Shown piece by piece: positions 1-64,000 of a stretch of DNA of 64,000 bases. Location: the NCBI RefSeq assembly GCF_000513195.1, contig NZ_CBVI010000014.1, forward strand, positions 1 to 64,000. Reading direction: 5' to 3'. Source of the DNA: Bacteroides timonensis. Its GTDB lineage: Bacteria; Bacteroidota; Bacteroidia; Bacteroidales; Bacteroidaceae. The translations under genes were made by a program, and so were the position numbers. Below the pieces are notes generated by a model. That model did not search any database, had not been told where the DNA came from, and saw only the letters and a program-made list of their open reading frames with translations. Each line of letters opens with the position of its first letter. Positions within the stretch are counted from its first letter, which is position 1.

Positions 1-1506
1 TTATAGCTTCACCTTTTTTGCCACTACCTTCGACTCATTATGCAGTCGGTCGAGTGCTGTTACCACATAGCGATATTTAGTCTTTCCATTTTCATAGGGT
101 AACTTATAGAAGTTATCCCGCGTGATGGCTACAATATGAGAAGGATCACTGATGTCCACTTTCTCTTTAGCATCGAAACGGTAAATCACATACTGTACGG
201 CACGATCCATTTCATCCTTATACTTCGGTGCTGTCCAGAACAAAATATATCCATCTTCTGTCCACACCGGTTTCATCTTGCGCACTTTATCCGGCGCTTC
301 ATTATCCATGAAATCAAAAACAGGAGGCAAGGCGGGATATTTGTGGTATTCAGCCATCAAAGCATCACGATACTTTCCGGCATTCTCCACCACTGCACTT
401 GCAGGCCACTGACAACTTCCACCAATCGTCTGATAAGCACGTTGCAACGCCATCTTACGGGGAAGCTGGTTCATGGAAGGAGTCTGCGGGTCAGCATTCT
501 GCACCGTATTCATTACCGACTGACCAATGAACAAAGGACGATTTTCCGTATTCTTTGCCCACCACTTCACCAATGTCTCATAATCAGCTACCGGATGACC
601 TATCTGCCAGTATATCTGCGGAATGTTATAGTCTATCCAACCTTCACGGGCCCAAAGAAGCACATCGGCATAAAGATCATCATAGTTTTGCAAACCGTTG
701 GTCTTACTACCCAGCGGATCACTCTTCTGATTACGGTAAATACCAAACGGAGAAACACCGAACTTAACCCACGGCTTCAATTCACGTACTGTCTCATGAA
801 TTTTCTTTATCAACACATTGACATTACTGCGACGCCAATCCGCTTTATTAGAAAATCCACCGCCATAACGGGCAAAGCTGGCATCATCCAGAAAGTCTAC
901 TCCCTGTTTAGGATAGGGGTAGAAATAATCATCCATATGAATAGCATCAACATCGTAGCGGGAAACAATATCCGTAATCACCATACAGATGTGGCGACGG
1001 CTTTCCGGCAATGCAGGGTCGAAATAGACTTGGTCACCGTAAGTAACAAACCATTCGGGATGGATATTATAAACATGGCCCGGCGCCAATTCATTCTTCA
1101 GTGAAGTCTTCACACGATAAGGATTAATCCAGGCATGAAACTCCATACCACGCTTGTGGCACTCTTCAATCATAAATTCCATGGGATCCCAATAAGGATT
1201 GGGTGCTTGTCCCTGTACACCGGTCAGAAAGCGGCTCCACGGTTCCAGTTGCGAAGCATAGAGAGCATCGGCTTCGGGACGTACCTGAAAGATAATGGCA
1301 TTAATGCCTGCCTCTTGCAGGGAGTTCAACTGACTGATCAAGGTCTGTTTCAACTTCTCGGTGGGAATTCCGCGGAATTGTCCGTTAACAGCTTGTATCC
1401 AGGCTGCACGAAATTCACGTTTGGGGTATCTTTCGGGTTGGAATTGCGCTGCCACTGTCAAAGAAAAGAGCAGGGCACATACGCACAAAAGGGTTCTTAC
1501 TTTCAT
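1..1506 (-). CDS. GHL10 family glycoside hydrolase-like protein
   Basis: Secreted 501-residue protein. Residues 1-20 form a signal peptide ending VAAQ. The mature start KREFRAAWIQAV, the segment INAIIFQVRPEADALY and the block IEECHKRGMEFHAWINPYR are typical of the GHL10 family (PF02638, glycosyl-hydrolase-like 10), a TIM-barrel family; the DAIHMDDYFYP segment near residue 190 carries the acidic residues expected at the active site. A C-terminal fibronectin III-like part follows (from about residue 410). The substrate is unknown; some family members have been linked to cell-wall glycans. It starts 27 bp after the stop of the histidine kinase gene on the same strand, so the two are probably cotranscribed. 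A paralogue lies at 8858-10333. The family call is firm, the biochemical role is not. Confidence 0.85.
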   Translation of the reverse strand: MKVRTLLCVCALLFSLTVAAQFQPERYPKREFRAAWIQAVNGQFRGIPTEKLKQTLISQLNSLQEAGINAIIFQVRPEADALYASQLEPWSRFLTGVQGQAPNPYWDPMEFMIEECHKRGMEFHAWINPYRVKTSLKNELAPGHVYNIHPEWFVTYGDQVYFDPALPESRRHICMVITDIVSRYDVDAIHMDDYFYPYPKQGVDFLDDASFARYGGGFSNKADWRRSNVNVLIKKIHETVRELKPWVKFGVSPFGIYRNQKSDPLGSKTNGLQNYDDLYADVLLWAREGWIDYNIPQIYWQIGHPVADYETLVKWWAKNTENRPLFIGQSVMNTVQNADPQTPSMNQLPRKMALQRAYQTIGGSCQWPASAVVENAGKYRDALMAEYHKYPALPPVFDFMDNEAPDKVRKMKPVWTEDGYILFWTAPKYKDEMDRAVQYVIYRFDAKEKVDISDPSHIVAITRDNFYKLPYENGKTKYRYVVTALDRLHNESKVVAKKVKL

Positions 1507-1533
1507 TCTTTATAAAATCTGATTAGGGTTTAT

Positions 1534-3471
1534 TCAATTCATTGGCCATTCAACAACTACACGGACGCCACCGTTGTACGAAGTATCCAGGTAAATCTTG
1601 CCATCTACAATATCCATCACCTGACGGGCAATGGAAAGTCCCAGACCTGTGCCGGGAGTAAAGCTATCTACTTTAAAGAAACGCTCGAAAACAGTTTCCT
1701 GATATTGCGACTCAATGCCGATACCAGTATCTTCTATTATGAAACGTATGATATTATTCTCCTTATCTTCCTCACATTGCAGACGGATCACACCCTTTTC
1801 GGTAAATTTCCCGGCATTATCCAGCAAAAGGGCAAGCACACGTTTCATCCAGGCCCGTACAGTCTGTATCACCGGGGCATCCGGAGAGGGAACCCATTGC
1901 AGTTCCACACCTTCTTTCTGCTTCCCACCCAACTCATCTATACATTCAAGACAGCAGGCATTCACATCCACCGCTTCTTTGGGCATATCCGCAGTCTGTG
2001 AGTCCATATCGGCAATATCTATTATATTATCAATCAGTTCTAACAAATAAGCACTGTTCTTCTCGACCTGACCGGAATACTCACGGGCATCTTCCACATC
2101 CAAGCCTTCTTCGGCAAGCAATGCAGAAAAACCTACTACAGAATTAAGCGGTGTACGCAGCTCATGCGTGACGTGCTGGATGAACGAACTCTTAATGCGC
2201 CCCATCTTTTGCAATTCCTTACGGGCAACATCCAGTTTCCGGTTCATGGAAAGAGTACGAATATAAAGGTAAGTAACCAATATCAATAGCAGTAATATCA
2301 CACAACCCGCCCCAAACACAAAAGCCAGACGCTCACGGCTCATTTTCTCACTCAGTTCCAGCTTCTCCATCTTCAGACGGTCAACCTCAAACTGAGCGGT
2401 ATATTTGTTCAGCTGTTCATCCATCTCTGCCGTACGCACAGAATCATTCAACTGAGAATACTCTGCAAAAGCACGACATGCCTCTCTGTAATGTCCTATC
2501 TGTTCCAGCATAATGGCTTTTTGCCGGTAGTTTCCCGGATAATAATTACCTATCGAACGCTGGTAATTAATCAGAGAATCCATATAAACCACGGCATTGC
2601 CTATGTTACCCAAGATCTGACTGCACATAATTTTATAGCCGAACCAGCCCTCCTGTGAAATAGACTCTTTATTTTTAAGATAATAAGCATTTGCTTCACG
2701 AATATAAGGTTCTGCCGCTTTCTCTCCTTTTATCCCCAAAACAGCAATAACCCGAAACTGATAATAGCGCATATACAGGGCTTCTCCTATTACAACATCC
2801 TTCCCCTCAACTGTCTTCCCCAACTGTCCCAACCGATCCAGATAAGGCACGGCGTCACTATATGACTGACGTGCCAGATAAGTTTGAATGATATTGAGGG
2901 AAACAACATAAGCATCACGGTAATATTTGCCTTCTTCAAAGTGCTTCAATGCACTATCATAATATTCAAGGCATAGCTTTATATTCTGACCGAACACACG
3001 GTGATTATAACCTATACACATTTCACCGGATGCCATGCCGTATTTATCTTTCCGTTTCTCGGCGTCTTTACAGAGTAAATCCGTCTCCTTCATCACCTCT
3101 TCCTGCAACCCCTTTTCGGTCATTCGCTGGATGTACTGCCTCCATGCCTGATAGCGATCGGTATTACGGTGGCAACGATCTGCCCAGTCCATATATTCAT
3201 AAGTCACCAGGCGCAAACTGTCCGTATCTCCTAATTCATAATAATGATTGGCAAGAATAGCATAAGCGTCACTGATATTAGCCGTATCTTTCCGCTCTTT
3301 TGCCAATTCAAGGAAGTGCATACCCAAGGGTAGAAAATTCGGTTTGCCATTCGCTTTCCGTACACTGTCGGCAAGCGATTTCAGATCAACAGTCTCTTGT
3401 CCCATAACTGTCCCGAAACAAAAAAACAAGCATACCAACATGGCACACAAGCATATCCGAGGGTATTGCAT
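1534..3471 (-). CDS. TPR-containing membrane sensor histidine kinase
   Basis: 645 residues. A signal peptide (residues 1-24) leads into a periplasmic region of about 350 residues that looks like TPR-type helical repeats. One membrane segment follows near residues 380-405 (FVFGAGCVILLLLILVTYLYI). The cytoplasmic part has the HisKA box with phosphoacceptor His in QHVTHELRTPLNS, the N box DNAGKFTEKG, and the G boxes DTGIGIE and GTGLGLS of the HATPase domain. There is no receiver domain and no response regulator next to it, so its partner is unknown. The ligand would be sensed by the TPR region. The GHL10 gene directly downstream is a likely cotranscribed neighbour. Confidence 0.88.
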   Translation of the reverse strand: MQYPRICLCAMLVCLFFCFGTVMGQETVDLKSLADSVRKANGKPNFLPLGMHFLELAKERKDTANISDAYAILANHYYELGDTDSLRLVTYEYMDWADRCHRNTDRYQAWRQYIQRMTEKGLQEEVMKETDLLCKDAEKRKDKYGMASGEMCIGYNHRVFGQNIKLCLEYYDSALKHFEEGKYYRDAYVVSLNIIQTYLARQSYSDAVPYLDRLGQLGKTVEGKDVVIGEALYMRYYQFRVIAVLGIKGEKAAEPYIREANAYYLKNKESISQEGWFGYKIMCSQILGNIGNAVVYMDSLINYQRSIGNYYPGNYRQKAIMLEQIGHYREACRAFAEYSQLNDSVRTAEMDEQLNKYTAQFEVDRLKMEKLELSEKMSRERLAFVFGAGCVILLLLILVTYLYIRTLSMNRKLDVARKELQKMGRIKSSFIQHVTHELRTPLNSVVGFSALLAEEGLDVEDAREYSGQVEKNSAYLLELIDNIIDIADMDSQTADMPKEAVDVNACCLECIDELGGKQKEGVELQWVPSPDAPVIQTVRAWMKRVLALLLDNAGKFTEKGVIRLQCEEDKENNIIRFIIEDTGIGIESQYQETVFERFFKVDSFTPGTGLGLSIARQVMDIVDGKIYLDTSYNGGVRVVVEWPMN

Positions 3472-3595
3472 AAGGATGATTGGTTTTTAAAGTGCGCATA
3501 AAAATAGTGCTTTTCCCGCTTGTATGTCAGCAACTATTTAAAAGTATAACAAATCTTAACCTGCCAATCATTATACATATTTGAATTGCAGTGAT

Positions 3596-3603
3596 TATCT
3601 TTG
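3596..3603 (+). promoter_or_regulatory. -7 box upstream of uvrA
   Basis: TATCTTTG matches the Bacteroides -7 consensus TAnnTTTG exactly. It lies 31-38 bp before the ATG at 3634 and overlaps an in-frame TTG at 3601. Since transcription should begin about 7 bp after the box, the upstream TTG cannot be the start, which fixes translation at 3634. No good TTTG -33 box is seen at 19-21 bp. Confidence 0.7.
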
Positions 3604-3633
3604 TGCCTTAAATTCACTTTAGTGACTCAGATT

Positions 3634-6411
3634 ATGACCAAAAACAACTCCATACTCATCAAAGGCGCACGCGTCAACAACCTGAAAAATATAGACGTAG
3701 AAATACCCCGGAACAAACTTGTCGTCATCACCGGGTTGTCCGGTTCGGGTAAATCCTCCCTGGCATTCGACACACTTTATGCTGAAGGACAACGTCGTTA
3801 TGTAGAAAGCCTGAGCAGTTATGCCCGCCAGTTCCTGGGACGTATGAGCAAGCCTGAATGTGACTTTATCAAAGGGATTCCGCCGGCCATTGCCATAGAA
3901 CAGAAAGTGAGCAGCCGCAATCCGCGTTCCACTGTCGGCACCTCTACCGAAATATACGAATACCTGCGATTATTGTATGCCCGCATCGGACGGACATTCA
4001 GTCCCATTAGCGGAGAGGAAGTAAAAAAACATTCCACTGAAGATATCGTAAACTGTATGTTAGGCTATCCGGAAGGGACAAGATACACAGTGCTCGCTCC
4101 GATATTGCTACGTGAAGACCGTACCATGAAACAGCAACTGGACATTGATATGAAGCAAGGTTTCAATCGTCTGGAAGTAAACGGAGAGATGATACGCATT
4201 GATGAATACGAACCCAAGAAAGGAGATACCGTTTTCTTATTGATAGACCGTATGGTAGCATCCAAAGAAAAAGATGCGGTCAGCCGACTGACGGACTCTG
4301 CCGAAACGGCGATGTACGAAGGCGACGGTGCCTGTCTGCTCCGGTTCTATCAGCCTGACGGAACAACCAGCCTGTATCGCTTCAGCACTAAATTCGAAGC
4401 AGACGGTATTGCTTTTGAAGAGCCGAGCGACCAGATGTTTTCCTTCAACTCCCCCATCGGTGCCTGCCCTGAGTGCGAAGGCTTCGGTAAAGTAATCGGT
4501 ATTGATGAACATCTGGTGGTGCCCAACCGTTCGCTGTCCGTTTACGACGGCGCCGTGGTGTGCTGGCGCGGTGAAGTGATGGGTGAATGGAAAGATATGG
4601 TGATACGAGGTGCCGAAAGAGCGGGATTCCCTATCTTTACACCTTACTATGAGTTGACGGACGCACAACGCCGGATGCTATGGGAAGGCACTCCTTACTT
4701 CCAGGGTATCAACGCCTTCTTTAAGATGGTGCAGGAAAATCAGTACAAGATACAATATCGCGTGATGTTGGCACGCTATCGTGGCAAAACACTTTGCCCG
4801 AAGTGCCATGGCACCCGCTTAAAACCCGAAGCCGGCTATGTACGAGTAGGAGGACGAAATATTTCCCAACTCGTAGATCTGCCGATTACGGAGCTGAAAA
4901 ACTTCTTCGATAACCTGCAACTGGATAAGCACGACAAAGATGTTGCTACCCGTATTCTCACGGAAATCAACAGCCGTATCCGCTTCCTTCTCGATGTCGG
5001 ATTGGGCTACCTGACACTGAACCGTCTCAGCAACTCGCTTTCGGGTGGTGAAAGTCAACGTATTAATCTAGCCACTTCACTGGGCAGCAGCCTGGTAGGT
5101 TCACTCTACATTCTTGACGAACCCAGTATCGGACTACACAGTCGCGATACCGACAAGTTGATACACGTATTGCGTCAATTGCAACAACTGGGCAACACGG
5201 TTGTCATCGTGGAACATGATGAAGAAATCATCCGTGCGGCGGATTACATCATAGATATCGGGCCGAAAGCCGGACGTCTGGGCGGACAAGTGGTCTATCA
5301 GGGAGATATGAAAGATTTGCAGCCGAACAGCGATAGCTACACCGTCCGGTATCTACTAGGAGAAGAAGAAATACCTGTCCCGGAACATCGCCGCCCATGG
5401 AATAACTACATAGAACTGACCGGGGCACGCGAAAATAACCTGAAAGGGGTAAACGTACGCTTTCCTCTGAATGTAATGACTGTAGTGACCGGCGTCAGCG
5501 GATCGGGAAAGAGTACTCTGGTACGCGACATCTTCTTCCGTGCCCTGAAACGCGAACTGGATGAGTGCAGCGAACGTCCGGGCGAATTCGCTTCTATCGG
5601 CGGTGACCTGCAAAACCTGCGAAATGTAGAATTTGTAGATCAGAACCCTATCGGCAAATCCAGTCGTTCAAATCCTGTAACTTATATCAAGGCTTACGAC
5701 GAAATCCGCAAACTATGGGCAGATCAACCACTTGCCAAACAAATGGGATACACTGCCGGCTACTTTTCATTTAACAGTGAGGGCGGACGTTGCGAAGAAT
5801 GTAAAGGTGACGGAACCATCACAGTAGAAATGCAATTCATGGCCGACTTGGTGTTGGAATGTGAAACCTGCCACGGAAAACGCTTCAAAGCTGATACATT
5901 GGAGGTTAAATTCCATGACGCTAACATCTACGATGTACTGGAAATGACCGTGAACCAAGCTATAGAGTTCTTCACCAAGTACGGACAGAAGAAGATAGTA
6001 AAAAAACTCGCTCCACTACAAGATGTAGGATTAGGCTACATCAAACTGGGACAATCTTCCTCTACCCTTTCAGGTGGTGAAAACCAACGCGTGAAGCTGG
6101 CTTATTACCTCAGTCAGGAAAAGGCAGACCCTACCCTGTTCATCTTCGACGAACCGACTACAGGATTGCATTTCCATGATATTCGCAAATTATTGGAAGC
6201 TTTCGATGCCCTGATATTACGTGGACACTCCATCGTAATCATCGAGCATAACATGGACGTTATCAAGTGTGCCGACTATGTGATAGACCTCGGACCGGAA
6301 GGTGGTGACAAAGGTGGAAATCTGGTAGCGGCAGGTACACCGGAAGAAGTGGCAAAATGTGCGGCAAGTTATACAGGACGATTCCTGCAAGAAAAGCTGC
6401 ACATGAAATAA
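3634..6411 (+). CDS. uvrA: Excinuclease ABC subunit A (UvrA)
   Basis: 925-residue DNA damage recognition ATPase of nucleotide excision repair; works as a dimer with UvrB in the cytoplasm. Two ABC ATPase modules are present: Walker [10 protein letters not shown] near residue 35 and [10 protein letters not shown] near residue 630, with signatures LSGGESQRI and LSGGENQRV, and Walker B regions LYILDEPS and [12 protein letters not shown]. Zinc-binding cysteine pairs are visible in [24 protein letters not shown] and CETCHGKR. Length is typical. An in-frame TTG at 3601 was rejected as the start because the promoter -7 box overlaps it. Bacteroides often carry more than one UvrA paralogue; this copy has full-length modules and looks like the canonical one. 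Confidence 0.95.
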
Positions 6412-6466
6412 TTGAATTTATAATAACCTGCAAAGCGGAAAAATCTTAGCCTGTTTAATTCATAAT

Positions 6467-6500
6467 AGGAGTTAAAGGAGTTATCACTTCTTTAACTCCT
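6467..6500. terminator. Hairpin between uvrA and the convergent gene
   Basis: AGGAGTTAAAG (6467-6477) and CTTTAACTCCT (6490-6500) form a perfect 11-bp stem with a 12-base loop, between two convergent genes. There is no clear U tract on either side, so intrinsic termination is probable but not certain. The same AGGAGTTAAAGGAGTTA sequence recurs at 48395. Confidence 0.5.
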
Positions 6501-6527
6501 CTAACCCCTGCGTATGAGTTATGTAAG

Positions 6528-7013
6528 TTAGAAGTAGAAACCGAAACCAACCTTCAGACCAAATACCGAACGGTCACCGTTTACGTTCCAGTACACAGCC
6601 GGCTCAAGTGTCACCGTCCTCGACAGGAAGAAAGCGTAACCCGCTTCCGCACCGAAAGAAAACTTGGTATCATCGCTTGCCCCCCAATCCCAACGATCTA
6701 CGTTGACATCAGCGCCCAGATATAGACCAATCTTACTGAAATAGTAACGACCGCCTACACCGAGGGTATAAACATCCGTATCACCTCCTTTTTCATTCCA
6801 CTTGGCTCCTGCATGTATCAGTAACGCCACATTATCCAGCAGAAACGCACCACCTTTGGCTTCAATGCCAAATGAGGTCTTGTCTGTCTCTGTATTATGC
6901 GACAAGCCTAAGCCGGAAATCGACGGATTCAAGATCCACTTTCCTTTTTCAAATTGTGCCTGGGCAGCCACTGTGGCCACAAGCAGACAAACGAGTAATG
7001 CTAATTTTTTCAT
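6528..7013 (-). CDS. Small outer-membrane beta-barrel protein
   Basis: 161 residues. A signal peptide (MKKLALLVCLLVATVAAQAQ) is followed by alternating amphipathic strands ending in the outer-membrane C-terminal signature GFGFYF with terminal Phe. This pattern fits the 8-stranded OmpA/OmpW-like barrel class (porin family, PF13505-like). No enzymatic motif is seen. It is the third gene of a minus-strand run after the CstA-type transporter and the 77-residue membrane protein, starting 10 bp after the latter's stop. A structural or small porin role is inferred only from architecture. Confidence 0.75.
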   Translation of the reverse strand: MKKLALLVCLLVATVAAQAQFEKGKWILNPSISGLGLSHNTETDKTSFGIEAKGGAFLLDNVALLIHAGAKWNEKGGDTDVYTLGVGGRYYFSKIGLYLGADVNVDRWDWGASDDTKFSFGAEAGYAFFLSRTVTLEPAVYWNVNGDRSVFGLKVGFGFYF

Positions 7014-7022
7014 TGTTACTTA

Positions 7023-7256
7023 TTAGTTTTTGGTGTTATTGTACTTTTCATCTTCCTCTTTACGTTTTCGCTGCAAGTCTTCTTTCTTACGCAACACCAA
7101 CCAGAGGATAAACACAATGATATAGGATGCTGCAACAGTGACGTATTTTTCCGTATCACTGATAACAGTGTTGCGCGGCAGGAAATAAGCTGCCGTAGCA
7201 CTCACATAGATAAGCAGAGCAATCGTGATGCTTGTAGATTTTTTAAATCTCTTCAT
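7023..7256 (-). CDS. Small two-helix membrane protein
   Basis: 77 residues, unrecognised. Two hydrophobic helices (about residues 8-27 and 38-56) are followed by a highly charged C-terminal tail rich in K, E and R. The start chosen is the ATG at 7256, which overlaps the cstA stop in a TAATG arrangement; a TTG two codons upstream is a less likely start. The overlap indicates translational coupling to the transporter, so it may be an accessory subunit or stability factor for it. That role is inference only. Confidence 0.65.
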   Translation of the reverse strand: MKRFKKSTSITIALLIYVSATAAYFLPRNTVISDTEKYVTVAASYIIVFILWLVLRKKEDLQRKRKEEDEKYNNTKN

Positions 7257-8686
7257 TACCAAAGTTTTTTAGTCGTTTTAAAATACCAGATACTAAACCA
7301 GAGTGCAGCTACCACAGCCGCCAGAATGGCAACACCAAGAGCAGCCTGAGGTCCTAAGCCAAAGCCTTCGGGGGCTATGCAGATGTATGTTGTACAAACA
7401 GTTGTCATAAATACAGCCGGAACATAAGTTACATAAAAGTAATGCCCTTTCTTTTCACGCACCAGATAGACGGTAATCGCCCAAAGCGTAAAGACGGAAA
7501 GCGTCTGATTGGTCCATGCAAAGTAACGCCAAATCATGTCAAAGCCCTCTTTGTCGCTCAAACTGTAGAGCAACAAACCAATAGCAGCGAGAAACATAGG
7601 AATACATATATACAAACGACGACGCATGGATTTTTGTTCCATTCCGAGGAAGTCTGCCACAATAAGGCGGGCAGAGCGGAAAGCGGTGTCACCACTCGTG
7701 ATAGGCGCGGCAATCACACCTAATATAGCAAGGAATCCTCCCGCAGTACCGAGCCAATCTTTGGTGATAGCATCCACTACTACGGCAGCATTCGTCTCCC
7801 CCATTCCGTTTTCATGAAAGAAATAGGTGGCAGCTGCAGCCCAAATCAGGGCAACAATACCTTCGGTAATCATAGCGCCATAGAACACAGGGCGACCGTG
7901 ACGTTCACTCGTCATACAACGAGCCATCAACGGACTTTGCGTAGCATGGAAACCACTGATAGCACCACAGGCTATGCTGACAAACATAATCGGGAAAATG
8001 GGCAGTTCAGCGGCATTAGGATTCGTATTCTGCAAGCCGTCCCAGAATTCCGGCAAGACAGGATGCTTCACATAAAGCATCACCAGTATACCCACCGCCA
8101 TAAATAGCAATGCAATAGCAAAAAGCGGATATATCTTACCTATAATTTTATCAACCGGCAACAAAGTGGCAAAAATATAATAGATAAATACCACTATTAT
8201 CCAGAACGTAACATCCAAAGATTCCGGTGTCAGTTTTGCCAGCAATCCGGCAGGACCGGCCACAAAGACAGCTCCTACCAATATCATCAAAAGAACGGTA
8301 AAGCCACGCATCACCTGCTTGGTAGTCACTCCCAGATAGCGACCGATGATCTCCGGCAAGCTTTCACCGCCATTACGCAGAGAGAGCATACCTGCCAGGT
8401 AATCATGTACGGCTCCGGCAAAGATACTGCCGAGCACAATCCACAAATAAGATGATACACCAAATTTAGCCCCCATAATAGCACCGAAGATAGGACCCAA
8501 ACCGGCAATATTGAGAAATTGTATCATGAAAATCTTCCAGGTGGGCAAAGGGATATAATCCACCCCATCGGTCTTAGTCAAAGCAGGCGTCTTACGATCG
8601 TCAGGACCGAAAATATGTTCGATGAAACGCCCGTAAAGAAAATAACCTGCTATTAATGCCAGCAGACAAAGCGTAAATGTAATCAT
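7256..8686 (-). CDS. cstA: CstA family carbon starvation / pyruvate-peptide transporter
   Basis: 476-residue polytopic inner-membrane protein of the CstA family (PF02554 N-terminal part plus C-terminal CstA part). Motifs seen are YGRFIEHIFGPDDRKTPA, the NIAGLGPIFGAIMGAKFG loop, GISGFHATQSPLMARCMTSE (written ISGFHATQSPL in the sequence) and ITSGDTAFRSARL. It is much shorter than the E. coli CstA of about 700 residues, matching the short form common in Bacteroidetes and Firmicutes. Characterised relatives (CstA, BtsT) import pyruvate or peptides; the substrate here is unproven. It heads an operon with the 77-residue membrane protein and the small beta-barrel. Confidence 0.85.
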   Translation of the reverse strand: MITFTLCLLALIAGYFLYGRFIEHIFGPDDRKTPALTKTDGVDYIPLPTWKIFMIQFLNIAGLGPIFGAIMGAKFGVSSYLWIVLGSIFAGAVHDYLAGMLSLRNGGESLPEIIGRYLGVTTKQVMRGFTVLLMILVGAVFVAGPAGLLAKLTPESLDVTFWIIVVFIYYIFATLLPVDKIIGKIYPLFAIALLFMAVGILVMLYVKHPVLPEFWDGLQNTNPNAAELPIFPIMFVSIACGAISGFHATQSPLMARCMTSERHGRPVFYGAMITEGIVALIWAAAATYFFHENGMGETNAAVVVDAITKDWLGTAGGFLAILGVIAAPITSGDTAFRSARLIVADFLGMEQKSMRRRLYICIPMFLAAIGLLLYSLSDKEGFDMIWRYFAWTNQTLSVFTLWAITVYLVREKKGHYFYVTYVPAVFMTTVCTTYICIAPEGFGLGPQAALGVAILAAVVAALWFSIWYFKTTKKLW

Positions 8687-8715
8687 GGTGCGTTATTCAT
8701 TATTTTTAATGGACG

Positions 8716-8747
8716 CAAATGTAATAGTTTCTAAGGAAACTGCACAA
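8716..8747 (-). promoter_or_regulatory. Promoter of the cstA operon
   Basis: Read on the minus strand, 8723-8716 is TACATTTG, a full -7 box, with a TTG core at 8747-8745 (spacing 21). The cstA start is about 30 bp downstream. Confidence 0.6.
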
Positions 8748-8766
8748 CATTCTCAAGTGTTTTACT

Positions 8767-8774
8767 TATCTTCG
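8767..8774 (+). promoter_or_regulatory. Probable -7 box for the GHL10 gene
   Basis: TATCTTCG is one base off TAnnTTTG and sits 84 bp before the ATG at 8858. No convincing -33 box is seen. Confidence 0.4.
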
Positions 8775-8857
8775 CCGCTAAAAATGACAGAAATAAAGAA
8801 GGAAAAGAGAATTTGCTTAGAATAAGTATTAGGTATTACAATAAAATCTCTATCAAC

Positions 8858-10333
8858 ATGAAACAGTTACTTCTCACTATATTATTTATCACATTCGTTC
8901 TGCCCCTTACCGCGCAATCCGCCGGTGAGATGGTTACCCATCCTCCAAAATACGAAGTGCGCGCTGCCTGGGTCACCGCCGTCTATGGTTTGGACTGGCC
9001 CCGTACCCGTGCCACCAGTCCCGAAGGCATCCGAAAACAAAAGGCAGAACTAGTCGAGATACTTGACCGACTGAAAGATGCTAACTTCAACACTGTGCTC
9101 TTCCAGACGCGAACGCGCGGTGATGTGCTCTACCGCTCGGAGATAGAACCGTTCAACTCCATCCTGACCGGGAAAACAGCTGCTGATCCGGGATACGATC
9201 CACTGGCTTTCGCCATAGAAGAGTGTCATAAGCGTGGTATGGAGTGCCATGCCTGGATGGTAGCCATTCCGTTAGGCAATCGCAAGCATGTTGCCAATCT
9301 GGGCAATGCCTCCGTAACCAAACAGAAATCCGCTATTTGTGTGCCTTATAAGCGTGAATACTTCCTCAATCCCGGAAATCCGGAAACCAAAAAATATCTG
9401 ATGAGCCTTGTACGCGAAGTCGTAGAAAAATATGACGTGGATGGCGTCCACTTCGATTATCTGCGTTATCCGGAGAATGCTCCCCGATTCCCTGACACCT
9501 ATGATTTCCGGAAATATGGCAAAGGACGCGACCTCGCCCAATGGCGCAGGGATAACATTACGGAAATCGTCCGCCACCTCTACAAAGGTGTGAAAGCCCT
9601 GAAGCCCTGGGTAAAGGTAAGTACCTGCCCTGTAGGAAAATATCGTGATACTTCCCGTTATCCTTCCCGCGGATGGAATGCTTTCCATACGGTCTACCAG
9701 GATGCGCAAGGTTGGTTGGGTGAAGGCATACAGGATCAGATATATCCCATGCTTTATTTCCGGGGCAACCACTTCTATCCCTTTGCCCTCGACTGGCAGG
9801 AACAAAGCAACGGACGCCAGATCATTCCCGGACTGGGTATCTATTTCCTCGACCCTAACGAAGGCGACTGGACACTGGATGAAGTGGAGCGTCAGATAAA
9901 CTTTACCCGTGCCCACAAACTGGCAGGCCAGGCCCACTATCGTGTGAAGTATCTGATGGACAACACCCAAGGGTTGTATGACGCACTGACAGAGAACTTC
10001 TACACCGCCCCTGCCCTGCAACCCGCCATGCCCTGGATAGACAACACGCCGCCCACTGCCCCTACCCGGCTAACCGTCATCCGGCAACCGGACGGATACA
10101 TCCACCTCAGCTGGATGCCCGCCACGGACAATGACAGACGCAACCCGCCGACCTACGTCATCTACGGCTCGGACACCTACCCGGTGGATACCTCGAATCC
10201 GGAGAATATCATTGCCCAACGAGTGCAGGGAACGGAATACACGTATGCTCCTGTCCGCCCTTGGACGGCAAAATGCTATTTTTCCGTCACTGCCGTAGAC
10301 CGTTGCGGCAATGAAAGCGAGGCATGCAGATAA
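8858..10333 (+). CDS. GHL10 family glycoside hydrolase-like protein (second copy)
   Basis: 491 residues with signal peptide (MKQLLLTILFITFVLPLTAQ). GHL10 (PF02638) features: KYEVRAAWVTAVYGLDWPR, FNTVLFQTRTRGDVLY, the shared block IEECHKRGMECHAWM, and YDVDGVHFDYLRYPE with the acidic pair expected in the active site. A fibronectin III-like domain follows from about residue 400 (PPTAPTRLTVIRQPDGYIHLSW). It is paralogous to 1-1506. A TTG-initiated extension from 8813 was rejected because the ATG at 8858 begins the signal peptide. Monocistronic; its 3' end runs into a 22-bp-periodic repeat array. Substrate unknown. Confidence 0.85.
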   Translation: MKQLLLTILFITFVLPLTAQSAGEMVTHPPKYEVRAAWVTAVYGLDWPRTRATSPEGIRKQKAELVEILDRLKDANFNTVLFQTRTRGDVLYRSEIEPFNSILTGKTAADPGYDPLAFAIEECHKRGMECHAWMVAIPLGNRKHVANLGNASVTKQKSAICVPYKREYFLNPGNPETKKYLMSLVREVVEKYDVDGVHFDYLRYPENAPRFPDTYDFRKYGKGRDLAQWRRDNITEIVRHLYKGVKALKPWVKVSTCPVGKYRDTSRYPSRGWNAFHTVYQDAQGWLGEGIQDQIYPMLYFRGNHFYPFALDWQEQSNGRQIIPGLGIYFLDPNEGDWTLDEVERQINFTRAHKLAGQAHYRVKYLMDNTQGLYDALTENFYTAPALQPAMPWIDNTPPTAPTRLTVIRQPDGYIHLSWMPATDNDRRNPPTYVIYGSDTYPVDTSNPENIIAQRVQGTEYTYAPVRPWTAKCYFSVTAVDRCGNESEACR

Positions 10334-10340
10334 CACTCCC

Positions 10341-10530
10341 GAATGCCACACCTTAGCTCCCCGAATGCCACACTTTCTCGTCCCCAATGCCACACTTGGG
10401 CAGTCGTGAAGTGCGGCATCGGCGACAATGAGATGTGGCATTTCACCCGCCAAGGTGTGGCATTCGGGACGCTGAAGTGTGGTATCCAACCAATGAAGCC
10501 CTGCATTCGGACTATGAAGCCCCGCATCCG
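10341..10530. repeat. 22-bp-periodic intergenic repeat array with orientation switch
   Basis: Three units of GAATGCCACACYTT start at 10341, 10363 and 10385 (period 22). Then the inverse form AAGTGYGGCAT recurs from 10408, 10430, 10452 and 10474 (period 22), with two decayed copies ending in GCAT at 10503 and 10524 (period 21). The first half is complementary to the second, so the block can form a long hairpin. It lies between convergent genes. The 22-bp period is not a multiple of three, so an open frame across it is unlikely to be a gene. Confidence 0.85.
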
Positions 10531-10559
10531 GACAGCGGGATTCAAGATTGAAAAAATCA

Positions 10560-11150
10560 TCATCTGCGGCGGCGGCGGTTTTTTCTTTTTTTTTCTTCTG
10601 CTGCTGTTGTTATATCTTTTATATTCTCTTTATTAACTGCATCAACACTTTCTATAACAGTACTATCATTCAGCGCTTTAACTAATTTTTCAGCATTTTT
10701 CTTCTGCTTTTCCTCTGTCGTTTTTTGCCGTTTTTCGTCATTTTTCGACTCAGAAACTGACGTTTCTAATGCACTTTCGTTCATTTTCGGGGCTTTTTTT
10801 CGAGCTGTTTCTTCCGGTTTTTCATCTTCAACTTCATTTGTTTCCTTCCGCACCTGAGCCCGTTGTTCTATCGGATTCAGCTCGGCAGGCATGAAGGAGC
10901 CGTCCTCTTCAAAATCGAAAAGCCCGTAGTCGAAAATAATCTTTTTGACATAGGCAAAAGAAATTTTATACATCTTACAGTAAGGGCGCAGAAACTTCAT
11001 GTCGCCACATGAGTCGGGCAACATAGCCAGTTTCTCGATCACAAACCAATAAGCTCCCGTTCCCTTGAGCTTTTCCTTCTCCAGCAGATACTGCATTCTG
11101 GGGTCGCACATCGCCATCAGCGGATGTTGCAGATAGAAATTTCTTTTCAT
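10560..11150 (-). CDS. DUF4373-like (Lin1244/Lin1753 N-terminal type) protein
   Basis: 196 residues. The N-terminal 90 residues (LQHPLMAMCDPRMQYLL ... KGTGAYWFVIEKL) resemble DUF4373, a winged-helix-like domain related to phage replisome-organiser N-terminal domains. The rest is low-complexity and highly charged (K, E, R, S) and ends in a run of arginines encoded by a GGC/GCC-type trinucleotide run. The start at 11150 was chosen for the preceding AGAGAAG ribosome-binding site; the open frame continues upstream without one. Such proteins occur in mobile elements and as orphan genes in Bacteroides. No phage neighbours are seen. The gene is flanked by repeat arrays on both sides. Function unknown; DNA binding is inferred. 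Confidence 0.6.
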   Translation of the reverse strand: MKRNFYLQHPLMAMCDPRMQYLLEKEKLKGTGAYWFVIEKLAMLPDSCGDMKFLRPYCKMYKISFAYVKKIIFDYGLFDFEEDGSFMPAELNPIEQRAQVRKETNEVEDEKPEETARKKAPKMNESALETSVSESKNDEKRQKTTEEKQKKNAEKLVKALNDSTVIESVDAVNKENIKDITTAAEEKKRKNRRRRR

Positions 11151-11210
11151 CTTCTCTTTATGTTTTAGTTTAAGGCCATAAAGATAAGCATACCGCATGA
11201 GACAACCGGA

Positions 11211-11276
11211 GGTTCCGTGAGGTTCCGTGAGGTTATGTGAGGTTCCGTGAGGTTAAATGAGGTTCCGTGAGGTTAA
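11211..11276. repeat. Tandem 10-bp repeat array
   Basis: Consecutive 10-bp units, consensus GGTTCCGTGA, starting at 11211, 11221, 11231 (GGTTATGTGA), 11241, 11251 (GGTTAAATGA), 11261 and a partial at 11271. Four of the six full units are identical. The last partial unit supplies the stop codon of the minus-strand gene at 11273. The array is in the region that should hold the promoter of the DUF4373-like gene, and its period is about one helical turn. Confidence 0.9.
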
Positions 11277-12478
11277 CACACCTCCACCCGCACGTAAGCC
11301 CTATATCTGCTTTGAGGAGTAACCGGCACCAAGGACAAATAGCCGGAAACGATCCTTCCATCCTCCACTACCAATGGATAATCCCTCGTGTCCTGTTCAT
11401 GCTGCGCCCGCAAAGCTTCGGCAGAAGGGAAATTGTCGACATTAAAAATTCCCTTGCTACCGGGAGCGACGAAATTATCATAAAGCTGGCGGGCAACCAT
11501 TCCCATGGTCATGCGCACATTAACTTCAACATGTGGATGAACAGCGTACGGATATCCCCTCTGATCCGGACAGATCATCATATCTATCCCCATAGGGCCG
11601 GAATAATACCTGCCATAAATTCCTGATATAACTTCCTGCACATGCTCACGAATGCTCACGAATGCTTCCAACGGGATATACTGCAGAATCCACTGCTCCA
11701 CTTCCGCATTAGAGACCAGCATATTGCCACGATAAGCCCCTTTCTCATCCGTAAAAAAACGCGAGTAACCGCTAAACAACACCTTCCCCCTGCCATTGGA
11801 GTAGAATTCCATGGCAAAATCTCCCACCTTTTTATATATAGGTTCCAGTACAACAGCTCCGTATTTCGCTATTTCCCGGTTACACCAATCCGCTGTAGAT
11901 TTCGCCATCCCGTGGCGACACCAACGCAAGCCTCTTCCGCTACCCGACCACAGAGACTTGAACAGGTAACCATCCTTATATTTATCGTCCCAATCCGAGG
12001 AATAAGATTCCCCTTCGCCATCCCCTATTATCATATAATGGCGTCCACAAACACATTTGGGGACATTAGGCAGTTCAAACGTCAGACCCAAAGTCATTCC
12101 ATACGAACGGGAAGAAAGTAGGCGACACTCGCACAACTCCGCTTCCGTGATCAGTTTGTGTTCGGCAATACCGGCTTTCCGCATGCGCTTGTGGAAAGCA
12201 CGATTCCATCCCCAGGGTACGACTTGGGATTCCGCGTAATCGGGCAATTCCGGTTCGGTGACCAATTGCACGGAAAGAGGAAACAATTGTTTCATTTTCT
12301 GCAGGTAATCCGCATTATAAGCTGACGAGGCAAGTACCGCGCTGCCGGGCTGGGCATACCAAACAGGTAATAAAGCGAGATCCTGAGCCATCCGGCGGAT
12401 AGATGCAGGAGCCATATAATTCTCTTCATCACTAGCAAGTGCCATGTCCGTGTCTGGGTTAAATACATAGAGTTTCAT
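11273..12478 (-). CDS. Conserved protein, probable ATP-grasp fold
   Basis: 401 residues, cytoplasmic, no signal peptide. No family name is certain, but the middle and C-terminal parts read like an ATP-grasp ligase: YLFKSLWSGSGRGLRW resembles the ATP-binding lysine and glycine-rich loop, VVLEPIYKKVGDFAMEF a hinge/adenine region, and HVEVNVRMTMG the terminal metal-binding E-x-N motif with the following R. The N-terminus MKLYVFNPDTDMALA is distinctive. A C103-G-R-H-like segment (CVCGRHY) is present near residue 163. If correct, it would join a carboxylate to an amine or thiol with ATP; substrate unknown. It has its own promoter, divergent from the ATPase gene. Confidence 0.55.
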   Translation of the reverse strand: MKLYVFNPDTDMALASDEENYMAPASIRRMAQDLALLPVWYAQPGSAVLASSAYNADYLQKMKQLFPLSVQLVTEPELPDYAESQVVPWGWNRAFHKRMRKAGIAEHKLITEAELCECRLLSSRSYGMTLGLTFELPNVPKCVCGRHYMIIGDGEGESYSSDWDDKYKDGYLFKSLWSGSGRGLRWCRHGMAKSTADWCNREIAKYGAVVLEPIYKKVGDFAMEFYSNGRGKVLFSGYSRFFTDEKGAYRGNMLVSNAEVEQWILQYIPLEAFVSIREHVQEVISGIYGRYYSGPMGIDMMICPDQRGYPYAVHPHVEVNVRMTMGMVARQLYDNFVAPGSKGIFNVDNFPSAEALRAQHEQDTRDYPLVVEDGRIVSGYLSLVPVTPQSRYRAYVRVEVC

Positions 12479-12508
12479 ACTATTACAGTTCTTTATTATT
12501 TAAGGCCG

Positions 12509-12540
12509 CAAAATTACAGAGAAAAACAAGGCAAAGCAAA
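12509..12540 (-). promoter_or_regulatory. Promoter of the ATP-grasp-like gene
   Basis: On the minus strand TTTG (12540-12537) and TAATTTTG (12516-12509) are separated by 20 bp, matching the Bacteroides -33/-7 pair. It lies about 31 bp before the start codon at 12478. Confidence 0.65.
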
Positions 12541-12583
12541 TATATAAACTTCACTAACAAAAAAGATATTTTGCCATCTCTAC

Positions 12584-12614
12584 TTTGCAATTCTATAAAA
12601 AAGACGTATATTTG
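12584..12614 (+). promoter_or_regulatory. Promoter of the ATPase gene
   Basis: TTTG (12584-12587), 19-bp spacer, TATATTTG (12607-12614): a textbook Bacteroides promoter. Start codon at 12641, giving a leader of about 20 nucleotides. Confidence 0.8.
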
Positions 12615-12640
12615 TCGCCCGATAAACCGAATTTAACAGC

Positions 12641-13819
12641 ATGGAAGCATTCTACCGCACACACGCCTATCTTGTTGAGCATACCAATGCCCCCGTTCGC
12701 CGTGACCTCATGGATGAGATCAACTGGAACGACCGTCTTATCGGTATTAAAGGAACGCGTGGTGTAGGTAAAACCACGTTTCTGTTGCAATACGCTAAAG
12801 AGAAATTCGGCACTGACCGTTCCTGCCTCTTTATTAATATGAACAATTTCTACTTTTCTTATTTCAGCATCGTTGATTTCGCTTATGAATTCCAACGCCG
12901 CGGCGGAAAAGTATTGCTGATAGACCAGGTATTCAAACATCCGGACTGGAGCAGGGAACTGAGAATGTGTTACGACCGCTTTCCAAACCTCAAAATAGTG
13001 TTTACCGGTTCGTCCGTGATGCGACTGAAAGAAGAAAACCTGGAACTGCGTGATATAGTGAAGAGTTATAACCTGCGTGGTTTCTCCTTCCGTGAGTATC
13101 TGAACCTGCAAACAGGCATGAAGTTCCGTGCTTATACACTGGAAGAAATTTTGAGCAACCACGAACAGATTGCCAAAGGCATCCTTTCGAAGGTACGCCC
13201 ACTGGATTACTTACAGGACTATCTGCACCACGGTTTCTATCCGTTCTTTTTGGAAAAACGCAATTTCTCGGAGAATCTACTGAAAACCATGAATATGATG
13301 GTAGAAGTGGACATCCTGCTTATCAAACAGATTGAACTGAAATATCTTTCAAAAATCAAGAAATTGCTTTATATGCTGGCAGTAGACGGTCCGAAAGCCC
13401 CGAACGTAAGCCAGTTGGCAAACGACATACAAACATCCCGTGCCACGGTGATGAACTACATCAAATATTTGGCAGATGCACGCCTTATCAATATGGTATA
13501 TCCGAAGGGAGAAGAATTCCCCAAGAAACCATCGAAGATTATGATGCACAACTCTAACCTGATGTACTCCATCTATCCCGTGAAAGTGGAAGAACTAGAT
13601 GTGTTAGACACTTTCTTCGCAAATTCCTTGTGGAAAGATCACAAGGTGAACAAAGGCGACAAAAACATGTCGTTTCTGGTGGACGATGTGATGCCTTTCA
13701 AGATTTGTCCGGAAGGAATGAAAATAAAGAATAATCCCGGCATCACCTACGCCCTGCACAAAGCGGAAATAGGAAGAGGGAATCAGATTCCACTCTGGAT
13801 GTTCGGCTTTTTATATTGA
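12641..13819 (+). CDS. P-loop ATPase of the AAA_14 / DUF4143 type
   Basis: 392 residues. Walker A GTRGVGKTTFLL near residue 37, a Walker B-like strand KVLLIDQVF near residue 89 (Asp kept, but the usual following Glu replaced by Gln), sensor-like VFTGSSVMRL near residue 122, then the FSFREYL element typical of this group and a C-terminal winged-helix / DUF4143 region (NVSQLANDIQTSRATVMNYIKYL). Proteins of this class are widespread in Bacteroides with unknown role. Monocistronic from a strong promoter; the nifJ start is 33 bp downstream, so readthrough is possible. The Walker B change makes hydrolysis uncertain. Confidence 0.8.
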   Translation: MEAFYRTHAYLVEHTNAPVRRDLMDEINWNDRLIGIKGTRGVGKTTFLLQYAKEKFGTDRSCLFINMNNFYFSYFSIVDFAYEFQRRGGKVLLIDQVFKHPDWSRELRMCYDRFPNLKIVFTGSSVMRLKEENLELRDIVKSYNLRGFSFREYLNLQTGMKFRAYTLEEILSNHEQIAKGILSKVRPLDYLQDYLHHGFYPFFLEKRNFSENLLKTMNMMVEVDILLIKQIELKYLSKIKKLLYMLAVDGPKAPNVSQLANDIQTSRATVMNYIKYLADARLINMVYPKGEEFPKKPSKIMMHNSNLMYSIYPVKVEELDVLDTFFANSLWKDHKVNKGDKNMSFLVDDVMPFKICPEGMKIKNNPGITYALHKAEIGRGNQIPLWMFGFLY

Positions 13820-13852
13820 GATTTATTCACTTAATAATAATTCAATTTAGTT

Positions 13853-16800
13853 ATGACTAAACAGAAGAAATTCATTACTTGTGATGGTAACCAGGCTGCT
13901 GCGCATATCTCGTATATGTTCTCTGAAGTAGCTGCTATCTATCCCATCACTCCCTCTTCTACGATGGCTGAGTACGTAGATGAATGGGCTGCCGCAGGAC
14001 GCAAAAACATCTTCGGCGAAACAGTATTGGTACAGGAAATGCAATCGGAAGCCGGTGCTGCCGGAGCTGTTCACGGTTCATTGCAAGCCGGTGCGTTGAC
14101 TTCAACGTACACTGCATCTCAAGGTCTGTTGCTGATGATCCCGAATATGTACAAGATTGCCGGTGAATTCCTGCCTTGCGTATTCCACGTATCAGCCCGT
14201 ACACTGGCTTCTCACGCTCTGTGTATCTTCGGTGACCACCAGGACGTTATGTCAACCCGTATGACAGGTTTCGCCATGTTGGCAGAAGGTTCTGTACAGG
14301 AAGTTATGGACCTCTCCGGTGTAGCCCACCTGGCAACCATCAAGAGCCGTGTACCGTTCGTTAACTTCTTCGATGGTTTCCGTACTTCTCACGAAATCCA
14401 GAAGATCGAGATGTTAGAAAATGACGATCTCGCTCCACTGCTTGACCAGGAAGCTTTGGCTGAATTCCGTGCTCGCGCATTGAACCCGATGAATCCGGTT
14501 GCCCGTGGTATGGCTGAAAACCCCGACCATTTCTTCCAGCACCGTGAATCATGCAACAACTACTACGAAGCAGTTCCTGCTATTGTAGAAGAATACATGA
14601 ATGAAATTTCTAAAATCACAGGACGTAAATACGGATTGTTCGATTACTATGGTGCTGAAGACGCAGAACGCGTAATCATCGCTATGGGTTCTGTAACCGA
14701 AGCTGCCCGCGAAGCTATCGACCACTTGGTGGCTAATGGCGAAAAGGTAGGTATGGTTGCCGTACACCTGTATCGTCCATTCTCTGCTAAGCACTTCCTG
14801 GCTGCTGTGCCTAAGACCGCTAAGACTATTGCAGTTCTTGACCGTACGAAGGAACCGGGTGCTAACGGCGAACCGTTATACCTCGATGTAAAAGACTGCT
14901 ACTATGGTGCAGCCGATGCTCCGGTAATCGTAGGCGGTCGTTACGGTTTGGGTTCTAAGGACACTACTCCCGCCCAGATCATTGCCGTATACAAGAACTT
15001 GGCTATGCCGATGCCGAAGAACCACTTCACTATCGGTATCGTAGACGACGTAACCTTCACTTCACTTCCTCAGGAAGAAGAAATCGCATTGGGCGGCGCA
15101 AGCATGTTCGAGGCTAAATTCTACGGACTGGGTGCTGACGGTACAGTAGGTGCTAACAAGAACTCTGTGAAAATCATCGGTGACAATACCGACAAACACT
15201 GCCAGGCTTACTTCTCTTACGACTCAAAGAAGTCAGGTGGTTTCACTTGTTCTCACTTGCGTTTCGGTGATACTCCGATCCGTTCTACATACTTGGTAAA
15301 CACTCCGAACTTTGTGGCTTGCCACGTTCAGGCTTACCTGCACATGTACGATGTAACCCGCGGTTTGCGCAAGAACGGTACATTCCTGCTGAATACAATC
15401 TGGGAAGGCGAAGAATTGGCTAAGAACCTGCCTACCCGCGTGAAGAAATATTTCGCTAAGAACAATATCTCTGTATACTATATCAACGCAACTCAGATTG
15501 CACAGGAAATCGGTTTGGGTAACCGTACCAATACAATCCTGCAATCTGCATTCTTCCGTATCACAGGTGTAATTCCTGTTGACTTGGCTGTAGAACAGAT
15601 GAAGAAATTCATCCAGAAGTCTTACGGTAAGAAGGGTGAAGATATCGTAAACAAGAACTATGCTGCCGTTGACCGTGGTGGTGAATACAAGCAATTGACC
15701 GTTGATCCTGCTTGGGTTAACCTGGCTGACGACGCTAAGACTGAAAACAACGATCCTGCATTCATCAACGAAGTAGTTCGTCCGATTAATGCACAAGATG
15801 GCGACTTGTTGCCGGTATCTGCATTCAAGGGCATCGAAGATGGTACTTGGTATCAAGGTACAGCTAAATACGAAAAACGTGGTGTAGCTGCTTTCGTTCC
15901 CGAATGGAATGCTGAAAACTGTATCCAGTGTAACAAGTGTGCTTATGTTTGTCCTCACGCCTCTATCCGTCCGTTCGTTCTGGATGCTGAAGAGCAGAAG
16001 GGTGCAAACTTCGAGATGCTGAAAGCTGTAGGTAAAGTATTCGACGGTATGACATTCCGTATCCAGGTTGATGTTCTCGACTGTCTGGGTTGCGGTAACT
16101 GTGCCGACATCTGTCCGGGTAATCCGAAGAAGGGTGGCAAGGCTTTGACTATGAAACATCTGGAAAGCCAGTTGAACCAAGTTCCTAACTGGGATTACTG
16201 CGCTGAAAAGGTAGCAAGCAAGCAACATCTGGTTGATGTTAAAGCTAACGTAAAGAACTCTCAGTTCGCTACTCCGTTGTTTGAATTCTCAGGCGCTTGC
16301 TCCGGTTGTGGTGAAACTCCGTACGTGAAGTTGATCACTCAGTTGTTCGGTGACCGCGAAATGGTAGCCAATGCAACAGGATGTTCTTCTATCTACTCCG
16401 GTTCAGTACCTTCTACTCCTTATACTAAGAACGAAAAGGGTCAAGGTCCTGCTTGGGCAAACTCTTTGTTCGAAGATTTCTGCGAATTCGGTTTGGGTAT
16501 GGAGCTCGCTAATGAAAAGATGCGCGACCGTATCGTGAAACTGTTCAACCAGATTCTGGAAGGTGACAATGCTCCTGCTGAGGCTAAGGAAGTATTGAAA
16601 GCATGGATTGAAAACATGTACGATGCAGACAAGACTAAAGAACTTGCACCTCAGATCGAGGCTATCATCGAGCAAGGCATCGCTGCCGGCTGCCCGGTTA
16701 GCAAGGAACTGAAAGGCTTGACTCAATATTTAGTAAAACGCAGCCAGTGGATCATCGGTGGTGACGGTGCTTCTTACGATATCGGTTACGGTGGTCTCGA

Positions 16801-17410
16801 CCATGTAATCGCCAGCGGTAAGGACGTTAACATCCTGGTTTTGGATACTGAGGTTTACTCTAACACAGGTGGTCAGTCTTCTAAGGCTACTCCGGTGGGT
16901 GCTATCGCTAAGTTTGCCGCTGCCGGTAAGCGTGTACGTAAGAAAGACCTCGGCTTGATGGCTACTACTTACGGTTACGTTTACGTAGCTCAGATCGCTA
17001 TGGGTGCTGACCAGGCTCAGACTCTGAAAGCAATCCGCGAAGCTGAAGCTTATCCCGGACCGTCACTCATCATCGCTTACGCTCCGTGTATCAACCACGG
17101 TCTGAAGCTGGGTATGGGCAAGAGCCAGGCTGAGGAAGAAAAGGCTGTTAAGTGCGGTTACTGGCACTTGTGGCGTTACAACCCGGCTTTGGAAGCTGAA
17201 GGCAAGAATCCGTTCCAGCTGGATAGCAAAGAACCGGATTGGGCTGGATTCCAGGACTTCCTGAAGAGCGAGGTTCGTTACTCTTCTGTAATGAAACAAT
17301 ATCCTTCAGAAGCTGCTGAACTGTTCCAAGCTGCCGAAGACAATGCCAAGTGGCGTTATAACAGCTACAAGCGTCTGTCTAAAGAAAACTGGGGTGCTGA
17401 TGCCGAATAA
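13853..17410 (+). CDS. nifJ: Pyruvate:ferredoxin (flavodoxin) oxidoreductase
   Basis: 1185-residue single-chain PFOR: oxidises pyruvate with CoA to acetyl-CoA and CO2, reducing ferredoxin; central to anaerobic energy metabolism. N-terminal pyrimidine-binding domain (ITCDGNQAAAHISYMFSEVAAIYPITPSS), then gamma-type domain, then two [4Fe-4S] motifs CIQCNKCAYVCP (about residue 690) and CLGCGNCADICPG (about 748), a proximal-cluster cysteine region CSGCGETPY, and the TPP-binding GGDGASYDIGYGGLDH near residue 970 with the NTGGQSSK loop. Length is normal. Its regular codon choice with GCT/GGT/AAG preference, unlike its neighbours, suggests high expression. A perfect 9-bp hairpin follows the gene. Confidence 0.97.
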   Translation: MTKQKKFITCDGNQAAAHISYMFSEVAAIYPITPSSTMAEYVDEWAAAGRKNIFGETVLVQEMQSEAGAAGAVHGSLQAGALTSTYTASQGLLLMIPNMYKIAGEFLPCVFHVSARTLASHALCIFGDHQDVMSTRMTGFAMLAEGSVQEVMDLSGVAHLATIKSRVPFVNFFDGFRTSHEIQKIEMLENDDLAPLLDQEALAEFRARALNPMNPVARGMAENPDHFFQHRESCNNYYEAVPAIVEEYMNEISKITGRKYGLFDYYGAEDAERVIIAMGSVTEAAREAIDHLVANGEKVGMVAVHLYRPFSAKHFLAAVPKTAKTIAVLDRTKEPGANGEPLYLDVKDCYYGAADAPVIVGGRYGLGSKDTTPAQIIAVYKNLAMPMPKNHFTIGIVDDVTFTSLPQEEEIALGGASMFEAKFYGLGADGTVGANKNSVKIIGDNTDKHCQAYFSYDSKKSGGFTCSHLRFGDTPIRSTYLVNTPNFVACHVQAYLHMYDVTRGLRKNGTFLLNTIWEGEELAKNLPTRVKKYFAKNNISVYYINATQIAQEIGLGNRTNTILQSAFFRITGVIPVDLAVEQMKKFIQKSYGKKGEDIVNKNYAAVDRGGEYKQLTVDPAWVNLADDAKTENNDPAFINEVVRPINAQDGDLLPVSAFKGIEDGTWYQGTAKYEKRGVAAFVPEWNAENCIQCNKCAYVCPHASIRPFVLDAEEQKGANFEMLKAVGKVFDGMTFRIQVDVLDCLGCGNCADICPGNPKKGGKALTMKHLESQLNQVPNWDYCAEKVASKQHLVDVKANVKNSQFATPLFEFSGACSGCGETPYVKLITQLFGDREMVANATGCSSIYSGSVPSTPYTKNEKGQGPAWANSLFEDFCEFGLGMELANEKMRDRIVKLFNQILEGDNAPAEAKEVLKAWIENMYDADKTKELAPQIEAIIEQGIAAGCPVSKELKGLTQYLVKRSQWIIGGDGASYDIGYGGLDHVIASGKDVNILVLDTEVYSNTGGQSSKATPVGAIAKFAAAGKRVRKKDLGLMATTYGYVYVAQIAMGADQAQTLKAIREAEAYPGPSLIIAYAPCINHGLKLGMGKSQAEEEKAVKCGYWHLWRYNPALEAEGKNPFQLDSKEPDWAGFQDFLKSEVRYSSVMKQYPSEAAELFQAAEDNAKWRYNSYKRLSKENWGADAE

Positions 17411-17451
17411 TTTCGATTATTGAAATAGTAAATAATAAACTCTGAAAAATG

Positions 17452-17481
17452 AAGGCTGCACCGTGAACCGGATGCAGCCTT
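17452..17481 (+). terminator. Terminator after nifJ
   Basis: AAGGCTGCA (17452-17460) and TGCAGCCTT (17473-17481) form a perfect stem with a 12-base loop, followed by TATTTGTTTT. Confidence 0.75.
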
Positions 17482-17512
17482 TATTTGTTTTCAAACAAAA
17501 GCAACGAACATT

Positions 17513-17701
17513 ATGATTGGATTCATTATTTGGATTATAGGCCTGATACTTGCTATCAAAGCCGTATTGGAAATTATGCAATGGAAGGTAGATGGCGTCA
17601 AGAAACTATTGGTCGCTATTCTTGTATTGCTCACCAGTTGGATCGGACTGATCTTTTATTATTTCTGGGGAAGAGACAATTTACCTTCAATGTTGAAATA
17701 A
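17513..17701 (+). CDS. Small PLDc_N-like membrane protein
   Basis: 62 residues with two membrane helices: MIGFIIWIIGLILAIKAVLEI and LLVAILVLLTSWIGLIFYYFWGR. The second helix with SWIGLIFYYFWGRDNLP resembles the phospholipase D-nuclease N-terminal helix pair (PLDc_N, PF13396), which also occurs as stand-alone small proteins. No enzyme domain follows. It sits between the nifJ terminator and a strong bidirectional terminator. Role unknown. Confidence 0.7.
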   Translation: MIGFIIWIIGLILAIKAVLEIMQWKVDGVKKLLVAILVLLTSWIGLIFYYFWGRDNLPSMLK

Positions 17702-17720
17702 ACAGATCTATCTGTATAAA

Positions 17721-17757
17721 AAAGAAAATGCCGTACTTAAATTACGGCATTTTCTTT
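17721..17757. terminator. Bidirectional terminator overlapping the PfkB 3' end
   Basis: AAAGAAAATGCCGTA (17721-17735) and TACGGCATTTTCTTT (17743-17757) form a perfect 15-bp stem with a 7-base loop and T tracts on both strands. The last seven codons of the minus-strand PfkB gene lie inside it (stop at 17737-17739), so the hairpin doubles as coding sequence. Confidence 0.9.
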
Positions 17758-18624
17758 TTTTATTAAGCTATGTACGTCTTCCTCCGTTCCAGCGAACGGA
17801 CCGTAGCTCTGTAGTTTGACGGAACACATGGCAGCGGCAAAACAACCGGCTTCCTGATAAGATGCTCCTCTTTTACGCATATACAGATAGCCCGCCATAT
17901 ACGTATCCCCACAACCGGTAGCATCGGCAACATTCTCTACCGGATATGCCGGAATTTCATAGAATCGTTCATCAACATAAATAAGTGAGCCTTTGTCTCC
18001 CAAAGTCAGCAAGACTTCCTTCACTCCCCAGTCCGCCAATTTAACAGCAGCATCATAAGGATCTGAGCATTGCGTAAGTACCTCCATTTCGTGTTCATTA
18101 GCTTTCAGGATATGGATATATTTCAAGGCTTCAGCTTTTTCAGCCCAGTCCACCGCCAATACTTCTTCGTTCTGTACTTCACGCAAATAACCCTGTACAT
18201 CAAGAGAAAGTAATCCTTTCCCGGCAAGATATTTGATAACATCCAGTGAAAAATCATCCGCCAGTAAACTACCCAAATGAAAAATCCGGGCATTTACATC
18301 CTGCAAACCTTCAATCGTAAAAGGATCAGCCTTAGCAGTAACCCGCTGCTTTCTTTCATTGGTATCCTCGCCATAAATATTCTCAAAGCAGATGGAATGG
18401 ATGCTGGGGAGTACTTTCACTTCAATGCCGTCTGTCCTCAAATCATCCACCACCGGCATCTCGCTATCAGCCAAGGCGGTGACAAGTTGGAATCCTTCCG
18501 TACTCAGGTGTTTGATGGCATGCGCAAAATAGAAAGAGGTTCCTCCGGGCATGTGCACAGTTTTCTGCGGAGTAACTACTTTATCCAAAGTAATATATCC
18601 GATACAACAAAGATCGTATTTCAT
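17737..18624 (-). CDS. PfkB family carbohydrate kinase
   Basis: 295 residues, ribokinase fold. The C-terminal PfkB signature VADATGCGDTYMAGYLY (about residue 240) holds the anion hole and catalytic Asp of DATGCGD; the N-terminal part keeps the MPGGTSFYFAHA glycine motif near residue 27. It phosphorylates a sugar or nucleoside hydroxyl with ATP; sequence alone does not say which. The start at 18624 was chosen because a -7 box at 18660-18653 lies just upstream and would remove a longer frame. It is 68 bp downstream of the hybrid regulator on the same strand. It is distinct from the fructokinase at 30474. Confidence 0.82.
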   Translation of the reverse strand: MKYDLCCIGYITLDKVVTPQKTVHMPGGTSFYFAHAIKHLSTEGFQLVTALADSEMPVVDDLRTDGIEVKVLPSIHSICFENIYGEDTNERKQRVTAKADPFTIEGLQDVNARIFHLGSLLADDFSLDVIKYLAGKGLLSLDVQGYLREVQNEEVLAVDWAEKAEALKYIHILKANEHEMEVLTQCSDPYDAAVKLADWGVKEVLLTLGDKGSLIYVDERFYEIPAYPVENVADATGCGDTYMAGYLYMRKRGASYQEAGCFAAAMCSVKLQSYGPFAGTEEDVHSLIKKENAVI

Positions 18625-18652
18625 AAAATATTCAGTTCCATTTTTCAGACTG

Positions 18653-18660
18653 CAAAAATA
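18653..18660 (-). promoter_or_regulatory. -7 box before the PfkB gene
   Basis: Minus strand 18660-18653 reads TATTTTTG, an exact TAnnTTTG match 29-36 bp before the start codon. No good -33 box is seen at 19-21 bp. Confidence 0.5.
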
Positions 18661-18692
18661 GCCAATAATTATCGTTTCTTCCCCCTGCAACA

Positions 18693-21458
18693 CTATAAAT
18701 TCTTCCGTTTTAAGAAATCCGTCGGACTTTCACCGAATTGTTCCTTATAACACTTCGTGAAATAAGACGGAGAAGAGAAACCGACTTCATAAGCAATTTC
18801 CGCAACCGTCATTTCTGAAGAAGCCAACAGGGAAATTGCTTTTTTAAGGCGTGCCTGGCGCAGCAATTCATTGGGAGCATAGTTAGTGAGTGATTTCAGT
18901 TTACGGTAGAGTTGCACGCGGCTCAGTCCCATATCTTTGCCTAAGTCTTCCACATTCAGTTCCGGATCTCTCATTTTCTCTTCCACAAGAGCCTTGAAGC
19001 GGGAAACAAAATCCTTATCCATATCGCTGATATTCTCTTTCGCCAACGTCTGGTTATCACCAAAAAACTGTCGAAGCTGACGACGGGAATCTATCAGATT
19101 ACGGATACGGGACAAGAGCAATTGCGAATTGAAAGGCTTGGAGATATAAGAGTCCGCACCTCCATTGTATCCCTGGATGCGTTGCTCATCAAGCGAACAG
19201 GCAGTGAGAAGGATGACAGGGATATGGCAAGTCTGCAATTCCGTTTTCAGACGGCGGCAACACTCCACACCATCCATACCGGGCATCATTACATCGGAAA
19301 TAATCACATCGGGGACGTACTTCATGGCAAGGCGTATGCCTGTAGCCGCTTCCGGTGCATCCAGTACATGATATTCTTCGGCGAGCAGCGTCTTTACATA
19401 ATGACGGATATCGGCATTATCATCAATAACCAATACTGTGGGACGTCCCGTTGCTCCTGCCTCCTCTTCATCAGCCGATAACTCGCTTTCTACTAACGTA
19501 GCGGAAACTTCCGTCTCTTCGGCAGGCAGCGTCACCACGGTAGGATGATATTGGGAAATGCTCTGAGCCGGAAGAAGGACGGCAAATGTCGTTCCCTTCT
19601 CATCACTCTGAGCAGTAATTTGCCCGCCATGCATCTCCACAAAGGCGCGTACAAGAGCCAGTCCAATGCCTGTGCCCGCCTGATGACCATCTATCTGATA
19701 GAAACGCTCAAAGATGGCATCCACTTCTTGGGAAGAAACGTAGCTGCCGGAGTTGAAGACGGAGAAGCGAAGGCTCGCGACATCGGCTTGCAGGCTCACG
19801 ACTATCTTTCCATTCTCAGGGGTATACTTCACGGCATTAGACAACAGATTGAAGTAGATGCGCTCCATCTTCTCGCAGTCCGCCATGATGCGGAAATCCG
19901 CATCGGGCATGGCTTCGAAGGAAAAAGAGATATGCTTTTTCAGGAGAGCCATGCGGAAGGAATCGTTCCAGCTACGGAAATTGCTCAACAGGTCGAAAGG
20001 CTCCAGATGAAGTTCCATGCGCCCGTTCTCTACTTTGCGGAAATCGAGAATTTGATTGACGAGACGAAGAAGGATATTAACGTTCTTCTTCATCAGTTCC
20101 AATAACTGACGGGAATGTTCCCCGAGGGATTTATCAGCAAGAAGCTGGTTTATGGGGTCAGCAATCAGAGTCAGCGGAGTACGGAAATCATGAGAAACAT
20201 TGGTAAAGAACACCAGCTTGGCGTGAGTGGCTGCTTCCAATTCATGGGAAAGTTGTTCCAACTGCTCCTTTTGCTGGATAAGTTGCTCCTTCTGTTGCGT
20301 CAACTGTTGCTTCTGCGCTTCCAGTATCTCCTTCTGGCGGGAAAGTTCCCGGTTCAGACGGTTCTTAGTGCGCAACGAAAGATAAACGGCAACCAATAGA
20401 CCGACAACCAGCAGGAGCACTAACAGACTACCAAACAGCACTACCTGTTGCGTGGCGTAACGGTCAAGATAATGATTCATCTTTCCGTTTAGCGTCTCTA
20501 TTTTTCCGTCAAGGGTGGCAATATGCGTGGTCTGCATCTGCATAATCTGGGCATTGGTACTGTCCACAACAGAGGTATTTAATATCGTTTCGCGCGGGAA
20601 ATCACGTTTATTCAGAATGTCCATTGCTATCTGTATCACCCGGTCGCCACCGGTGGGATAAATAAATGTGGCATCCAGTTCGCCTTTCAGCACCTGTTCC
20701 ACACCATATCCTTCGCCGGACAGGGCATCCGTACCAATGAAACGCATCTCTCCTGCCCTACCTTTCTGTCGGACAACAGCATAAGCGCCTGCAGCCATCC
20801 GGTCATTCTGCGCATACACCACATCTATCTGAGGGAAGTGCGTCAGCAGCGTATCCATCTTCTGTCCTGCCTCGGAACGTAACCATCCGGCATCTTCGCG
20901 AGCCAGAAGCTTGATGCCGGGGTAAGGGGAAATGGCAGAGACAAAGCCCTGATGGCGGTCCATCGCCGGCGTGGAACCGGTCAGACCAGATATCTCCACT
21001 ACATTGCCTTGTCCGTGAAGCATATTAGCCACATAATGCCCGATGGCTTTTCCTAATTCATAATTGTCAGCACCGATATAAGCGGTGTATTTATCGGAAA
21101 GTATCTTGCGGTCGAAGACAATGACAGGGATGCCGCGGTCGTATGCTTCTTCCACTACCGGGGTGATGGGGGCGGCTTCGTTGGGGGCAATGACCAGTAA
21201 GTCCACGCCTTCCTCGATGAAATTGCGGATGTCCTCTATCTGACGGGCATTATCATCCTTCACGGTGCGGATGTCGATTTCCACTTCATCATAGAAGAGT
21301 GCTTCGCGCAACATCTCGTTATTCATCTGGTGGCGCCACTCATCGTCGCTGCACTGGGATACCCCGATACGGAAACGAGGTTCATGCCGGGCGCACGAAG
21401 CTGCCAGTCCGAAGAGGGAAAGTAAAGTTAGCAACAAGTAAACATTGTATCTTCTCAT
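18693..21458 (-). CDS. Hybrid two-component system regulator with sugar-binding periplasmic sensor
   Basis: 921 residues. Order of parts: signal peptide (to about 22), type I periplasmic sugar-binding domain (about 28-310; FRIGVSQCSDDEWR, VDLLVIAPNEAAP, GIPVIVFDRK, YIGADNYELG, DVVYAQNDRMA, FIGTDALSG), membrane helix (about 345-368), coiled coil rich in QQKEQL heptads, HisKA with His in TNVSHDFRTPLTL, HATPase (NAVKYTPENG, GTGIGLALVRA), receiver (VLVIDDN ... IISDVMMPGMDG with phosphoacceptor Asp) and AraC-type HTH (IAYEVGFSSPSYFTKCYKEQFG). This is the architecture of BT1754 of B. thetaiotaomicron, which binds fructose and controls its fructan locus. A fructan locus lies 9 kb away here, so the same role is inferred. 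It starts 34 bp after the patatin gene. Confidence 0.9.
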   Translation of the reverse strand: MRRYNVYLLLTLLSLFGLAASCARHEPRFRIGVSQCSDDEWRHQMNNEMLREALFYDEVEIDIRTVKDDNARQIEDIRNFIEEGVDLLVIAPNEAAPITPVVEEAYDRGIPVIVFDRKILSDKYTAYIGADNYELGKAIGHYVANMLHGQGNVVEISGLTGSTPAMDRHQGFVSAISPYPGIKLLAREDAGWLRSEAGQKMDTLLTHFPQIDVVYAQNDRMAAGAYAVVRQKGRAGEMRFIGTDALSGEGYGVEQVLKGELDATFIYPTGGDRVIQIAMDILNKRDFPRETILNTSVVDSTNAQIMQMQTTHIATLDGKIETLNGKMNHYLDRYATQQVVLFGSLLVLLLVVGLLVAVYLSLRTKNRLNRELSRQKEILEAQKQQLTQQKEQLIQQKEQLEQLSHELEAATHAKLVFFTNVSHDFRTPLTLIADPINQLLADKSLGEHSRQLLELMKKNVNILLRLVNQILDFRKVENGRMELHLEPFDLLSNFRSWNDSFRMALLKKHISFSFEAMPDADFRIMADCEKMERIYFNLLSNAVKYTPENGKIVVSLQADVASLRFSVFNSGSYVSSQEVDAIFERFYQIDGHQAGTGIGLALVRAFVEMHGGQITAQSDEKGTTFAVLLPAQSISQYHPTVVTLPAEETEVSATLVESELSADEEEAGATGRPTVLVIDDNADIRHYVKTLLAEEYHVLDAPEAATGIRLAMKYVPDVIISDVMMPGMDGVECCRRLKTELQTCHIPVILLTACSLDEQRIQGYNGGADSYISKPFNSQLLLSRIRNLIDSRRQLRQFFGDNQTLAKENISDMDKDFVSRFKALVEEKMRDPELNVEDLGKDMGLSRVQLYRKLKSLTNYAPNELLRQARLKKAISLLASSEMTVAEIAYEVGFSSPSYFTKCYKEQFGESPTDFLKRKNL

Positions 21459-21492
21459 TGTCTTTTCGGTTGTTTTAAGTATCATAGAGAAA

Positions 21493-22335
21493 TCAGAAAC
21501 TCAGTCCTTTTTCACGACCGTGATTATAGACGTCTTCCAATCCATTGCCTGCAATGGTATAGAAATCGCCTCCCATCTCTTTCAAATCATGGTCAGGCTT
21601 TATAAAGCGGATGGTGGAGTCATTAATCCGGGCAGGAATTTCTTCTTCTGAGAAGAGATCAAAAGTCACTTTTTCTTTTTCTGTGCAGATGCAGATTATC
21701 TCTTTGTATCCCAATTCAGAAAGAGGAACAACGGGACAAATGGAAGTGTAACTACCGTCTACGTACGGTTTATTATTGATAAATGCGGGAATGTTCCAAG
21801 CATGAAGCATGCGGGTGGTGGCATAGGCCACTTCATCCAGGTTTTCTTTGGTCAGTAGCTCAGTCCGCTCATCAGAATGGGTATCGAACATCTGCAATTC
21901 GAGATTCTGGTTTTTCCATTCCGGTTTATGACGCAGGGCGTTTATCAGCAGCATTTGTCCCAGCCGCCTAGCTCCGTCCGATTGGGTGACTTGGGCAGCT
22001 TCTTCTGTTTTCACAAAACTGGTTGCCACCAACAGGCGGGCGGCTTGCGGGTTCCACAGATTGTTTTTAATCTCTGTCGATAGCCGTTGAATAGATTGCA
22101 GCATGGCACCGCTTTGGTTACCTTCGGCCTGGCTCGTTGCATATCCGTCGCTCCACAAGGAAAGGTCCAGTGCACTCACTTTATTAAATGCTGCAAAGAC
22201 TGCTATCAAAACGGAAGAGGAACAGGATGCATACGCTTTCGCCCTTATTCCTTTCTCCTCAAAAGCTCTCAGAACGCCATGAGTGAACACATTCTTATAT
22301 CCACCCGACATACAACAAATAGCGATATCATCCAT
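21493..22335 (-). CDS. Patatin-like protein with degenerate active site
   Basis: 280 residues, no signal peptide. The fold is recognisable from SGGYKNVFTHGVLRAFEEKGI (oxyanion loop and first helix) and the ATTRMLHAWNIPAFINNKPYVDGSY block. However, the nucleophile elbow normally written GxSxG reads ASCSSS, and the DGG/DGA catalytic Asp motif reads VDGSY. Lipid acyl hydrolase activity is therefore doubtful; the protein may have lost activity or use a changed elbow. The start at 22335 was chosen because a -7 box (22365-22358) precludes the longer frame. It is the first gene of a possible patatin - hybrid regulator - PfkB run. Confidence 0.65.
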   Translation of the reverse strand: MDDIAICCMSGGYKNVFTHGVLRAFEEKGIRAKAYASCSSSVLIAVFAAFNKVSALDLSLWSDGYATSQAEGNQSGAMLQSIQRLSTEIKNNLWNPQAARLLVATSFVKTEEAAQVTQSDGARRLGQMLLINALRHKPEWKNQNLELQMFDTHSDERTELLTKENLDEVAYATTRMLHAWNIPAFINNKPYVDGSYTSICPVVPLSELGYKEIICICTEKEKVTFDLFSEEEIPARINDSTIRFIKPDHDLKEMGGDFYTIAGNGLEDVYNHGREKGLSF

Positions 22336-22357
22336 ATTTTTTAGGGTATTAGTATCG

Positions 22358-22365
22358 CAAATATA
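22358..22365 (-). promoter_or_regulatory. -7 box of the patatin / regulator run
   Basis: Minus strand 22365-22358 reads TATATTTG, an exact -7 match 23-30 bp before the start codon at 22335. The position of the -33 box falls inside the palindrome at 22371-22395. Confidence 0.65.
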
Positions 22366-22370
22366 AAAAT

Positions 22371-22423
22371 AAATTGCACTATAACAGTGCAATTTATTGA
22401 ATATTCTGCACTATGACAGTGCA
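22371..22423. promoter_or_regulatory. Two tandem palindromes, operator or terminator
   Basis: Palindrome 1: AAATTGCACT (22371-22380), 5-base centre ATAAC, AGTGCAATTT (22386-22395). Palindrome 2: TGCACT (22407-22412), ATGAC, AGTGCA (22418-22423). They share the core TGCACTATRACAGTGCA and their centres are 32 bp apart, about three helical turns. They lie between the end of the GH36 gene and the -7 box of the patatin gene. On the minus strand palindrome 1 is followed by a T-rich stretch, so it could also act as the GH36 terminator. Confidence 0.7.
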
Positions 22424-22461
22424 AATCAAGATAATGAAAGAAAAACTTCGTCAGCCGCCTA

Positions 22462-24651
22462 TCATTGAGCAGTCAGCTCAACAACACGGCTTTGAGTTTG
22501 CCCTAAACCAAATACATCCAACCCGATTTTCATCAGATAATCACCGGAATATACTTTTCCATTAGCGACCAATCCGGAACTTGCAGCAGGCATCAGGTTG
22601 ATTTCCTCCACTTTATACTGTTTGTTCGGGTCCAGACCTTGCAATTTCACCGCCAGCAGCTTTTCCTGAAAGCGCGGATGAATGTCATAAGCAAACAGAA
22701 CCGCCTTGTTTGCATCCTTGCTTACATAATTCAGTGCCATGTGATTGCCCTCATACGGAGACACCAAACGATATTGATCACCATCCATTATAGCGTTTTG
22801 CAGACGCTTCCAGTTGGCAACAGCCGTCTGGCAGTAAGTCAATTCATCAGCCGTGAGTTCTTTCAGGCCAATATCAAAACCAAGCTTACACATAGAAGCT
22901 ACATCCGTGCGGAATTTTACAGAAGTCGCTTTATTCCAACTGGTCACATGGGCATCCATAGCCTTTGCCGGAAAGAACTGGGAAAAACCCCATTGGATAT
23001 AAATACGTTCTACAGGATCCGTATTATCGCTGCACCAGAACTCTGTGAAATATTTAAGCGCTTCGTAATCGCAACGGGCACCACCACCGGAACAGAGCAT
23101 CATCGGGACATCAGGATAATTCGCTTTCACACGCTTCATAACATTATAGATACCGCGAACATGATCAATATACAACTGTCCCTGTTTGTTCTTCAGATAC
23201 GGAGAATAGATATTGGTGATAGGACTGTTGCAATCCCATTTAAAGAAAGCAACTTCAGGATTCTCTTTCATTATATTCTCTACAACACCATATACATAAT
23301 CCTGCACCTTCGGATTACTAAGGTCAAGTACCAATTGGTTACGGTAATAATACGTTTCACGATTAGGCAGTGTGATCGCCCAGTCCGGATGTTTCTCGAA
23401 GAGTTCGCTCTTGGGATTCACCATTTCGGGTTCAATCCAGATACCGAACTTCACATCTGCATCTTTGGCAGCTTTCACCAGCGCCGGAATGCCACCGGGC
23501 AATTTATCGTGATTCACATCCCAGTCTCCCAAACCTGCATGATCATTCTTACGGGGATATTTGTTCGCAAACCAACCATCGTCCAACAAGAACATATCTA
23601 CACCCAGATGCTTGGCTTCCTTCATTAACTCGGCCAGTATCTCCTGGTTAAAGTTAAAGCCTGTATTTTCCCAGTTATTCAGAAGAGTCAGACGACTCCC
23701 TTTACCATCTTTCAAGCTATAGTTGCGTGCCCACTCATGGAGGTTACGGCTTCCTTTCCCGGCACCGTCATTACTTAAAGTAAATATGAATTCGGGAGTG
23801 GTAAACACTTCATTCGGTTTCAGTTCATAATTCGAAGCGTAAGGATTGATGCCGGGAATCACACGAAGATTCCCAACATTGTCCACTTCAAACGTAAAGC
23901 GGAAATTACCGGTCCATCCCAACGTACCCATCAATACATTTCCTTGATATTCACTGATCGGCTGATCCAATCCTACTTCAAAGAAAGGATGCGTATGCAT
24001 GGCAGCACGGCTTCCCAACTTCGTATCAATTACTTTCTTACCAAATTGCAGTTGCTGGCTGCTCATTTGCGCTTCCTTTGCCCAATCACTGCTGAACTCA
24101 GTCAGATAATAAGCGGAATTATTGAAATAGAGCATAGCAGAGGCGTATGTAGAAAGCAGGACAGGTTTCTTTTCCTGATGCCTGATTTCACTCCAGGTCT
24201 TAATAACGTTTTCTTTCGGATAAGCCACATAGTACAGAGTGACGTCTACCGGATACTGATCGTCACGGAGATTAACCACAGTTTCCGTACCACCTTCAAC
24301 CGCCTTGGAGGAAGAAGAAACATAATACAACATAGTGGACGGATTGCCATCGTTGTGAGTGATAGCGATAGCCGGTTCAAAGTAATCTTCATTACCCGAA
24401 CCACCATACACTTCCCAACCGCGTTTACTTACACTACCATCGGCACCGGCATGGATATTCCACTGAAAGTTATTCAAATCCTGCTCATGCAGCAGTTTTT
24501 CACCTAAGTAAGTTTGGTACAGACGGCCGTTGTCACCTACCTGGAGCACCAGGTCTGTGTTATCCGTAGAAATACGGATCGTTTTGTTTTCCGCTGCATT
24601 GGCATACGATAATGTAGCACATGCAAAGAGAGTTACAAGTAAATTTTTCAT
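22462..24651 (-). CDS. Alpha-galactosidase, GH36
   Basis: 729 residues with signal peptide (MKNLLVTLFACATLSYANA), so periplasmic or secreted. N-terminal beta-supersandwich, then a TIM barrel with FLLDDGWFANKYPRKNDHAGLGDW, KFGIWIEPEMVNPKSEL, the nucleophile Asp in FFKWDCN (about residue 473) and the acid/base Asp in CSDNTDP (about 542), all typical of GH36. It removes terminal alpha-galactose from raffinose-type sugars or galactomannan side chains. It follows the TonB-dependent receptor by about 40 bp on the same strand, so the two form an operon with the receptor as the likely importer. The ATG three codons upstream (24660) is an alternative start. Confidence 0.9.
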   Translation of the reverse strand: MKNLLVTLFACATLSYANAAENKTIRISTDNTDLVLQVGDNGRLYQTYLGEKLLHEQDLNNFQWNIHAGADGSVSKRGWEVYGGSGNEDYFEPAIAITHNDGNPSTMLYYVSSSSKAVEGGTETVVNLRDDQYPVDVTLYYVAYPKENVIKTWSEIRHQEKKPVLLSTYASAMLYFNNSAYYLTEFSSDWAKEAQMSSQQLQFGKKVIDTKLGSRAAMHTHPFFEVGLDQPISEYQGNVLMGTLGWTGNFRFTFEVDNVGNLRVIPGINPYASNYELKPNEVFTTPEFIFTLSNDGAGKGSRNLHEWARNYSLKDGKGSRLTLLNNWENTGFNFNQEILAELMKEAKHLGVDMFLLDDGWFANKYPRKNDHAGLGDWDVNHDKLPGGIPALVKAAKDADVKFGIWIEPEMVNPKSELFEKHPDWAITLPNRETYYYRNQLVLDLSNPKVQDYVYGVVENIMKENPEVAFFKWDCNSPITNIYSPYLKNKQGQLYIDHVRGIYNVMKRVKANYPDVPMMLCSGGGARCDYEALKYFTEFWCSDNTDPVERIYIQWGFSQFFPAKAMDAHVTSWNKATSVKFRTDVASMCKLGFDIGLKELTADELTYCQTAVANWKRLQNAIMDGDQYRLVSPYEGNHMALNYVSKDANKAVLFAYDIHPRFQEKLLAVKLQGLDPNKQYKVEEINLMPAASSGLVANGKVYSGDYLMKIGLDVFGLGQTQSRVVELTAQ

Positions 24652-24692
24652 GGTGTACAATGAATTTAGTTACAAAAATATATTAAATTAAT

Positions 24693-26978
24693 TTAGAATG
24701 AAAGGCTTGCACTGAATTCCAGTGTAAATGGACGCAAGTAATTACCACTCATATAGTGATCTTTGAATTTACCTGCTTCTTCCTTGCCCAGTAGTTCGGC
24801 ACCGCTGATAGTTCCGCTTGCACCCTTTTGATTCAGGAAGTTCACTACCGTTGCACCTAATGAGAGATGCTTATTCACTTTCCAGTTCATACCACCGAAG
24901 GTTTCCCAACGACCGTTGAAATAGAGGGCATTAGTCAGATTGGCATACGTCTTCCCGAAATAACGGAAACTGAGCCACAAGCGCAGATCGGGAGTTATGT
25001 TATAACTGGGATCTATTTCAGCCAATATCTGCGGAATTTCCTTCACAATGTTGCCGTTAGCATTCAGGTCGGGCACTCCTTCAAAGGGAGATTTGATGAA
25101 GTAGTTGTTATAAGTCGGCTTCTGGTAAGTGAACAGGGCATGCAGATGGAAACCTTTGAAAGGATTGATTTCAGCGGAAGTGGTCCAACCCAATGTCTTG
25201 ATATCGTAAATCAGCAAGGTCGTTTTGGACTGCGTTGTTCCCGGTTTGGTTACATTCTGCTGGTCTATATTATTCGACTTGGAAATATAAGTAATCATGG
25301 AAGTCAGGTTTATCCAGTCATTCTGATAAAATAATCCGCCACGCAGCAAAGGGATAGTCACACGCTTATATTGCTCTTCGGTAGGTCCTGTTCCGGCATA
25401 TTCATTGATACGCGGGAAGCGGGTGGCGACAGTTCCGTCGGCAGTCAGTCCGAAGTTCTTGGTCAACTTATAAGTGAATTGTGCCGTTGCAGCATAGTTC
25501 AGCTTATCTTTTACTACTTTATGCGGCTGTATATTTTCAGTAGAAAGTATATTCCCTTGATTGTCCGTATATTCGTGAGTATCACCAATGTGGAAGCCGG
25601 AATAGCGACCGTAAGGAATCTGATCGGCAGACATACGATAATATTCCAGACGGGCACCATAATAGACAGTGAATTTCGGACTTACCTGCCAGTTATCCGT
25701 AAAGTAGGCAGCCAGTTTGTTTTCGGTCCCTTTGGTATATTCCGGACTCAGCTCATTGAAACCACTGAATTTAGCGGTACCCCCGTCAGCTGCCACACGA
25801 TTCAGTATCTGCGGATATTCAGCAACCGTGCCTACCCATTGAAAAGAAGAAGAGTGATAATCCAAATGATAAAACCATTCATTCAGCCCCAGGCGTACGT
25901 CATGGTCGCCTATCTTCTTTTTCAGTTCGGAAGTAAGCAATGCGTTCTTCACTTTGCCAAGATGCAACCAGGTACGCCTGCCTTCGACCAATCCGCTATA
26001 GGCATCCTCCGAACCATCCTGAAAAAGGCCGTCCGCCACCGTGGCTTTGCTGATGTTGCTACCACCAAAGTCCACATAGTTAGCTTCGGGAGCATTCATA
26101 AACTTGGCATTCAGCGTCCAGTTCAGATTGTTACGGAAGGTATAATCAAACAGCATAGCCACTTCATGCGCCTTATTGCCTGTGAAGTCACCAAACCGAC
26201 CGCTCTTCATCTTTCCGTCCATCACATCCATGTATTGAAAACGTCCACCTTCGGGGGCATACGAAGAAGTTCCTAACTTGAAGCCAGGAATTTCTTTCAC
26301 ACTGCCATCTCCCACATAGATAAACGGAGCAGCGTTAATCATCGAACCCAGTGCGCTGCTTTTTGAGAACTTATAGATCACGGAGAACCTTCCGCGATTA
26401 TTGTTGAAAAGGCGCGTCAGCCCTGCATGATAAAGTTGGGTACGGTCACTGAAGTTTTCAAACTTAGGAGAGAAGCTACCCGGATCGAAGTTCTGATAGA
26501 TGCTAGCCGTATAGAGCCAGTGGTTTCCGATGCCACCGGACACATTCATGTCTATATTTTGCCATCCAAAATGGTTGGTGCGGTAATTCAAGACTCCTTT
26601 GAACTCCTTTTGCCCCAATTTGGAGAAAGAATTTACGGAATAAGCGATGTTTCCGGTAGCAATAGCAGATTCAGACGGTGTCATCAGCCCTACTTCGCCC
26701 AGGCTGGCATCGCTGCGCCAGTGAGTAGCCAGCTTATGCACAGCCGAAGAATAGACAGCGGGTAACCCGTTTTCATACACATTTACATCTTCACTGGGAA
26801 GTCCGATCTGAATTTCACGGGGCTTGTTTGCATCCGAAGCATTCAGCATCACATTGCGTTCGCTGACCTCCGTTTTTTTACTACTGATAGTGTCATTCTC
26901 TACCGGTTTGCTCGCCGTTGCAATAGTAGCGAATGATAAGGCTGCCGATATGACATAAGAAAAGAGACTTGCTTTCAT
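24693..26978 (-). CDS. TonB-dependent outer-membrane receptor (not SusC-type)
   Basis: 761 residues. Signal peptide MKASLFSYVISAALSFATIATA, plug region (SDANKPREIQIGLPSEDVN ... ENGLPAVY), then a long beta-barrel with alternating strands and a terminal aromatic (FTLEFSASLSF). It lacks the N-terminal carboxypeptidase-regulatory-like domain of SusC proteins and has no SusD partner, so it resembles stand-alone oligosaccharide or cofactor receptors. The short periplasmic N-terminus shows no clear TonB box. The GH36 gene follows it, suggesting uptake of alpha-galactosides. The start was set at 26978 for the signal peptide; the upstream in-frame extension lacks one. Confidence 0.8.
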   Translation of the reverse strand: MKASLFSYVISAALSFATIATASKPVENDTISSKKTEVSERNVMLNASDANKPREIQIGLPSEDVNVYENGLPAVYSSAVHKLATHWRSDASLGEVGLMTPSESAIATGNIAYSVNSFSKLGQKEFKGVLNYRTNHFGWQNIDMNVSGGIGNHWLYTASIYQNFDPGSFSPKFENFSDRTQLYHAGLTRLFNNNRGRFSVIYKFSKSSALGSMINAAPFIYVGDGSVKEIPGFKLGTSSYAPEGGRFQYMDVMDGKMKSGRFGDFTGNKAHEVAMLFDYTFRNNLNWTLNAKFMNAPEANYVDFGGSNISKATVADGLFQDGSEDAYSGLVEGRRTWLHLGKVKNALLTSELKKKIGDHDVRLGLNEWFYHLDYHSSSFQWVGTVAEYPQILNRVAADGGTAKFSGFNELSPEYTKGTENKLAAYFTDNWQVSPKFTVYYGARLEYYRMSADQIPYGRYSGFHIGDTHEYTDNQGNILSTENIQPHKVVKDKLNYAATAQFTYKLTKNFGLTADGTVATRFPRINEYAGTGPTEEQYKRVTIPLLRGGLFYQNDWINLTSMITYISKSNNIDQQNVTKPGTTQSKTTLLIYDIKTLGWTTSAEINPFKGFHLHALFTYQKPTYNNYFIKSPFEGVPDLNANGNIVKEIPQILAEIDPSYNITPDLRLWLSFRYFGKTYANLTNALYFNGRWETFGGMNWKVNKHLSLGATVVNFLNQKGASGTISGAELLGKEEAGKFKDHYMSGNYLRPFTLEFSASLSF

Positions 26979-27055
26979 ACTATTAATGAATTTAAAATTA
27001 AACTTTCGGTTCAAGGCATCAGATAGGAAATATTCCCCTTATCTTTCAACGAGGG

Positions 27056-27063
27056 CAAAGTTA
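27056..27063 (-). promoter_or_regulatory. -7 box of the receptor / GH36 operon
   Basis: Minus strand 27063-27056 reads TAACTTTG. It is 78 bp before the start at 26978. No clear -33 box. Confidence 0.5.
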
Positions 27064-27212
27064 ATAGGTATAATAATGCCCGGTTTCCGCAAGTAGCCGT
27101 CAGGTAGATCGGCATGAGAGTATCATCTACAATACAACACTGATAACAAGTCATTTACATCATTCCGTTTTATAAAAGCAAGTAGACATACCCGTTTACC
27201 GGAAAGTTTTAA

Positions 27213-27220
27213 TATCTTTG
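27213..27220 (+). promoter_or_regulatory. -7 box of the DUF6377 gene
   Basis: TATCTTTG, exact match to TAnnTTTG, 30-37 bp before the ATG at 27250. No good -33 box. Confidence 0.6.
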
Positions 27221-27249
27221 TATTTGTCTACTTTTAATGAACATACCCT

Positions 27250-28857
27250 ATGAAAAAATACTTGTTATCGGTATTATTCCTGTTGTTCGTGCTTGTCCCT
27301 TTTCGTGCGGCGAATAAGACTGACTTATCCAATGAGTTGGAATCAGCTTTAAAATTGCGCAACCAATACTCACTCCGAAAAGAAGCCCGAATTGACAGTT
27401 TAAAGCGTTTGCTATATCCCTCCATGGACGACAATGAGCGTTTCCGATTATACAATGCTATTTACGAAGAGTACTATACTTACCGTTTCGATTCAGCCAT
27501 GCTCTATGTAGATAAGGAAGAACAGGTGGCTATGACACTATCGCACCTCGTTTATCGCAACTTGAGCATCATCCACCGCTCGGTGCTTCTTTCCACATCG
27601 GGTTATTTCAGCGAATCCATCCAGAATTTGGAACAGATAGATTCACGCACATTGAATGATGCGACACGGATAGAATATTATGCCGCCTATGAATGGGCTT
27701 ACAGTATGTGGGCGGAATATTCCAACGATAAGGTTTATGCTCCCCGTTATTACGAAAAAGAAATGCTTTATCAGGATTCATTGCTCAGTGTACTTCCCAC
27801 TGGCTCATCACTACACAATTACTGGAAAGGAGAAAATCTATATCGTCACCAGCGGTACGCCGAAGCGGAAAAGTATTATCAAAAGGCACTGGAAGGCGTT
27901 CCAGTGAATGTTCGATTGTATGCTATGATTACGTATGGTTTAGCATTGGTCCATTCAAAACTTGGTGACTGGAACGAATATGAGCATTATCTGATCAAGG
28001 CCGCTATATCGGATCAGGTATGCCCGCTTAAGGAAAATCTGGCCTTACAGGAACTGGCTCTGCATATCTTTAAAAACCAGAGTGGAGAAGTATCCCGTGC
28101 CAACCGCTACCTGAACTACTCCATGGAAGACGCTCAGTTTTATAATAACCGGCTCCGCATGCTCGAAATAGCGAAAAAATTCCCTTCTATTGTACTGTCT
28201 TATCAGGAACAGAATCTTATCAAGAGCAGACGACTGCAATGGTCGCTGATATGCATCAGTATATTATCCATCGGACTGGTCGTCTCCCTGATCTATATTT
28301 ATCGGCAAATGCATCAACTCCATAAACGCAGGAAGATACTGGCGGACATGAATCAGGAACTGCAACATCTGAATAAGGCATTAGTAAATACGAATCATAC
28401 GCGTGAAGAATATGTAAGCCTGTTCATGGACCTGTGTGCCGCCTATATAGACAAGCTGAATAAGTATCAGGATTTGGTAAAGAGAAAAGTGAAAGCGAAG
28501 CAGACAGATGATCTATTGAAGTTAGTCAATGCCACCAAACTGTCAGATACAGATGCGAAAGAGTTCTTCGTAAACTTCGATACGGCATTTCTGAATTTAT
28601 ACCCTAAATTTATAGAAGAATTTAATGCACTATTGCGGGAGGGTGAAGAAATCATACCTAAAAGAGGAGAAATACTGAATACAGAACTTCGGATATTTGC
28701 ATTGATACGTATGGGGATTCAAGATAGTTCCAGGATAGCTACCCTCTTGTTCTACTCACCACAAACAATTTATAATCATCGGAGTGTAGTGAAGAATAAG
28801 GCAAAGATGAGGGATAGCTTTGAAAAGCAGGTGGAGGAACTTTGTGCAGTGATGTAG
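27250..28857 (+). CDS. DUF6377 transmembrane transcriptional regulator
   Basis: 535 residues. Signal/anchor (1-20), a periplasmic helical TPR-like region to about residue 325 (for example HRQRYAEAEKYYQKALEG), one membrane helix (WSLICISILSIGLVVSLIYIY), a coiled coil, and a C-terminal helix-turn-helix of LuxR style (RIFALIRMGIQDSSRIATLLFYSPQTIYNHRSVVKNKAK). This matches the DUF6377 family of Bacteroides one-protein regulators. It is divergent from the receptor-GH36 operon, so control of that operon is the simplest inference. No His-kinase motifs are present. Confidence 0.75.
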   Translation: MKKYLLSVLFLLFVLVPFRAANKTDLSNELESALKLRNQYSLRKEARIDSLKRLLYPSMDDNERFRLYNAIYEEYYTYRFDSAMLYVDKEEQVAMTLSHLVYRNLSIIHRSVLLSTSGYFSESIQNLEQIDSRTLNDATRIEYYAAYEWAYSMWAEYSNDKVYAPRYYEKEMLYQDSLLSVLPTGSSLHNYWKGENLYRHQRYAEAEKYYQKALEGVPVNVRLYAMITYGLALVHSKLGDWNEYEHYLIKAAISDQVCPLKENLALQELALHIFKNQSGEVSRANRYLNYSMEDAQFYNNRLRMLEIAKKFPSIVLSYQEQNLIKSRRLQWSLICISILSIGLVVSLIYIYRQMHQLHKRRKILADMNQELQHLNKALVNTNHTREEYVSLFMDLCAAYIDKLNKYQDLVKRKVKAKQTDDLLKLVNATKLSDTDAKEFFVNFDTAFLNLYPKFIEEFNALLREGEEIIPKRGEILNTELRIFALIRMGIQDSSRIATLLFYSPQTIYNHRSVVKNKAKMRDSFEKQVEELCAVM

Positions 28858-28885
28858 ATTCACTTACATTATAAAATAAGACACT

Positions 28886-28942
28886 TTTTCTTAAGAAAAG
28901 AATGTGTATCCATTGCCCTTTCAAATACTTCTGTTACTTTTG
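28886..28942 (+). promoter_or_regulatory. Palindrome and promoter of the MACPF gene
   Basis: ATTG (28912-28915), 19-bp spacer, TACTTTTG (28935-28942) form a Bacteroides promoter 40 bp before the ATG. Directly upstream is the perfect 14-bp palindrome TTTTCTTAAGAAAA (28886-28899), a possible operator; it may instead belong to the end of the DUF6377 transcript. Confidence 0.6.
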
Positions 28943-28982
28943 TCAACAGCTACAAGATAACTACTAGAAAAACTATTATATT

Positions 28983-30413
28983 ATGAAAAATCTATTCTAT
29001 TTTATCATTTCGATATGCACGTTATATGCATGTTCCTCGGATTCTGATTTCAACCCGGAAGATGAAAATCCCACTTCTTCTGATTTTTATGAACTTAAAG
29101 CCATTCCTGACAAGAAAGTCATTTTCAAAGCCTATCCGGCAAATATGAAACAAATTCTTGGCGCAGGCTACGATGTTACCGCCGACCACTTAAGTCCCGA
29201 AGCCATAAAAGCTCCCATAATAGATTTGGAAAAATTGGAAAACAGCGATGAAGATTATATCTATCGTATGAGAGCCACTTCATCCGAACCCAGAGACTAC
29301 GCCGGAGAAAATGCAACAACATTCCTGACTGATATTACCAATAGCCTGGTATTGGGAGACATAAATTCCAGAAATGCTCTATCGGTCGGTACCATTCTCA
29401 AGCATAAAGAGTTCGAGTCTGATTACAACCATTCTTCACAATATTCTTTTGCCTCCAGCGAACAACTATTTACAGCGGAGCGTTGGTACTTTTCGTTTTT
29501 TTATACCTTAGAGAAATATAAATACAGATACCTTACGCAGGAATTTGAAAATGATGTAACTAGTTTGGCAGCAGAAGATATCATAAACAAATATGGCACA
29601 CACCTTTTAGTGGATGTCGGTATAGGAGCACGATTCAGAGGACTTTACCGGACAGCAGTACCTACAGCGACATCAGCTGCCAGCACCGCAAAAATCACCT
29701 TACTCAGCGCTTTGGAAAAAATAGGCCAACAAGGTCTATTTACCGGAAGCGGTGCCGGCGGATGGGAAGAAGAAGTGGCACAAAGCATAGGAGGTCAGCT
29801 TATACTAGAATTCTATGGAGGAAATACAAGCTTATTGACTTCACAGCCGATAACCGATGGCTTTAATGCCTGGTGGAACTCGTTCAATGAAGAGAATTAT
29901 ACTTTGACGAAAATCACTCAAAACAAAGTCCTTCCTATTTATGAACTAATAACGGATGCCACCAAAAAAGAGCAAGTGAAAGATGCGATAGAAAAATATA
30001 TATCCAACCAAAAGTTATCGTCAGTTTCTACCACTCCGCTACTTCAGGCCTGGAATGGCAAAAATCACACATACGACACATCTTACTTAGATATTGCAAT
30101 GCACTCCAACAAAAAATATGAAGGAGCTATCTGTTCCATCTACAAACAACAAATCATGAGTACCGTACCGTTGTATTTATATAGTAACGGAAAAAAGCAA
30201 CGTCTATCTGTAGAGCTATTGCCAGCCAATACTGGATGGCAACTGGAAAAAGAATTAGGATATGTACACGCTTCGCCCGTAGAAGGAGCCATCCCGCTAT
30301 ACGAAGCCGAAAATGAGAACGATTATTGTTATACTACAGAAGACAAGCAGGAATATGGCACAGAAGGAAGTTGGAAGCAAAAAGGCATTGTATGTTACAC
30401 AATGCCCCTATAA
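28983..30413 (+). CDS. MACPF (membrane attack complex/perforin) domain lipoprotein
   Basis: 476 residues. Lipoprotein signal (LYACSS, Cys near residue 17). The MACPF signature YGTHLLVDVGIGARFRGLYRT is at about residue 203, with the upstream helical clusters and beta-rich segments expected of the family (region about 90-345). The C-terminal 110 residues contain two copies of a short motif of the PLY-x-YTT type (TTPLLQAWNGKNHTYDT and GAIPLYEAENENDYCYTTED), reminiscent of a DUF5648-like binding domain. MACPF proteins of Bacteroides include the BSAP antimicrobial toxins that kill related strains. Monocistronic with its own promoter. That it is a toxin is inference; housekeeping roles exist for other members. 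Confidence 0.85.
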   Translation: MKNLFYFIISICTLYACSSDSDFNPEDENPTSSDFYELKAIPDKKVIFKAYPANMKQILGAGYDVTADHLSPEAIKAPIIDLEKLENSDEDYIYRMRATSSEPRDYAGENATTFLTDITNSLVLGDINSRNALSVGTILKHKEFESDYNHSSQYSFASSEQLFTAERWYFSFFYTLEKYKYRYLTQEFENDVTSLAAEDIINKYGTHLLVDVGIGARFRGLYRTAVPTATSAASTAKITLLSALEKIGQQGLFTGSGAGGWEEEVAQSIGGQLILEFYGGNTSLLTSQPITDGFNAWWNSFNEENYTLTKITQNKVLPIYELITDATKKEQVKDAIEKYISNQKLSSVSTTPLLQAWNGKNHTYDTSYLDIAMHSNKKYEGAICSIYKQQIMSTVPLYLYSNGKKQRLSVELLPANTGWQLEKELGYVHASPVEGAIPLYEAENENDYCYTTEDKQEYGTEGSWKQKGIVCYTMPL

Positions 30414-30473
30414 TATAGGATTGCCTGCCAAAATCAATCCCCTTTACCATTACCTTGTCAGGATAGGTTCAAC

Positions 30474-31385
30474 TCATACACCGCCGGAGATATCGGCTGC
30501 TCCCAACCGTCTCTTAAAAGCAAACGGCAATTCCGGCATGGCCCCACTCTGTGTACAAACATAGGCGGAGACTTCCACTGCCAGTTTATGCGCTTCGGGA
30601 ACAGGTTTCCCACTAAGTATAGCAGATGTAAAAGCAGCAGTAAAAGAATCACCTGCCCCCACAGTATCGGCAACAGGAACTTTCGGTGTATCCTGATAAG
30701 ATACTACGCCCGGAGTAAATACATAACTGCCATTGGTTCCACAAGTCAGAATCAGCATCTTCAGATTATATTTAGCCAAAAGTATCCAGCATTTATCCTG
30801 TAAATCAATACCCGGATAACCGAAGATACGGCTGATAGTAACCAGTTCCTCATCATTTATTTTAAGTATATTGCAGCGGCGCATAGATTCGCAGAGTATT
30901 TCTTTCGTATAGAATCCCTGACGAAGATTTATATCGAAAATCTTGATCTGATCTTCTCCATCAGGCATGGTGTCCAGAAAACGTTGAATAGTAGCACGAC
31001 TCACGGGACTGCGCTGAGCCAGCGAACCAAAACAAACAGCACGGGTAGAAAGGGCCAGACGTTTCAAATCATCCGTAAAAGGAATATTATCCCAAGCTAC
31101 CCCCTCTTTAATCTCATAACAGGGAACCCCCACAGCATCAAGAGTAACCTGTACCGTACCAGTAGGATAATCCACTTGCTCGATCTGACAAGTCAGTTTC
31201 TTTTGGGCAAAAACATCCAATATTTCCCGTCCGTCAGCATCACGTCCCACTGCACTCACTACACGACTATCAAAACCAAACTGTGATACATGATAAGCGA
31301 AATTGGCAGGCGCACCACCTATTTTCTTTCCTTCGGGCAGCACATCCCAGAGTGCTTCCCCCATTCCTACGATGATTTTATTCAT
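30474..31385 (-). CDS. Fructokinase (PfkB family)
   Basis: 303 residues, ribokinase fold. N-terminal GMGEALWDVLPEGKKIGGAPANFAYHV (sugar-binding GGAPxN motif) and C-terminal VPVADTVGAGDSFTAAF (catalytic Asp, anion hole). The GEALWDVLP start and GGAPANF motif are typical of bacterial fructokinases. It phosphorylates fructose to fructose-6-phosphate in the cytoplasm. It is downstream of the sugar importer on the same strand, as in BT1757/BT1758 of the B. thetaiotaomicron fructan locus. Its start codon is preceded directly by a 15-copy 7-bp repeat and no Shine-Dalgarno-like sequence is visible there. Confidence 0.9.
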   Translation of the reverse strand: MNKIIVGMGEALWDVLPEGKKIGGAPANFAYHVSQFGFDSRVVSAVGRDADGREILDVFAQKKLTCQIEQVDYPTGTVQVTLDAVGVPCYEIKEGVAWDNIPFTDDLKRLALSTRAVCFGSLAQRSPVSRATIQRFLDTMPDGEDQIKIFDINLRQGFYTKEILCESMRRCNILKINDEELVTISRIFGYPGIDLQDKCWILLAKYNLKMLILTCGTNGSYVFTPGVVSYQDTPKVPVADTVGAGDSFTAAFTSAILSGKPVPEAHKLAVEVSAYVCTQSGAMPELPFAFKRRLGAADISGGV

Positions 31386-31388
31386 GAT

Positions 31389-31497
31389 ATGATTTATGAT
31401 TTATGATTTATGATTTATGATTTATGATTTATGATTTATGATTTATGATTTATGATTTATGATTTATGATTTATGATTTATGATTTATGATTTATGA
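31389..31497. repeat. Heptanucleotide microsatellite, 15 perfect copies
   Basis: ATGATTT repeated 15 times from 31389 without interruption, ending in a partial ATGA. It fills almost all of the 118-bp gap between the MFS importer stop (31504) and the fructokinase start (31385). Read on the coding strand (AAATCAT units), every 21-base superperiod contains TAA, so it does not encode protein. Confidence 0.97.
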
Positions 31498-31503
31498 AAA
31501 CTA

Positions 31504-32664
31504 TTATTTCTTTATCTTCAAAGTATAGTACAGCAAATAAAGTACTCCGACAGTCATCACGGCTACTGCACCGCTTTGTCCTACGGCATCACTTGCCAAT
31601 CCCATTGCCAACGGAAAAACAGTTCCACCAAAAAGTCCCATTATCATCAGACCGGAAACTTCATTCTTCTTGCCGGGCATATACAGCAACGCCTGCGAGA
31701 AGACAATCGAAAAGATATTCGAGTTTCCGTAACCTATCAGCGCAATGCAAATATAAATAGATGTTTTTGAATGGAAAGCAAAAAGTCCAATCATTGCCAG
31801 TAACATCATAAAACTACTGATAGCAAAGAACGATTTAGCATTCATCTTCCTCAAAATAAAAGAACCTGTGAAGCAACCTGCCGTACGGAAAATGAAGTAG
31901 AGACTGGTAGCAAACGCAGCGTCATCCAATCCCATACCCAAACGCTCCATTAGAATCTTAGGAGCAGTAGTATTCGTACCTACATCGATTCCTACATGGC
32001 ACATGATACCGATGAAAGAAAGCAAAACAAACGGCTTACCCAATAAAGCCAAACACTCACCGAACGTAGAAGGTTTTCCTTCCTCTTTCTCCTCGGCAAT
32101 CTGTGTCTGTCCCAACAATAAAACGGCTATCACGGCTATCACCATATAAATAGGGAACAGCACACGCCAACCCAAACCGAACGACGGAATGGCCTGTGTA
32201 GCTCCCCACATAGCAATGTAAGGTGCAAGAAACGAAGCAATCGCCTTTACAAATTGTCCGAAGGTAAGGCTACTTGCCAGCCGGTCACCTCTCACGATGT
32301 TAGAAAGCAGCGGATTCAGTGAAGTCTGCATCAATGCATTGCCGATACCTAATAAAGAGAAAGAAAGCAGCATTAACGTATAGCTATCACCAAAAACAGG
32401 CAATAACAATGAAGCAAAGGTCACAACCAAACTAAGTAGTACCGTCTTTTTTTGTCCGATACGGCTCATCAACATACCTGTCGGCACAGAGAAGATCAGG
32501 AACCAGAAGAAAACCAGCGAGGGGAAGATGTTAGCCTGAGAATCAGTCAGACCCAAATCTGCTTTTACATAGTTAGAGGCGATGCCTACCAGATCCACAA
32601 ATCCCATAGCGAAAAAGCAGAGCATCACAGGGATCAGCTTGGATAACGAAGAATTAGATTTCAT
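31504..32664 (-). CDS. Sugar MFS importer, FucP/GluP (FHS) family
   Basis: 386 residues, about 12 membrane helices. It has the FHS-type MFS N-terminus (PVMLCFFAMGFVDLVGIASNYVKADLGLTDSQANIFPSLVFFWFLIFSVPTGMLMSRIGQKK) with the R-x-G-x-K-K loop between helices 2 and 3. In the inner membrane it should import fructose or short fructo-oligosaccharides released in the periplasm by GH32, matching BT1758. It is transcribed from a promoter that shares the fructan-locus element (32694-32777) and is followed by the fructokinase. Confidence 0.85.
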   Translation of the reverse strand: MKSNSSLSKLIPVMLCFFAMGFVDLVGIASNYVKADLGLTDSQANIFPSLVFFWFLIFSVPTGMLMSRIGQKKTVLLSLVVTFASLLLPVFGDSYTLMLLSFSLLGIGNALMQTSLNPLLSNIVRGDRLASSLTFGQFVKAIASFLAPYIAMWGATQAIPSFGLGWRVLFPIYMVIAVIAVLLLGQTQIAEEKEEGKPSTFGECLALLGKPFVLLSFIGIMCHVGIDVGTNTTAPKILMERLGMGLDDAAFATSLYFIFRTAGCFTGSFILRKMNAKSFFAISSFMMLLAMIGLFAFHSKTSIYICIALIGYGNSNIFSIVFSQALLYMPGKKNEVSGLMIMGLFGGTVFPLAMGLASDAVGQSGAVAVMTVGVLYLLYYTLKIKK

Positions 32665-32693
32665 TGTTGTATGGTATTAATTTAAGTATTTCT

Positions 32694-32777
32694 TGCTCGG
32701 GAAAGCATGTTGCAAAGGAAGCGAATATCAAGGCAACAGGATAACAATCTTGTTACAAAGAGTGGCAATTATGATAC
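32694..32777 (-). promoter_or_regulatory. Regulated promoter of the importer-fructokinase operon
   Basis: Minus strand: GTATCATAATTGCCA begins at 32777; TTCCTTTG ends with G at 32713 (a -7 box with T for A at position 2), 64 bp away. The initial transcribed region carries TGCTTTCCCGAGCA (32707-32694). The same three parts at the same 64-bp spacing occur at the GH32 promoter, and the first two at the susC promoter. Likely target of the hybrid regulator. Confidence 0.75.
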
Positions 32778-32825
32778 AAGAATGTTTTTTAAGCGCATTT
32801 CAAGGGCATTATTTCTCTTTTTAGC

Positions 32826-32833
32826 TACATTTG
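32826..32833 (+). promoter_or_regulatory. -7 box of the epimerase-like gene
   Basis: TACATTTG, exact match, 37-44 bp before the ATG at 32870. It overlaps the longer open frame's TTG at 32831, which supports the downstream start. Confidence 0.6.
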
Positions 32834-32869
32834 TGGAAAATTATCCAAAGAAACTTTTTAAACAACAAT

Positions 32870-33742
32870 ATGGAAACACTCTTTAATGGACGACTCAGCA
32901 TTGAAGTCTCTGCACATGGGGCAGAGTTATGCAGCATTTTTTCTAATGGAAAAGAATATCTATGGCAGGCAGATCCTGCATTCTGGAAACGCCATTCGCC
33001 GGTACTCTTCCCGATTGTAGGAAGCGTATGGGAGAATGAATATCGAAACGAAGGCACCGCTTATGTCCTCACTCAGCATGGATTTGCCCGCGACATGGAG
33101 TTCACACTGATATCCGAGGAAAACGATGAAGTCCGCTACCAGCTTGTCAGCAACGAAGAAACACTCAAGAAATATCCTTTCCCATTCCGTCTCACCATCG
33201 GCTATCGCATCCGCGAGAAGAAGGTCGATGTCATGTGGGAAGTAGAGAATACCGGGGAGAAGGAAATGCACTTCCAGATTGGTGCACATCCGGCATTCTA
33301 CTATCCGGATTTCGATGCCGAAACGCAAGAACGGGGATTTTTCGGTTTCAATAAGAAAAGCGGACTGAAATACATACTTATTTCTGAAAAAGGATGTGCC
33401 GACCCGGACACCCAATATCCTCTGAAACTGACAAACGACTTGTTGCCATTGGATACACATACATTTGACAAAGATGCACTTATATTGGAGGGAAGCCAGG
33501 TGCAGCGGGTTACCCTATATAACAAGGAAAAATCCCCTTATCTCAGCCTCCATTTCGACGCACCTGTTGTCGGACTGTGGTCGCCACCTGCCAAGAATGC
33601 TCCGTTTGTCTGTATTGAACCATGGTACGGTCGTTGCGACAAAGCACATTATACAGGAGAGTATAAAGATAAGGATTGGGTACAGCATCTGCAACCCGAA
33701 GAGATATTCAGGGGGAAATATACGATAGAAATAGAAGAATAA
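32870..33742 (+). CDS. Aldose 1-epimerase family protein (LacX-like)
   Basis: 290 residues, cytoplasmic. A galactose-mutarotase-like beta-sandwich: SAHGAELCSIFSNGKEYLWQADPAFWKRHSPVLFPIVG, the LTQHGFARDMEF segment, and the His-containing FQIGAHPAFYYPD that holds a catalytic-type His. Family members interconvert sugar anomers or act on hexose-6-phosphates. It is encoded inside the fructan locus but on the opposite strand to its neighbours, from its own unregulated-looking promoter, so a link to fructan metabolism is only positional. Ends in a convergent intergenic repeat. Confidence 0.82.
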   Translation: METLFNGRLSIEVSAHGAELCSIFSNGKEYLWQADPAFWKRHSPVLFPIVGSVWENEYRNEGTAYVLTQHGFARDMEFTLISEENDEVRYQLVSNEETLKKYPFPFRLTIGYRIREKKVDVMWEVENTGEKEMHFQIGAHPAFYYPDFDAETQERGFFGFNKKSGLKYILISEKGCADPDTQYPLKLTNDLLPLDTHTFDKDALILEGSQVQRVTLYNKEKSPYLSLHFDAPVVGLWSPPAKNAPFVCIEPWYGRCDKAHYTGEYKDKDWVQHLQPEEIFRGKYTIEIEE

Positions 33743-33780
33743 AGGAGAAACAGAACAATTTCTTGTTCTTCCCCGGACCC

Positions 33781-33880
33781 GGTCCGTATCAAAGCCGTAC
33801 CCGGTCCGTATCTGGTCCAAACGCTTAGGTACGGAGCAGCTACGGAGCGGGTACGGCTTTGATACGGACCAGGTACAGAA
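33781..33880. repeat. 22-bp-periodic repeat with 22-bp inverted arms
   Basis: GGTCCGTATC occurs at 33781 and 33803 (22 bp apart); GGTACRG occurs at 33828, 33850 and 33872 (22 bp apart). The outer segments 33781-33802 and 33849-33870 are perfect inverted repeats of 22 bp around a 46-base loop. The block lies between convergent genes and probably also ends both transcripts. Confidence 0.88.
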
Positions 33881-33902
33881 AAGGAGGAAATATAGACCAA
33901 TC

Positions 33903-35705
33903 TTATTTCAAGTTATAAACCTTGAATGAACTTACCGCATAGCTACCGCCTTTGGCATAGAAGCTGATACGGTTGTAAGGTTCCGAAGGAAACACGAGGT
34001 TCGTCATTGCGAAACGTCCGTCATCGCCAAACGCTTCAATACTTGATTTATCAACGAAAAGACGCAGCGTCATTTCCGAATTGCCTTCTATCGGAGCAAG
34101 AGTCAGCACCGGAAAGTCCGGACTGAATGATACGATTCCGCTCTTACTACGATCCATCGCAAACTTCTTCTCTACCAGATTATAGTAAATATCCACTTCT
34201 TCTCCTTTTGAATTGAAAAGTTGGAAGCCAATGACTTCTGCATTTCTGTTCTTAATCGTCATTTCAATTTCATACGTACCTGTATTATCCGAAAGCAGTT
34301 TGTCCATATTATAAGTACGGTCCACCTTGAAGGAATGCTTCTTTTCTTCTTTTCCACGCAGTTTCAGCAGTTCTCGCGAAGGGGAAGATTTCAGATAGGT
34401 TTCACCCGCCGAAGTATAGAGGCTCAGGTCACGGGGAACGGAATTTGCACTACGATATTGCATGGTAGGCACATCATTGGCATACTGCCAGTTGCTCATC
34501 CATGCCAATGCGATATGTCGTCCTTCAGGTGCATTACTCCAGGTTACAGCAGCATAATGATCTTTTCCCCAGTCCATCCATTTCGTCATTTTCGGAGATT
34601 CATTTACGAATGTTTTTCCGTCAAACATTCCTACAAAGTACTGGGCAGCACTACCACCGAAAGGTCCCCCCGGATTAATATTACATATCAATACCCATTT
34701 TTTCAGTTCCGTGCCTTCAACAGGTAGCTCTATCAGGTCAGGACATTCCCAAACGCCTCCATGAGCTCCCTGTCCTTCACCGAAACTACTTTCATAAGCC
34801 CAATCCTTGAGGTTGGGAGAAGAATAAATCTGCATTTCCTGCCCTACCGCAAGAATCATAATCCATTTGTCAGTAGTATCATGCCAGAATACTTTCGGAT
34901 CGCGAAAGTCTCGCTGTGTAGAAGTCAGAATCGGATTACGCGCATACTTTTTGAAAGTTTTTCCATTATCAAGGCTATAAGCCATACTCTGTACCTGGCG
35001 GTCACTTGCCGAAGTATAGAAAGCAACAATGGCACCGGCACCAAACCCAGCCGTATTATCTTTATCCACTACACAAGAGCCACTGAATATAGTTCCTAAA
35101 GCATCAGGTGCAATAGCTGCCGGCTGATGTTCCCAAGAAACGAGATCAGTACTGGTTGCATGTCCCCAGTGAAGATTTCCCCACATAGAACCGTAAGGAT
35201 TGTATTGATAGAATAAATGGTAAACTCCATCTTTATATACCATACCATTCGGATCGTTCATCCAACCATACCTGGGAGAGAAATGATACACCGGGCGGAA
35301 TACTTCCCGATTAGATGTATCGAATTCATCAGAAAGCTTCATTTCATCCCAGCAAACAGCCGTATCAGAAATTAACTGGAAGTTAAAGGAAAGTGATTTA
35401 TCATCAAATCCGGAGAGATCTACCGGAACAAAATAATCTACCTTATTTATAGCCAGACGAATGTTCATATAGCGCACTACGTCATTATCTGCTATCATAT
35501 ACAGTTTTGCTTCCGGAGAAGCCTCTTCCACGGGAAGCAACAGAAATTTCTTCTGTTTCTCAATCTGGACAATGCTCTGTCCGTCACCTAAATGTTTAAT
35601 CACGAAAGGAGGATTAATAGCCTGACACGAAAAGACAGACCAGATTGTACCTATTATAAAGGTAAGGGTCCATCGCACAGTCAACAAATTGTTTTTTAAA
35701 TTCAT
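33903..35705 (-). CDS. GH32 fructosidase with DUF4980 N-terminal domain
   Basis: 600 residues. Signal peptide with a possible lipobox ending FSC (Cys about 27, the -2 position is atypical). Residues about 30-135 match the DUF4980 domain often found before GH32 in Bacteroides. The five-bladed propeller carries the nucleophile in WMNDPNG, the transition-state motif FRDPKVF and the acid/base in WECPD; a C-terminal beta-sandwich follows. It releases fructose from fructans, most likely as an exo enzyme in the periplasm (BT1759/BT1765-like). It is divergent from susC with a shared regulated intergenic region. Confidence 0.92.
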   Translation of the reverse strand: MNLKNNLLTVRWTLTFIIGTIWSVFSCQAINPPFVIKHLGDGQSIVQIEKQKKFLLLPVEEASPEAKLYMIADNDVVRYMNIRLAINKVDYFVPVDLSGFDDKSLSFNFQLISDTAVCWDEMKLSDEFDTSNREVFRPVYHFSPRYGWMNDPNGMVYKDGVYHLFYQYNPYGSMWGNLHWGHATSTDLVSWEHQPAAIAPDALGTIFSGSCVVDKDNTAGFGAGAIVAFYTSASDRQVQSMAYSLDNGKTFKKYARNPILTSTQRDFRDPKVFWHDTTDKWIMILAVGQEMQIYSSPNLKDWAYESSFGEGQGAHGGVWECPDLIELPVEGTELKKWVLICNINPGGPFGGSAAQYFVGMFDGKTFVNESPKMTKWMDWGKDHYAAVTWSNAPEGRHIALAWMSNWQYANDVPTMQYRSANSVPRDLSLYTSAGETYLKSSPSRELLKLRGKEEKKHSFKVDRTYNMDKLLSDNTGTYEIEMTIKNRNAEVIGFQLFNSKGEEVDIYYNLVEKKFAMDRSKSGIVSFSPDFPVLTLAPIEGNSEMTLRLFVDKSSIEAFGDDGRFAMTNLVFPSEPYNRISFYAKGGSYAVSSFKVYNLK

Positions 35706-35741
35706 GATGTTTTTGGGTATTACATTTAATTAATAATGGGT

Positions 35742-35825
35742 TGCTCGGGAAAGCACTTTGCAAAGGAAGCGAATAAAACAGAAATAGCCTGCCATTTATG
35801 TTTCATAAGCTGGCAAATATGATAC
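35742..35825 (-). promoter_or_regulatory. Regulated promoter of the GH32 gene
   Basis: Minus strand: GTATCATATTTGCCA begins at 35825 and runs into CCAGCTTATGAAACATAAAT (35813-35794); TTCCTTTG ends with G at 35761, 64 bp from the first G. TGCTTTCCCGAGCA follows (35755-35742). The 35 bp at 35741-35775 are identical to 32693-32727 at 33 positions. Confidence 0.8.
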
Positions 35826-35839
35826 CTGCCCTCTATTTT

Positions 35840-35932
35840 GTTACAAATATACCAGCTTATGAAACATAAATTACAGCATATCTTCACTTAATTCCCTTTC
35901 TTTGCAACATCAAAACATCACTCGGGAAAGCA
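35840..35932 (+). promoter_or_regulatory. Regulated promoter of the susC operon
   Basis: GTTACAAATATA begins at 35840 and runs into CCAGCTTATGAAACATAAAT (35852-35871), the same 20 bp and the same offset of 12 as at the GH32 promoter. TTTCTTTG ends with G at 35904, exactly 64 bp downstream. CTCGGGAAAGCA (35921-35932) follows in the leader, in the opposite orientation to the other two promoters. The leader to the ATG is about 85 nucleotides. Confidence 0.8.
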
Positions 35933-35995
35933 TGTTTTGAGAGGTAATCCACAGCGATTACAAAATGAAAAGCATATTAATTAAAATCTAAAAAC

Positions 35996-38900
35996 ATGGA
36001 AGGCATAAAAAGATCACTTCTATTTGCACTCTTTCTTATAATGTGTACACTGGTTCAGGCCCAACGTCTGACGGTACAAGGAAAAGTGGTTTCCAAGACT
36101 GACGGAGAATCCATTATCGGTGCAACTGTCATAGAAACCAACCAGACAAGTAACGGCACCATAACCGACATCGACGGCAACTTTACATTGTCTGTACCAC
36201 AAGGTGCAGAACTCTCCATTTCGTATATCGGATTCAAGACTGTGAATGTGAAAGCTCAAGCTACACTGAATATCGTTCTGGAAGAAGAATCGGAATTGCT
36301 ACAGGAAGTCGTAGTCACAGGTTATACTACTCAACGCAAGGCCGACCTGACCGGAGCCATTTCCGTAGTCAGCATAGACGAGATTGCCAAGCAAAACGAA
36401 AACAACCCGATCAAAGCATTACAGGGACGCGTCCCCGGTATGAACATCACAGCCGACGGTAATCCCAGTGGAAACGCCACTGTACGCATTCGCGGTGTCG
36501 GGACTTTGAACAATAATGATCCTCTTTATATTATTGACGGCGTGCCTACCAAATCGGGCATGCACGAACTGAACGGCAATGATATCGAATCTATCCAGGT
36601 ATTGAAGGATGCGGCTTCTGCCTCTATCTATGGTTCGCGCGCTGCAAACGGTGTCATCATCATCACTACGAAGAAAGGTAAAGAAGGACAGATAAAGATT
36701 AACTTCGATGCTTCTATCGCCGCTTCCATGTATACCAATAAGATGGAAGTACTGAATGCGGAAGAATATGGCCGTGCCATGTGGCAGGCTTACGTAAACG
36801 AAGGTCAGGATCCTAACACCAATGCACTGGGCTATAAGTATAGCTGGGGATATGACGCAAACGGTTATCCTCAACTGAACAACATCAGCATGTCCAAGTA
36901 TCTGGATTCCGCCAATACGGTTCCGGCTGCCGACACCGACTGGTTCGATGAAACAACCCGTACAGGTATTATCCAGCAGTACAATGTATCAGTAAGCAAT
37001 GGTTCGGAAAAGGGGTCTTCTTTCTTCTCCCTGGGCTATTATAAGAATATAGGTATCATCAAGGACAGTGACTTCGAACGTTTCTCTGCCCGCATAAATT
37101 CTGATTATAATCTGATTGGCAAATTCCTGACCATAGGAGAGCACTTCACACTGAACCGCACTTCGGAGGTGCAGGCACCGGGTGGATTCTTGCAAAATGT
37201 ATTGCAATTCAATCCCTCATTGCCCGTTTACGACATCAATGGAGAATATGCAGGTCCGGTAGGCGGATATCCCGACCGTGAGAACCCGGTAGCGAGACTG
37301 GACCGTAACTCTGATAATCGCTATACTTACTGGCGTATGTTTGGTGATGCCTACATCAACCTCAACCCCTTCAAAGGATTCAATGTCCGCTCCACCTTCG
37401 GATTGGATTATGCACAGAAATCACAACGCATCTTCACCTACCCCATCACCGAAGGCAATGTGGCAAATGATAAGAATGCCGTAGAAGCCAAGCAGGAACA
37501 CTGGACGAAATGGATGTGGAATGCCATCGCTACCTACAATCTGGAAATCGGCAAACATCGTGGAGACGCCATGGTGGGTATGGAGCTGAACCGTGAAGAT
37601 GATATCAATTTTTCGGGTTATAAAGAAGATTATTCCATACTGACACCCGACTATATGTGGCCGAATGCCGGTTCCGGTACGGCTCAGGCTTACGGTTCGG
37701 GCGAAGGCTATTCATTGGTTTCTTTCTTCGGAAAGCTGAATTATACATACGATGATAAATACCTACTCTCGATGACAGTACGCCGTGACGGTTCTTCACG
37801 CTTCGGTAAAAATAACCGCTATGCCACATTCCCTTCCTTCTCACTGGGATGGCGCTTGAACCGTGAAAAGTTCATGCAAAACCTCAGTTGGATTGACGAT
37901 CTGAAAGTCCGCGGTTCATGGGGGCAGACCGGTAACCAGGAAATCTCGAACATTGCCCGCTATACAATTTATGTTCCCAACTACGGTGTAACGGAATCAG
38001 GCGGTCAGAGCTATGGCACTTCCTACGACATTGCCGGAACCAATGGTGGCAGCATCCTTCAATCCGGATTCAAACGTAATCAGATCGGTAATGATAACAT
38101 TAAATGGGAAACAACCATACAAACGAACCTGGGCCTCGATTTCTCACTGTTTAAACAATCTCTTTACGGTTCATTCGACTGGTTCTACAAAAAGACAACG
38201 GATATTCTGGTACAGATGGCAGGTATCGCCGCTATGGGCGAAGGAAGCAGTCAATGGATCAATGCGGGAGAAATGAAGAATGTGGGTGTAGAATTGAATC
38301 TCGGTTATCGCAATCAAACGAGATTCGGACTAAAATATGACCTGAACGCCAACATATCCACCTACCGGAATGAAATCACGAAACTGCCAACTACAGTAGC
38401 TGCCAACGGCACTTTCGGTGGTAACGGTGTACAAAGCGTAATTGGTCACGCCAATGGTTCGCAGGTGGGTTATGTAGCTGACGGCATCTTCAAATCACAG
38501 GAAGAGATTGATAACCATGCCACTCAGGAAGGTGCCGGAATAGGCCGTATCCGCTGGCGCGACTTGGACGGCAACGGTATCATCAACGAGAAAGACCAGC
38601 AATGGATTTACAATCCGACTCCGGACTTCAGCTATGGTCTGAACATCTACCTTGAATACAAGAATTTTGACCTCACCATGTTCTGGCAAGGTGTTCAGGG
38701 AGTAGATGTTATCAGCGACCTGAAGAAGGAGACCGACCTTTGGAGTGGACTCAATATCGGTTTCCTAAACAAAGGTAAGCGAGTACTCGATGCATGGTCA
38801 CCCACCAATCCGCACTCTACCATTCCTGCATTGTCACGCAGCGATACGAACAATGAGAAACGTGTTTCCACTTACTTTGTTGAGAATGGTTCGTTCCTGA

Positions 38901-39103
38901 AGTTACGCAATATACAGTTGGGCTACAACGTTCCGAAAAACTTTGCCCAGAAGATGAAGATGGAACGCCTGCGCTTCTACCTGAGCGTACAGAACGTATT
39001 CACCATCAAGAGTAAGGAGTTCACCGGAGTAGATCCTGAGAATGCCAACTATGGTTACCCCATCCCGATGAATATAACTTTCGGTATTAATGTAGGCTTT
39101 TAA
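35996..39103 (+). CDS. SusC-like TonB-dependent fructan importer
   Basis: 1035 residues. Signal peptide (to VQAQ, about 22), carboxypeptidase-regulatory-like domain (about 24-105; VQGKVVSKTDGESIIGATV ... GTITDIDGNFTLSV), TonB-box-like LLQEVVVTGY, plug (about 115-225; RIRGVGTLNNNDPLYIIDGVP, SIYGSRAANGVIIITTKKG) and a 22-strand barrel with C-terminal Phe (ITFGINVGF). It imports oligosaccharides across the outer membrane using TonB energy and pairs with the SusD protein 18 bp downstream. Position and order match BT1763. First gene of a four-gene operon. Confidence 0.95.
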   Translation: MEGIKRSLLFALFLIMCTLVQAQRLTVQGKVVSKTDGESIIGATVIETNQTSNGTITDIDGNFTLSVPQGAELSISYIGFKTVNVKAQATLNIVLEEESELLQEVVVTGYTTQRKADLTGAISVVSIDEIAKQNENNPIKALQGRVPGMNITADGNPSGNATVRIRGVGTLNNNDPLYIIDGVPTKSGMHELNGNDIESIQVLKDAASASIYGSRAANGVIIITTKKGKEGQIKINFDASIAASMYTNKMEVLNAEEYGRAMWQAYVNEGQDPNTNALGYKYSWGYDANGYPQLNNISMSKYLDSANTVPAADTDWFDETTRTGIIQQYNVSVSNGSEKGSSFFSLGYYKNIGIIKDSDFERFSARINSDYNLIGKFLTIGEHFTLNRTSEVQAPGGFLQNVLQFNPSLPVYDINGEYAGPVGGYPDRENPVARLDRNSDNRYTYWRMFGDAYINLNPFKGFNVRSTFGLDYAQKSQRIFTYPITEGNVANDKNAVEAKQEHWTKWMWNAIATYNLEIGKHRGDAMVGMELNREDDINFSGYKEDYSILTPDYMWPNAGSGTAQAYGSGEGYSLVSFFGKLNYTYDDKYLLSMTVRRDGSSRFGKNNRYATFPSFSLGWRLNREKFMQNLSWIDDLKVRGSWGQTGNQEISNIARYTIYVPNYGVTESGGQSYGTSYDIAGTNGGSILQSGFKRNQIGNDNIKWETTIQTNLGLDFSLFKQSLYGSFDWFYKKTTDILVQMAGIAAMGEGSSQWINAGEMKNVGVELNLGYRNQTRFGLKYDLNANISTYRNEITKLPTTVAANGTFGGNGVQSVIGHANGSQVGYVADGIFKSQEEIDNHATQEGAGIGRIRWRDLDGNGIINEKDQQWIYNPTPDFSYGLNIYLEYKNFDLTMFWQGVQGVDVISDLKKETDLWSGLNIGFLNKGKRVLDAWSPTNPHSTIPALSRSDTNNEKRVSTYFVENGSFLKLRNIQLGYNVPKNFAQKMKMERLRFYLSVQNVFTIKSKEFTGVDPENANYGYPIPMNITFGINVGF

Positions 39104-39121
39104 CAATAAAATCAGTTACTT

Positions 39122-40855
39122 ATGAAAAAATTAATATATACAGCAGTCTTAGGTCTTTCACTGATGTGCGGCAGTTGCACCGACTTTCTGGAAGATCAGC
39201 TCCCCCAGGGAACCATCAGCGACGAACAGCTGAAGAACCCGGCATACATCGACAATCTGGTAATCTCTGCTTATGCAGTATGGATTACTGCCGAAGATAT
39301 CAATTCTTCCTTCTCCATGTGGAACTATGACGTACGCTCGGATGACGCTTACAAAGGAGGAAACGGTACGGAAGACGGTGATGTATTCCACTCACTGGAC
39401 ATCTCACAAGGTATCATGACTACGGCATGGAACATCAGCGATATGTGGCAGCGCCTCTACAACTGTATCTCACGTGTCAATACAGCTTTGCAACTATTGG
39501 AACAAGTGGATGAAAATACTTATTCACTAAAGCAGCAACGCATTGCCGAAATGAGATTCCTCCGCGCACATGGTCACTTCTTGCTGAAACGCCTGTACAA
39601 GAAGATCCCGTTTGCCAACGATGCCAACTTGTCACCGGAAGAATATAACTATCTCTCCAACACCACTTACAACAATGACGAAGGCTGGCAACAGATTGCA
39701 GATGACTTCCAGTTTGCTTATGATAACCTTCCCGTGAAGCAGGCAGACAAAGGTCGCCCCGCCAAAGCCGCCGCAGCCGCCTATCTGGCAAAGACTTATC
39801 TGTACAAAGCTTATCATCAGGATAATGCAGACAACCATGAAGTGACAAGCCTCAGCACGGAAGACCTGGTGAAAGTAGTGCAATACACAGACAATGCCAT
39901 TATGTCGGCAGGCGGCTACGGGCTGGAATCAGATTTCCACAACAACTTCCGTCCGGAACCTCAATATGAAAATGGCGTGGAATCTTTGTGGGCCATGCAA
40001 TACTCCATGAACGACGGTACCAATAACGGTAACTGCAACTGGTCTTACGGTCTGATCGTTCCCAACATTCCGGGAGTTACCGATGGTGGTTGCGACTTCT
40101 ACAAACCGAGCCAAAATCTAGTAAACGCATTCAGAACAGATGCTAACGGACACCCGCTGCTGGATTCCTTTAACAACACCGATTATAATTCGCAATCCGA
40201 TTATGCTGACCCACGCCTCTTCCTGACAGTAGGTATGCCGGGATTCCCTTATGAATTCAATAAGAACTACATGATGGACCAGTCGACTACCTGGAGCCGC
40301 AGCAACGGACTTTACGGATATTACGTGACCTTGAAGCAGAATGTGGACCCGGATGGCGACTACCTGATAAAGGGTGCCTGGTGGGGGTCTCCGATGAACC
40401 GCATCGTACTGCGCTACTCGGATGTATTGTTGATGCGTGCCGAAGCACTGATCCAACTGAACGACGGACGTATCGCCGAAGCTATCAGCCTGATTAACGA
40501 AGTACGTAACCGTGCTAAACAAAGCACAGCCATGATTGCCGACTACGAAATGGAATATGGCGTACGTTTCAACATTCAGCCTTATACGGGAAGCTACTCA
40601 CAGGCAGATGCCTTGAAATTGTTGAAGTTTGAACGTCGTGTAGAGCTGGCTCTGGAATCAGAGCGCTTCTTTGACCTGGTAAGATGGGGCGAAGCTGCCG
40701 AAGTACTGAATAAGTTCTATGCCGAAGAAGCTGCCGACTGCACCATCTACACGAATGCCTCGTTCACTAAGAATAAAAATGAATATCTGCCTATCCCGTT
40801 TGCACAGATGAGTGCCAGCAACGGAAACTATACGCAGAATTGTGGTAACTGGTAA
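39122..40855 (+). CDS. SusD-like surface glycan-binding lipoprotein
   Basis: 577 residues. Lipoprotein signal with lipobox LMCGSC (Cys about 19). RagB/SusD family: TDFLEDQLPQG start, TPR helices (QRIAEMRFLRAHGHFLLKRLYKKIPF), and the C-terminal block RYSDVLLMRAEALIQL ... NEVRNRA ... LLKFERRVELALESERFFDLVRWG. It forms the lid on SusC at the cell surface and binds fructan oligosaccharides. Second gene of the susC operon, as BT1762. Confidence 0.95.
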   Translation: MKKLIYTAVLGLSLMCGSCTDFLEDQLPQGTISDEQLKNPAYIDNLVISAYAVWITAEDINSSFSMWNYDVRSDDAYKGGNGTEDGDVFHSLDISQGIMTTAWNISDMWQRLYNCISRVNTALQLLEQVDENTYSLKQQRIAEMRFLRAHGHFLLKRLYKKIPFANDANLSPEEYNYLSNTTYNNDEGWQQIADDFQFAYDNLPVKQADKGRPAKAAAAAYLAKTYLYKAYHQDNADNHEVTSLSTEDLVKVVQYTDNAIMSAGGYGLESDFHNNFRPEPQYENGVESLWAMQYSMNDGTNNGNCNWSYGLIVPNIPGVTDGGCDFYKPSQNLVNAFRTDANGHPLLDSFNNTDYNSQSDYADPRLFLTVGMPGFPYEFNKNYMMDQSTTWSRSNGLYGYYVTLKQNVDPDGDYLIKGAWWGSPMNRIVLRYSDVLLMRAEALIQLNDGRIAEAISLINEVRNRAKQSTAMIADYEMEYGVRFNIQPYTGSYSQADALKLLKFERRVELALESERFFDLVRWGEAAEVLNKFYAEEAADCTIYTNASFTKNKNEYLPIPFAQMSASNGNYTQNCGNW

Positions 40856-40877
40856 CCTTATAAAAAAGAAGAACATT

Positions 40878-42281
40878 ATGAAATCAATACTGAATAAACT
40901 AAATCTGCTTGTACTGGGAACCGTCCTGTTGTTAACATTCCCGGGATGCAGCGATGATAATACATCCGACCTGAAACTGGACGGAGACACATGGCTCACC
41001 GCCCTTGAACTGAATGATACCTATACGGGGGTGATAGACCGGACCAATAAGACCGTAACTGTGGCAGTGCCCGAAGTATACGACACTGACGCGATGAAAG
41101 TTACCGGTATCGAAGTATCCGAAGGTGCCGAGGCCTCTGTTAAGGCAGGCGATGTGCTGAACTTCTCATTCCCCCAAGTGATAAAAGTGACTAACGGAAA
41201 CGTATTCCTGGACTATACCGTCAACATCAAGCATGATGAAGCGCGGATACTCTCCTTCAAACTGAATGACGCTTATGCCGGAATTATCGACCAGACTAAA
41301 CGTACTATCACCGTACGTGTGCCGAGTTCAGTCAATATCAAAAACATGGTTCCGATCATTACAACTTCGGCAGGAGCCATTGTAATGCCGGCATCCGGAC
41401 AGGCTATTGACTTCAGCAATCCTGTAGAATTCACTGTTTCATACAACACCGCATCTGCCGTTTATACGGTAACGGTTATCCCGACCGATGCACCAAGTGC
41501 CGTATATGTGGGTCTGGCAGCTACACTGAACGAACTTAATCAGGAAGAAAAGGAAGCGGCAACCTGGATGCTGAACAATATTGCCAATTCGCAGTATATC
41601 TCATTCGAAGATGTGCAGGCAGGAAGAGTAGACCTGAGCGAATGTGAAATCATGTGGTGGCATCTGCATATAGACGGCGGCATCGACAACATGGATAAGT
41701 TTGAAAAGGCAGCGCCTGCGGCAATCAACGCATTGGTAAAGATGAAAGACCTTTATAACAATGGCATGAACCTGCTGCTTACCCGCTATGCCACTTATTA
41801 TGCCGCCAAACTGGGTGCTACCCTGGACGGCAACAACCCGAACAACTGTTGGGGGCAATCGGAAGAATCCGGTGAAATAGCAGGTGGTGCATGGAACTTC
41901 TTTATCCAGGGACACGAGTCGCACGCTCTCTACCAGAACCTGGTGATGAACAGCGGTGAAACAGACAAGGTCTATACCTTCGATACCGGTTACCGGACCA
42001 CCAACAGTACGGCACAGTGGCACATCGGTTCCGACTGGGGCGGCTACGCTACGAATGAAGTATGGCGTACCAATCATAGCGGTGTTGATCTGGGGTATGG
42101 CGGCGATGGTGCTATCGTGGCATGGGAATATCTGCCTGAAGACTCTCGCGGAGGTATCGTATGTATCGGCTCAGGGTGTTACGACTGGTATGCTTACGGC
42201 ATAGATGCTTCAACAGACAAATATCATGGCAATGTAGCCAAACTGACAGAGAATGCAATTGACTATTTAACGGGTAAATAA
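40878..42281 (+). CDS. DUF4960 fructan-binding surface lipoprotein
   Basis: 467 residues. Lipobox FPGC (Cys about 24). Two Ig-like repeats follow (about 40-115 and 120-200), each opening with an LNDxYxGxID motif and sharing TVxVPxxxxxxxM, then a DUF4960 C-terminal domain (about 210-467; NELNQEEKEAATWML, CEIMWWHLHIDGG). Third position after susC/susD is where surface glycan-binding proteins sit; BT1761 of the B. thetaiotaomicron levan locus is the matching protein. The start at 40878 gives a complete lipoprotein signal; a longer in-frame extension into susD was rejected. No hydrolase motifs. Confidence 0.85.
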   Translation: MKSILNKLNLLVLGTVLLLTFPGCSDDNTSDLKLDGDTWLTALELNDTYTGVIDRTNKTVTVAVPEVYDTDAMKVTGIEVSEGAEASVKAGDVLNFSFPQVIKVTNGNVFLDYTVNIKHDEARILSFKLNDAYAGIIDQTKRTITVRVPSSVNIKNMVPIITTSAGAIVMPASGQAIDFSNPVEFTVSYNTASAVYTVTVIPTDAPSAVYVGLAATLNELNQEEKEAATWMLNNIANSQYISFEDVQAGRVDLSECEIMWWHLHIDGGIDNMDKFEKAAPAAINALVKMKDLYNNGMNLLLTRYATYYAAKLGATLDGNNPNNCWGQSEESGEIAGGAWNFFIQGHESHALYQNLVMNSGETDKVYTFDTGYRTTNSTAQWHIGSDWGGYATNEVWRTNHSGVDLGYGGDGAIVAWEYLPEDSRGGIVCIGSGCYDWYAYGIDASTDKYHGNVAKLTENAIDYLTGK

Positions 42282-42290
42282 AACTAATAT

Positions 42291-43892
42291 ATGAAAACAA
42301 TGATATATTCACTCACACTGGCTGCTCTGATGATCACTTCTTTCAGCAGCTGTAGCGATGACAATGATCCGGTTTTAACTCAGAAGGACTGGGACGGAAC
42401 CACCACTTATTTTGCTTCGGCAGATGCCATGAAGTTTGATACTTACTACAAGCCATCTGTTGGTTATGTAGGCGATCCGATGCCTTTCTATGATCCACAG
42501 GCAAAAGATTTCAAGGTTATGTATCTACAGGAATACCGTCCGAACCAAGCAGGCACTTACCACCCGATATGGGCGGTAAGTACTCAGGACGCCGCTTCAT
42601 ACACATCTATGGGTGAGCTGATCTCTTGCGGAGGATTGTCGGAGCAGGATGCCGCTATCGGAACGGGTAGTACTATTTATAATCCTTCGGATCAATTGTA
42701 CTATACCTTCTATACAGGTAACAAATATCAGCCTACTTCTTCCGAGAACGGTCAGGTAGTGATGTACGCCACCTCAGCTGACTTCAAGACCTGGACCAAG
42801 AACCGCACTTTTTATCTGAAGGGTGACACTGACGGGTACAGCAAGAATGATTTCCGCGACCCCTTCGTTTTTGAAGGTGAAGACGGAAAATACCATATGC
42901 TTGTTTCCACTACTAAAAGCAGCAAAGGTGTACTGGCCGAATATACTTCTACCGATATGAAGACCTGGGAACATGCAGGTGTATTCATGACCATGATGTG
43001 GGATCGCTTTTATGAATGTCCCGATGTCTTCAAGATGGGAGACTGGTGGTATCTGGTCTACTCGGAGATGCATGCAGCCGTACGCAAAGTTCAATATTTC
43101 AAGGGACGTACACTGGAAGAACTGAAAGCAACCACCGCCAACGATGCCGGCATCTGGCCCGACAACCACGAAGGTTTCCTTGACTCACGTGGCTTCTATG
43201 CAGGCAAAACGGCTTCGGACGGAACTAACCGCTACATCTGGGGATGGTGTCCCACCCGCTCGGGCAATGACAATACTGCCGTAGGAGCTTCTCCGAACGA
43301 ACCGGAATGGGCAGGAAGCCTGGTTGCACATAAAGTAGTTCAGCATGCGGATGGTACTTTGACTTTAGGCTTAGTAGAAGGTATCAGCCAGAAATATGCC
43401 ACCGCCTCTACTGTAAAAGTGATGGAAAAGAGTAGCGGAGTATCAGAAAGCAACGGTAACTATACTCTGACGGATAATGCTTATATCCTATTCAATCGCT
43501 TAAATGTAAACAACAAGATTTCGTTTACCGTAAAGACGGCAGGCGATGCAGATAGATTCGGTATCTCTCTGGTACGCGGCACGGACTCCAAAAAGTATTA
43601 TACCATTATAGTGAACCCGGAAGACAACAATAACAAGCGAAAGATAAACTTCGAAGAAGAAGGTGAAGAAGGTAAAGGATTCATCGACGGAATAGACGGT
43701 TATCTGTTCGACAGACCTGCAGATAATACTTATAATGTAACTATCTGTACGGACAACTCTGTCTGCGTGGTTTATATCAATGACAATGTAGCTTATACAA
43801 ACCGCATATATGGTATGCAGAAGAATCCATGGTCTATTAATAGTTATTCGGGAACGGTGGAAGTAAGTACTGTGAAAGTTAACTATTACTGA
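42291..43892 (+). CDS. Surface GH32, probable endo-levanase type
   Basis: 533 residues. Lipobox SSC (Cys about 19). GH32 propeller: the nucleophile motif is YVGDPMPFYD rather than WMNDPNG, then FRDPFVF and YECPDVF (acid/base Glu), and a C-terminal sandwich (about 370-533). A lipid anchor and fourth position in the susC operon match BT1760, the surface endo-levanase that sets levan specificity in B. thetaiotaomicron. Substrate linkage (beta-2,6 or beta-2,1) cannot be read from this sequence. Starts 9 bp after the DUF4960 gene. Confidence 0.88.
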   Translation: MKTMIYSLTLAALMITSFSSCSDDNDPVLTQKDWDGTTTYFASADAMKFDTYYKPSVGYVGDPMPFYDPQAKDFKVMYLQEYRPNQAGTYHPIWAVSTQDAASYTSMGELISCGGLSEQDAAIGTGSTIYNPSDQLYYTFYTGNKYQPTSSENGQVVMYATSADFKTWTKNRTFYLKGDTDGYSKNDFRDPFVFEGEDGKYHMLVSTTKSSKGVLAEYTSTDMKTWEHAGVFMTMMWDRFYECPDVFKMGDWWYLVYSEMHAAVRKVQYFKGRTLEELKATTANDAGIWPDNHEGFLDSRGFYAGKTASDGTNRYIWGWCPTRSGNDNTAVGASPNEPEWAGSLVAHKVVQHADGTLTLGLVEGISQKYATASTVKVMEKSSGVSESNGNYTLTDNAYILFNRLNVNNKISFTVKTAGDADRFGISLVRGTDSKKYYTIIVNPEDNNNKRKINFEEEGEEGKGFIDGIDGYLFDRPADNTYNVTICTDNSVCVVYINDNVAYTNRIYGMQKNPWSINSYSGTVEVSTVKVNYY

Positions 43893-43994
43893 GTTAATTC
43901 ACCACAGAGTAACACTGAGTTTCACATACCACGTAACCATCTGTGTGACAATGCGCTTGGTGTTCCAACACGATCAGTCGTTGTGAAACACGAG

Positions 43995-44060
43995 TTCAGT
44001 CCTAGTGGGAAGTACCTTCAGTCCTAGTGGGAAGTGCCTTCAGTCCTAGTGGGAAATACC
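43995..44060. repeat. Three tandem 22-bp repeats
   Basis: Units TTCAGTCCTAGTGGGAAGTACC-like start at 43995, 44017 and 44039 and differ by one or two bases (last 22 bases ending AAATACC). A partial CTCAG follows. Same period as the arrays at 10341 and 33781, again between convergent genes. Confidence 0.93.
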
Positions 44061-44151
44061 CTCAGTTTAATATAGTGAACGAATCATTGGATTGTTCATA
44101 TCAGACTGACTAAAGTTTGTAGGCCGATAAAGATTAAGAATAAAGAAACGC

Positions 44152-44198
44152 ATTGCCAGATAATGATTGCTATAAAGTGGCAATCATTATCTGGCAAT
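44152..44198. terminator. Strong 19-bp hairpin between convergent genes
   Basis: ATTGCCAGATAATGATTGC (44152-44170) and its exact complement (44180-44198) flank a 9-base loop. It ends 22 bp from the patatin stop and probably ends transcription from both sides. Confidence 0.8.
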
Positions 44199-44220
44199 AC
44201 ATTTACAATATTTTGATTAA

Positions 44221-45069
44221 TCACTGAAAGTCATACTTCGCCGCACATGCATAACCTTCCTCATACAAATCAGTCAATTTCCTGATATCCCGTTCTATAC
44301 GGTCGACCGTTACAGGTTTCTGCGGACGGATTACAGTAATCTCTCCTGCCGCTTCCATACGTTCCACCATCTCCAACTGCTCGTTGTACACACGACAACG
44401 GCGGCTTAAAGCCTCACGCATCTTTGGGTATTTACGATACAGGAAAGAAGGTATATGCATATCCTTCGCTTCTTTACGATATCCTTGGTTACGGGTAAGC
44501 ACTACCACATTATGAGTAAATCCCTCACTCCTGGCACGCATCAGAGGAATACTGTCGACAATACCTCCGTCAAGCATCGGCTCATTATCCACATAAGCAA
44601 TAGGGCAGACAAAAGGCAGGCTGCTTGAAGCACGCACAATGTCAATCACACGATGCTTGTCCCGTTTCTCCTCAAAATAGTTCGCCTCGCCCGTCACACA
44701 ATTTGTAGTCACCATTTCATAACGCTCCGGACAAGAGAAATATGCTTCATAATCATAAGGAAGAATATGCTCGGGGAATTCCTGGAACAGCAGATCGAAG
44801 TCCATTATATTACGTTTCTTCAACAAATATTTCAACCCGATATACTGATATTTCTCCAGTAAGTCAATGTTACTGTACTTGGCACGTCCGCGCTGGCCGG
44901 ACATATAAGAAAGTCCATTGCATGCTCCGGCACTGACTCCGATAGTATAGGGGAAGCGGATGCCACGGTCCATAAAGCTGTCCAGCACGCCACAAGTGAA
45001 GACACCACGCATGCCGCCGCCTTCAAGAACCAATCCTGTTTGGGGGTTGATATGTATCTTTTTCTCCAT
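44221..45069 (-). CDS. Patatin-like phospholipase (RssA/YjjU type)
   Basis: 282 residues, cytoplasmic. Oxyanion loop LEGGGMRGVFTCGVLDSF, nucleophile Ser in GVSAGACNG, catalytic Asp in MLDGGIVDS, all intact. It hydrolyses acyl esters of lipids; the natural substrate is unknown. The start at 45069 (MEKKIHINPQTGLVLEGGG) was chosen because a much longer open frame upstream crosses the divergent promoter and the peptidase coding region. Unlike the protein at 21493, its active site is complete. Confidence 0.88.
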   Translation of the reverse strand: MEKKIHINPQTGLVLEGGGMRGVFTCGVLDSFMDRGIRFPYTIGVSAGACNGLSYMSGQRGRAKYSNIDLLEKYQYIGLKYLLKKRNIMDFDLLFQEFPEHILPYDYEAYFSCPERYEMVTTNCVTGEANYFEEKRDKHRVIDIVRASSSLPFVCPIAYVDNEPMLDGGIVDSIPLMRARSEGFTHNVVVLTRNQGYRKEAKDMHIPSFLYRKYPKMREALSRRCRVYNEQLEMVERMEAAGEITVIRPQKPVTVDRIERDIRKLTDLYEEGYACAAKYDFQ

Positions 45070-45089
45070 AATTATCTGATAAAACACTC

Positions 45090-45127
45090 CAAAGATAGCT
45101 TTTGTTTCCGAAATCTCCCTATCTTTG
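45090..45127. promoter_or_regulatory. Back-to-back -7 boxes
   Basis: Minus strand TATCTTTG at 45097-45090 serves the patatin gene; plus strand TATCTTTG at 45120-45127 serves the C1 peptidase. The two boxes are 22 bp apart, so the polymerases may compete. TTTG at 45101 is the nearest -33 candidate on the plus strand, but the spacing of 15 is short. Confidence 0.6.
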
Positions 45128-45160
45128 TGGCAGTAACAACCATTTAATATCAATTTAATC

Positions 45161-46351
45161 ATGATGAAAAAGTCAATACTTATTGCCACTTTAGGCTTAT
45201 TGAGTTTCAATGTGTCAGCACAGGACACTCCGAAAGCGGAAGAAGGCTTCATCTTCACAACCGTTAAAGAAAACCCGATTACTTCTGTTAAAAACCAAAA
45301 CCGTTCCAGCACATGCTGGAGTTTTTCGGCTCTTGGTTTCCTTGAAAGCGAATTGTTGCGTATGGGCAAAGGCGAATATGATTTATCAGAAATGTTTGTG
45401 GTGCACCATACCATGATGGACCGCGGCGTGAACTACGTACGCTATCACGGTGACAGTTCTTTCTCACCCGGTGGAAGCTTCTACGACATCATGTTCTGCC
45501 TGAGAAACTACGGTCTTGTTCCGCAGGAAGCTATGCCGGGCATCATGTACGGTGACACATTGCCGGTACACAACGAGTTGGATGCCGTGGCCGGTGCTTA
45601 CGTAAACGCTATTGCCAAAGGCAAACTGACCAAACTGACTCCGGTATGGAAGAAAGGCCTGTGCTCTATCTATGATACTTACCTCGGCAAGTGCCCCGAA
45701 AACTTCACTTACAAAGGAAAAGAATATACTCCGAAGACATTTGCCGAATCCCTCGGAATCAATCCGGACGATTACATATCTCTGACTTCATTTACCCACC
45801 ATCCATTCTACACTCAGATGAACATCGAAATTCAGGACAACTGGCGTAACGGCCTTTCTTATAACCTGCCTTTGATGGAATTCATGTCTGTTATCGACAA
45901 TGCCGTTAACAACGGTTACACTGTAGCTTGGGGTAGCGACGTCAGCGAAAGCGGTTTCACTCGTGACGGTATCGCCGTTATGCCCGACGCGGATCGTGGT
46001 GCCGAACTCACCGGTTCTGACATGGCACGCTGGACAGGTCTTACTGCTGCCGACAAACGCAAAGAACTGACTTCCCGTCCATTACCGGAAATCACCGTAA
46101 CTCAGGAAATGCGCCAAACAGCATTCGACAATTGGGAAACTACCGATGACCACGGTATGCTTATCTACGGTACCGCCAAAGACCAGAACGGTAAGGAATA
46201 CTACATGGTAAAGAACTCTTGGGGTACCAACAACAAATACAAAGGTACTTGGTATGCTTCTAAACCTTTCGTTGCTTACAAAACTATCAATATCCTGGTA
46301 CACAAAGATGCAGTGCCCAAAGCATTGTTAAAGAAGCTGGGAGTTAAATAA
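45161..46351 (+). CDS. Secreted C1-family cysteine aminopeptidase (bleomycin hydrolase-like)
   Basis: 396 residues with signal peptide (to VSAQ, about 21). Papain-fold catalytic residues: Cys in NRSSTCWSFSALGFLE (about residue 52), His in DDHGMLIYG, Asn in VKNSWGT. This matches the PepC/bleomycin hydrolase group (Peptidase_C1-like, PF03051). Export to the periplasm is atypical of the cytoplasmic PepC but common in Bacteroides. It would trim peptides from the N-terminus. Monocistronic; ends in a convergent hairpin. Confidence 0.9.
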   Translation: MMKKSILIATLGLLSFNVSAQDTPKAEEGFIFTTVKENPITSVKNQNRSSTCWSFSALGFLESELLRMGKGEYDLSEMFVVHHTMMDRGVNYVRYHGDSSFSPGGSFYDIMFCLRNYGLVPQEAMPGIMYGDTLPVHNELDAVAGAYVNAIAKGKLTKLTPVWKKGLCSIYDTYLGKCPENFTYKGKEYTPKTFAESLGINPDDYISLTSFTHHPFYTQMNIEIQDNWRNGLSYNLPLMEFMSVIDNAVNNGYTVAWGSDVSESGFTRDGIAVMPDADRGAELTGSDMARWTGLTAADKRKELTSRPLPEITVTQEMRQTAFDNWETTDDHGMLIYGTAKDQNGKEYYMVKNSWGTNNKYKGTWYASKPFVAYKTINILVHKDAVPKALLKKLGVK

Positions 46352-46362
46352 GTGATAAATAG

Positions 46363-46396
46363 AGTGATAAGGTGATAGAGTGATCACCTTATCACT
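46363..46396. terminator. Convergent hairpin
   Basis: AGTGATAAGGTGA (46363-46375) and TCACCTTATCACT (46384-46396) form a perfect 13-bp stem with an 8-base loop; it overlaps the stop codon of the LytTR gene at 46395-46397. Confidence 0.7.
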
Positions 46397-47138
46397 ATTT
46401 CATCATCCTACTATTAATATATTCCGTAAACTGATCCTTATAATTCTCTCCTACCGGAATATAGGTCTCTCCAAAAACGATGCGCAAGCGAGAAACTTCC
46501 GTTATCTTTTTCAAATTGACAATATAAGAACGATGTACCCGCATAAACTGAGAGGGAGGCAAAGTTTCTTCCAGACGCTTCATGCTGAGTAAAGGCATAA
46601 TGGGCTTAGCCTCTCCTTCTACAAAGATACGTACGTATTCACTCATTCCCTCAATATATTTAATATCTGCCAGGTTGATACGCGTAACGCGGTAATCACT
46701 CTTCACAAACAGAGTACCGTCATTGAAAGAAAGTTCGGACGGAGTTGACGGTGGAGCAACTGTTCCATGACCTTTAGTACGAAATTCCCACCATTTATAC
46801 GCTTTATCCACCGCCTTCAGGAAGTCTTGAAAGCCAAACGGTTTCAGCAGATAATCCAGTGCATCTACTTTGAAGCCTTCGACGGCATACTCCGAATAAG
46901 CTGTTGTGAAGATGACCAACGGCTTTTCCGTCAGGGAACGTACAAAGTCCATCCCATTCAGATCGGGCATATTGATATCAACAAACATCAGATCAATCTT
47001 TTGTGCGGAAAGAACACTCATAGCATCGAAAGCGTCTTGACAGGAAGCTACAAGATTCAGAAAAGGTACACGGGAGATATATCCCGTCAGTTGGGTAAGA
47101 GCCAACGGCTCATCATCAATAGCTATACAATTTATCAT
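46395..47138 (-). CDS. LytTR-type response regulator
   Basis: 247 residues. Receiver domain (CIAIDDEPLAL, phosphoacceptor Asp in MFVDINMPDLNG near residue 55, Thr in VIFTTAYSEYAV, Lys in YLLKPF), then a LytTR DNA-binding domain from about residue 140 (FVKSDYRVTRINLADIKYIEGMSEYVRIF ... MRVHRSYIVN). It is 19 bp downstream of its cognate kinase gene. Target genes are unknown; the neighbouring DUF4353 operon upstream on the same strand is one possibility. Confidence 0.93.
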   Translation of the reverse strand: MINCIAIDDEPLALTQLTGYISRVPFLNLVASCQDAFDAMSVLSAQKIDLMFVDINMPDLNGMDFVRSLTEKPLVIFTTAYSEYAVEGFKVDALDYLLKPFGFQDFLKAVDKAYKWWEFRTKGHGTVAPPSTPSELSFNDGTLFVKSDYRVTRINLADIKYIEGMSEYVRIFVEGEAKPIMPLLSMKRLEETLPPSQFMRVHRSYIVNLKKITEVSRLRIVFGETYIPVGENYKDQFTEYINSRMMK

Positions 47139-47157
47139 AATATACCTCCATTCTGTA

Positions 47158-48372
47158 TTAACTCACCGGCACAAACAACTGCACATCAAAGCAATCGGCC
47201 GTATCATCAATAGATAGTTTATAACGCTCACCGAACAACAGACGCAAACGCTTACGGATATTATCAAGACCGATACCGTGGTGCTGATCTTCGGACCTAT
47301 AATAATTACTGTTGGAACAAACGAAATGAATTTCCTCTCCCACCACCTGCAAACAGACTGATACGAATGAAACATGCTGATAACTGACACCATGCTTAAA
47401 AGCATTCTCCACAAACGAAACGAACAATAGGGGCGGTACTTGTACTTCGCCCGTATCCGTAGGAAAAGACACATCTATCCGCACTTTATCCGTATAGCGG
47501 ATGCGCATCAACTCTATATAATGATTGAGAAACTGCAACTCCTTGGAAAGCGATATCAAGCGGTTATTCGATTCATAAAGCACATAGCGCATTAACCGTG
47601 AAAGCTCGACAATGGTTTGTTTGGCCTTCTCCGTATCAATATCCACCAATGCATGTATATTATTGAGAGTATTCATGAAGAAGTGCGGATTTATCTGGTA
47701 TTTCAGATAATCCAACTCCGTCTGAAGATTGTTATGCTCCAGTTCTTTCATAGCCTCCTGATCGCGTACTGACTTAAAAAACAGCTTAACAGCAATGTTG
47801 AAACTGAACATAAGCAAAGCTATCAGCATGCGCCCCAGAAAAGGACCACGAAACAGCGGCACAAAGAAAGGCATCTCTTCGAAAGGCGGACGCGAAAAGT
47901 CAGAATGCCGAGGATCAGGACGTTCCCCCCGTACAGACGGCATATCCGGTCCCGAAGGCTTACCAGGAGCATCATGCTCTCTCGGCCCGGAACCTTCCTT
48001 TCCCCGGTCGCGTATTCTCTGTTCTATTTGCTGCCGCTTCATGACAGGACGACTGGGAGACACCATATCCACTACCCAGAAAGTGACCGTAGATAATAAT
48101 ATGGCAACTACTACATACACTACCACTTTCTGCTTCAGGAAAAGGAAAGGAGCAAGCACACGATTATTCAATAAGAAAAGGAAAAAGAATGGCAGCACAT
48201 TGAGCCATAAAATAAAAACTCCTTTCCATCGCATCACTTCCACCTTACCCGATAAAAGTTCGAAGAAATTGCTTACCACCGGCACCATCAGTACGATAAG
48301 CCACACAGCAATGTAGATCATCATTTCCGGCAGGTAACGTTTATAGGTAGCACGGGCAAACACTTTCTTCAT
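47158..48372 (-). CDS. LytS-like membrane sensor histidine kinase
   Basis: 404 residues. Four membrane helices in the first 200 residues, His_kinase (PF06580) phosphoacceptor in YQINPHFFMNTLNNIH (about residue 232), and an HATPase domain (FVENAFKHGV, GIGLDNIRKRL). Between helices 3 and 4 lies an unusual Pro/Arg/Gly-rich loop of about 60 residues (VRGERPDPRHSDFSRPP) not typical of the family. It signals to the LytTR regulator directly downstream. Stimulus unknown. Confidence 0.92.
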   Translation of the reverse strand: MKKVFARATYKRYLPEMMIYIAVWLIVLMVPVVSNFFELLSGKVEVMRWKGVFILWLNVLPFFFLFLLNNRVLAPFLFLKQKVVVYVVVAILLSTVTFWVVDMVSPSRPVMKRQQIEQRIRDRGKEGSGPREHDAPGKPSGPDMPSVRGERPDPRHSDFSRPPFEEMPFFVPLFRGPFLGRMLIALLMFSFNIAVKLFFKSVRDQEAMKELEHNNLQTELDYLKYQINPHFFMNTLNNIHALVDIDTEKAKQTIVELSRLMRYVLYESNNRLISLSKELQFLNHYIELMRIRYTDKVRIDVSFPTDTGEVQVPPLLFVSFVENAFKHGVSYQHVSFVSVCLQVVGEEIHFVCSNSNYYRSEDQHHGIGLDNIRKRLRLLFGERYKLSIDDTADCFDVQLFVPVS

Positions 48373-48394
48373 GGTTTGTTTTTTAAGTTTATGT

Positions 48395-48472
48395 AGGAGT
48401 TAAAGGAGTTAGAAGCCGATACTTCTGAAAATCATTGGCAAGAGTATCGGCTTCTAACTCCCTTTAACTCCT
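48395..48472. repeat. Long hairpin built from AGGAGTTAAAGGAGTT repeats
   Basis: Left arm 48395-48423 (AGGAGTTAAAGGAGTTAGAA then GCCGATACT) pairs with right arm 48443-48472 with a single bulged C and a 19-base loop. A further copy AACTCCTTTAACTCCT follows at 48485-48500. The sequence AGGAGTTAAAGGAGTTA recurs at 6467. It separates the DUF4353 operon from the LytS gene and may act as terminator or RNA stabiliser. Confidence 0.8.
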
Positions 48473-48588
48473 AAGCGAAGCGATAACTCCTTTAACTCCT
48501 AATAAAGATCATCAGCAAATATAGCAGACTTTCGATTAACTAACAAAAGAAATAGACGAGGAGGAGCTTTTCATCGGCAAAGTTCTCA

Positions 48589-50499
48589 TTACCAATGCCA
48601 ACCACCTCCGCCACCACCGGGACCTCCGGAAGATACGTTTCCTACCGAAGTCACCATACTGCTGGGCGTAAAAGTCGCTACCTGTGAACCTGTTGTATAG
48701 ATTCCACCAACAGTCAGTCCATAGAATTCAGTACCTCCGGTCACCGAACCGCCTGTATAAATCGTATAAGTGGTGCCCGATGCCAACTTCGAACTGCTGA
48801 ACAACAATGTCATTTGCGAATAAGCACGGGGAATAGTGTAAGACATCACCTGATCAGTACCTTGAATACTCAAAAGCGTACCTTTACTACCCGAACCGCC
48901 ATAGACAACCGTGCGTTGTGTACAAACGCTGGACGTGGGAGTACTAGTGCCGCCACCGATTCCCAAGATAGTTCCTCCTGTTATCTTAAAAGTATTCTGA
49001 TCGCAGTCAAATCCTTCCTCGGGAGATGTAGTACCGATAGAGACAATCGTACCACCGGTAATAGTCAGGGTACCGTTAGAATCGACACCATCATTTCCAC
49101 TGCTGTAACAATAGATATTACCACCGTTGATAACAATGCTTTTAGAAGCATTCATACAGTCATCATAAGAATAGATGCTGACGTCACCGCCATTCACCAT
49201 AAGGGTACTTTTACTTTCAATCCCTTCACTTCCTTCACCACCCGGGGTCTTCACCCAGATAGTACCGGAATTGATGGTCAAATTACCGTCTGCTTTAATG
49301 CCTTTGGCGGAGGAATCCAGACGATTATAGACATACTGTTTACCAGTAGTGATAATCTTCACCGTACTATTATCGATGCTCAGAGTTCCGTCGCAATTAA
49401 TACCTTTACCGGCAGCCCCCGTACTTTTGACTGAAAGAGTAGTACCATTCATCACCAGGTTACCATCACACTTGATGCCTGCGGCAGAACTCAGATCATT
49501 GTCTTCATAGACCGCAGAACCCGAAGTCAGCAGAATCAACTGCCCACCACTGAGCGTGATATCCGTTTCCGCCTTTACCGCTTTAGAGGCATCACCAGAG
49601 ATGTCAGCCTTGATAAGTCCGCCCCGTATATCAATAAATCCTTTTTCACAGTCCAACCCGTCACCAGATGCTTTCACCTTCAGGATACCACCACCAATAA
49701 TGATTTTATCATTCGTATGAATCCCATCTTTCACGGCAGAAGCTACGGTAATATGGCAGCCGCTACGCAAACGCACATAGTCGTCACTACAAATACCATG
49801 CTTGTAATTACCTGTCACAGTCAGTGCACCCGTACCGCTAAAAATAAGTTGTCCTTCACTAAAAAAGCATCCTTTTTCATCTTCGCCCGTTACGGTGGAG
49901 TAAGAAGAAGCATCTGCCAGATAGTTCTCCGTTTCTGTCTTCACTTCTACAAAAACACGCTTGCCGGACTGGATATTGATTGCCGCCCCGCTGTCATTAG
50001 TCAGCGAAACACCCGCAAGAGTCAGTTTAAACTTCTTATCACTGTATACCTTGAAAGAGCCGTTGGATGCCGAACCACTAAGCACATATTCCACACCTGC
50101 TACGGATGCATTTACTGTGACATGTGCTCCGTTTGTGGTTACTGTAACCCCACTCACAGAGCCTATCACCGTTGCCGAACCATTAGCATATGCTATTTGT
50201 ATGGAAGAAGCGAATGATGAATTCTCTATAAAGTCATCATATTCGTCATCATTCTTATCGGTTATGATAGTTTCAGCTATTTCAACATATGAATTATCGG
50301 CTATATCTTCCCACGAAACATCAAAGTCAAGTAATGTACCCGAAGCATCCGAACTGCCTGAACTTCCACCGGGGGTCGTTCCCCCATCCGTTCCGTTCTC
50401 TCCCCAATCATCAAAAGGACTATCAGCACTACAGGCGACACACAAGCAGAAACACACTGCATAAATCCCTATTTTCTGTATTCGTTTCATTTCCATCAT
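48589..50499 (-). CDS. DUF4353 beta-helix carbohydrate-binding lipoprotein
   Basis: 636 residues. Lipobox VACS (Cys about 24). The long middle (about 110-560) is a repeat-rich beta-helix with short turns of the type GxxxVKSTGAAGKGINCDG, ADGNLTINSG and SIVINGGNIYCYSSGNDG; this matches the DUF4353 family, whose clostridial member Cthe_2159 binds acidic polysaccharide. The C-terminus is glycine-rich (SSGGPGGGGGGWHW). The ATG three codons downstream (50490) is an alternative start. Last gene of the VTC-DUF4956-DUF2490 operon. It probably binds a surface or extracellular glycan. Confidence 0.82.
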   Translation of the reverse strand: MMEMKRIQKIGIYAVCFCLCVACSADSPFDDWGENGTDGGTTPGGSSGSSDASGTLLDFDVSWEDIADNSYVEIAETIITDKNDDEYDDFIENSSFASSIQIAYANGSATVIGSVSGVTVTTNGAHVTVNASVAGVEYVLSGSASNGSFKVYSDKKFKLTLAGVSLTNDSGAAINIQSGKRVFVEVKTETENYLADASSYSTVTGEDEKGCFFSEGQLIFSGTGALTVTGNYKHGICSDDYVRLRSGCHITVASAVKDGIHTNDKIIIGGGILKVKASGDGLDCEKGFIDIRGGLIKADISGDASKAVKAETDITLSGGQLILLTSGSAVYEDNDLSSAAGIKCDGNLVMNGTTLSVKSTGAAGKGINCDGTLSIDNSTVKIITTGKQYVYNRLDSSAKGIKADGNLTINSGTIWVKTPGGEGSEGIESKSTLMVNGGDVSIYSYDDCMNASKSIVINGGNIYCYSSGNDGVDSNGTLTITGGTIVSIGTTSPEEGFDCDQNTFKITGGTILGIGGGTSTPTSSVCTQRTVVYGGSGSKGTLLSIQGTDQVMSYTIPRAYSQMTLLFSSSKLASGTTYTIYTGGSVTGGTEFYGLTVGGIYTTGSQVATFTPSSMVTSVGNVSSGGPGGGGGGWHW

Positions 50500-50527
50500 T
50501 TATTTATGTGACTAATAAATCATTCAC

Positions 50528-51274
50528 TTAAAACTTAAACGTATATCCCGCACCTACTACGTGCCCGTTCGTCTCGTCATCATCTGCATGATTCTGATAC
50601 CGATAGAAAAAATCGAGTGAATTCTTCTTATTGATTTTGTATCCGGTACCCAGTGTCCAGCGAGTTTTATCCAGTGCCCAACTATCGGACATGGAATGAT
50701 ATAATTCACAAGAAGCATAAGGTGCAAAACGAGATTTCTTAATATTCCATTCAGCCTGCAAGCGTGAACGAAGTACATTCTTACTTTTGCCGGTAATTTC
50801 CTCATCTGCTTTTTGGGAACCATCGTCTCCATCGTACTTGGAAATAAGTTGCGAAGTACGATACGTATACTGGTAACGTTCGCGCAAGGAAAATTCAAAG
50901 CGTTGCCAGTTCAACTTACCTGTCAAAGACAAGTACATACGATGACGGGGTGACCAGTAGTCAGAAACATAATTGCCTTTCTTGGTCATCTCTCCCGGAC
51001 GATGGCTATAAATAAAAGTATATCCGCCATCCACCTTCAAAAAAGAAGTGATACGATAAGCCACACCCGCCCCCGCAGACCAGCGTTCAACATTATCCAC
51101 ACCATCACGAGTACGGAATTCACCTTCCACCGAAGCATCAAAGCCCGGGAAGATTTTCTTCTTTACCTCGGCACTGGTCCAAATGCCGAAGTCATCACTT
51201 TGGGCATATACTCCTGCAACCATTGTGCAGAGAAAAACAGCCAGTAAGATTATTTGTCTATTCATTTTCTTCAT
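50528..51274 (-). CDS. DUF2490 outer-membrane beta-barrel
   Basis: 248 residues. Signal peptide (to VYAQ), then amphipathic strands (IWTSAEVKKKIFPGFDASVEGEFRTRDG, KLNWQRFEFSLRERYQY) and a C-terminal aromatic signature (GAGYTFKF). It belongs to the DUF2490 family of predicted 12-14-strand barrels. Its start overlaps the DUF4956 stop by four bases (ATGA type), so the two are coupled. Function unknown; may be a pore or anchor for the product of this operon. Confidence 0.8.
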   Translation of the reverse strand: MKKMNRQIILLAVFLCTMVAGVYAQSDDFGIWTSAEVKKKIFPGFDASVEGEFRTRDGVDNVERWSAGAGVAYRITSFLKVDGGYTFIYSHRPGEMTKKGNYVSDYWSPRHRMYLSLTGKLNWQRFEFSLRERYQYTYRTSQLISKYDGDDGSQKADEEITGKSKNVLRSRLQAEWNIKKSRFAPYASCELYHSMSDSWALDKTRWTLGTGYKINKKNSLDFFYRYQNHADDDETNGHVVGAGYTFKF

Positions 51275-51942
51275 TCTCCTTCCCTCGGTATCCGCCTTAA
51301 TGTATCAATTGTATTTATCTCTTCACTCTCCGGTTCATAATAAACCTTCAGTATCGCTGCATCTCGCAGGAAATCGATATGGCCCACTTCTACTTTCGTG
51401 ATGCTAAGTCCCGTTCTATTTTCCAGATCCATAATCAATTCTGCCCTGCGTTGCGGGGTAATCAGTTCAATACGATCATACTGCACCAGCTTGCATGAGA
51501 TATGTTTCAGCCAACGATTGCTTTCGCATAACCAGATACACAGAATAAATAATAAGTTTGTTGCCGTCAGTTCGGCATAACTCAACTGTACAGACAGAGC
51601 GTTGATGACAGAAATAGCTATAATCACAAACAGGTAGGTCATCTCACGCACAGGCATCGACTCTGTCCGGTAGCGAATTATGCCGAAGATAGCAAACAAT
51701 CCAAGTGCAAACCCTATTTTCAGTTTCACACTGCCCAACAGGAATATCATCAGAAAAATGCTGATACTGATAAGCGTAAATGTGAAGAAGTAATCGCGAC
51801 GACGGCTCTTCGGGTAATAAAAGAAACGAATAATGGCAACCACCACCACCATGTTGAGAACGAAGCGCAATATCAATTCCATAAATCCAGCCGCATCTAT
51901 AAGCGGCGTCTCCATAAAGGCTAATTCAGCAAAATCGTTCAT
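51271..51942 (-). CDS. DUF4956 membrane protein
   Basis: 223 residues. Four membrane helices in the first 150 residues with the family motif FGIIRYRTESMPVREMTYLFV, then a soluble C-terminal domain. DUF4956 genes are widely found beside VTC-domain genes and often CotH kinases, which suggests a shared process around polyphosphate or surface polymer. 17 bp after the VTC gene. Confidence 0.88.
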   Translation of the reverse strand: MNDFAELAFMETPLIDAAGFMELILRFVLNMVVVVAIIRFFYYPKSRRRDYFFTFTLISISIFLMIFLLGSVKLKIGFALGLFAIFGIIRYRTESMPVREMTYLFVIIAISVINALSVQLSYAELTATNLLFILCIWLCESNRWLKHISCKLVQYDRIELITPQRRAELIMDLENRTGLSITKVEVGHIDFLRDAAILKVYYEPESEEINTIDTLRRIPREGE

Positions 51943-51959
51943 ATACTATTTATTAATAT

Positions 51960-52742
51960 TTATATATTTCGGGGAATTTCTGTCTTCCTCATTTTACATA
52001 CTTTCGGTTTGAAGCGGTTCTGTTTCAAGTCTTCATCCGTCAGTACACAACCCATGCAATATTTACTAAAACCTGCGGGATGTACATGCAAGCGGTTTAA
52101 TATATCGCGGATGGGCGATGGTGTACGCCCGTCTCGCTTTAACTCCACCACAGCAAGACGTGGCAAGGCAGCATAATTCCCGTTCACCAGATTTCGGAAG
52201 CAAATATCCGTATCAATAGTAAGCCGTTCCGTCATTGTCCGGTTGACAAGAGTAATGCGCTGAAAACGATTCTCCAACTGTGGAGACAATTGCGGCAGCT
52301 TGTACCAGGCATACAAAGACAAGAAGTCATCCACATCTTCAGCAGACAGTTCATCAAGAGCAGTGATGCGTATACGCCGCTTGTCCGTGCGACCTTTATT
52401 ATTCTTATTTTTGACTTCAAGAAAAGTTAATTGGGAAGCAACATAGGTACGTACCCTGATTTTCTCACGTACCGCCCGTCCGTTTTGATGTGCCCGATAC
52501 ATTGCTTTGTCTACAGTATCCAGATAAACAGTATGATAGGCAATGTTCCGTTCTCCCGTCACTTCCTGTACACGATAGTCGGCGGCAGCATAATGCAAAA
52601 GCACAGTCAACGTTTCCAAGGGCAGCAGATATTTCGTATCCGTCCTGTTCATCAATCGGATACCACTCATTTCTTCCAGCGTGACAGGACCGAATATATC
52701 CAACATTTCCGCTATATCCTTCAATGTTTCTTCTGTTATCAT
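51960..52742 (-). CDS. VTC domain protein (polyphosphate polymerase family)
   Basis: 260 residues, CYTH-like tunnel fold of the VTC domain (PF09359). Conserved basic and acidic residues are in LMNRTDTKYLLP, REKIRVRTYV, FLEVKNKNNKGRTDKRRI, TIDTDICFRN and VVELKRDGRTPS, the strands that line the phosphate tunnel in yeast Vtc4. It may make polyphosphate or bind phosphate; bacterial members are little studied. The start at 52742 was chosen because a -7 box lies 20-27 bp upstream, which excludes a longer frame. First gene of a four-gene operon. Confidence 0.85.
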   Translation of the reverse strand: MITEETLKDIAEMLDIFGPVTLEEMSGIRLMNRTDTKYLLPLETLTVLLHYAAADYRVQEVTGERNIAYHTVYLDTVDKAMYRAHQNGRAVREKIRVRTYVASQLTFLEVKNKNNKGRTDKRRIRITALDELSAEDVDDFLSLYAWYKLPQLSPQLENRFQRITLVNRTMTERLTIDTDICFRNLVNGNYAALPRLAVVELKRDGRTPSPIRDILNRLHVHPAGFSKYCMGCVLTDEDLKQNRFKPKVCKMRKTEIPRNI

Positions 52743-53047
52743 ACCTGTTTCGTTTCTGCGACAAATGTAACCGCAGGAGTGAAACAAAGAAAATAGATTC
52801 AACCAACAAGTGATTTTTAACGATAAACACAATCAAAAACAATGTAGTTTTTCTACCCTCTTTTGCTCAAAACCGTTCTGTATGTGCATTTTTTGCCCGC
52901 ATTTCTTGTCAGAACGAACAGTTTGACTAATTTTGCACGCTGATAATTAGTTAACCGGATAATTTCAGTAGCTGGACACCGTGTACCTCCTACTCCTATT
53001 CCCGGCGATGACACTCCAAAGAAATACTAATACTAATAATTAATAAC
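52743..53047. promoter_or_regulatory. Divergent intergenic region with two promoters
   Basis: Minus strand TACATTTG at 52769-52762 serves the VTC operon. On the plus strand CTTG (52905-52908), 19-bp spacer, TAATTTTG (52928-52935) serve etfB, leaving a leader of about 105 nucleotides. I see no riboswitch or other structure in the leader. Confidence 0.65.
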
Positions 53048-53941
53048 ATGAGTTTGAAAATCGTAGTATTGGCTAAACAAGTTCCCGACACACGTAATGT
53101 TGGGAAAGATGCCATGAAAGCCGACGGAACCATTAACCGTGCGGCACTCCCCGCCATCTTCAACCCCGAAGACTTGAACGCTCTTGAGCAAGCCCTCCGA
53201 CTGAAAGATGCACATCCGGGCTCTACCGTAACCATCCTGACAATGGGACCGGGACGCGCAGCCGAAGTTATTCGTGAAGGAATGTTCCGCGGTGCCGACA
53301 ACGGCTATCTCTTGACCGACCGTGCTTTTGCAGGTGCAGATACCCTTGCCACTTCGTACGCTCTTGCTACTGCCATCAGGAAGATAGGCGAGTATGACAT
53401 CATCATCGGCGGACGCCAGGCTATCGACGGTGACACGGCTCAAGTGGGTCCGCAAGTTGCTGAAAAGCTCGGTCTGACACAGATCACTTATGCCGAAGAA
53501 ATTCTGAATGTGGAGAAAACTACCGGCCGTGTTGTCGTGAAACGTCATATTGACGGTGGTGTGGAAACTGTAGAAGGCCCTCTGCCCATCGTTATCACAG
53601 TGAACGGAAGTGCAGCTCCCTGCCGCCCACGCAACGCTAAGCTGGTACAGAAGTACAAACGTGCTCTTGGCGCACAGGAAAAAGCAGCTATCATCAAAGA
53701 AGGTGCTACCCTGCCTTATGCCGACCTCTACGAGAAGTACCCTTATCTGAACATCACCGAATGGAGTGTGGCAGACGTGAACGGTGACCTAGCGCAATGC
53801 GGTCTCAGCGGTTCGCCCACTAAAGTAAAAACCATTCAGAACATCTCTTTCCAAGCCAAAGAAAGCCGTACACTGACCGGAAGCGACCAGGATGTAGAAG
53901 ATCTTATTGTTGAACTGTTAGCTAACCACACCATCGGATAA
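53048..53941 (+). CDS. etfB: Electron transfer flavoprotein beta subunit
   Basis: 297 residues. KIVVLAKQVPDTRNVG start, GTINRAALPAIFNPEDLNALEQAL, the signature DIIIGGRQAIDGDTAQVGPQVAEKLG and VRRHIDGG-like region (VVKRHIDGGVETVEGPLP). It forms a heterodimer with EtfA to carry electrons from acyl-CoA dehydrogenase. It is the first gene of the operon etfB-etfA-TonB-like-acyl-CoA dehydrogenase, 5 bp before etfA. Confidence 0.96.
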   Translation: MSLKIVVLAKQVPDTRNVGKDAMKADGTINRAALPAIFNPEDLNALEQALRLKDAHPGSTVTILTMGPGRAAEVIREGMFRGADNGYLLTDRAFAGADTLATSYALATAIRKIGEYDIIIGGRQAIDGDTAQVGPQVAEKLGLTQITYAEEILNVEKTTGRVVVKRHIDGGVETVEGPLPIVITVNGSAAPCRPRNAKLVQKYKRALGAQEKAAIIKEGATLPYADLYEKYPYLNITEWSVADVNGDLAQCGLSGSPTKVKTIQNISFQAKESRTLTGSDQDVEDLIVELLANHTIG

Positions 53942-53946
53942 AAGTT

Positions 53947-54966
53947 ATGAATAACGTATTTGTATATTGTGAGCTTGAAGGCACCATAGTTGCCGAAGTA
54001 AGTCTCGAACTCCTTACCAAAGGACGCAAGTTAGCTAACCAACTAGGCTGCCAACTGGAAGCCGTTGTTGCCGGTACTAACCTTGCAGGCATCGAAAAAC
54101 AAGTATTGCCCTTCGGCGTTGACCGTCTTCACGTCTTCGACGCTCCGGGCTTGTTCCCTTATACTTCACTGCCTCACTCTTCCGTACTTATCAATCTGTT
54201 CAAGGAAGAAAAACCGCAGATCTGTCTGATGGGCGCCACTGTTATCGGTCGTGACCTCGGTCCGCGCGTTTCTTCTGCACTGACCAGCGGCCTCACTGCT
54301 GACTGTACTTCACTGGAAATCGGTGAACACGAAGATAAAAAAGCAGGTGTGGTATATGAAAACCTGTTATATCAGATCCGTCCCGCATTCGGTGGTAATA
54401 TCGTGGCAACCATCGTCAACCCCGAACATCGCCCACAAATGGCAACCGTTCGCGAAGGCGTAATGAAGAAAGAGATTCTTAACGATAAGTATCAAGGCGA
54501 AGTTATCAACCATGACGTTGCCAAATACGTGCCTACTACGGACTATGTAGTGAAGGTTATCGACCGCCACGTGGAGAAAGCAAAACACAACCTGAAAGGC
54601 GCTCCGATTGTCGTAGCTGGTGGTTACGGTATGGGTAGCCGCGAAGGTTTCAATATGCTGTTTGAACTGGCCAAGGAACTGCACGCGGAAGTAGGCGGTA
54701 GCCGCGCAGCCGTCGATGCAGGTTTCTGCGACCATGATCGTCAGATCGGCCAGACTGGTATTACGGTACGTCCGAAGCTCTATATCGCCTGCGGTATCTC
54801 CGGACAAATCCAGCACATTGCCGGTATGCAGGAAAGTGGTATTATCATCTCTGTAAATAATGACGAGAATGCTCCTATCAATACCATTGCCGATTATGTA
54901 ATTAACGGTACGGTAGAAGAAGTCATTCCTAAGATGATCAAATACTATAAACAAAACAGTAAGTAA
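53947..54966 (+). CDS. etfA: Electron transfer flavoprotein alpha subunit
   Basis: 339 residues. The C-terminal FAD domain is clear: GGYGMGSREGFNMLFELAKELHAEVGGSRAAVDAG, RQIGQTGITVRPKLYIACGISGQIQHIAGM and IISVNNDENAPINTIADY. It binds the FAD of the ETF heterodimer. The start follows the etfB stop by 5 bp. Confidence 0.96.
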   Translation: MNNVFVYCELEGTIVAEVSLELLTKGRKLANQLGCQLEAVVAGTNLAGIEKQVLPFGVDRLHVFDAPGLFPYTSLPHSSVLINLFKEEKPQICLMGATVIGRDLGPRVSSALTSGLTADCTSLEIGEHEDKKAGVVYENLLYQIRPAFGGNIVATIVNPEHRPQMATVREGVMKKEILNDKYQGEVINHDVAKYVPTTDYVVKVIDRHVEKAKHNLKGAPIVVAGGYGMGSREGFNMLFELAKELHAEVGGSRAAVDAGFCDHDRQIGQTGITVRPKLYIACGISGQIQHIAGMQESGIIISVNNDENAPINTIADYVINGTVEEVIPKMIKYYKQNSK

Positions 54967-54979
54967 ATTTACAAGCGAA

Positions 54980-55624
54980 ATGAAGGGAATCGTCATTGCT
55001 TTATGCTTATTCTGCCTATGCGGAATACTGAATGCCCAAAGCAAATCTCCGAAAGATGGCAAACACGTCTATTCATATGCCAATGGACAGGATAGCGTAG
55101 TTTGCTTCTACAAAAACGGAAGACCGATAGGACAACGAACGGAATACTATCTGGACGGACAACTGCGCTTAACCTTTACATATAAGGCAGGACACATACA
55201 GAGCTTAAAACAATATTATGAGAACGGAGCCTTAAAGCGGGAAGAGGTCTTGGATAAATATTCTACCCCCGCAGGGCATCTGTATGATATTGATGGAAAA
55301 GAACTGGACTTCATTCCATACATGGAACTGCCCCAGTTTCCCGGAGGAAACACGGAACTCATGAAGCTGATAGCTCAATACACCAAGTATCCTCCACAGG
55401 CCGTAAAAGAGAAGAAGCAAGGATTGGTCATCATAAAATGTTCTATAGACAAAGAGGGCAATCCCAAGCATGCAGAAATTGTAAAGAGCGTTTCTCCGGA
55501 ACTGGACAAAGAAGCTATGCGAGTAGTAGGGTTCCTGACAATGACTTACAAGTTTACTCCCGGGAAAATAGAAGGACAACCGGTTAATATGAACTTCAGC
55601 ATTCCCGTAAATTTTCGTTTATAA
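54980..55624 (+). CDS. TonB C-terminal domain protein with MORN-like repeats
   Basis: 214 residues. Signal peptide (to LNAQ), a MORN/YwqK-type region (about 35-95: VCFYKNGRPIGQRTEYYLDGQLRLTFTYKAGHIQSLKQYYENGALKRE-like pattern) and a TonB C-terminal domain (about 115-214; FPGGNTELMKLIAQYTKYPPQAVKEKKQGLVIIKCSIDKEGNP). It lacks the Pro-rich linker and N-terminal membrane anchor of a real TonB, so it is a periplasmic protein of unknown role. It sits between etfA (13 bp) and the acyl-CoA dehydrogenase (20 bp), an unexpected place. Confidence 0.8.
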   Translation: MKGIVIALCLFCLCGILNAQSKSPKDGKHVYSYANGQDSVVCFYKNGRPIGQRTEYYLDGQLRLTFTYKAGHIQSLKQYYENGALKREEVLDKYSTPAGHLYDIDGKELDFIPYMELPQFPGGNTELMKLIAQYTKYPPQAVKEKKQGLVIIKCSIDKEGNPKHAEIVKSVSPELDKEAMRVVGFLTMTYKFTPGKIEGQPVNMNFSIPVNFRL

Positions 55625-55644
55625 TAAAAAACAATTGAAACAAT

Positions 55645-57351
55645 ATGGCTAATTTTTATACCGAAGTTCCTGAATTGAAGTTCCAGCTGAACAACCCAAT
55701 GATGGAACGTATCTGCGAGCTGAAAGAGCGCGGATACGAAGATAAAGACAAGTTCGATTATGCTCCGCAAGACTATACGGACGCAATGGACTCTTATGAC
55801 AAGGTACTCGAAATCACCGGAGAAATCACCGAAGAGATTATCAACCCGAACGCCGAAGGGGTGGACGAAGAAGGTCCTCACTGTGCCAACGGCCGCGTGG
55901 AATATGCAAGCGGTACGCGCCAGAACCTCGACGCAATGGTAAAGGCCGGCCTGAACGGTATGACCATGCCGCGTCGCTTTGGTGGACTGAACTTCCCCAT
56001 CACTCCGTATACCATGTGTGCTGAGATTGTTGCTGCCGCCGATGCCGGTTTCGGTAACATCTGGTCATTGCAGGACTGTATCGAAACGCTGTACGAATTC
56101 GGTAACGAAGATCAGCACAGCCGTTTCATCCCCCGCATCTGCGCCGGAGAAACCATGTCTATGGACTTGACCGAGCCCGATGCAGGTTCCGACTTGCAGA
56201 GTGTAATGTTGAAAGCTACTTTCGACGAAAAAGAAAGTTGCTGGCGTCTGAATGGTGTGAAGCGTTTCATCACGAATGGTGATGCAGACTTACACCTCGT
56301 GCTGGCCCGTTCGGAAGAAGGAACCAGAGATGGTCGTGGACTTTCCATGTTTATCTATGATAAGCGTGAAGGTGGCGTAGATGTACGCCGTATCGAAAAT
56401 AAATTAGGTATTCACGGTTCTCCAACTTGTGAACTTGTTTATAAGAATGCAAAGGCTGAACTTTGCGGTGATCGTAAACTCGGTTTGATCAAGTATGTAA
56501 TGGCATTGATGAACGGTGCACGTTTGGGTATTGCCGCACAGTCGGTAGGTCTGTCACAAGCTGCCTACAACGAAGGTTTGGCTTATGCGAAAGATCGTAA
56601 ACAGTTCAATAAAGCTATTATTGAATTCCCGGCAGTATATGACATGCTAGCTATCATGAAAGCAAAACTGGATGCCGGACGTGCTCTGTTATACCAAACG
56701 TCTCGTTACGTAGATGTTTATAAAGCTTTGGATGATATTTCCCGCGAACGTAAGCTGACTCCGGAAGAACGTCAGGAACAGAAGAAGTATTCTAAGCTTG
56801 CTGATGCTTTCACTCCGCTGGCTAAAGGTATGAACTCAGAATATGCAAACCAGAATGCCTATGATTGTATCCAGATTCATGGTGGTTCCGGTTTCATGTT
56901 GGAATATGCTTGCCAACGTATTTATCGTGATGCACGTATCACCAGCATCTATGAAGGTACTACTCAATTACAGACCGTAGCTGCTATCCGTTATGTAACA
57001 AACGGTTCGTATGCTGCTACTCTCCGTGATTATGAAGCAATTCCTTGCAGCGAAGAAATGCAACCGTTGATGGATCGACTGAAAGAGATGACGAACAAGT
57101 TTGAGGCTGTCACCAATGCAACGAAAGAAGCTGCAAATCAAGAGTTACTGGACTTCGTAGCCCGTCGTCTTTACGAAATGGCTGCTGTATGCGTAATGTC
57201 TCATCTTCTCATTCAGGATGCAACCAAAGCACCTGAGTTGTTCGCAAAATCAGCTGTTGTTTATCTGAACTATGCTGAAGCTGAAGTAGAAAAACACTTC
57301 AACTTTATCCGCAAGTTCAAGGCTGAGGAGCTGGAAAGCTATCGCAAGTAA
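55645..57351 (+). CDS. Acyl-CoA dehydrogenase
   Basis: 568 residues. Typical domains: N-terminal helices, middle beta domain (MSMDLTEPDAGSDLQSVMLKA, RFITNGDADLHLVLARSEEG), and C-terminal helical domain (LGIAAQSVGLSQAAYNEGLAYAKDRKQF, IQIHGGSGFMLEYACQRIYRDARITSIYEGTTQLQ) with the catalytic Glu likely in the IYEGT motif, plus a 100-residue C-terminal extension. It oxidises an acyl-CoA with ETF as electron acceptor. The exact substrate is unknown. Last gene of the etf operon. Confidence 0.9.
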   Translation: MANFYTEVPELKFQLNNPMMERICELKERGYEDKDKFDYAPQDYTDAMDSYDKVLEITGEITEEIINPNAEGVDEEGPHCANGRVEYASGTRQNLDAMVKAGLNGMTMPRRFGGLNFPITPYTMCAEIVAAADAGFGNIWSLQDCIETLYEFGNEDQHSRFIPRICAGETMSMDLTEPDAGSDLQSVMLKATFDEKESCWRLNGVKRFITNGDADLHLVLARSEEGTRDGRGLSMFIYDKREGGVDVRRIENKLGIHGSPTCELVYKNAKAELCGDRKLGLIKYVMALMNGARLGIAAQSVGLSQAAYNEGLAYAKDRKQFNKAIIEFPAVYDMLAIMKAKLDAGRALLYQTSRYVDVYKALDDISRERKLTPEERQEQKKYSKLADAFTPLAKGMNSEYANQNAYDCIQIHGGSGFMLEYACQRIYRDARITSIYEGTTQLQTVAAIRYVTNGSYAATLRDYEAIPCSEEMQPLMDRLKEMTNKFEAVTNATKEAANQELLDFVARRLYEMAAVCVMSHLLIQDATKAPELFAKSAVVYLNYAEAEVEKHFNFIRKFKAEELESYRK

Positions 57352-57370
57352 TTAACCGATTACTATATTC

Positions 57371-57403
57371 AAAGAAGGCTGTCTCAATGAGACAGCCTTC
57401 TTT
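57371..57403. terminator. Terminator after the etf operon
   Basis: AAAGAAGGCTGTCTC (57371-57385) and GAGACAGCCTTCTTT (57389-57403) form a perfect 15-bp stem with a 3-base loop. Bidirectional, between convergent genes. Confidence 0.92.
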
Positions 57404-57419
57404 GTCATAAATAGCACCT

Positions 57420-57707
57420 TTACCGGAACAACCTCAACTGACTGCGCAGCTCATGAAGTTCATTCTGCATCTCCTCCATACGCTGTAACAGGTGATGGAT
57501 AGCATCAATCCCTTCAATATTGATGGACAAGTCATAATACATGCGGCTGTAACGTTCTATGTCCGGTAATTGAGTAAACGTCAGATAGCGTTCCCCACCT
57601 TCGGTCATTACTTCTATCAGGCCACCTTCCTGTAATAAGTCGATAAACGACGGCTCAATGTGGCACTTGCGACAATACTCGCTGACTATGATTAATTCAT
57701 TCTGCAT
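57420..57707 (-). CDS. cbpM: CbpM-type chaperone modulator
   Basis: 95 residues, MerR-like N-terminal helices (YCRKCHIEPSFIDLLQEGGLIEV) and a C-terminal coiled coil (HLLQRMEEMQNELHELRSQL), the form of CbpM, which binds and restrains the J-domain protein CbpA. It follows cbpA by 14 bp on the same strand. Confidence 0.88.
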   Translation of the reverse strand: MQNELIIVSEYCRKCHIEPSFIDLLQEGGLIEVMTEGGERYLTFTQLPDIERYSRMYYDLSINIEGIDAIHHLLQRMEEMQNELHELRSQLRLFR

Positions 57708-57721
57708 AGTGATACCTCCTT

Positions 57722-58675
57722 TTAGTTCATACTTTGAAGTTTACGAAACAACTCTTTCTGCTCTTCCGTCAAGTTCGTCGGCAGTTTCACGGAATAAGTC
57801 ACAATGAGGTCACCGAACTGTCCTTCTTTCTTATATACAGGGAATCCCTTGCCTTTCAAACGGGCCTTCGTACCGTTCTGTGTTTCGGGTTTCACTTTCA
57901 GTTTTACCTTTCCATCCAAAGTATCTACCAGCTGGTCTCCACCCAGGATAGCGGTATAAAGATCAATGGGAACATCTACATACAAGTCATCTCCCAAACG
58001 TTTGAATACCGGATCATCCGCAATCACAAACGTTATGTACAAGTCTCCGGCAGGTCCACCATTCACACCTTCGCCACCGTAACCTTTCAATTTAATGACT
58101 TGCCCGTTTGCCACGCCGGCAGGAATGGTAATACGTACATTCTTCCCGTTTACCGTCAGTACCTGTTTGTGAGTCTGCGCCGCATCGCGAAGTGACAGAT
58201 TCAAATCTGCATGGTAATCCTGCCCACGGAAGCCTGCATTAGCACCTCCACGCCCCCGGTTTCCGAACATAGATTCAAAGAAATCGGAGAAGCCGCCATC
58301 ATGACCGGAAAATTCCTGTCCATCGGATGAATACCAGTAAGAGCTACCATCCGTACCATATCCTGCACCCGATCCGCCGCCTCCAAAGCCACCAAAGCCA
58401 CCGGCACCCGCCTCCTGACGGGCACGCTTTTGTGCCTCAAATTCATCGGCATGTTTCCAGTGCTCACCATACTCATCGTATTTTTTACGCTTTTCAGGAT
58501 CACTCAGCACTTCATTTGCTTCATTAATCGCCTGAAATTTATCCTTAGCAGTAGAGTCATTCGGATTTAAGTCAGGATGATATTTACGTGCCAACTTACG
58601 GAACGCCTTTTTTATATCATTCTGACTTGCCGTTTTGTCCACCCCAAGGACTTGATAATAATCTATATAAGCCAT
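57722..58675 (-). CDS. cbpA: CbpA-type DnaJ-like co-chaperone
   Basis: 317 residues. J domain (1-68) with HPD in YHPDLNP, Gly/Phe-rich linker (about 85-150), then two C-terminal substrate-binding domains ([22 protein letters not shown]). No zinc-finger cysteines, so it is class II (CbpA), not DnaJ. It stimulates DnaK ATPase. Operon with cbpM. Confidence 0.94.
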
Positions 58676-58989
58676 AGTCTATTAATTTTGTTATTCTTAT
58701 ATACCCTATCACAAATAACGCACCAATCAGGTGTTTTGAATACTAAAATACGTAAACGAAAATTAAAAAGAAGTATTAAAAACAATAATACAAAGATAAT
58801 CAACATATTAACCAGCAGCAACAGCTTTTACCGATGCTACTCAAATTTTAAAATAATGTAAATGACACATAACATCAATTAATTATTCATACTAAAACTT
58901 CCTAAAATAAATAGAAAACGCTTTATTTGCATGTGAGTAAGGCAGTCACAGAAAACAATTTTCCCCCAACCTTAATATATTGACTTATT
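58676..58989. other. AT-rich intergenic region with divergent promoters
   Basis: On the minus strand TATCTTTG (58798-58791) with a TTG core at 58821-58819 (spacing 20) can drive cbpA, giving a leader of about 115 nucleotides. On the plus strand the best -7 candidate for the GH9 gene is TTTATTTG at 58922-58929, one base off consensus. No gene or repeat seen. Confidence 0.55.
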
Positions 58990-61500
58990 ATGAAAAGTAA
59001 CCATTGGCTACTTACGGTAGCACTCACTTTCATCGTCCTGCAAGTAAAAGCGGATTCATGGATACGTATTAACCAACTTGGCTACTTGCCGCAATCTGTA
59101 AAAGTGGCAGTATTTATGAGTGAAGAACCAGCTGACATACAAGAGTATGCACTGATAGACGCCTTCACAGAACAAACCGTCCGAACTTTCAATTCGACCA
59201 AAGCAACCGGAAAAATGGGACTCATGAAGAGTACCTATCGTCTGGACTTCAGTGATTTTAACCAGCCGGGAACTTATTATCTGAAAGCGGGCAAAGCGGT
59301 CTCACCTCGTTTTCCCATCAACAATCATGTGTACAATGGGACTGCTGACTTCTTGCTGAACTACATGCGTCAGCAACGTTGCGGCTATAATCCCTTTTTG
59401 AAAGACAGTTGCCATGTGCACGACGGCTACATCCTATACCATCCCACCAAGACCGGACAACACATTGATGTTCGAGGCGGTTGGCACGATGCAACTGATT
59501 ATTTGCAATATACCACAACTTCCGCCAATGCCATTTATCAGATGATGTTTGCCTATCAGGAAAATCCAAACTCATTCGGTGATTTCTATGATGCTGCCGG
59601 GCTCCCCGGCGCTAACGGCATTCCCGACATTGTGGACGAAATCAAATGGGGACTGGACTGGCTGAATCGTATGAACCCCGCTCCCGGTGAACTATATAAT
59701 CAGATTGCCGACGACCGCGACCATGCCGGTATGCGCCTGCCCAATAAAGATGAGGTAGATTATGGTTACGGTCCGGGTAAAGGACGCCCCGTTTACTTCT
59801 GTAGTGGCGAACCTCAGGTACGCGGTCAATTTATGAATGCTACCACAGGCGTGGCAAGCACAGCAGGTAAGTTTGCTTCCTGTTTCGCTCTTGGTGCCCG
59901 CCTATTAAAAGACTTCTATCCGGAATTTGCTGCGGAGATTGGTACAAAAGCGGACGCAGCTTATCAGGAAGGTGTAAAGAAACCGGGTGCTTGTCAGACA
60001 GCCTCCGTCAAGTCTCCTTATATTTATGAAGAAGACAATTGGGTAGATGATATGGAACTGGGCGCTATGGAACTTTTCAAAAGTACTGGAGATTTTAAAT
60101 ACCTGGAGCAAGCCGTTGAGTACGGACGTCGCGAACCTGTTACTCCATGGATGGGTGCTGATAGTGCCCGCCACTACCAATGGTATCCATTCATGAATAT
60201 GGGACATTATCATCTGGCAAAAGTACATAACGAGCGCCTTAGCAAAGAATTTATCCGGAATATGCATGCCGGCATAGCACGCACCTATGAGAAAGCCGTT
60301 GAAAGTCCTTTCATGCACGGCATTCCTTACACCTGGTGTTCCAATAACCTGACAACTGCCATGCTGACACAATGCCGTCTGTATCGTGAAGCAACAGGTG
60401 ACGAAACTTATAAAGAAATGGAAGCCGGCATGCTTGACTGGCTGTTCGGTTGCAATCCCTGGGGAACCAGCATGATTGTAGAACTCCCTCTATATGGAGA
60501 TTACCCTTCTCAACCGCACTCTTCATTACTCAACGCAGGTGTAGGAAATACTACAGGCGGCCTTGTAGACGGCCCTGTATACCGCACTATTTTTGAAAGC
60601 CTCCGCGGAGTAAACATGACAGGTATTCCCGGTACTCCCGGACAGGATTATGAACGTTTCCAGCCTGACCTGATGGTATATCATGATGCCATTCATGACT
60701 ACTCCACGAACGAACCGACCATGGACGGAACAGCTTGTCTCACTTATTATCTCTCCGCCATGCAGAAAGAAGGTATGAAGCAGGCGGACATTCAGAGTGA
60801 TAAGAATGTATATGTAAATGACGGTATCATCCGCACTGATCCAACAAAGAAACAAATAACGCTTGTCTTTACTGCCGCCGATAAAGCAGACGGTGCTGAT
60901 GCTATTATCAGTACACTGAAGAAACATGGCATCAAAGGCGGTTTCTTCTTCACCGGTGAATTTTATGAGCTTTATCCCGATGTAGTGAAACGACTGCGTG
61001 CAGAAGGCCATCTGGTAGGTAGCCACAGCTATGGACACTTATTGTATATGCCATGGGAAAACCGTGATTCATTATTGGTGACACGCGAGCAATTTGAGCA
61101 GGATATGCTGAAGAGTTACGAAGTTATGCGCAAAGCAGGTATCGAATACAAAGATGCTCCGGTATATATTCCGCCTTACGAATATTATAATAAAGAAATT
61201 GCCGCATGGGCAAAGAATATGGGTATACAACTTATCAACTATACACCCGGCACGATGAGCAATGCGGACTATACCACTCCGGACATGGGTGCCAAATACC
61301 GTAGCAGTAAGTTCATCTATGACAAAATCATGGAGGTAGAGAAAAAAGAAGGATTGAACGGGCACCTGATGTTGATACACTTCGGTACAGACGACCGCCG
61401 TACAGATAAGTTCTACAATGGTTATCTGGACAAAATGATTAAAACGCTGAAACGGAAAGGTTATACTTTCGTACCTGTCCTTGAAGCAACAGGAATATAG
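58990..61500 (+). CDS. GH9 glycoside hydrolase fused to a polysaccharide deacetylase-like domain
   Basis: 836 residues. Signal peptide (to VKAD, about 22), Ig-like CelD_N domain (about 22-105; IRINQLGYLPQSVKVAVF), GH9 barrel (about 110-600) with the catalytic-base Asp in RGGWHDATDY (about 163) and acid Glu in STNEPTMDG (about 574), then a NodB-type deacetylase domain (about 620-836). In the latter, motif 2 HSYGH (about 677) is intact and LIHFG (about 795) is present, but motif 1 TFDD reads TAAD and motif 3 reads IPPYEY, so deacetylase activity is doubtful. GH9 acts on beta-glucan or related polymers. No susC/susD beside it. Confidence 0.88.
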   Translation: MKSNHWLLTVALTFIVLQVKADSWIRINQLGYLPQSVKVAVFMSEEPADIQEYALIDAFTEQTVRTFNSTKATGKMGLMKSTYRLDFSDFNQPGTYYLKAGKAVSPRFPINNHVYNGTADFLLNYMRQQRCGYNPFLKDSCHVHDGYILYHPTKTGQHIDVRGGWHDATDYLQYTTTSANAIYQMMFAYQENPNSFGDFYDAAGLPGANGIPDIVDEIKWGLDWLNRMNPAPGELYNQIADDRDHAGMRLPNKDEVDYGYGPGKGRPVYFCSGEPQVRGQFMNATTGVASTAGKFASCFALGARLLKDFYPEFAAEIGTKADAAYQEGVKKPGACQTASVKSPYIYEEDNWVDDMELGAMELFKSTGDFKYLEQAVEYGRREPVTPWMGADSARHYQWYPFMNMGHYHLAKVHNERLSKEFIRNMHAGIARTYEKAVESPFMHGIPYTWCSNNLTTAMLTQCRLYREATGDETYKEMEAGMLDWLFGCNPWGTSMIVELPLYGDYPSQPHSSLLNAGVGNTTGGLVDGPVYRTIFESLRGVNMTGIPGTPGQDYERFQPDLMVYHDAIHDYSTNEPTMDGTACLTYYLSAMQKEGMKQADIQSDKNVYVNDGIIRTDPTKKQITLVFTAADKADGADAIISTLKKHGIKGGFFFTGEFYELYPDVVKRLRAEGHLVGSHSYGHLLYMPWENRDSLLVTREQFEQDMLKSYEVMRKAGIEYKDAPVYIPPYEYYNKEIAAWAKNMGIQLINYTPGTMSNADYTTPDMGAKYRSSKFIYDKIMEVEKKEGLNGHLMLIHFGTDDRRTDKFYNGYLDKMIKTLKRKGYTFVPVLEATGI

Positions 61501-61590
61501 TTCATACCCATAGTTATTATAAAAAGGTTAGTTAAAGGTTATCATGCAAAGGTATTTAAGGTAATATTCAATCGGTTTGTTTTCAGTAGA

Positions 61591-61657
61591 CTTTTTCCCA
61601 CCCCCAAGGGAAAAAGTTGCAAACCAAAGCTCCATGCCTGCGAAGGTCCGGAGCTTT
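61591..61657 (+). terminator. Two hairpins after the GH9 fusion gene
   Basis: CTTTTTCCC (61591-61599) pairs with GGGAAAAAG (61608-61616); AAAGCTCC (61626-61633) pairs with GGAGCTTT (61650-61657) and is followed by TTCTATTG. The second looks like the terminator; the first is GC-anchored with A/T flanks. Confidence 0.6.
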
Positions 61658-61697
61658 TTCTATTGTCAGATTTAAATAAATGCGTGATAACGAAGAA

Positions 61698-62717
61698 TCA
61701 GAGACTATCCTTCACTGCCTGCAACAAAGACTGAATATCTTCTTCTGTCGTATCAAAAGAGGTCACAAAACGAATTTCATTTTCAGCTTCATTCCAGAAA
61801 TAAAAGAAATAAGACTTCATCAATCTATCAATAACCGGACGAGGCATAGTCAAGAACAACTGATTACTCTCCATCTTTTGTGTGAATTGTACATCCGGCA
61901 ATGTTTGCAACCCTTCATATAGTTTCCGTGCCATTGCATTGGCATGTGCAGCATTCTTTTTCCACAAATCATCCGTAAGATACGCTGTGAACTGACAAGA
62001 AAGGTAACGCAATTTAGAAGCTAACTGAGCCGACTGTTTCCGTACATAGAGCGCTTCCTTTTTCAGGTCCGGATTGAAGATTATTACACTTTCACCTAAC
62101 ATCAATCCATTCTTCGTTCCACCGAAACTAAGAATATCAATGCCACAATCCACTGTCAGTTCCTTGAAGCTGAGATTCAACGCAACACAAGCATTCGCTA
62201 AACGTGCCCCATCCATATGCACATACATACCATATTCATGCGCCAGGGTAGTCAGCGCTTTTAATTCTTCCGGAGTATAGACAGTACCTAATTCCGAACA
62301 TTGAGAAATATAAATAGCACCCGGTTGAGAATGGTGCTGTTCTCCGAAGTTCTTCAGATAAGGACGTATCAACTCCGGCGTCAGTTTACCATCCGGCGTT
62401 GCAATAGGACGTATCTGGCATCCTGTCATACGGGCAGGTGCACCACATTCATCTACATAAATATGTGCAGTCTCCGCACAAAGAATTAAATTATAAGGAC
62501 GGGTAGCCAACTGCAAAGCTACTGCATTACTTCCTGTTCCATTGAAGACAAACAGTGGCTCACAATCAGGCGAAAATGTCTCTTTGATTTTGCGAACGGC
62601 TTCTTTAGTCCAAGGATCGTCACCGTAGCCAACTGCGTGATTTTGGTTTGCCCGGTTCAGCGCCTCCATCACCAATGGATGTACACCGGAATTGTTGTCT
62701 GAAGCAAAACTTCTCAT
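61698..62717 (-). CDS. ltaE: Low-specificity L-threonine aldolase
   Basis: 339 residues, PLP-dependent fold type I (beta-eliminating lyase family). FASDNNSGVHPLVMEAL start, HIYVDECGAPARMTGC, the GMYVHMDGARLANA strand with the PLP-ring Asp, and the Schiff-base Lys in LSFGGTKNGLMLGE. It cleaves threonine or allo-threonine to glycine and acetaldehyde. Monocistronic; preceded on the minus strand by a TTCCTTTG box at 62791-62784. Confidence 0.92.
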   Translation of the reverse strand: MRSFASDNNSGVHPLVMEALNRANQNHAVGYGDDPWTKEAVRKIKETFSPDCEPLFVFNGTGSNAVALQLATRPYNLILCAETAHIYVDECGAPARMTGCQIRPIATPDGKLTPELIRPYLKNFGEQHHSQPGAIYISQCSELGTVYTPEELKALTTLAHEYGMYVHMDGARLANACVALNLSFKELTVDCGIDILSFGGTKNGLMLGESVIIFNPDLKKEALYVRKQSAQLASKLRYLSCQFTAYLTDDLWKKNAAHANAMARKLYEGLQTLPDVQFTQKMESNQLFLTMPRPVIDRLMKSYFFYFWNEAENEIRFVTSFDTTEEDIQSLLQAVKDSL

Positions 62718-62820
62718 AGTTATATTGATTTTATCGATAAATAGTTATAGCGTATAAATAATCCTTTAGCTCTAAAAAATATGCAAAGGAACGAAATAAT
62801 TCGTTAGTAGAAAAAAAAGA

Positions 62821-62844
62821 AGCGTGGATTTTACAATCCACGCT
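62821..62844 (-). terminator. Terminator of the winged-helix gene
   Basis: AGCGTGGATT (62821-62830) and AATCCACGCT (62835-62844) form a perfect 10-bp stem with a 4-base loop; the minus strand continues into TTCTTTTTTTTT. Confidence 0.9.
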
Positions 62845-62876
62845 TTCGTTTAGGTTTTCAATCGGTTTTTTCGTTC

Positions 62877-63095
62877 TTACCCGATATAAACATTCACGCC
62901 CAAAAAAATGTAGAGTTCTCCGTCCTCCTGGTGCAATACAATCTTGTCTTCACAAGCTAACCATCCCAGGGCCGCTCCCAGTTCTTTGTCCTTCAGCCCG
63001 GACTTTCTCTTCAAAGTCCCATAGTCCCACTTGGCATAATTGCTAAGCAACCTCCAAATTTTGCCTGCGTTCAGGCCGATGTCGCTTTTGTTCAT
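62877..63095 (-). CDS. Small winged-helix protein (DUF2582)
   Basis: 72 residues. One winged helix-turn-helix: IGLNAGKIWRLLSNYAKWDYGTLKRKSGLKDKELGAALGWLACEDKIVLHQEDGELYIFLG fits the DUF2582 family of small stand-alone winged-helix proteins. No other domain. It may bind DNA; partners unknown. Monocistronic with a clear terminator. Confidence 0.82.
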   Translation of the reverse strand: MNKSDIGLNAGKIWRLLSNYAKWDYGTLKRKSGLKDKELGAALGWLACEDKIVLHQEDGELYIFLGVNVYIG

Positions 63096-63292
63096 CTCTT
63101 TTCGTCATTAAAAAGGTTAAATAATTGATTGGTGATTTGTTTAGGTTATCCTATTATCAGCCTAAAGGTATCACTTTTTATTTATAAAACATAAAAAACG
63201 AACAAAAGATATTCTTTTTAATCAAAATTGTAACAGTTTCGTAATAATATACAGGTAATATAAGAAAAAACAGGCCAAAAAAGAGAAAAAAA

Positions 63293-63324
63293 GACCACAG
63301 CGCCTTCAGAGAGATGCTGTGGTC
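63293..63324 (-). terminator. Terminator of groEL
   Basis: GACCACAGC (63293-63301) and GCTGTGGTC (63316-63324) form a perfect 9-bp stem with a 14-base loop; the minus strand then reads a long T-rich run. Confidence 0.9.
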
Positions 63325-63360
63325 ATTTATTATAATTATAAATTCAGGGAAAAACGGGTA

Positions 63361-64000
63361 TTACATCATACCACCCATACCGCCCATGCCAGGAGCACCC
63401 ATTGGCATTTCAGGTTTGTCTTCCTTCTTCTCAACGATTACACATTCAGTAGTCAGGAACATACCTGCAATAGAGGCAGCGTTTTCCAAAGCTACGCGAG
63501 CTACTTTTGCAGGATCAACTACACCGGCAGCATGCAGATTTTCATATACATCAGTACGAGCATTGTAACCGAAGTCACCTTTACCTTCGCGTACTTTCTG
63601 TACAACTACAGCACCTTCTTTACCTGCATTGGCAACGATCTGACGCAACGGCTCTTCAATAGCACGTTTAATAATGTCAACACCTGTAGTCTCATCAATG
63701 TTATCACCTTTGAAACCTTCCAATGCATCGAGTGCACGGATGTAAGCTACACCACCACCCGGTACGATACCTTCTTCAATAGCAGCACGTGTTGCACGCA
63801 AAGCATCGTCTACACGATCCTTCTTTTCCTTCATTTCAACTTCAGAAGCAGCACCTACGTAAAGAACAGCAACACCACCAGACAATTTAGCCAGACGTTC
63901 TTGCAATTTTTCTTTGTCATAATCAGATTTAGTAGCAGCAATCTGAGCTTTGATCTGTTCGCAACGTTCCTTGATATTTTGTTTGTCACCAGCACCGTTC
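63361..64000 (-). CDS. groEL: Chaperonin GroEL, C-terminal part (cut by window edge)
   Basis: The frame continues past 64000, so only about 213 C-terminal residues are seen. [73 protein letters not shown] and the C-terminal MGGMM tail are standard GroEL. The 60-kDa chaperonin folds proteins with GroES. Coding continues beyond a methionine at 63906, which is internal. Confidence 0.97.

Follow-up and report, generated by a model that had tools for sequence, protein, structure and literature searches.

Sequence comparison makes it very probable that the importer, GH32 and susC promoters of the fructan locus of Bacteroides timonensis combine two features: a direct-repeat operator set 65 bp from the end of the -7 box, the likely reader of which is a BT1754-type hybrid regulator, and an added, co-varying pair of short leader elements, for which pairing of the messages in trans is the favored reading. 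The operator is of an already known kind, and the leader pair is the new part.

Within the window (the whole 64,000-nucleotide stretch that was analyzed), the upstream geometry shared by the three promoters exceeds chance. Their upstream elements are GTATCATAATTGCCA from 32777 on the minus strand (importer), GTATCATATTTGCCA from 35825 on the minus strand (GH32) and GTTACAAATATACCA from 35840 on the plus strand (susC); the corresponding -7 boxes, TTCCTTTG, TTCCTTTG and TTTCTTTG, have their final G at 32713, 35761 and 35904. The sequence-only reading had reported an identical 64-bp spacing from upstream element to final G, which is correct at all three promoters, as is the 20-bp identity that it noted between the divergent pair: CCAGCTTATGAAACATAAAT occurs exactly twice in the 7.02-Mb genome, at 35794-35813 (minus) and 35852-35871 (plus). 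It had further described a 15-mer and a 20-mer; the letters are right, and the two overlap as parts of one direct repeat of 21-bp period. Across the same genome, the pattern KGWWWCA-N14-TGWAACA-N{30,38}-TTTG has 6 matches as against 0 in the reversed control, and 5 of the 6 have the exact N34 spacing; the importer, GH32 and susC promoters are three of these five, and the remaining two, with the same exact geometry, precede non-fructan genes, which we count against the operator explanation.

Table 1. Positions of the regulator, genes, operators, -7 boxes and leader elements in the window.
Feature	Position	Strand	Details
BT1754-type hybrid regulator, likely operator reader	18693..21485	-	
MFS importer gene	31504..32664	-	
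Importer leader element GCTTTCCCGAGC	32695..32706	-	begins 7 nt past the last G of the -7 box
Importer -7 box TTCCTTTG	32713..32720	-	first T of repeat to last G of box, 65 bp
Importer operator, direct repeat	32741..32778	-	half-sites 32762-32778, 32741-32757
GH32 gene (with DUF4980)	33903..35705	-	
GH32 leader element GCTTTCCCGAGC	35743..35754	-	begins 7 nt past the last G of the -7 box
GH32 -7 box TTCCTTTG	35761..35768	-	
GH32 operator, direct repeat	35789..35826	-	half-sites 35810-35826, 35789-35805
susC operator, direct repeat	35839..35876	+	half-sites 35839-35855, 35860-35876
susC -7 box TTTCTTTG	35897..35904	+	
Possible hairpin CAAAACAU...AUGUUUUG around susC element	35911..35939	+	single-sequence fold only
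susC leader element ACTCGGGAAAGC	35920..35931	+	reverse complement of GH32/importer element at 11/12 positions
susC-type TonB-dependent receptor gene	35996..39103	+	

The comparison with orthologous loci that had been proposed as a check found the repeat conserved at a fixed offset in 73 non-redundant promoters, that is, promoters less than 85% identical to one another. The operator consists of two 17-bp half-sites, TGWAACAwnTnTnnYAG, in direct repeat with a 21-bp period, and its offset of 65 bp runs between the first T of the repeat and the last G of TTTG. In the fetched related loci, which total 4.57 Mb with both strands counted, 73 of 191 non-redundant repeats have a TTTG ending at offset 65, the runner-up offset accounting for 9; TTTG at offset 65 is absent in the other 118, among a set whose score also collects chance and opposite-strand matches. 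When the loci were read backwards as a control, 30 non-redundant sites were obtained, 0 at offset 65 and 4 at offset 64. The direct-repeat character is borne out by the period, as 21 bp yields 164 non-redundant sites and the other periods from 17 to 25 yield 11 to 42, and by the consensus of the 73 promoters, in which both half-sites have informative columns in common. In related genomes, the operator is conserved upstream of the GH32, susC and importer genes.

The regulator encoded in the window combines a periplasmic sugar-binding domain with HisKA, HATPase, receiver and AraC HTH domains; its reading frame had been given as 18693-21458, of which the start stands and the end is corrected to 21485. 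Its nomination as the candidate activator gains support from co-occurrence, which points to it as the likely reader: the operator is present in 58 of 63 genomes with a BT1754-type regulator (a match at >=50% identity) versus 2 of 10 without, in raw genome counts that ignore ancestry. The offset-65 site is missing from the fetched stretches of five of the 63 regulator-bearing genomes, one of which (G074) has its TTTG at 66. In B. thetaiotaomicron, the response of the 300-bp BT1763 upstream region in a promoter reporter requires BT1754 (PMC9845299). Further, HTCS motifs are reported to be direct repeats whose sites have a mean spacing of 21 bp, with HTCS_Fru among the reconstructed regulons (PMC3878776), and the operator with its putative BT1754-type reader fits this HTCS_Fru regulon predicted in 2013. 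The features in common with HTCS_Fru as described (BT1754, Ravcheev et al. 2013, PMC3878776) are a fructose-sensing hybrid regulator, fructan genes and a direct repeat of about 21 bp. Three items come from the present analysis and were not met in the portions of the HTCS_Fru description consulted (PMC3878776): the precise spacing up to the -7 box, the half-site of 17 bp and the leader element. As a separate observation, BT1754 ChIP-seq had its strongest region within the BT1754 gene, in its 3' part (PMC3404733), which neither names nor excludes the present operators.

The sigma-ABfr promoter is defined by TAnnTTTG at -7 and TTTG at about -33 (PMC7366714). None of the three promoters has the full TAnnTTTG at -7, position 2 of each box being T rather than A with the TTTG part present, and none, read by eye, has a TTTG at about -33 (offsets 33-42). 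The missing A had been interpreted as expected for activator-dependent promoters; this does not hold, since 44 of the 73 non-redundant promoters of the same geometry keep the A, and a weak -7 box is therefore not a mark of activator dependence. Instead, the A is missing in 20/20 of those promoters with the leader element versus 9/53 without it, a split in which both L013 promoters were entered as lacking the element, their letters being different, and that of G083 (L277) as bearing it.

This leader element was absent from the sequence-only reading. GCTTTCCCGAGC is present in the GH32 and importer leaders; its reverse complement is in the susC leader, tens of bases upstream of the start codon. 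Each element lies downstream of its -7 box, with transcript starts that are predicted only. A third common element, CTCGGGAAAGCA, lies at 32696, 35744 and 35921, the only three exact copies in the genome, which on the plus strand are direct repeats. RNAalifold returned 0 consensus pairs for 11 susC leaders, and hence no conserved structure presenting the susC element, and an Rfam search of 32500-36200 (E up to 1) gave 7 matches that all stayed below the gathering score and all belonged to microRNA models on inverted repeats.

Across 8 lineages, complementarity between the leaders is preserved while the letters change: with one representative per lineage, picked by the analyst, the true pairing ranks 9th of 40,320 permutations (an earlier run with 7 lineages gave 9/5,040), and in the five most different lineages it ranks 1st of 120. 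Shifted windows, used as a control, rank 8,648, 12,014 and 6,866 of 40,320. Cognate complementarity is above that of re-paired partners, as is looked for in RNAs that base-pair in trans. Of 300 mononucleotide shuffles for each pair, 0-1 reached the energy seen for L143, L165, L204, L201 and L213, 4 that for L278, 9 that for L007 and 19 that for L013 (L290 excluded). L216 and L300, each with a repeat-bearing susC promoter near GH32 but lacking the element, did not enter the pairing test, since their genes are separated by other sequence and the A is retained in their susC -7 boxes. As for the breadth of the sample, GH32 matches at the order level were found in 45 of 393 genomes, and the upstream stretches of 20 places contributed one new divergent element-bearing pair, L290; at the family level (102 of 399 genomes), 30 loci and 20 further stretches yielded no new element-bearing lineage, and the 5 genomes of the G318 family no additional lineages. 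Taken as individual pairs, L007 and L013 have energies that are weak relative to shuffles, and within the L007 type the GH32 leaders of L279 and L007 pair better with the susC leader of L278 than with their own.

Could the leader element instead be the DNA site of a second transcription factor, just past the GH32, importer and susC starts? The covariation would then reflect the need for every copy to be recognized by one protein. We consider this reading somewhat unlikely. In its favor, the plus-strand copies are direct repeats, the GH32 copy is equidistant from the -7 box in 7 of the 8 lineages, and the coincidence of the element with the A-less box in 20/20 promoters looks like a promoter-level property. 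The genome G083 also has a GH32-type element without a partner: a search for its partner element gave 6 places, of which 1 is the promoter itself and 5 have no evident leader context by eye, a result that tells against pairing being generally valid. (The element-bearing promoter of G083 is not near a GH32, importer or susC gene.) Against a DNA site, the distance from the susC copy to its -7 box varies among lineages, and the copies are 177 to 328 bp apart with no helical phase kept; this spacing without a common phase likewise leaves looping of the DNA between the two leader copies unsupported. Moreover, in L278 and L290 the complementarity continues beyond mismatches and a bulge, and RNA therefore suits better than one protein site.

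With respect to the operator, it is very unlikely that the repeat is read not by the BT1754-type protein but by another regulator, such as the Crp-type global regulator BT4338/Cur. BT4338 has been suggested to act on the locus too (PMC11501099), and the divergent operators contain a partial palindrome, TTATGAAACATAA; however, this palindrome is not retained in relatives, occurrence of the repeat tracks the BT1754-type regulator, and the published Crp motif, wwwTATGTTnTAnAACATAwww (PMC3878776), is not matched, on which ground a Crp/Cur site was rejected. Still less credible is that the shared sequence is a mere trace of recent promoter duplication, its distance under no functional constraint. 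The importer and GH32 promoters do resemble each other along most of their extent, and 20 bp are identical in the divergent pair, but retention of the geometry in 73 promoters of <85% mutual identity and a susC element that is a reverse complement rather than a transcript-sense copy led us to reject duplication as the whole story.

Returning to the favored account, the BT1754-type, fructose-sensing regulator would bind the 21-bp-period repeat as a head-to-tail dimer and recruit RNA polymerase. The end of the second half-site falls near the place expected for a -33 box, suggesting adjacent, class-II-like activation, which would explain a distance fixed to the base pair. Where GH32 and susC lie back to back, here and in relatives, there is a second and separate leader feature: the predicted starts of the GH32 and importer messages are at or beside the short element, whose reverse complement lies in the susC leader, and the co-variation of the elements between lineages suggests that the messages may pair in trans. 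We tentatively propose, at a little less than an even chance, that the GH32 and importer mRNAs provide, at their 5' ends, the antisense partner for the leader of susC, tuning uptake against breakdown with no separate small RNA, in a pair that co-evolved in 8 Bacteroidales lineages.

The operator offers an exact, testable rule for how a membrane-bound hybrid regulator finds its promoters: half-sites of 17 bp recur with a period of 21 bp, and 65 bp separate the repeat start from the end of the -7 box. Such a rule is of use in regulon prediction and in building sugar-responsive switches in gut Bacteroides. The leader pair is placed where uptake (susC) must match use (GH32, importer, kinase); if it works as RNA, it would be a native case of the messages of one pathway regulating each other, and mRNA-mRNA pairing would be an unusual coupling of sugar uptake and breakdown. 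The small RNAs FopS and GibS of B. thetaiotaomicron likewise have 5' ends that pair with susC-type messages, but they are separate small RNAs that pair at the start codon (PMC11697453), whereas here the partner would be an mRNA 5' end and the target would lie in the leader before the start codon. The DonS-type antisense RNAs of PULs are similar in being divergently encoded beside susC; DonS, however, is a cis-antisense RNA (PMC7366714), whereas the transcripts predicted here do not overlap and have only the short complementary element in common.

The fructan locus lies within the window of a 7.02-Mb genome, whose genus, judged by named relatives, is Bacteroides. Since a plus-strand aldose-epimerase gene separates the importer from the GH32 gene, the importer has a promoter of its own. 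Where the epimerase and GH32 genes converge, a long GC-rich inverted repeat at 33786-33867 separates them and is possibly a two-way terminator. A protein with a MACPF domain match (28983-30413, plus) adjoins the fructan genes; the stretch between the regulator and the importer contains two genes, of GH36 alpha-galactosidase and TonB-receptor type (21493-27014, minus), whereas in several relatives regulator and importer are just 1-4 kb apart.

Genes of the fructan locus and its regulator
Feature	Coordinates	Strand	Remarks
Hybrid regulator	18693-21485	minus	periplasmic sugar-binding domain, histidine kinase, receiver, AraC HTH
MFS importer	31504-32664	minus	pfkB kinase behind
Aldose-epimerase gene	32870-33742	plus	between importer and GH32
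GH32 with DUF4980	33903-35705	minus	
susC	35996-39103	plus	divergent from GH32; followed by susD and BT1760-like GH32
BT1760-like GH32	42291-43892		after susC and susD

The letters and coordinates that the sequence-only reading gave for the promoter elements are correct, and its 20-mer from the divergent promoters occurs exactly twice in the genome, each time at this locus. This 20-mer and the shared 15-mer are real, but instead of being separate elements they both belong to a single direct repeat with a 21-bp step. When aligned, the three promoters display the operator halves TTGTATCATAATTGCCACTCT and TTGTAACAAGATTG (importer), AGGTATCATATTTGCCAGCTT and ATGAAACATAAATG (GH32), and TTGTTACAAATATACCAGCTT and ATGAAACATAAATT (susC). 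Across 73 promoters, columns above 0.3 bits fall mainly at offsets -1 to 39 and 52 to 67, counted from the first T of the repeat, and the half-sites match at TG (0-1/21-22), CA (5-6/26-27), T (11/32), A (15/36) and G (16/37); hence, the operator is a direct repeat of 17 bp. The second half-site ends near the position of a -33 box.

An importer match is present in 77 of the 95 genus genomes that are at least 90% complete. We fetched 74 importer regions, setting aside the own genome, a single partial match and all matches at or below 52% identity, and added 19 stretches to reach susC starts plus 5 more; the GH32 loci of named genomes were the best 80 among the matches listed. The scored half-site pair occurs at 294 sites in the fetched loci, or 191 once near-copies are dropped, and 73 of these 191 have a TTTG ending at offset 65. 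The runner-up offset, 50, has 9 sites, and a backwards-read control yields 30 sites, with none at offset 65 and 4 at 64. Period 21 accounts for 164 sites, as against 11 to 42 for each other period from 17 to 25. The strict pattern has six matches in the own genome, five with the exact geometry, three of these being at this locus. Extra repeats of identical geometry stand in the same genome at G000:C7:21726-21791 (L217) and G000:C102:16797-16862 (L222), with the consensus -7 boxes TATGTTTG and TATCTTTG; the ORFs downstream of them look by eye esterase-like and alpha/beta hydrolase-like, and the 65-bp layout may also be used by another hybrid regulator. In four loci (L147, L201, L203, L281) inverted repeats of ~100-150 bp seem, by eye, to have been inserted between the divergent operators, with both promoters whole despite this.

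Going by its family, the BT1754-type regulator would be activated by periplasmic fructose. The site is present in 58 of 63 genomes whose best regulator match reaches 50% identity versus 2 of 10 without such a match (Fisher 4e-6, kinship ignored). Among the 40 importers of highest similarity, 37 have the regulator on their own contig within 32 kb (tables read by eye); in G056, G092 and G095 it is on a different contig from the importer. A whole-genome search found one in-frame stop in each of the G031, G091 and G130 regulator orthologs, which is decay or sequencing error. In published work, HTCS motifs are direct repeats with a mean site spacing of 21 bp, HTCS_Fru being one of 16 reconstructed (PMC3878776); a 300-bp BT1763 reporter requires BT1754 (PMC9845299); and an other-strain susCD pair whose promoter is 91% identical supports no inulin growth without BT1754 (PMC5967196). 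These published findings fit the regulator as reader. Against it stands BT1754 ChIP-seq, whose top region falls in the 3' part of BT1754 itself, which neither names nor excludes these operators (PMC3404733). We infer that the regulator binds these three operators; the comparison supports the view that from the 21-bp repeat at its fixed distance it probably activates all three promoters together.

The missing A of the -7 boxes had been taken as a mark of activator dependence, a view that finds no support, as the A is present in 44 of the 73 same-geometry promoters. It is absent in all 20 promoters with the leader element, a short sequence past the -7 box (one of them, L277 of G083, does not belong to a fructan gene), versus 9 of 53 counted without it, two of these being L013, whose element has other letters. 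The weak box is thus a trait of a subclass of these promoters rather than the mark of this activator. The susC -7 boxes of L204, L205, L206, L208 and L209 end in TTTA, not TTTG, with the operator distance unchanged.

Downstream of each -7 box lies one of the three exact genomic copies of CTCGGGAAAGCA. Along the predicted transcripts, the GH32 and importer leaders carry GCUUUCCCGAGC, starting at the 7th base past the -7 G; in the susC leader its reverse complement lies ~10 bp further in. In back-to-back GH32/susC relatives the letters change and complementarity is kept: GCUUUCCGG is complementary to CCGGAAAGC in L201 and L213, GCUUUUGUUCUCCACA faces UGUGAGGGAUAAAAAGC with two mismatches and one bulge in L278, and in L290, from a genome of another family, GCUUUUCCGUA and UACAGAAAAGC are complementary at 10 of 11 positions. 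In 7 of the 8 lineages, all but L013, the GH32 element begins at +7; L278 was found with a pattern fixing that spacing, its relative L007 without it. GGAAAGC or GCTTTCC occurs in none of 19 susC upstream stretches of other-arrangement loci (17 scanned by script, L240 and L241 read by eye).

We put forward, purely as a proposal, that the GH32 and importer messages might base-pair with the susC leader, coupling uptake to use. Our literature search, which did not extend to most subscription papers, preprints and supplements, turned up no article describing leaders of this locus as complementary. Alternatively, the element could be read by a second DNA-binding protein, which would accommodate its association with the A-less -7 box and its presence in G083 without a partner. 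Yet the spacing between element copies is unphased, the susC copy stands at varying distance from its -7 box, and the complementarity continues past bulges, all of which speak against such a protein. A susC hairpin able to present the element is not conserved as a structure.

Regarding pairing of the leaders, three GH32 or importer element changes among near relatives (L143 importer, L144 GH32, L146/L147 GH32) would each leave a G-U pair, and in L205, L206 and L208 an A opposite C at the duplex end breaks one pair. By duplex energy, the true pairs of the 8 lineages rank 9th among all 40,320 re-pairings, and those of the 5 most different lineages 1st of 120; moving the windows on the GH32 side by 15, 20 and 25 nt gives ranks of 8,648, 12,014 and 6,866 of 40,320.
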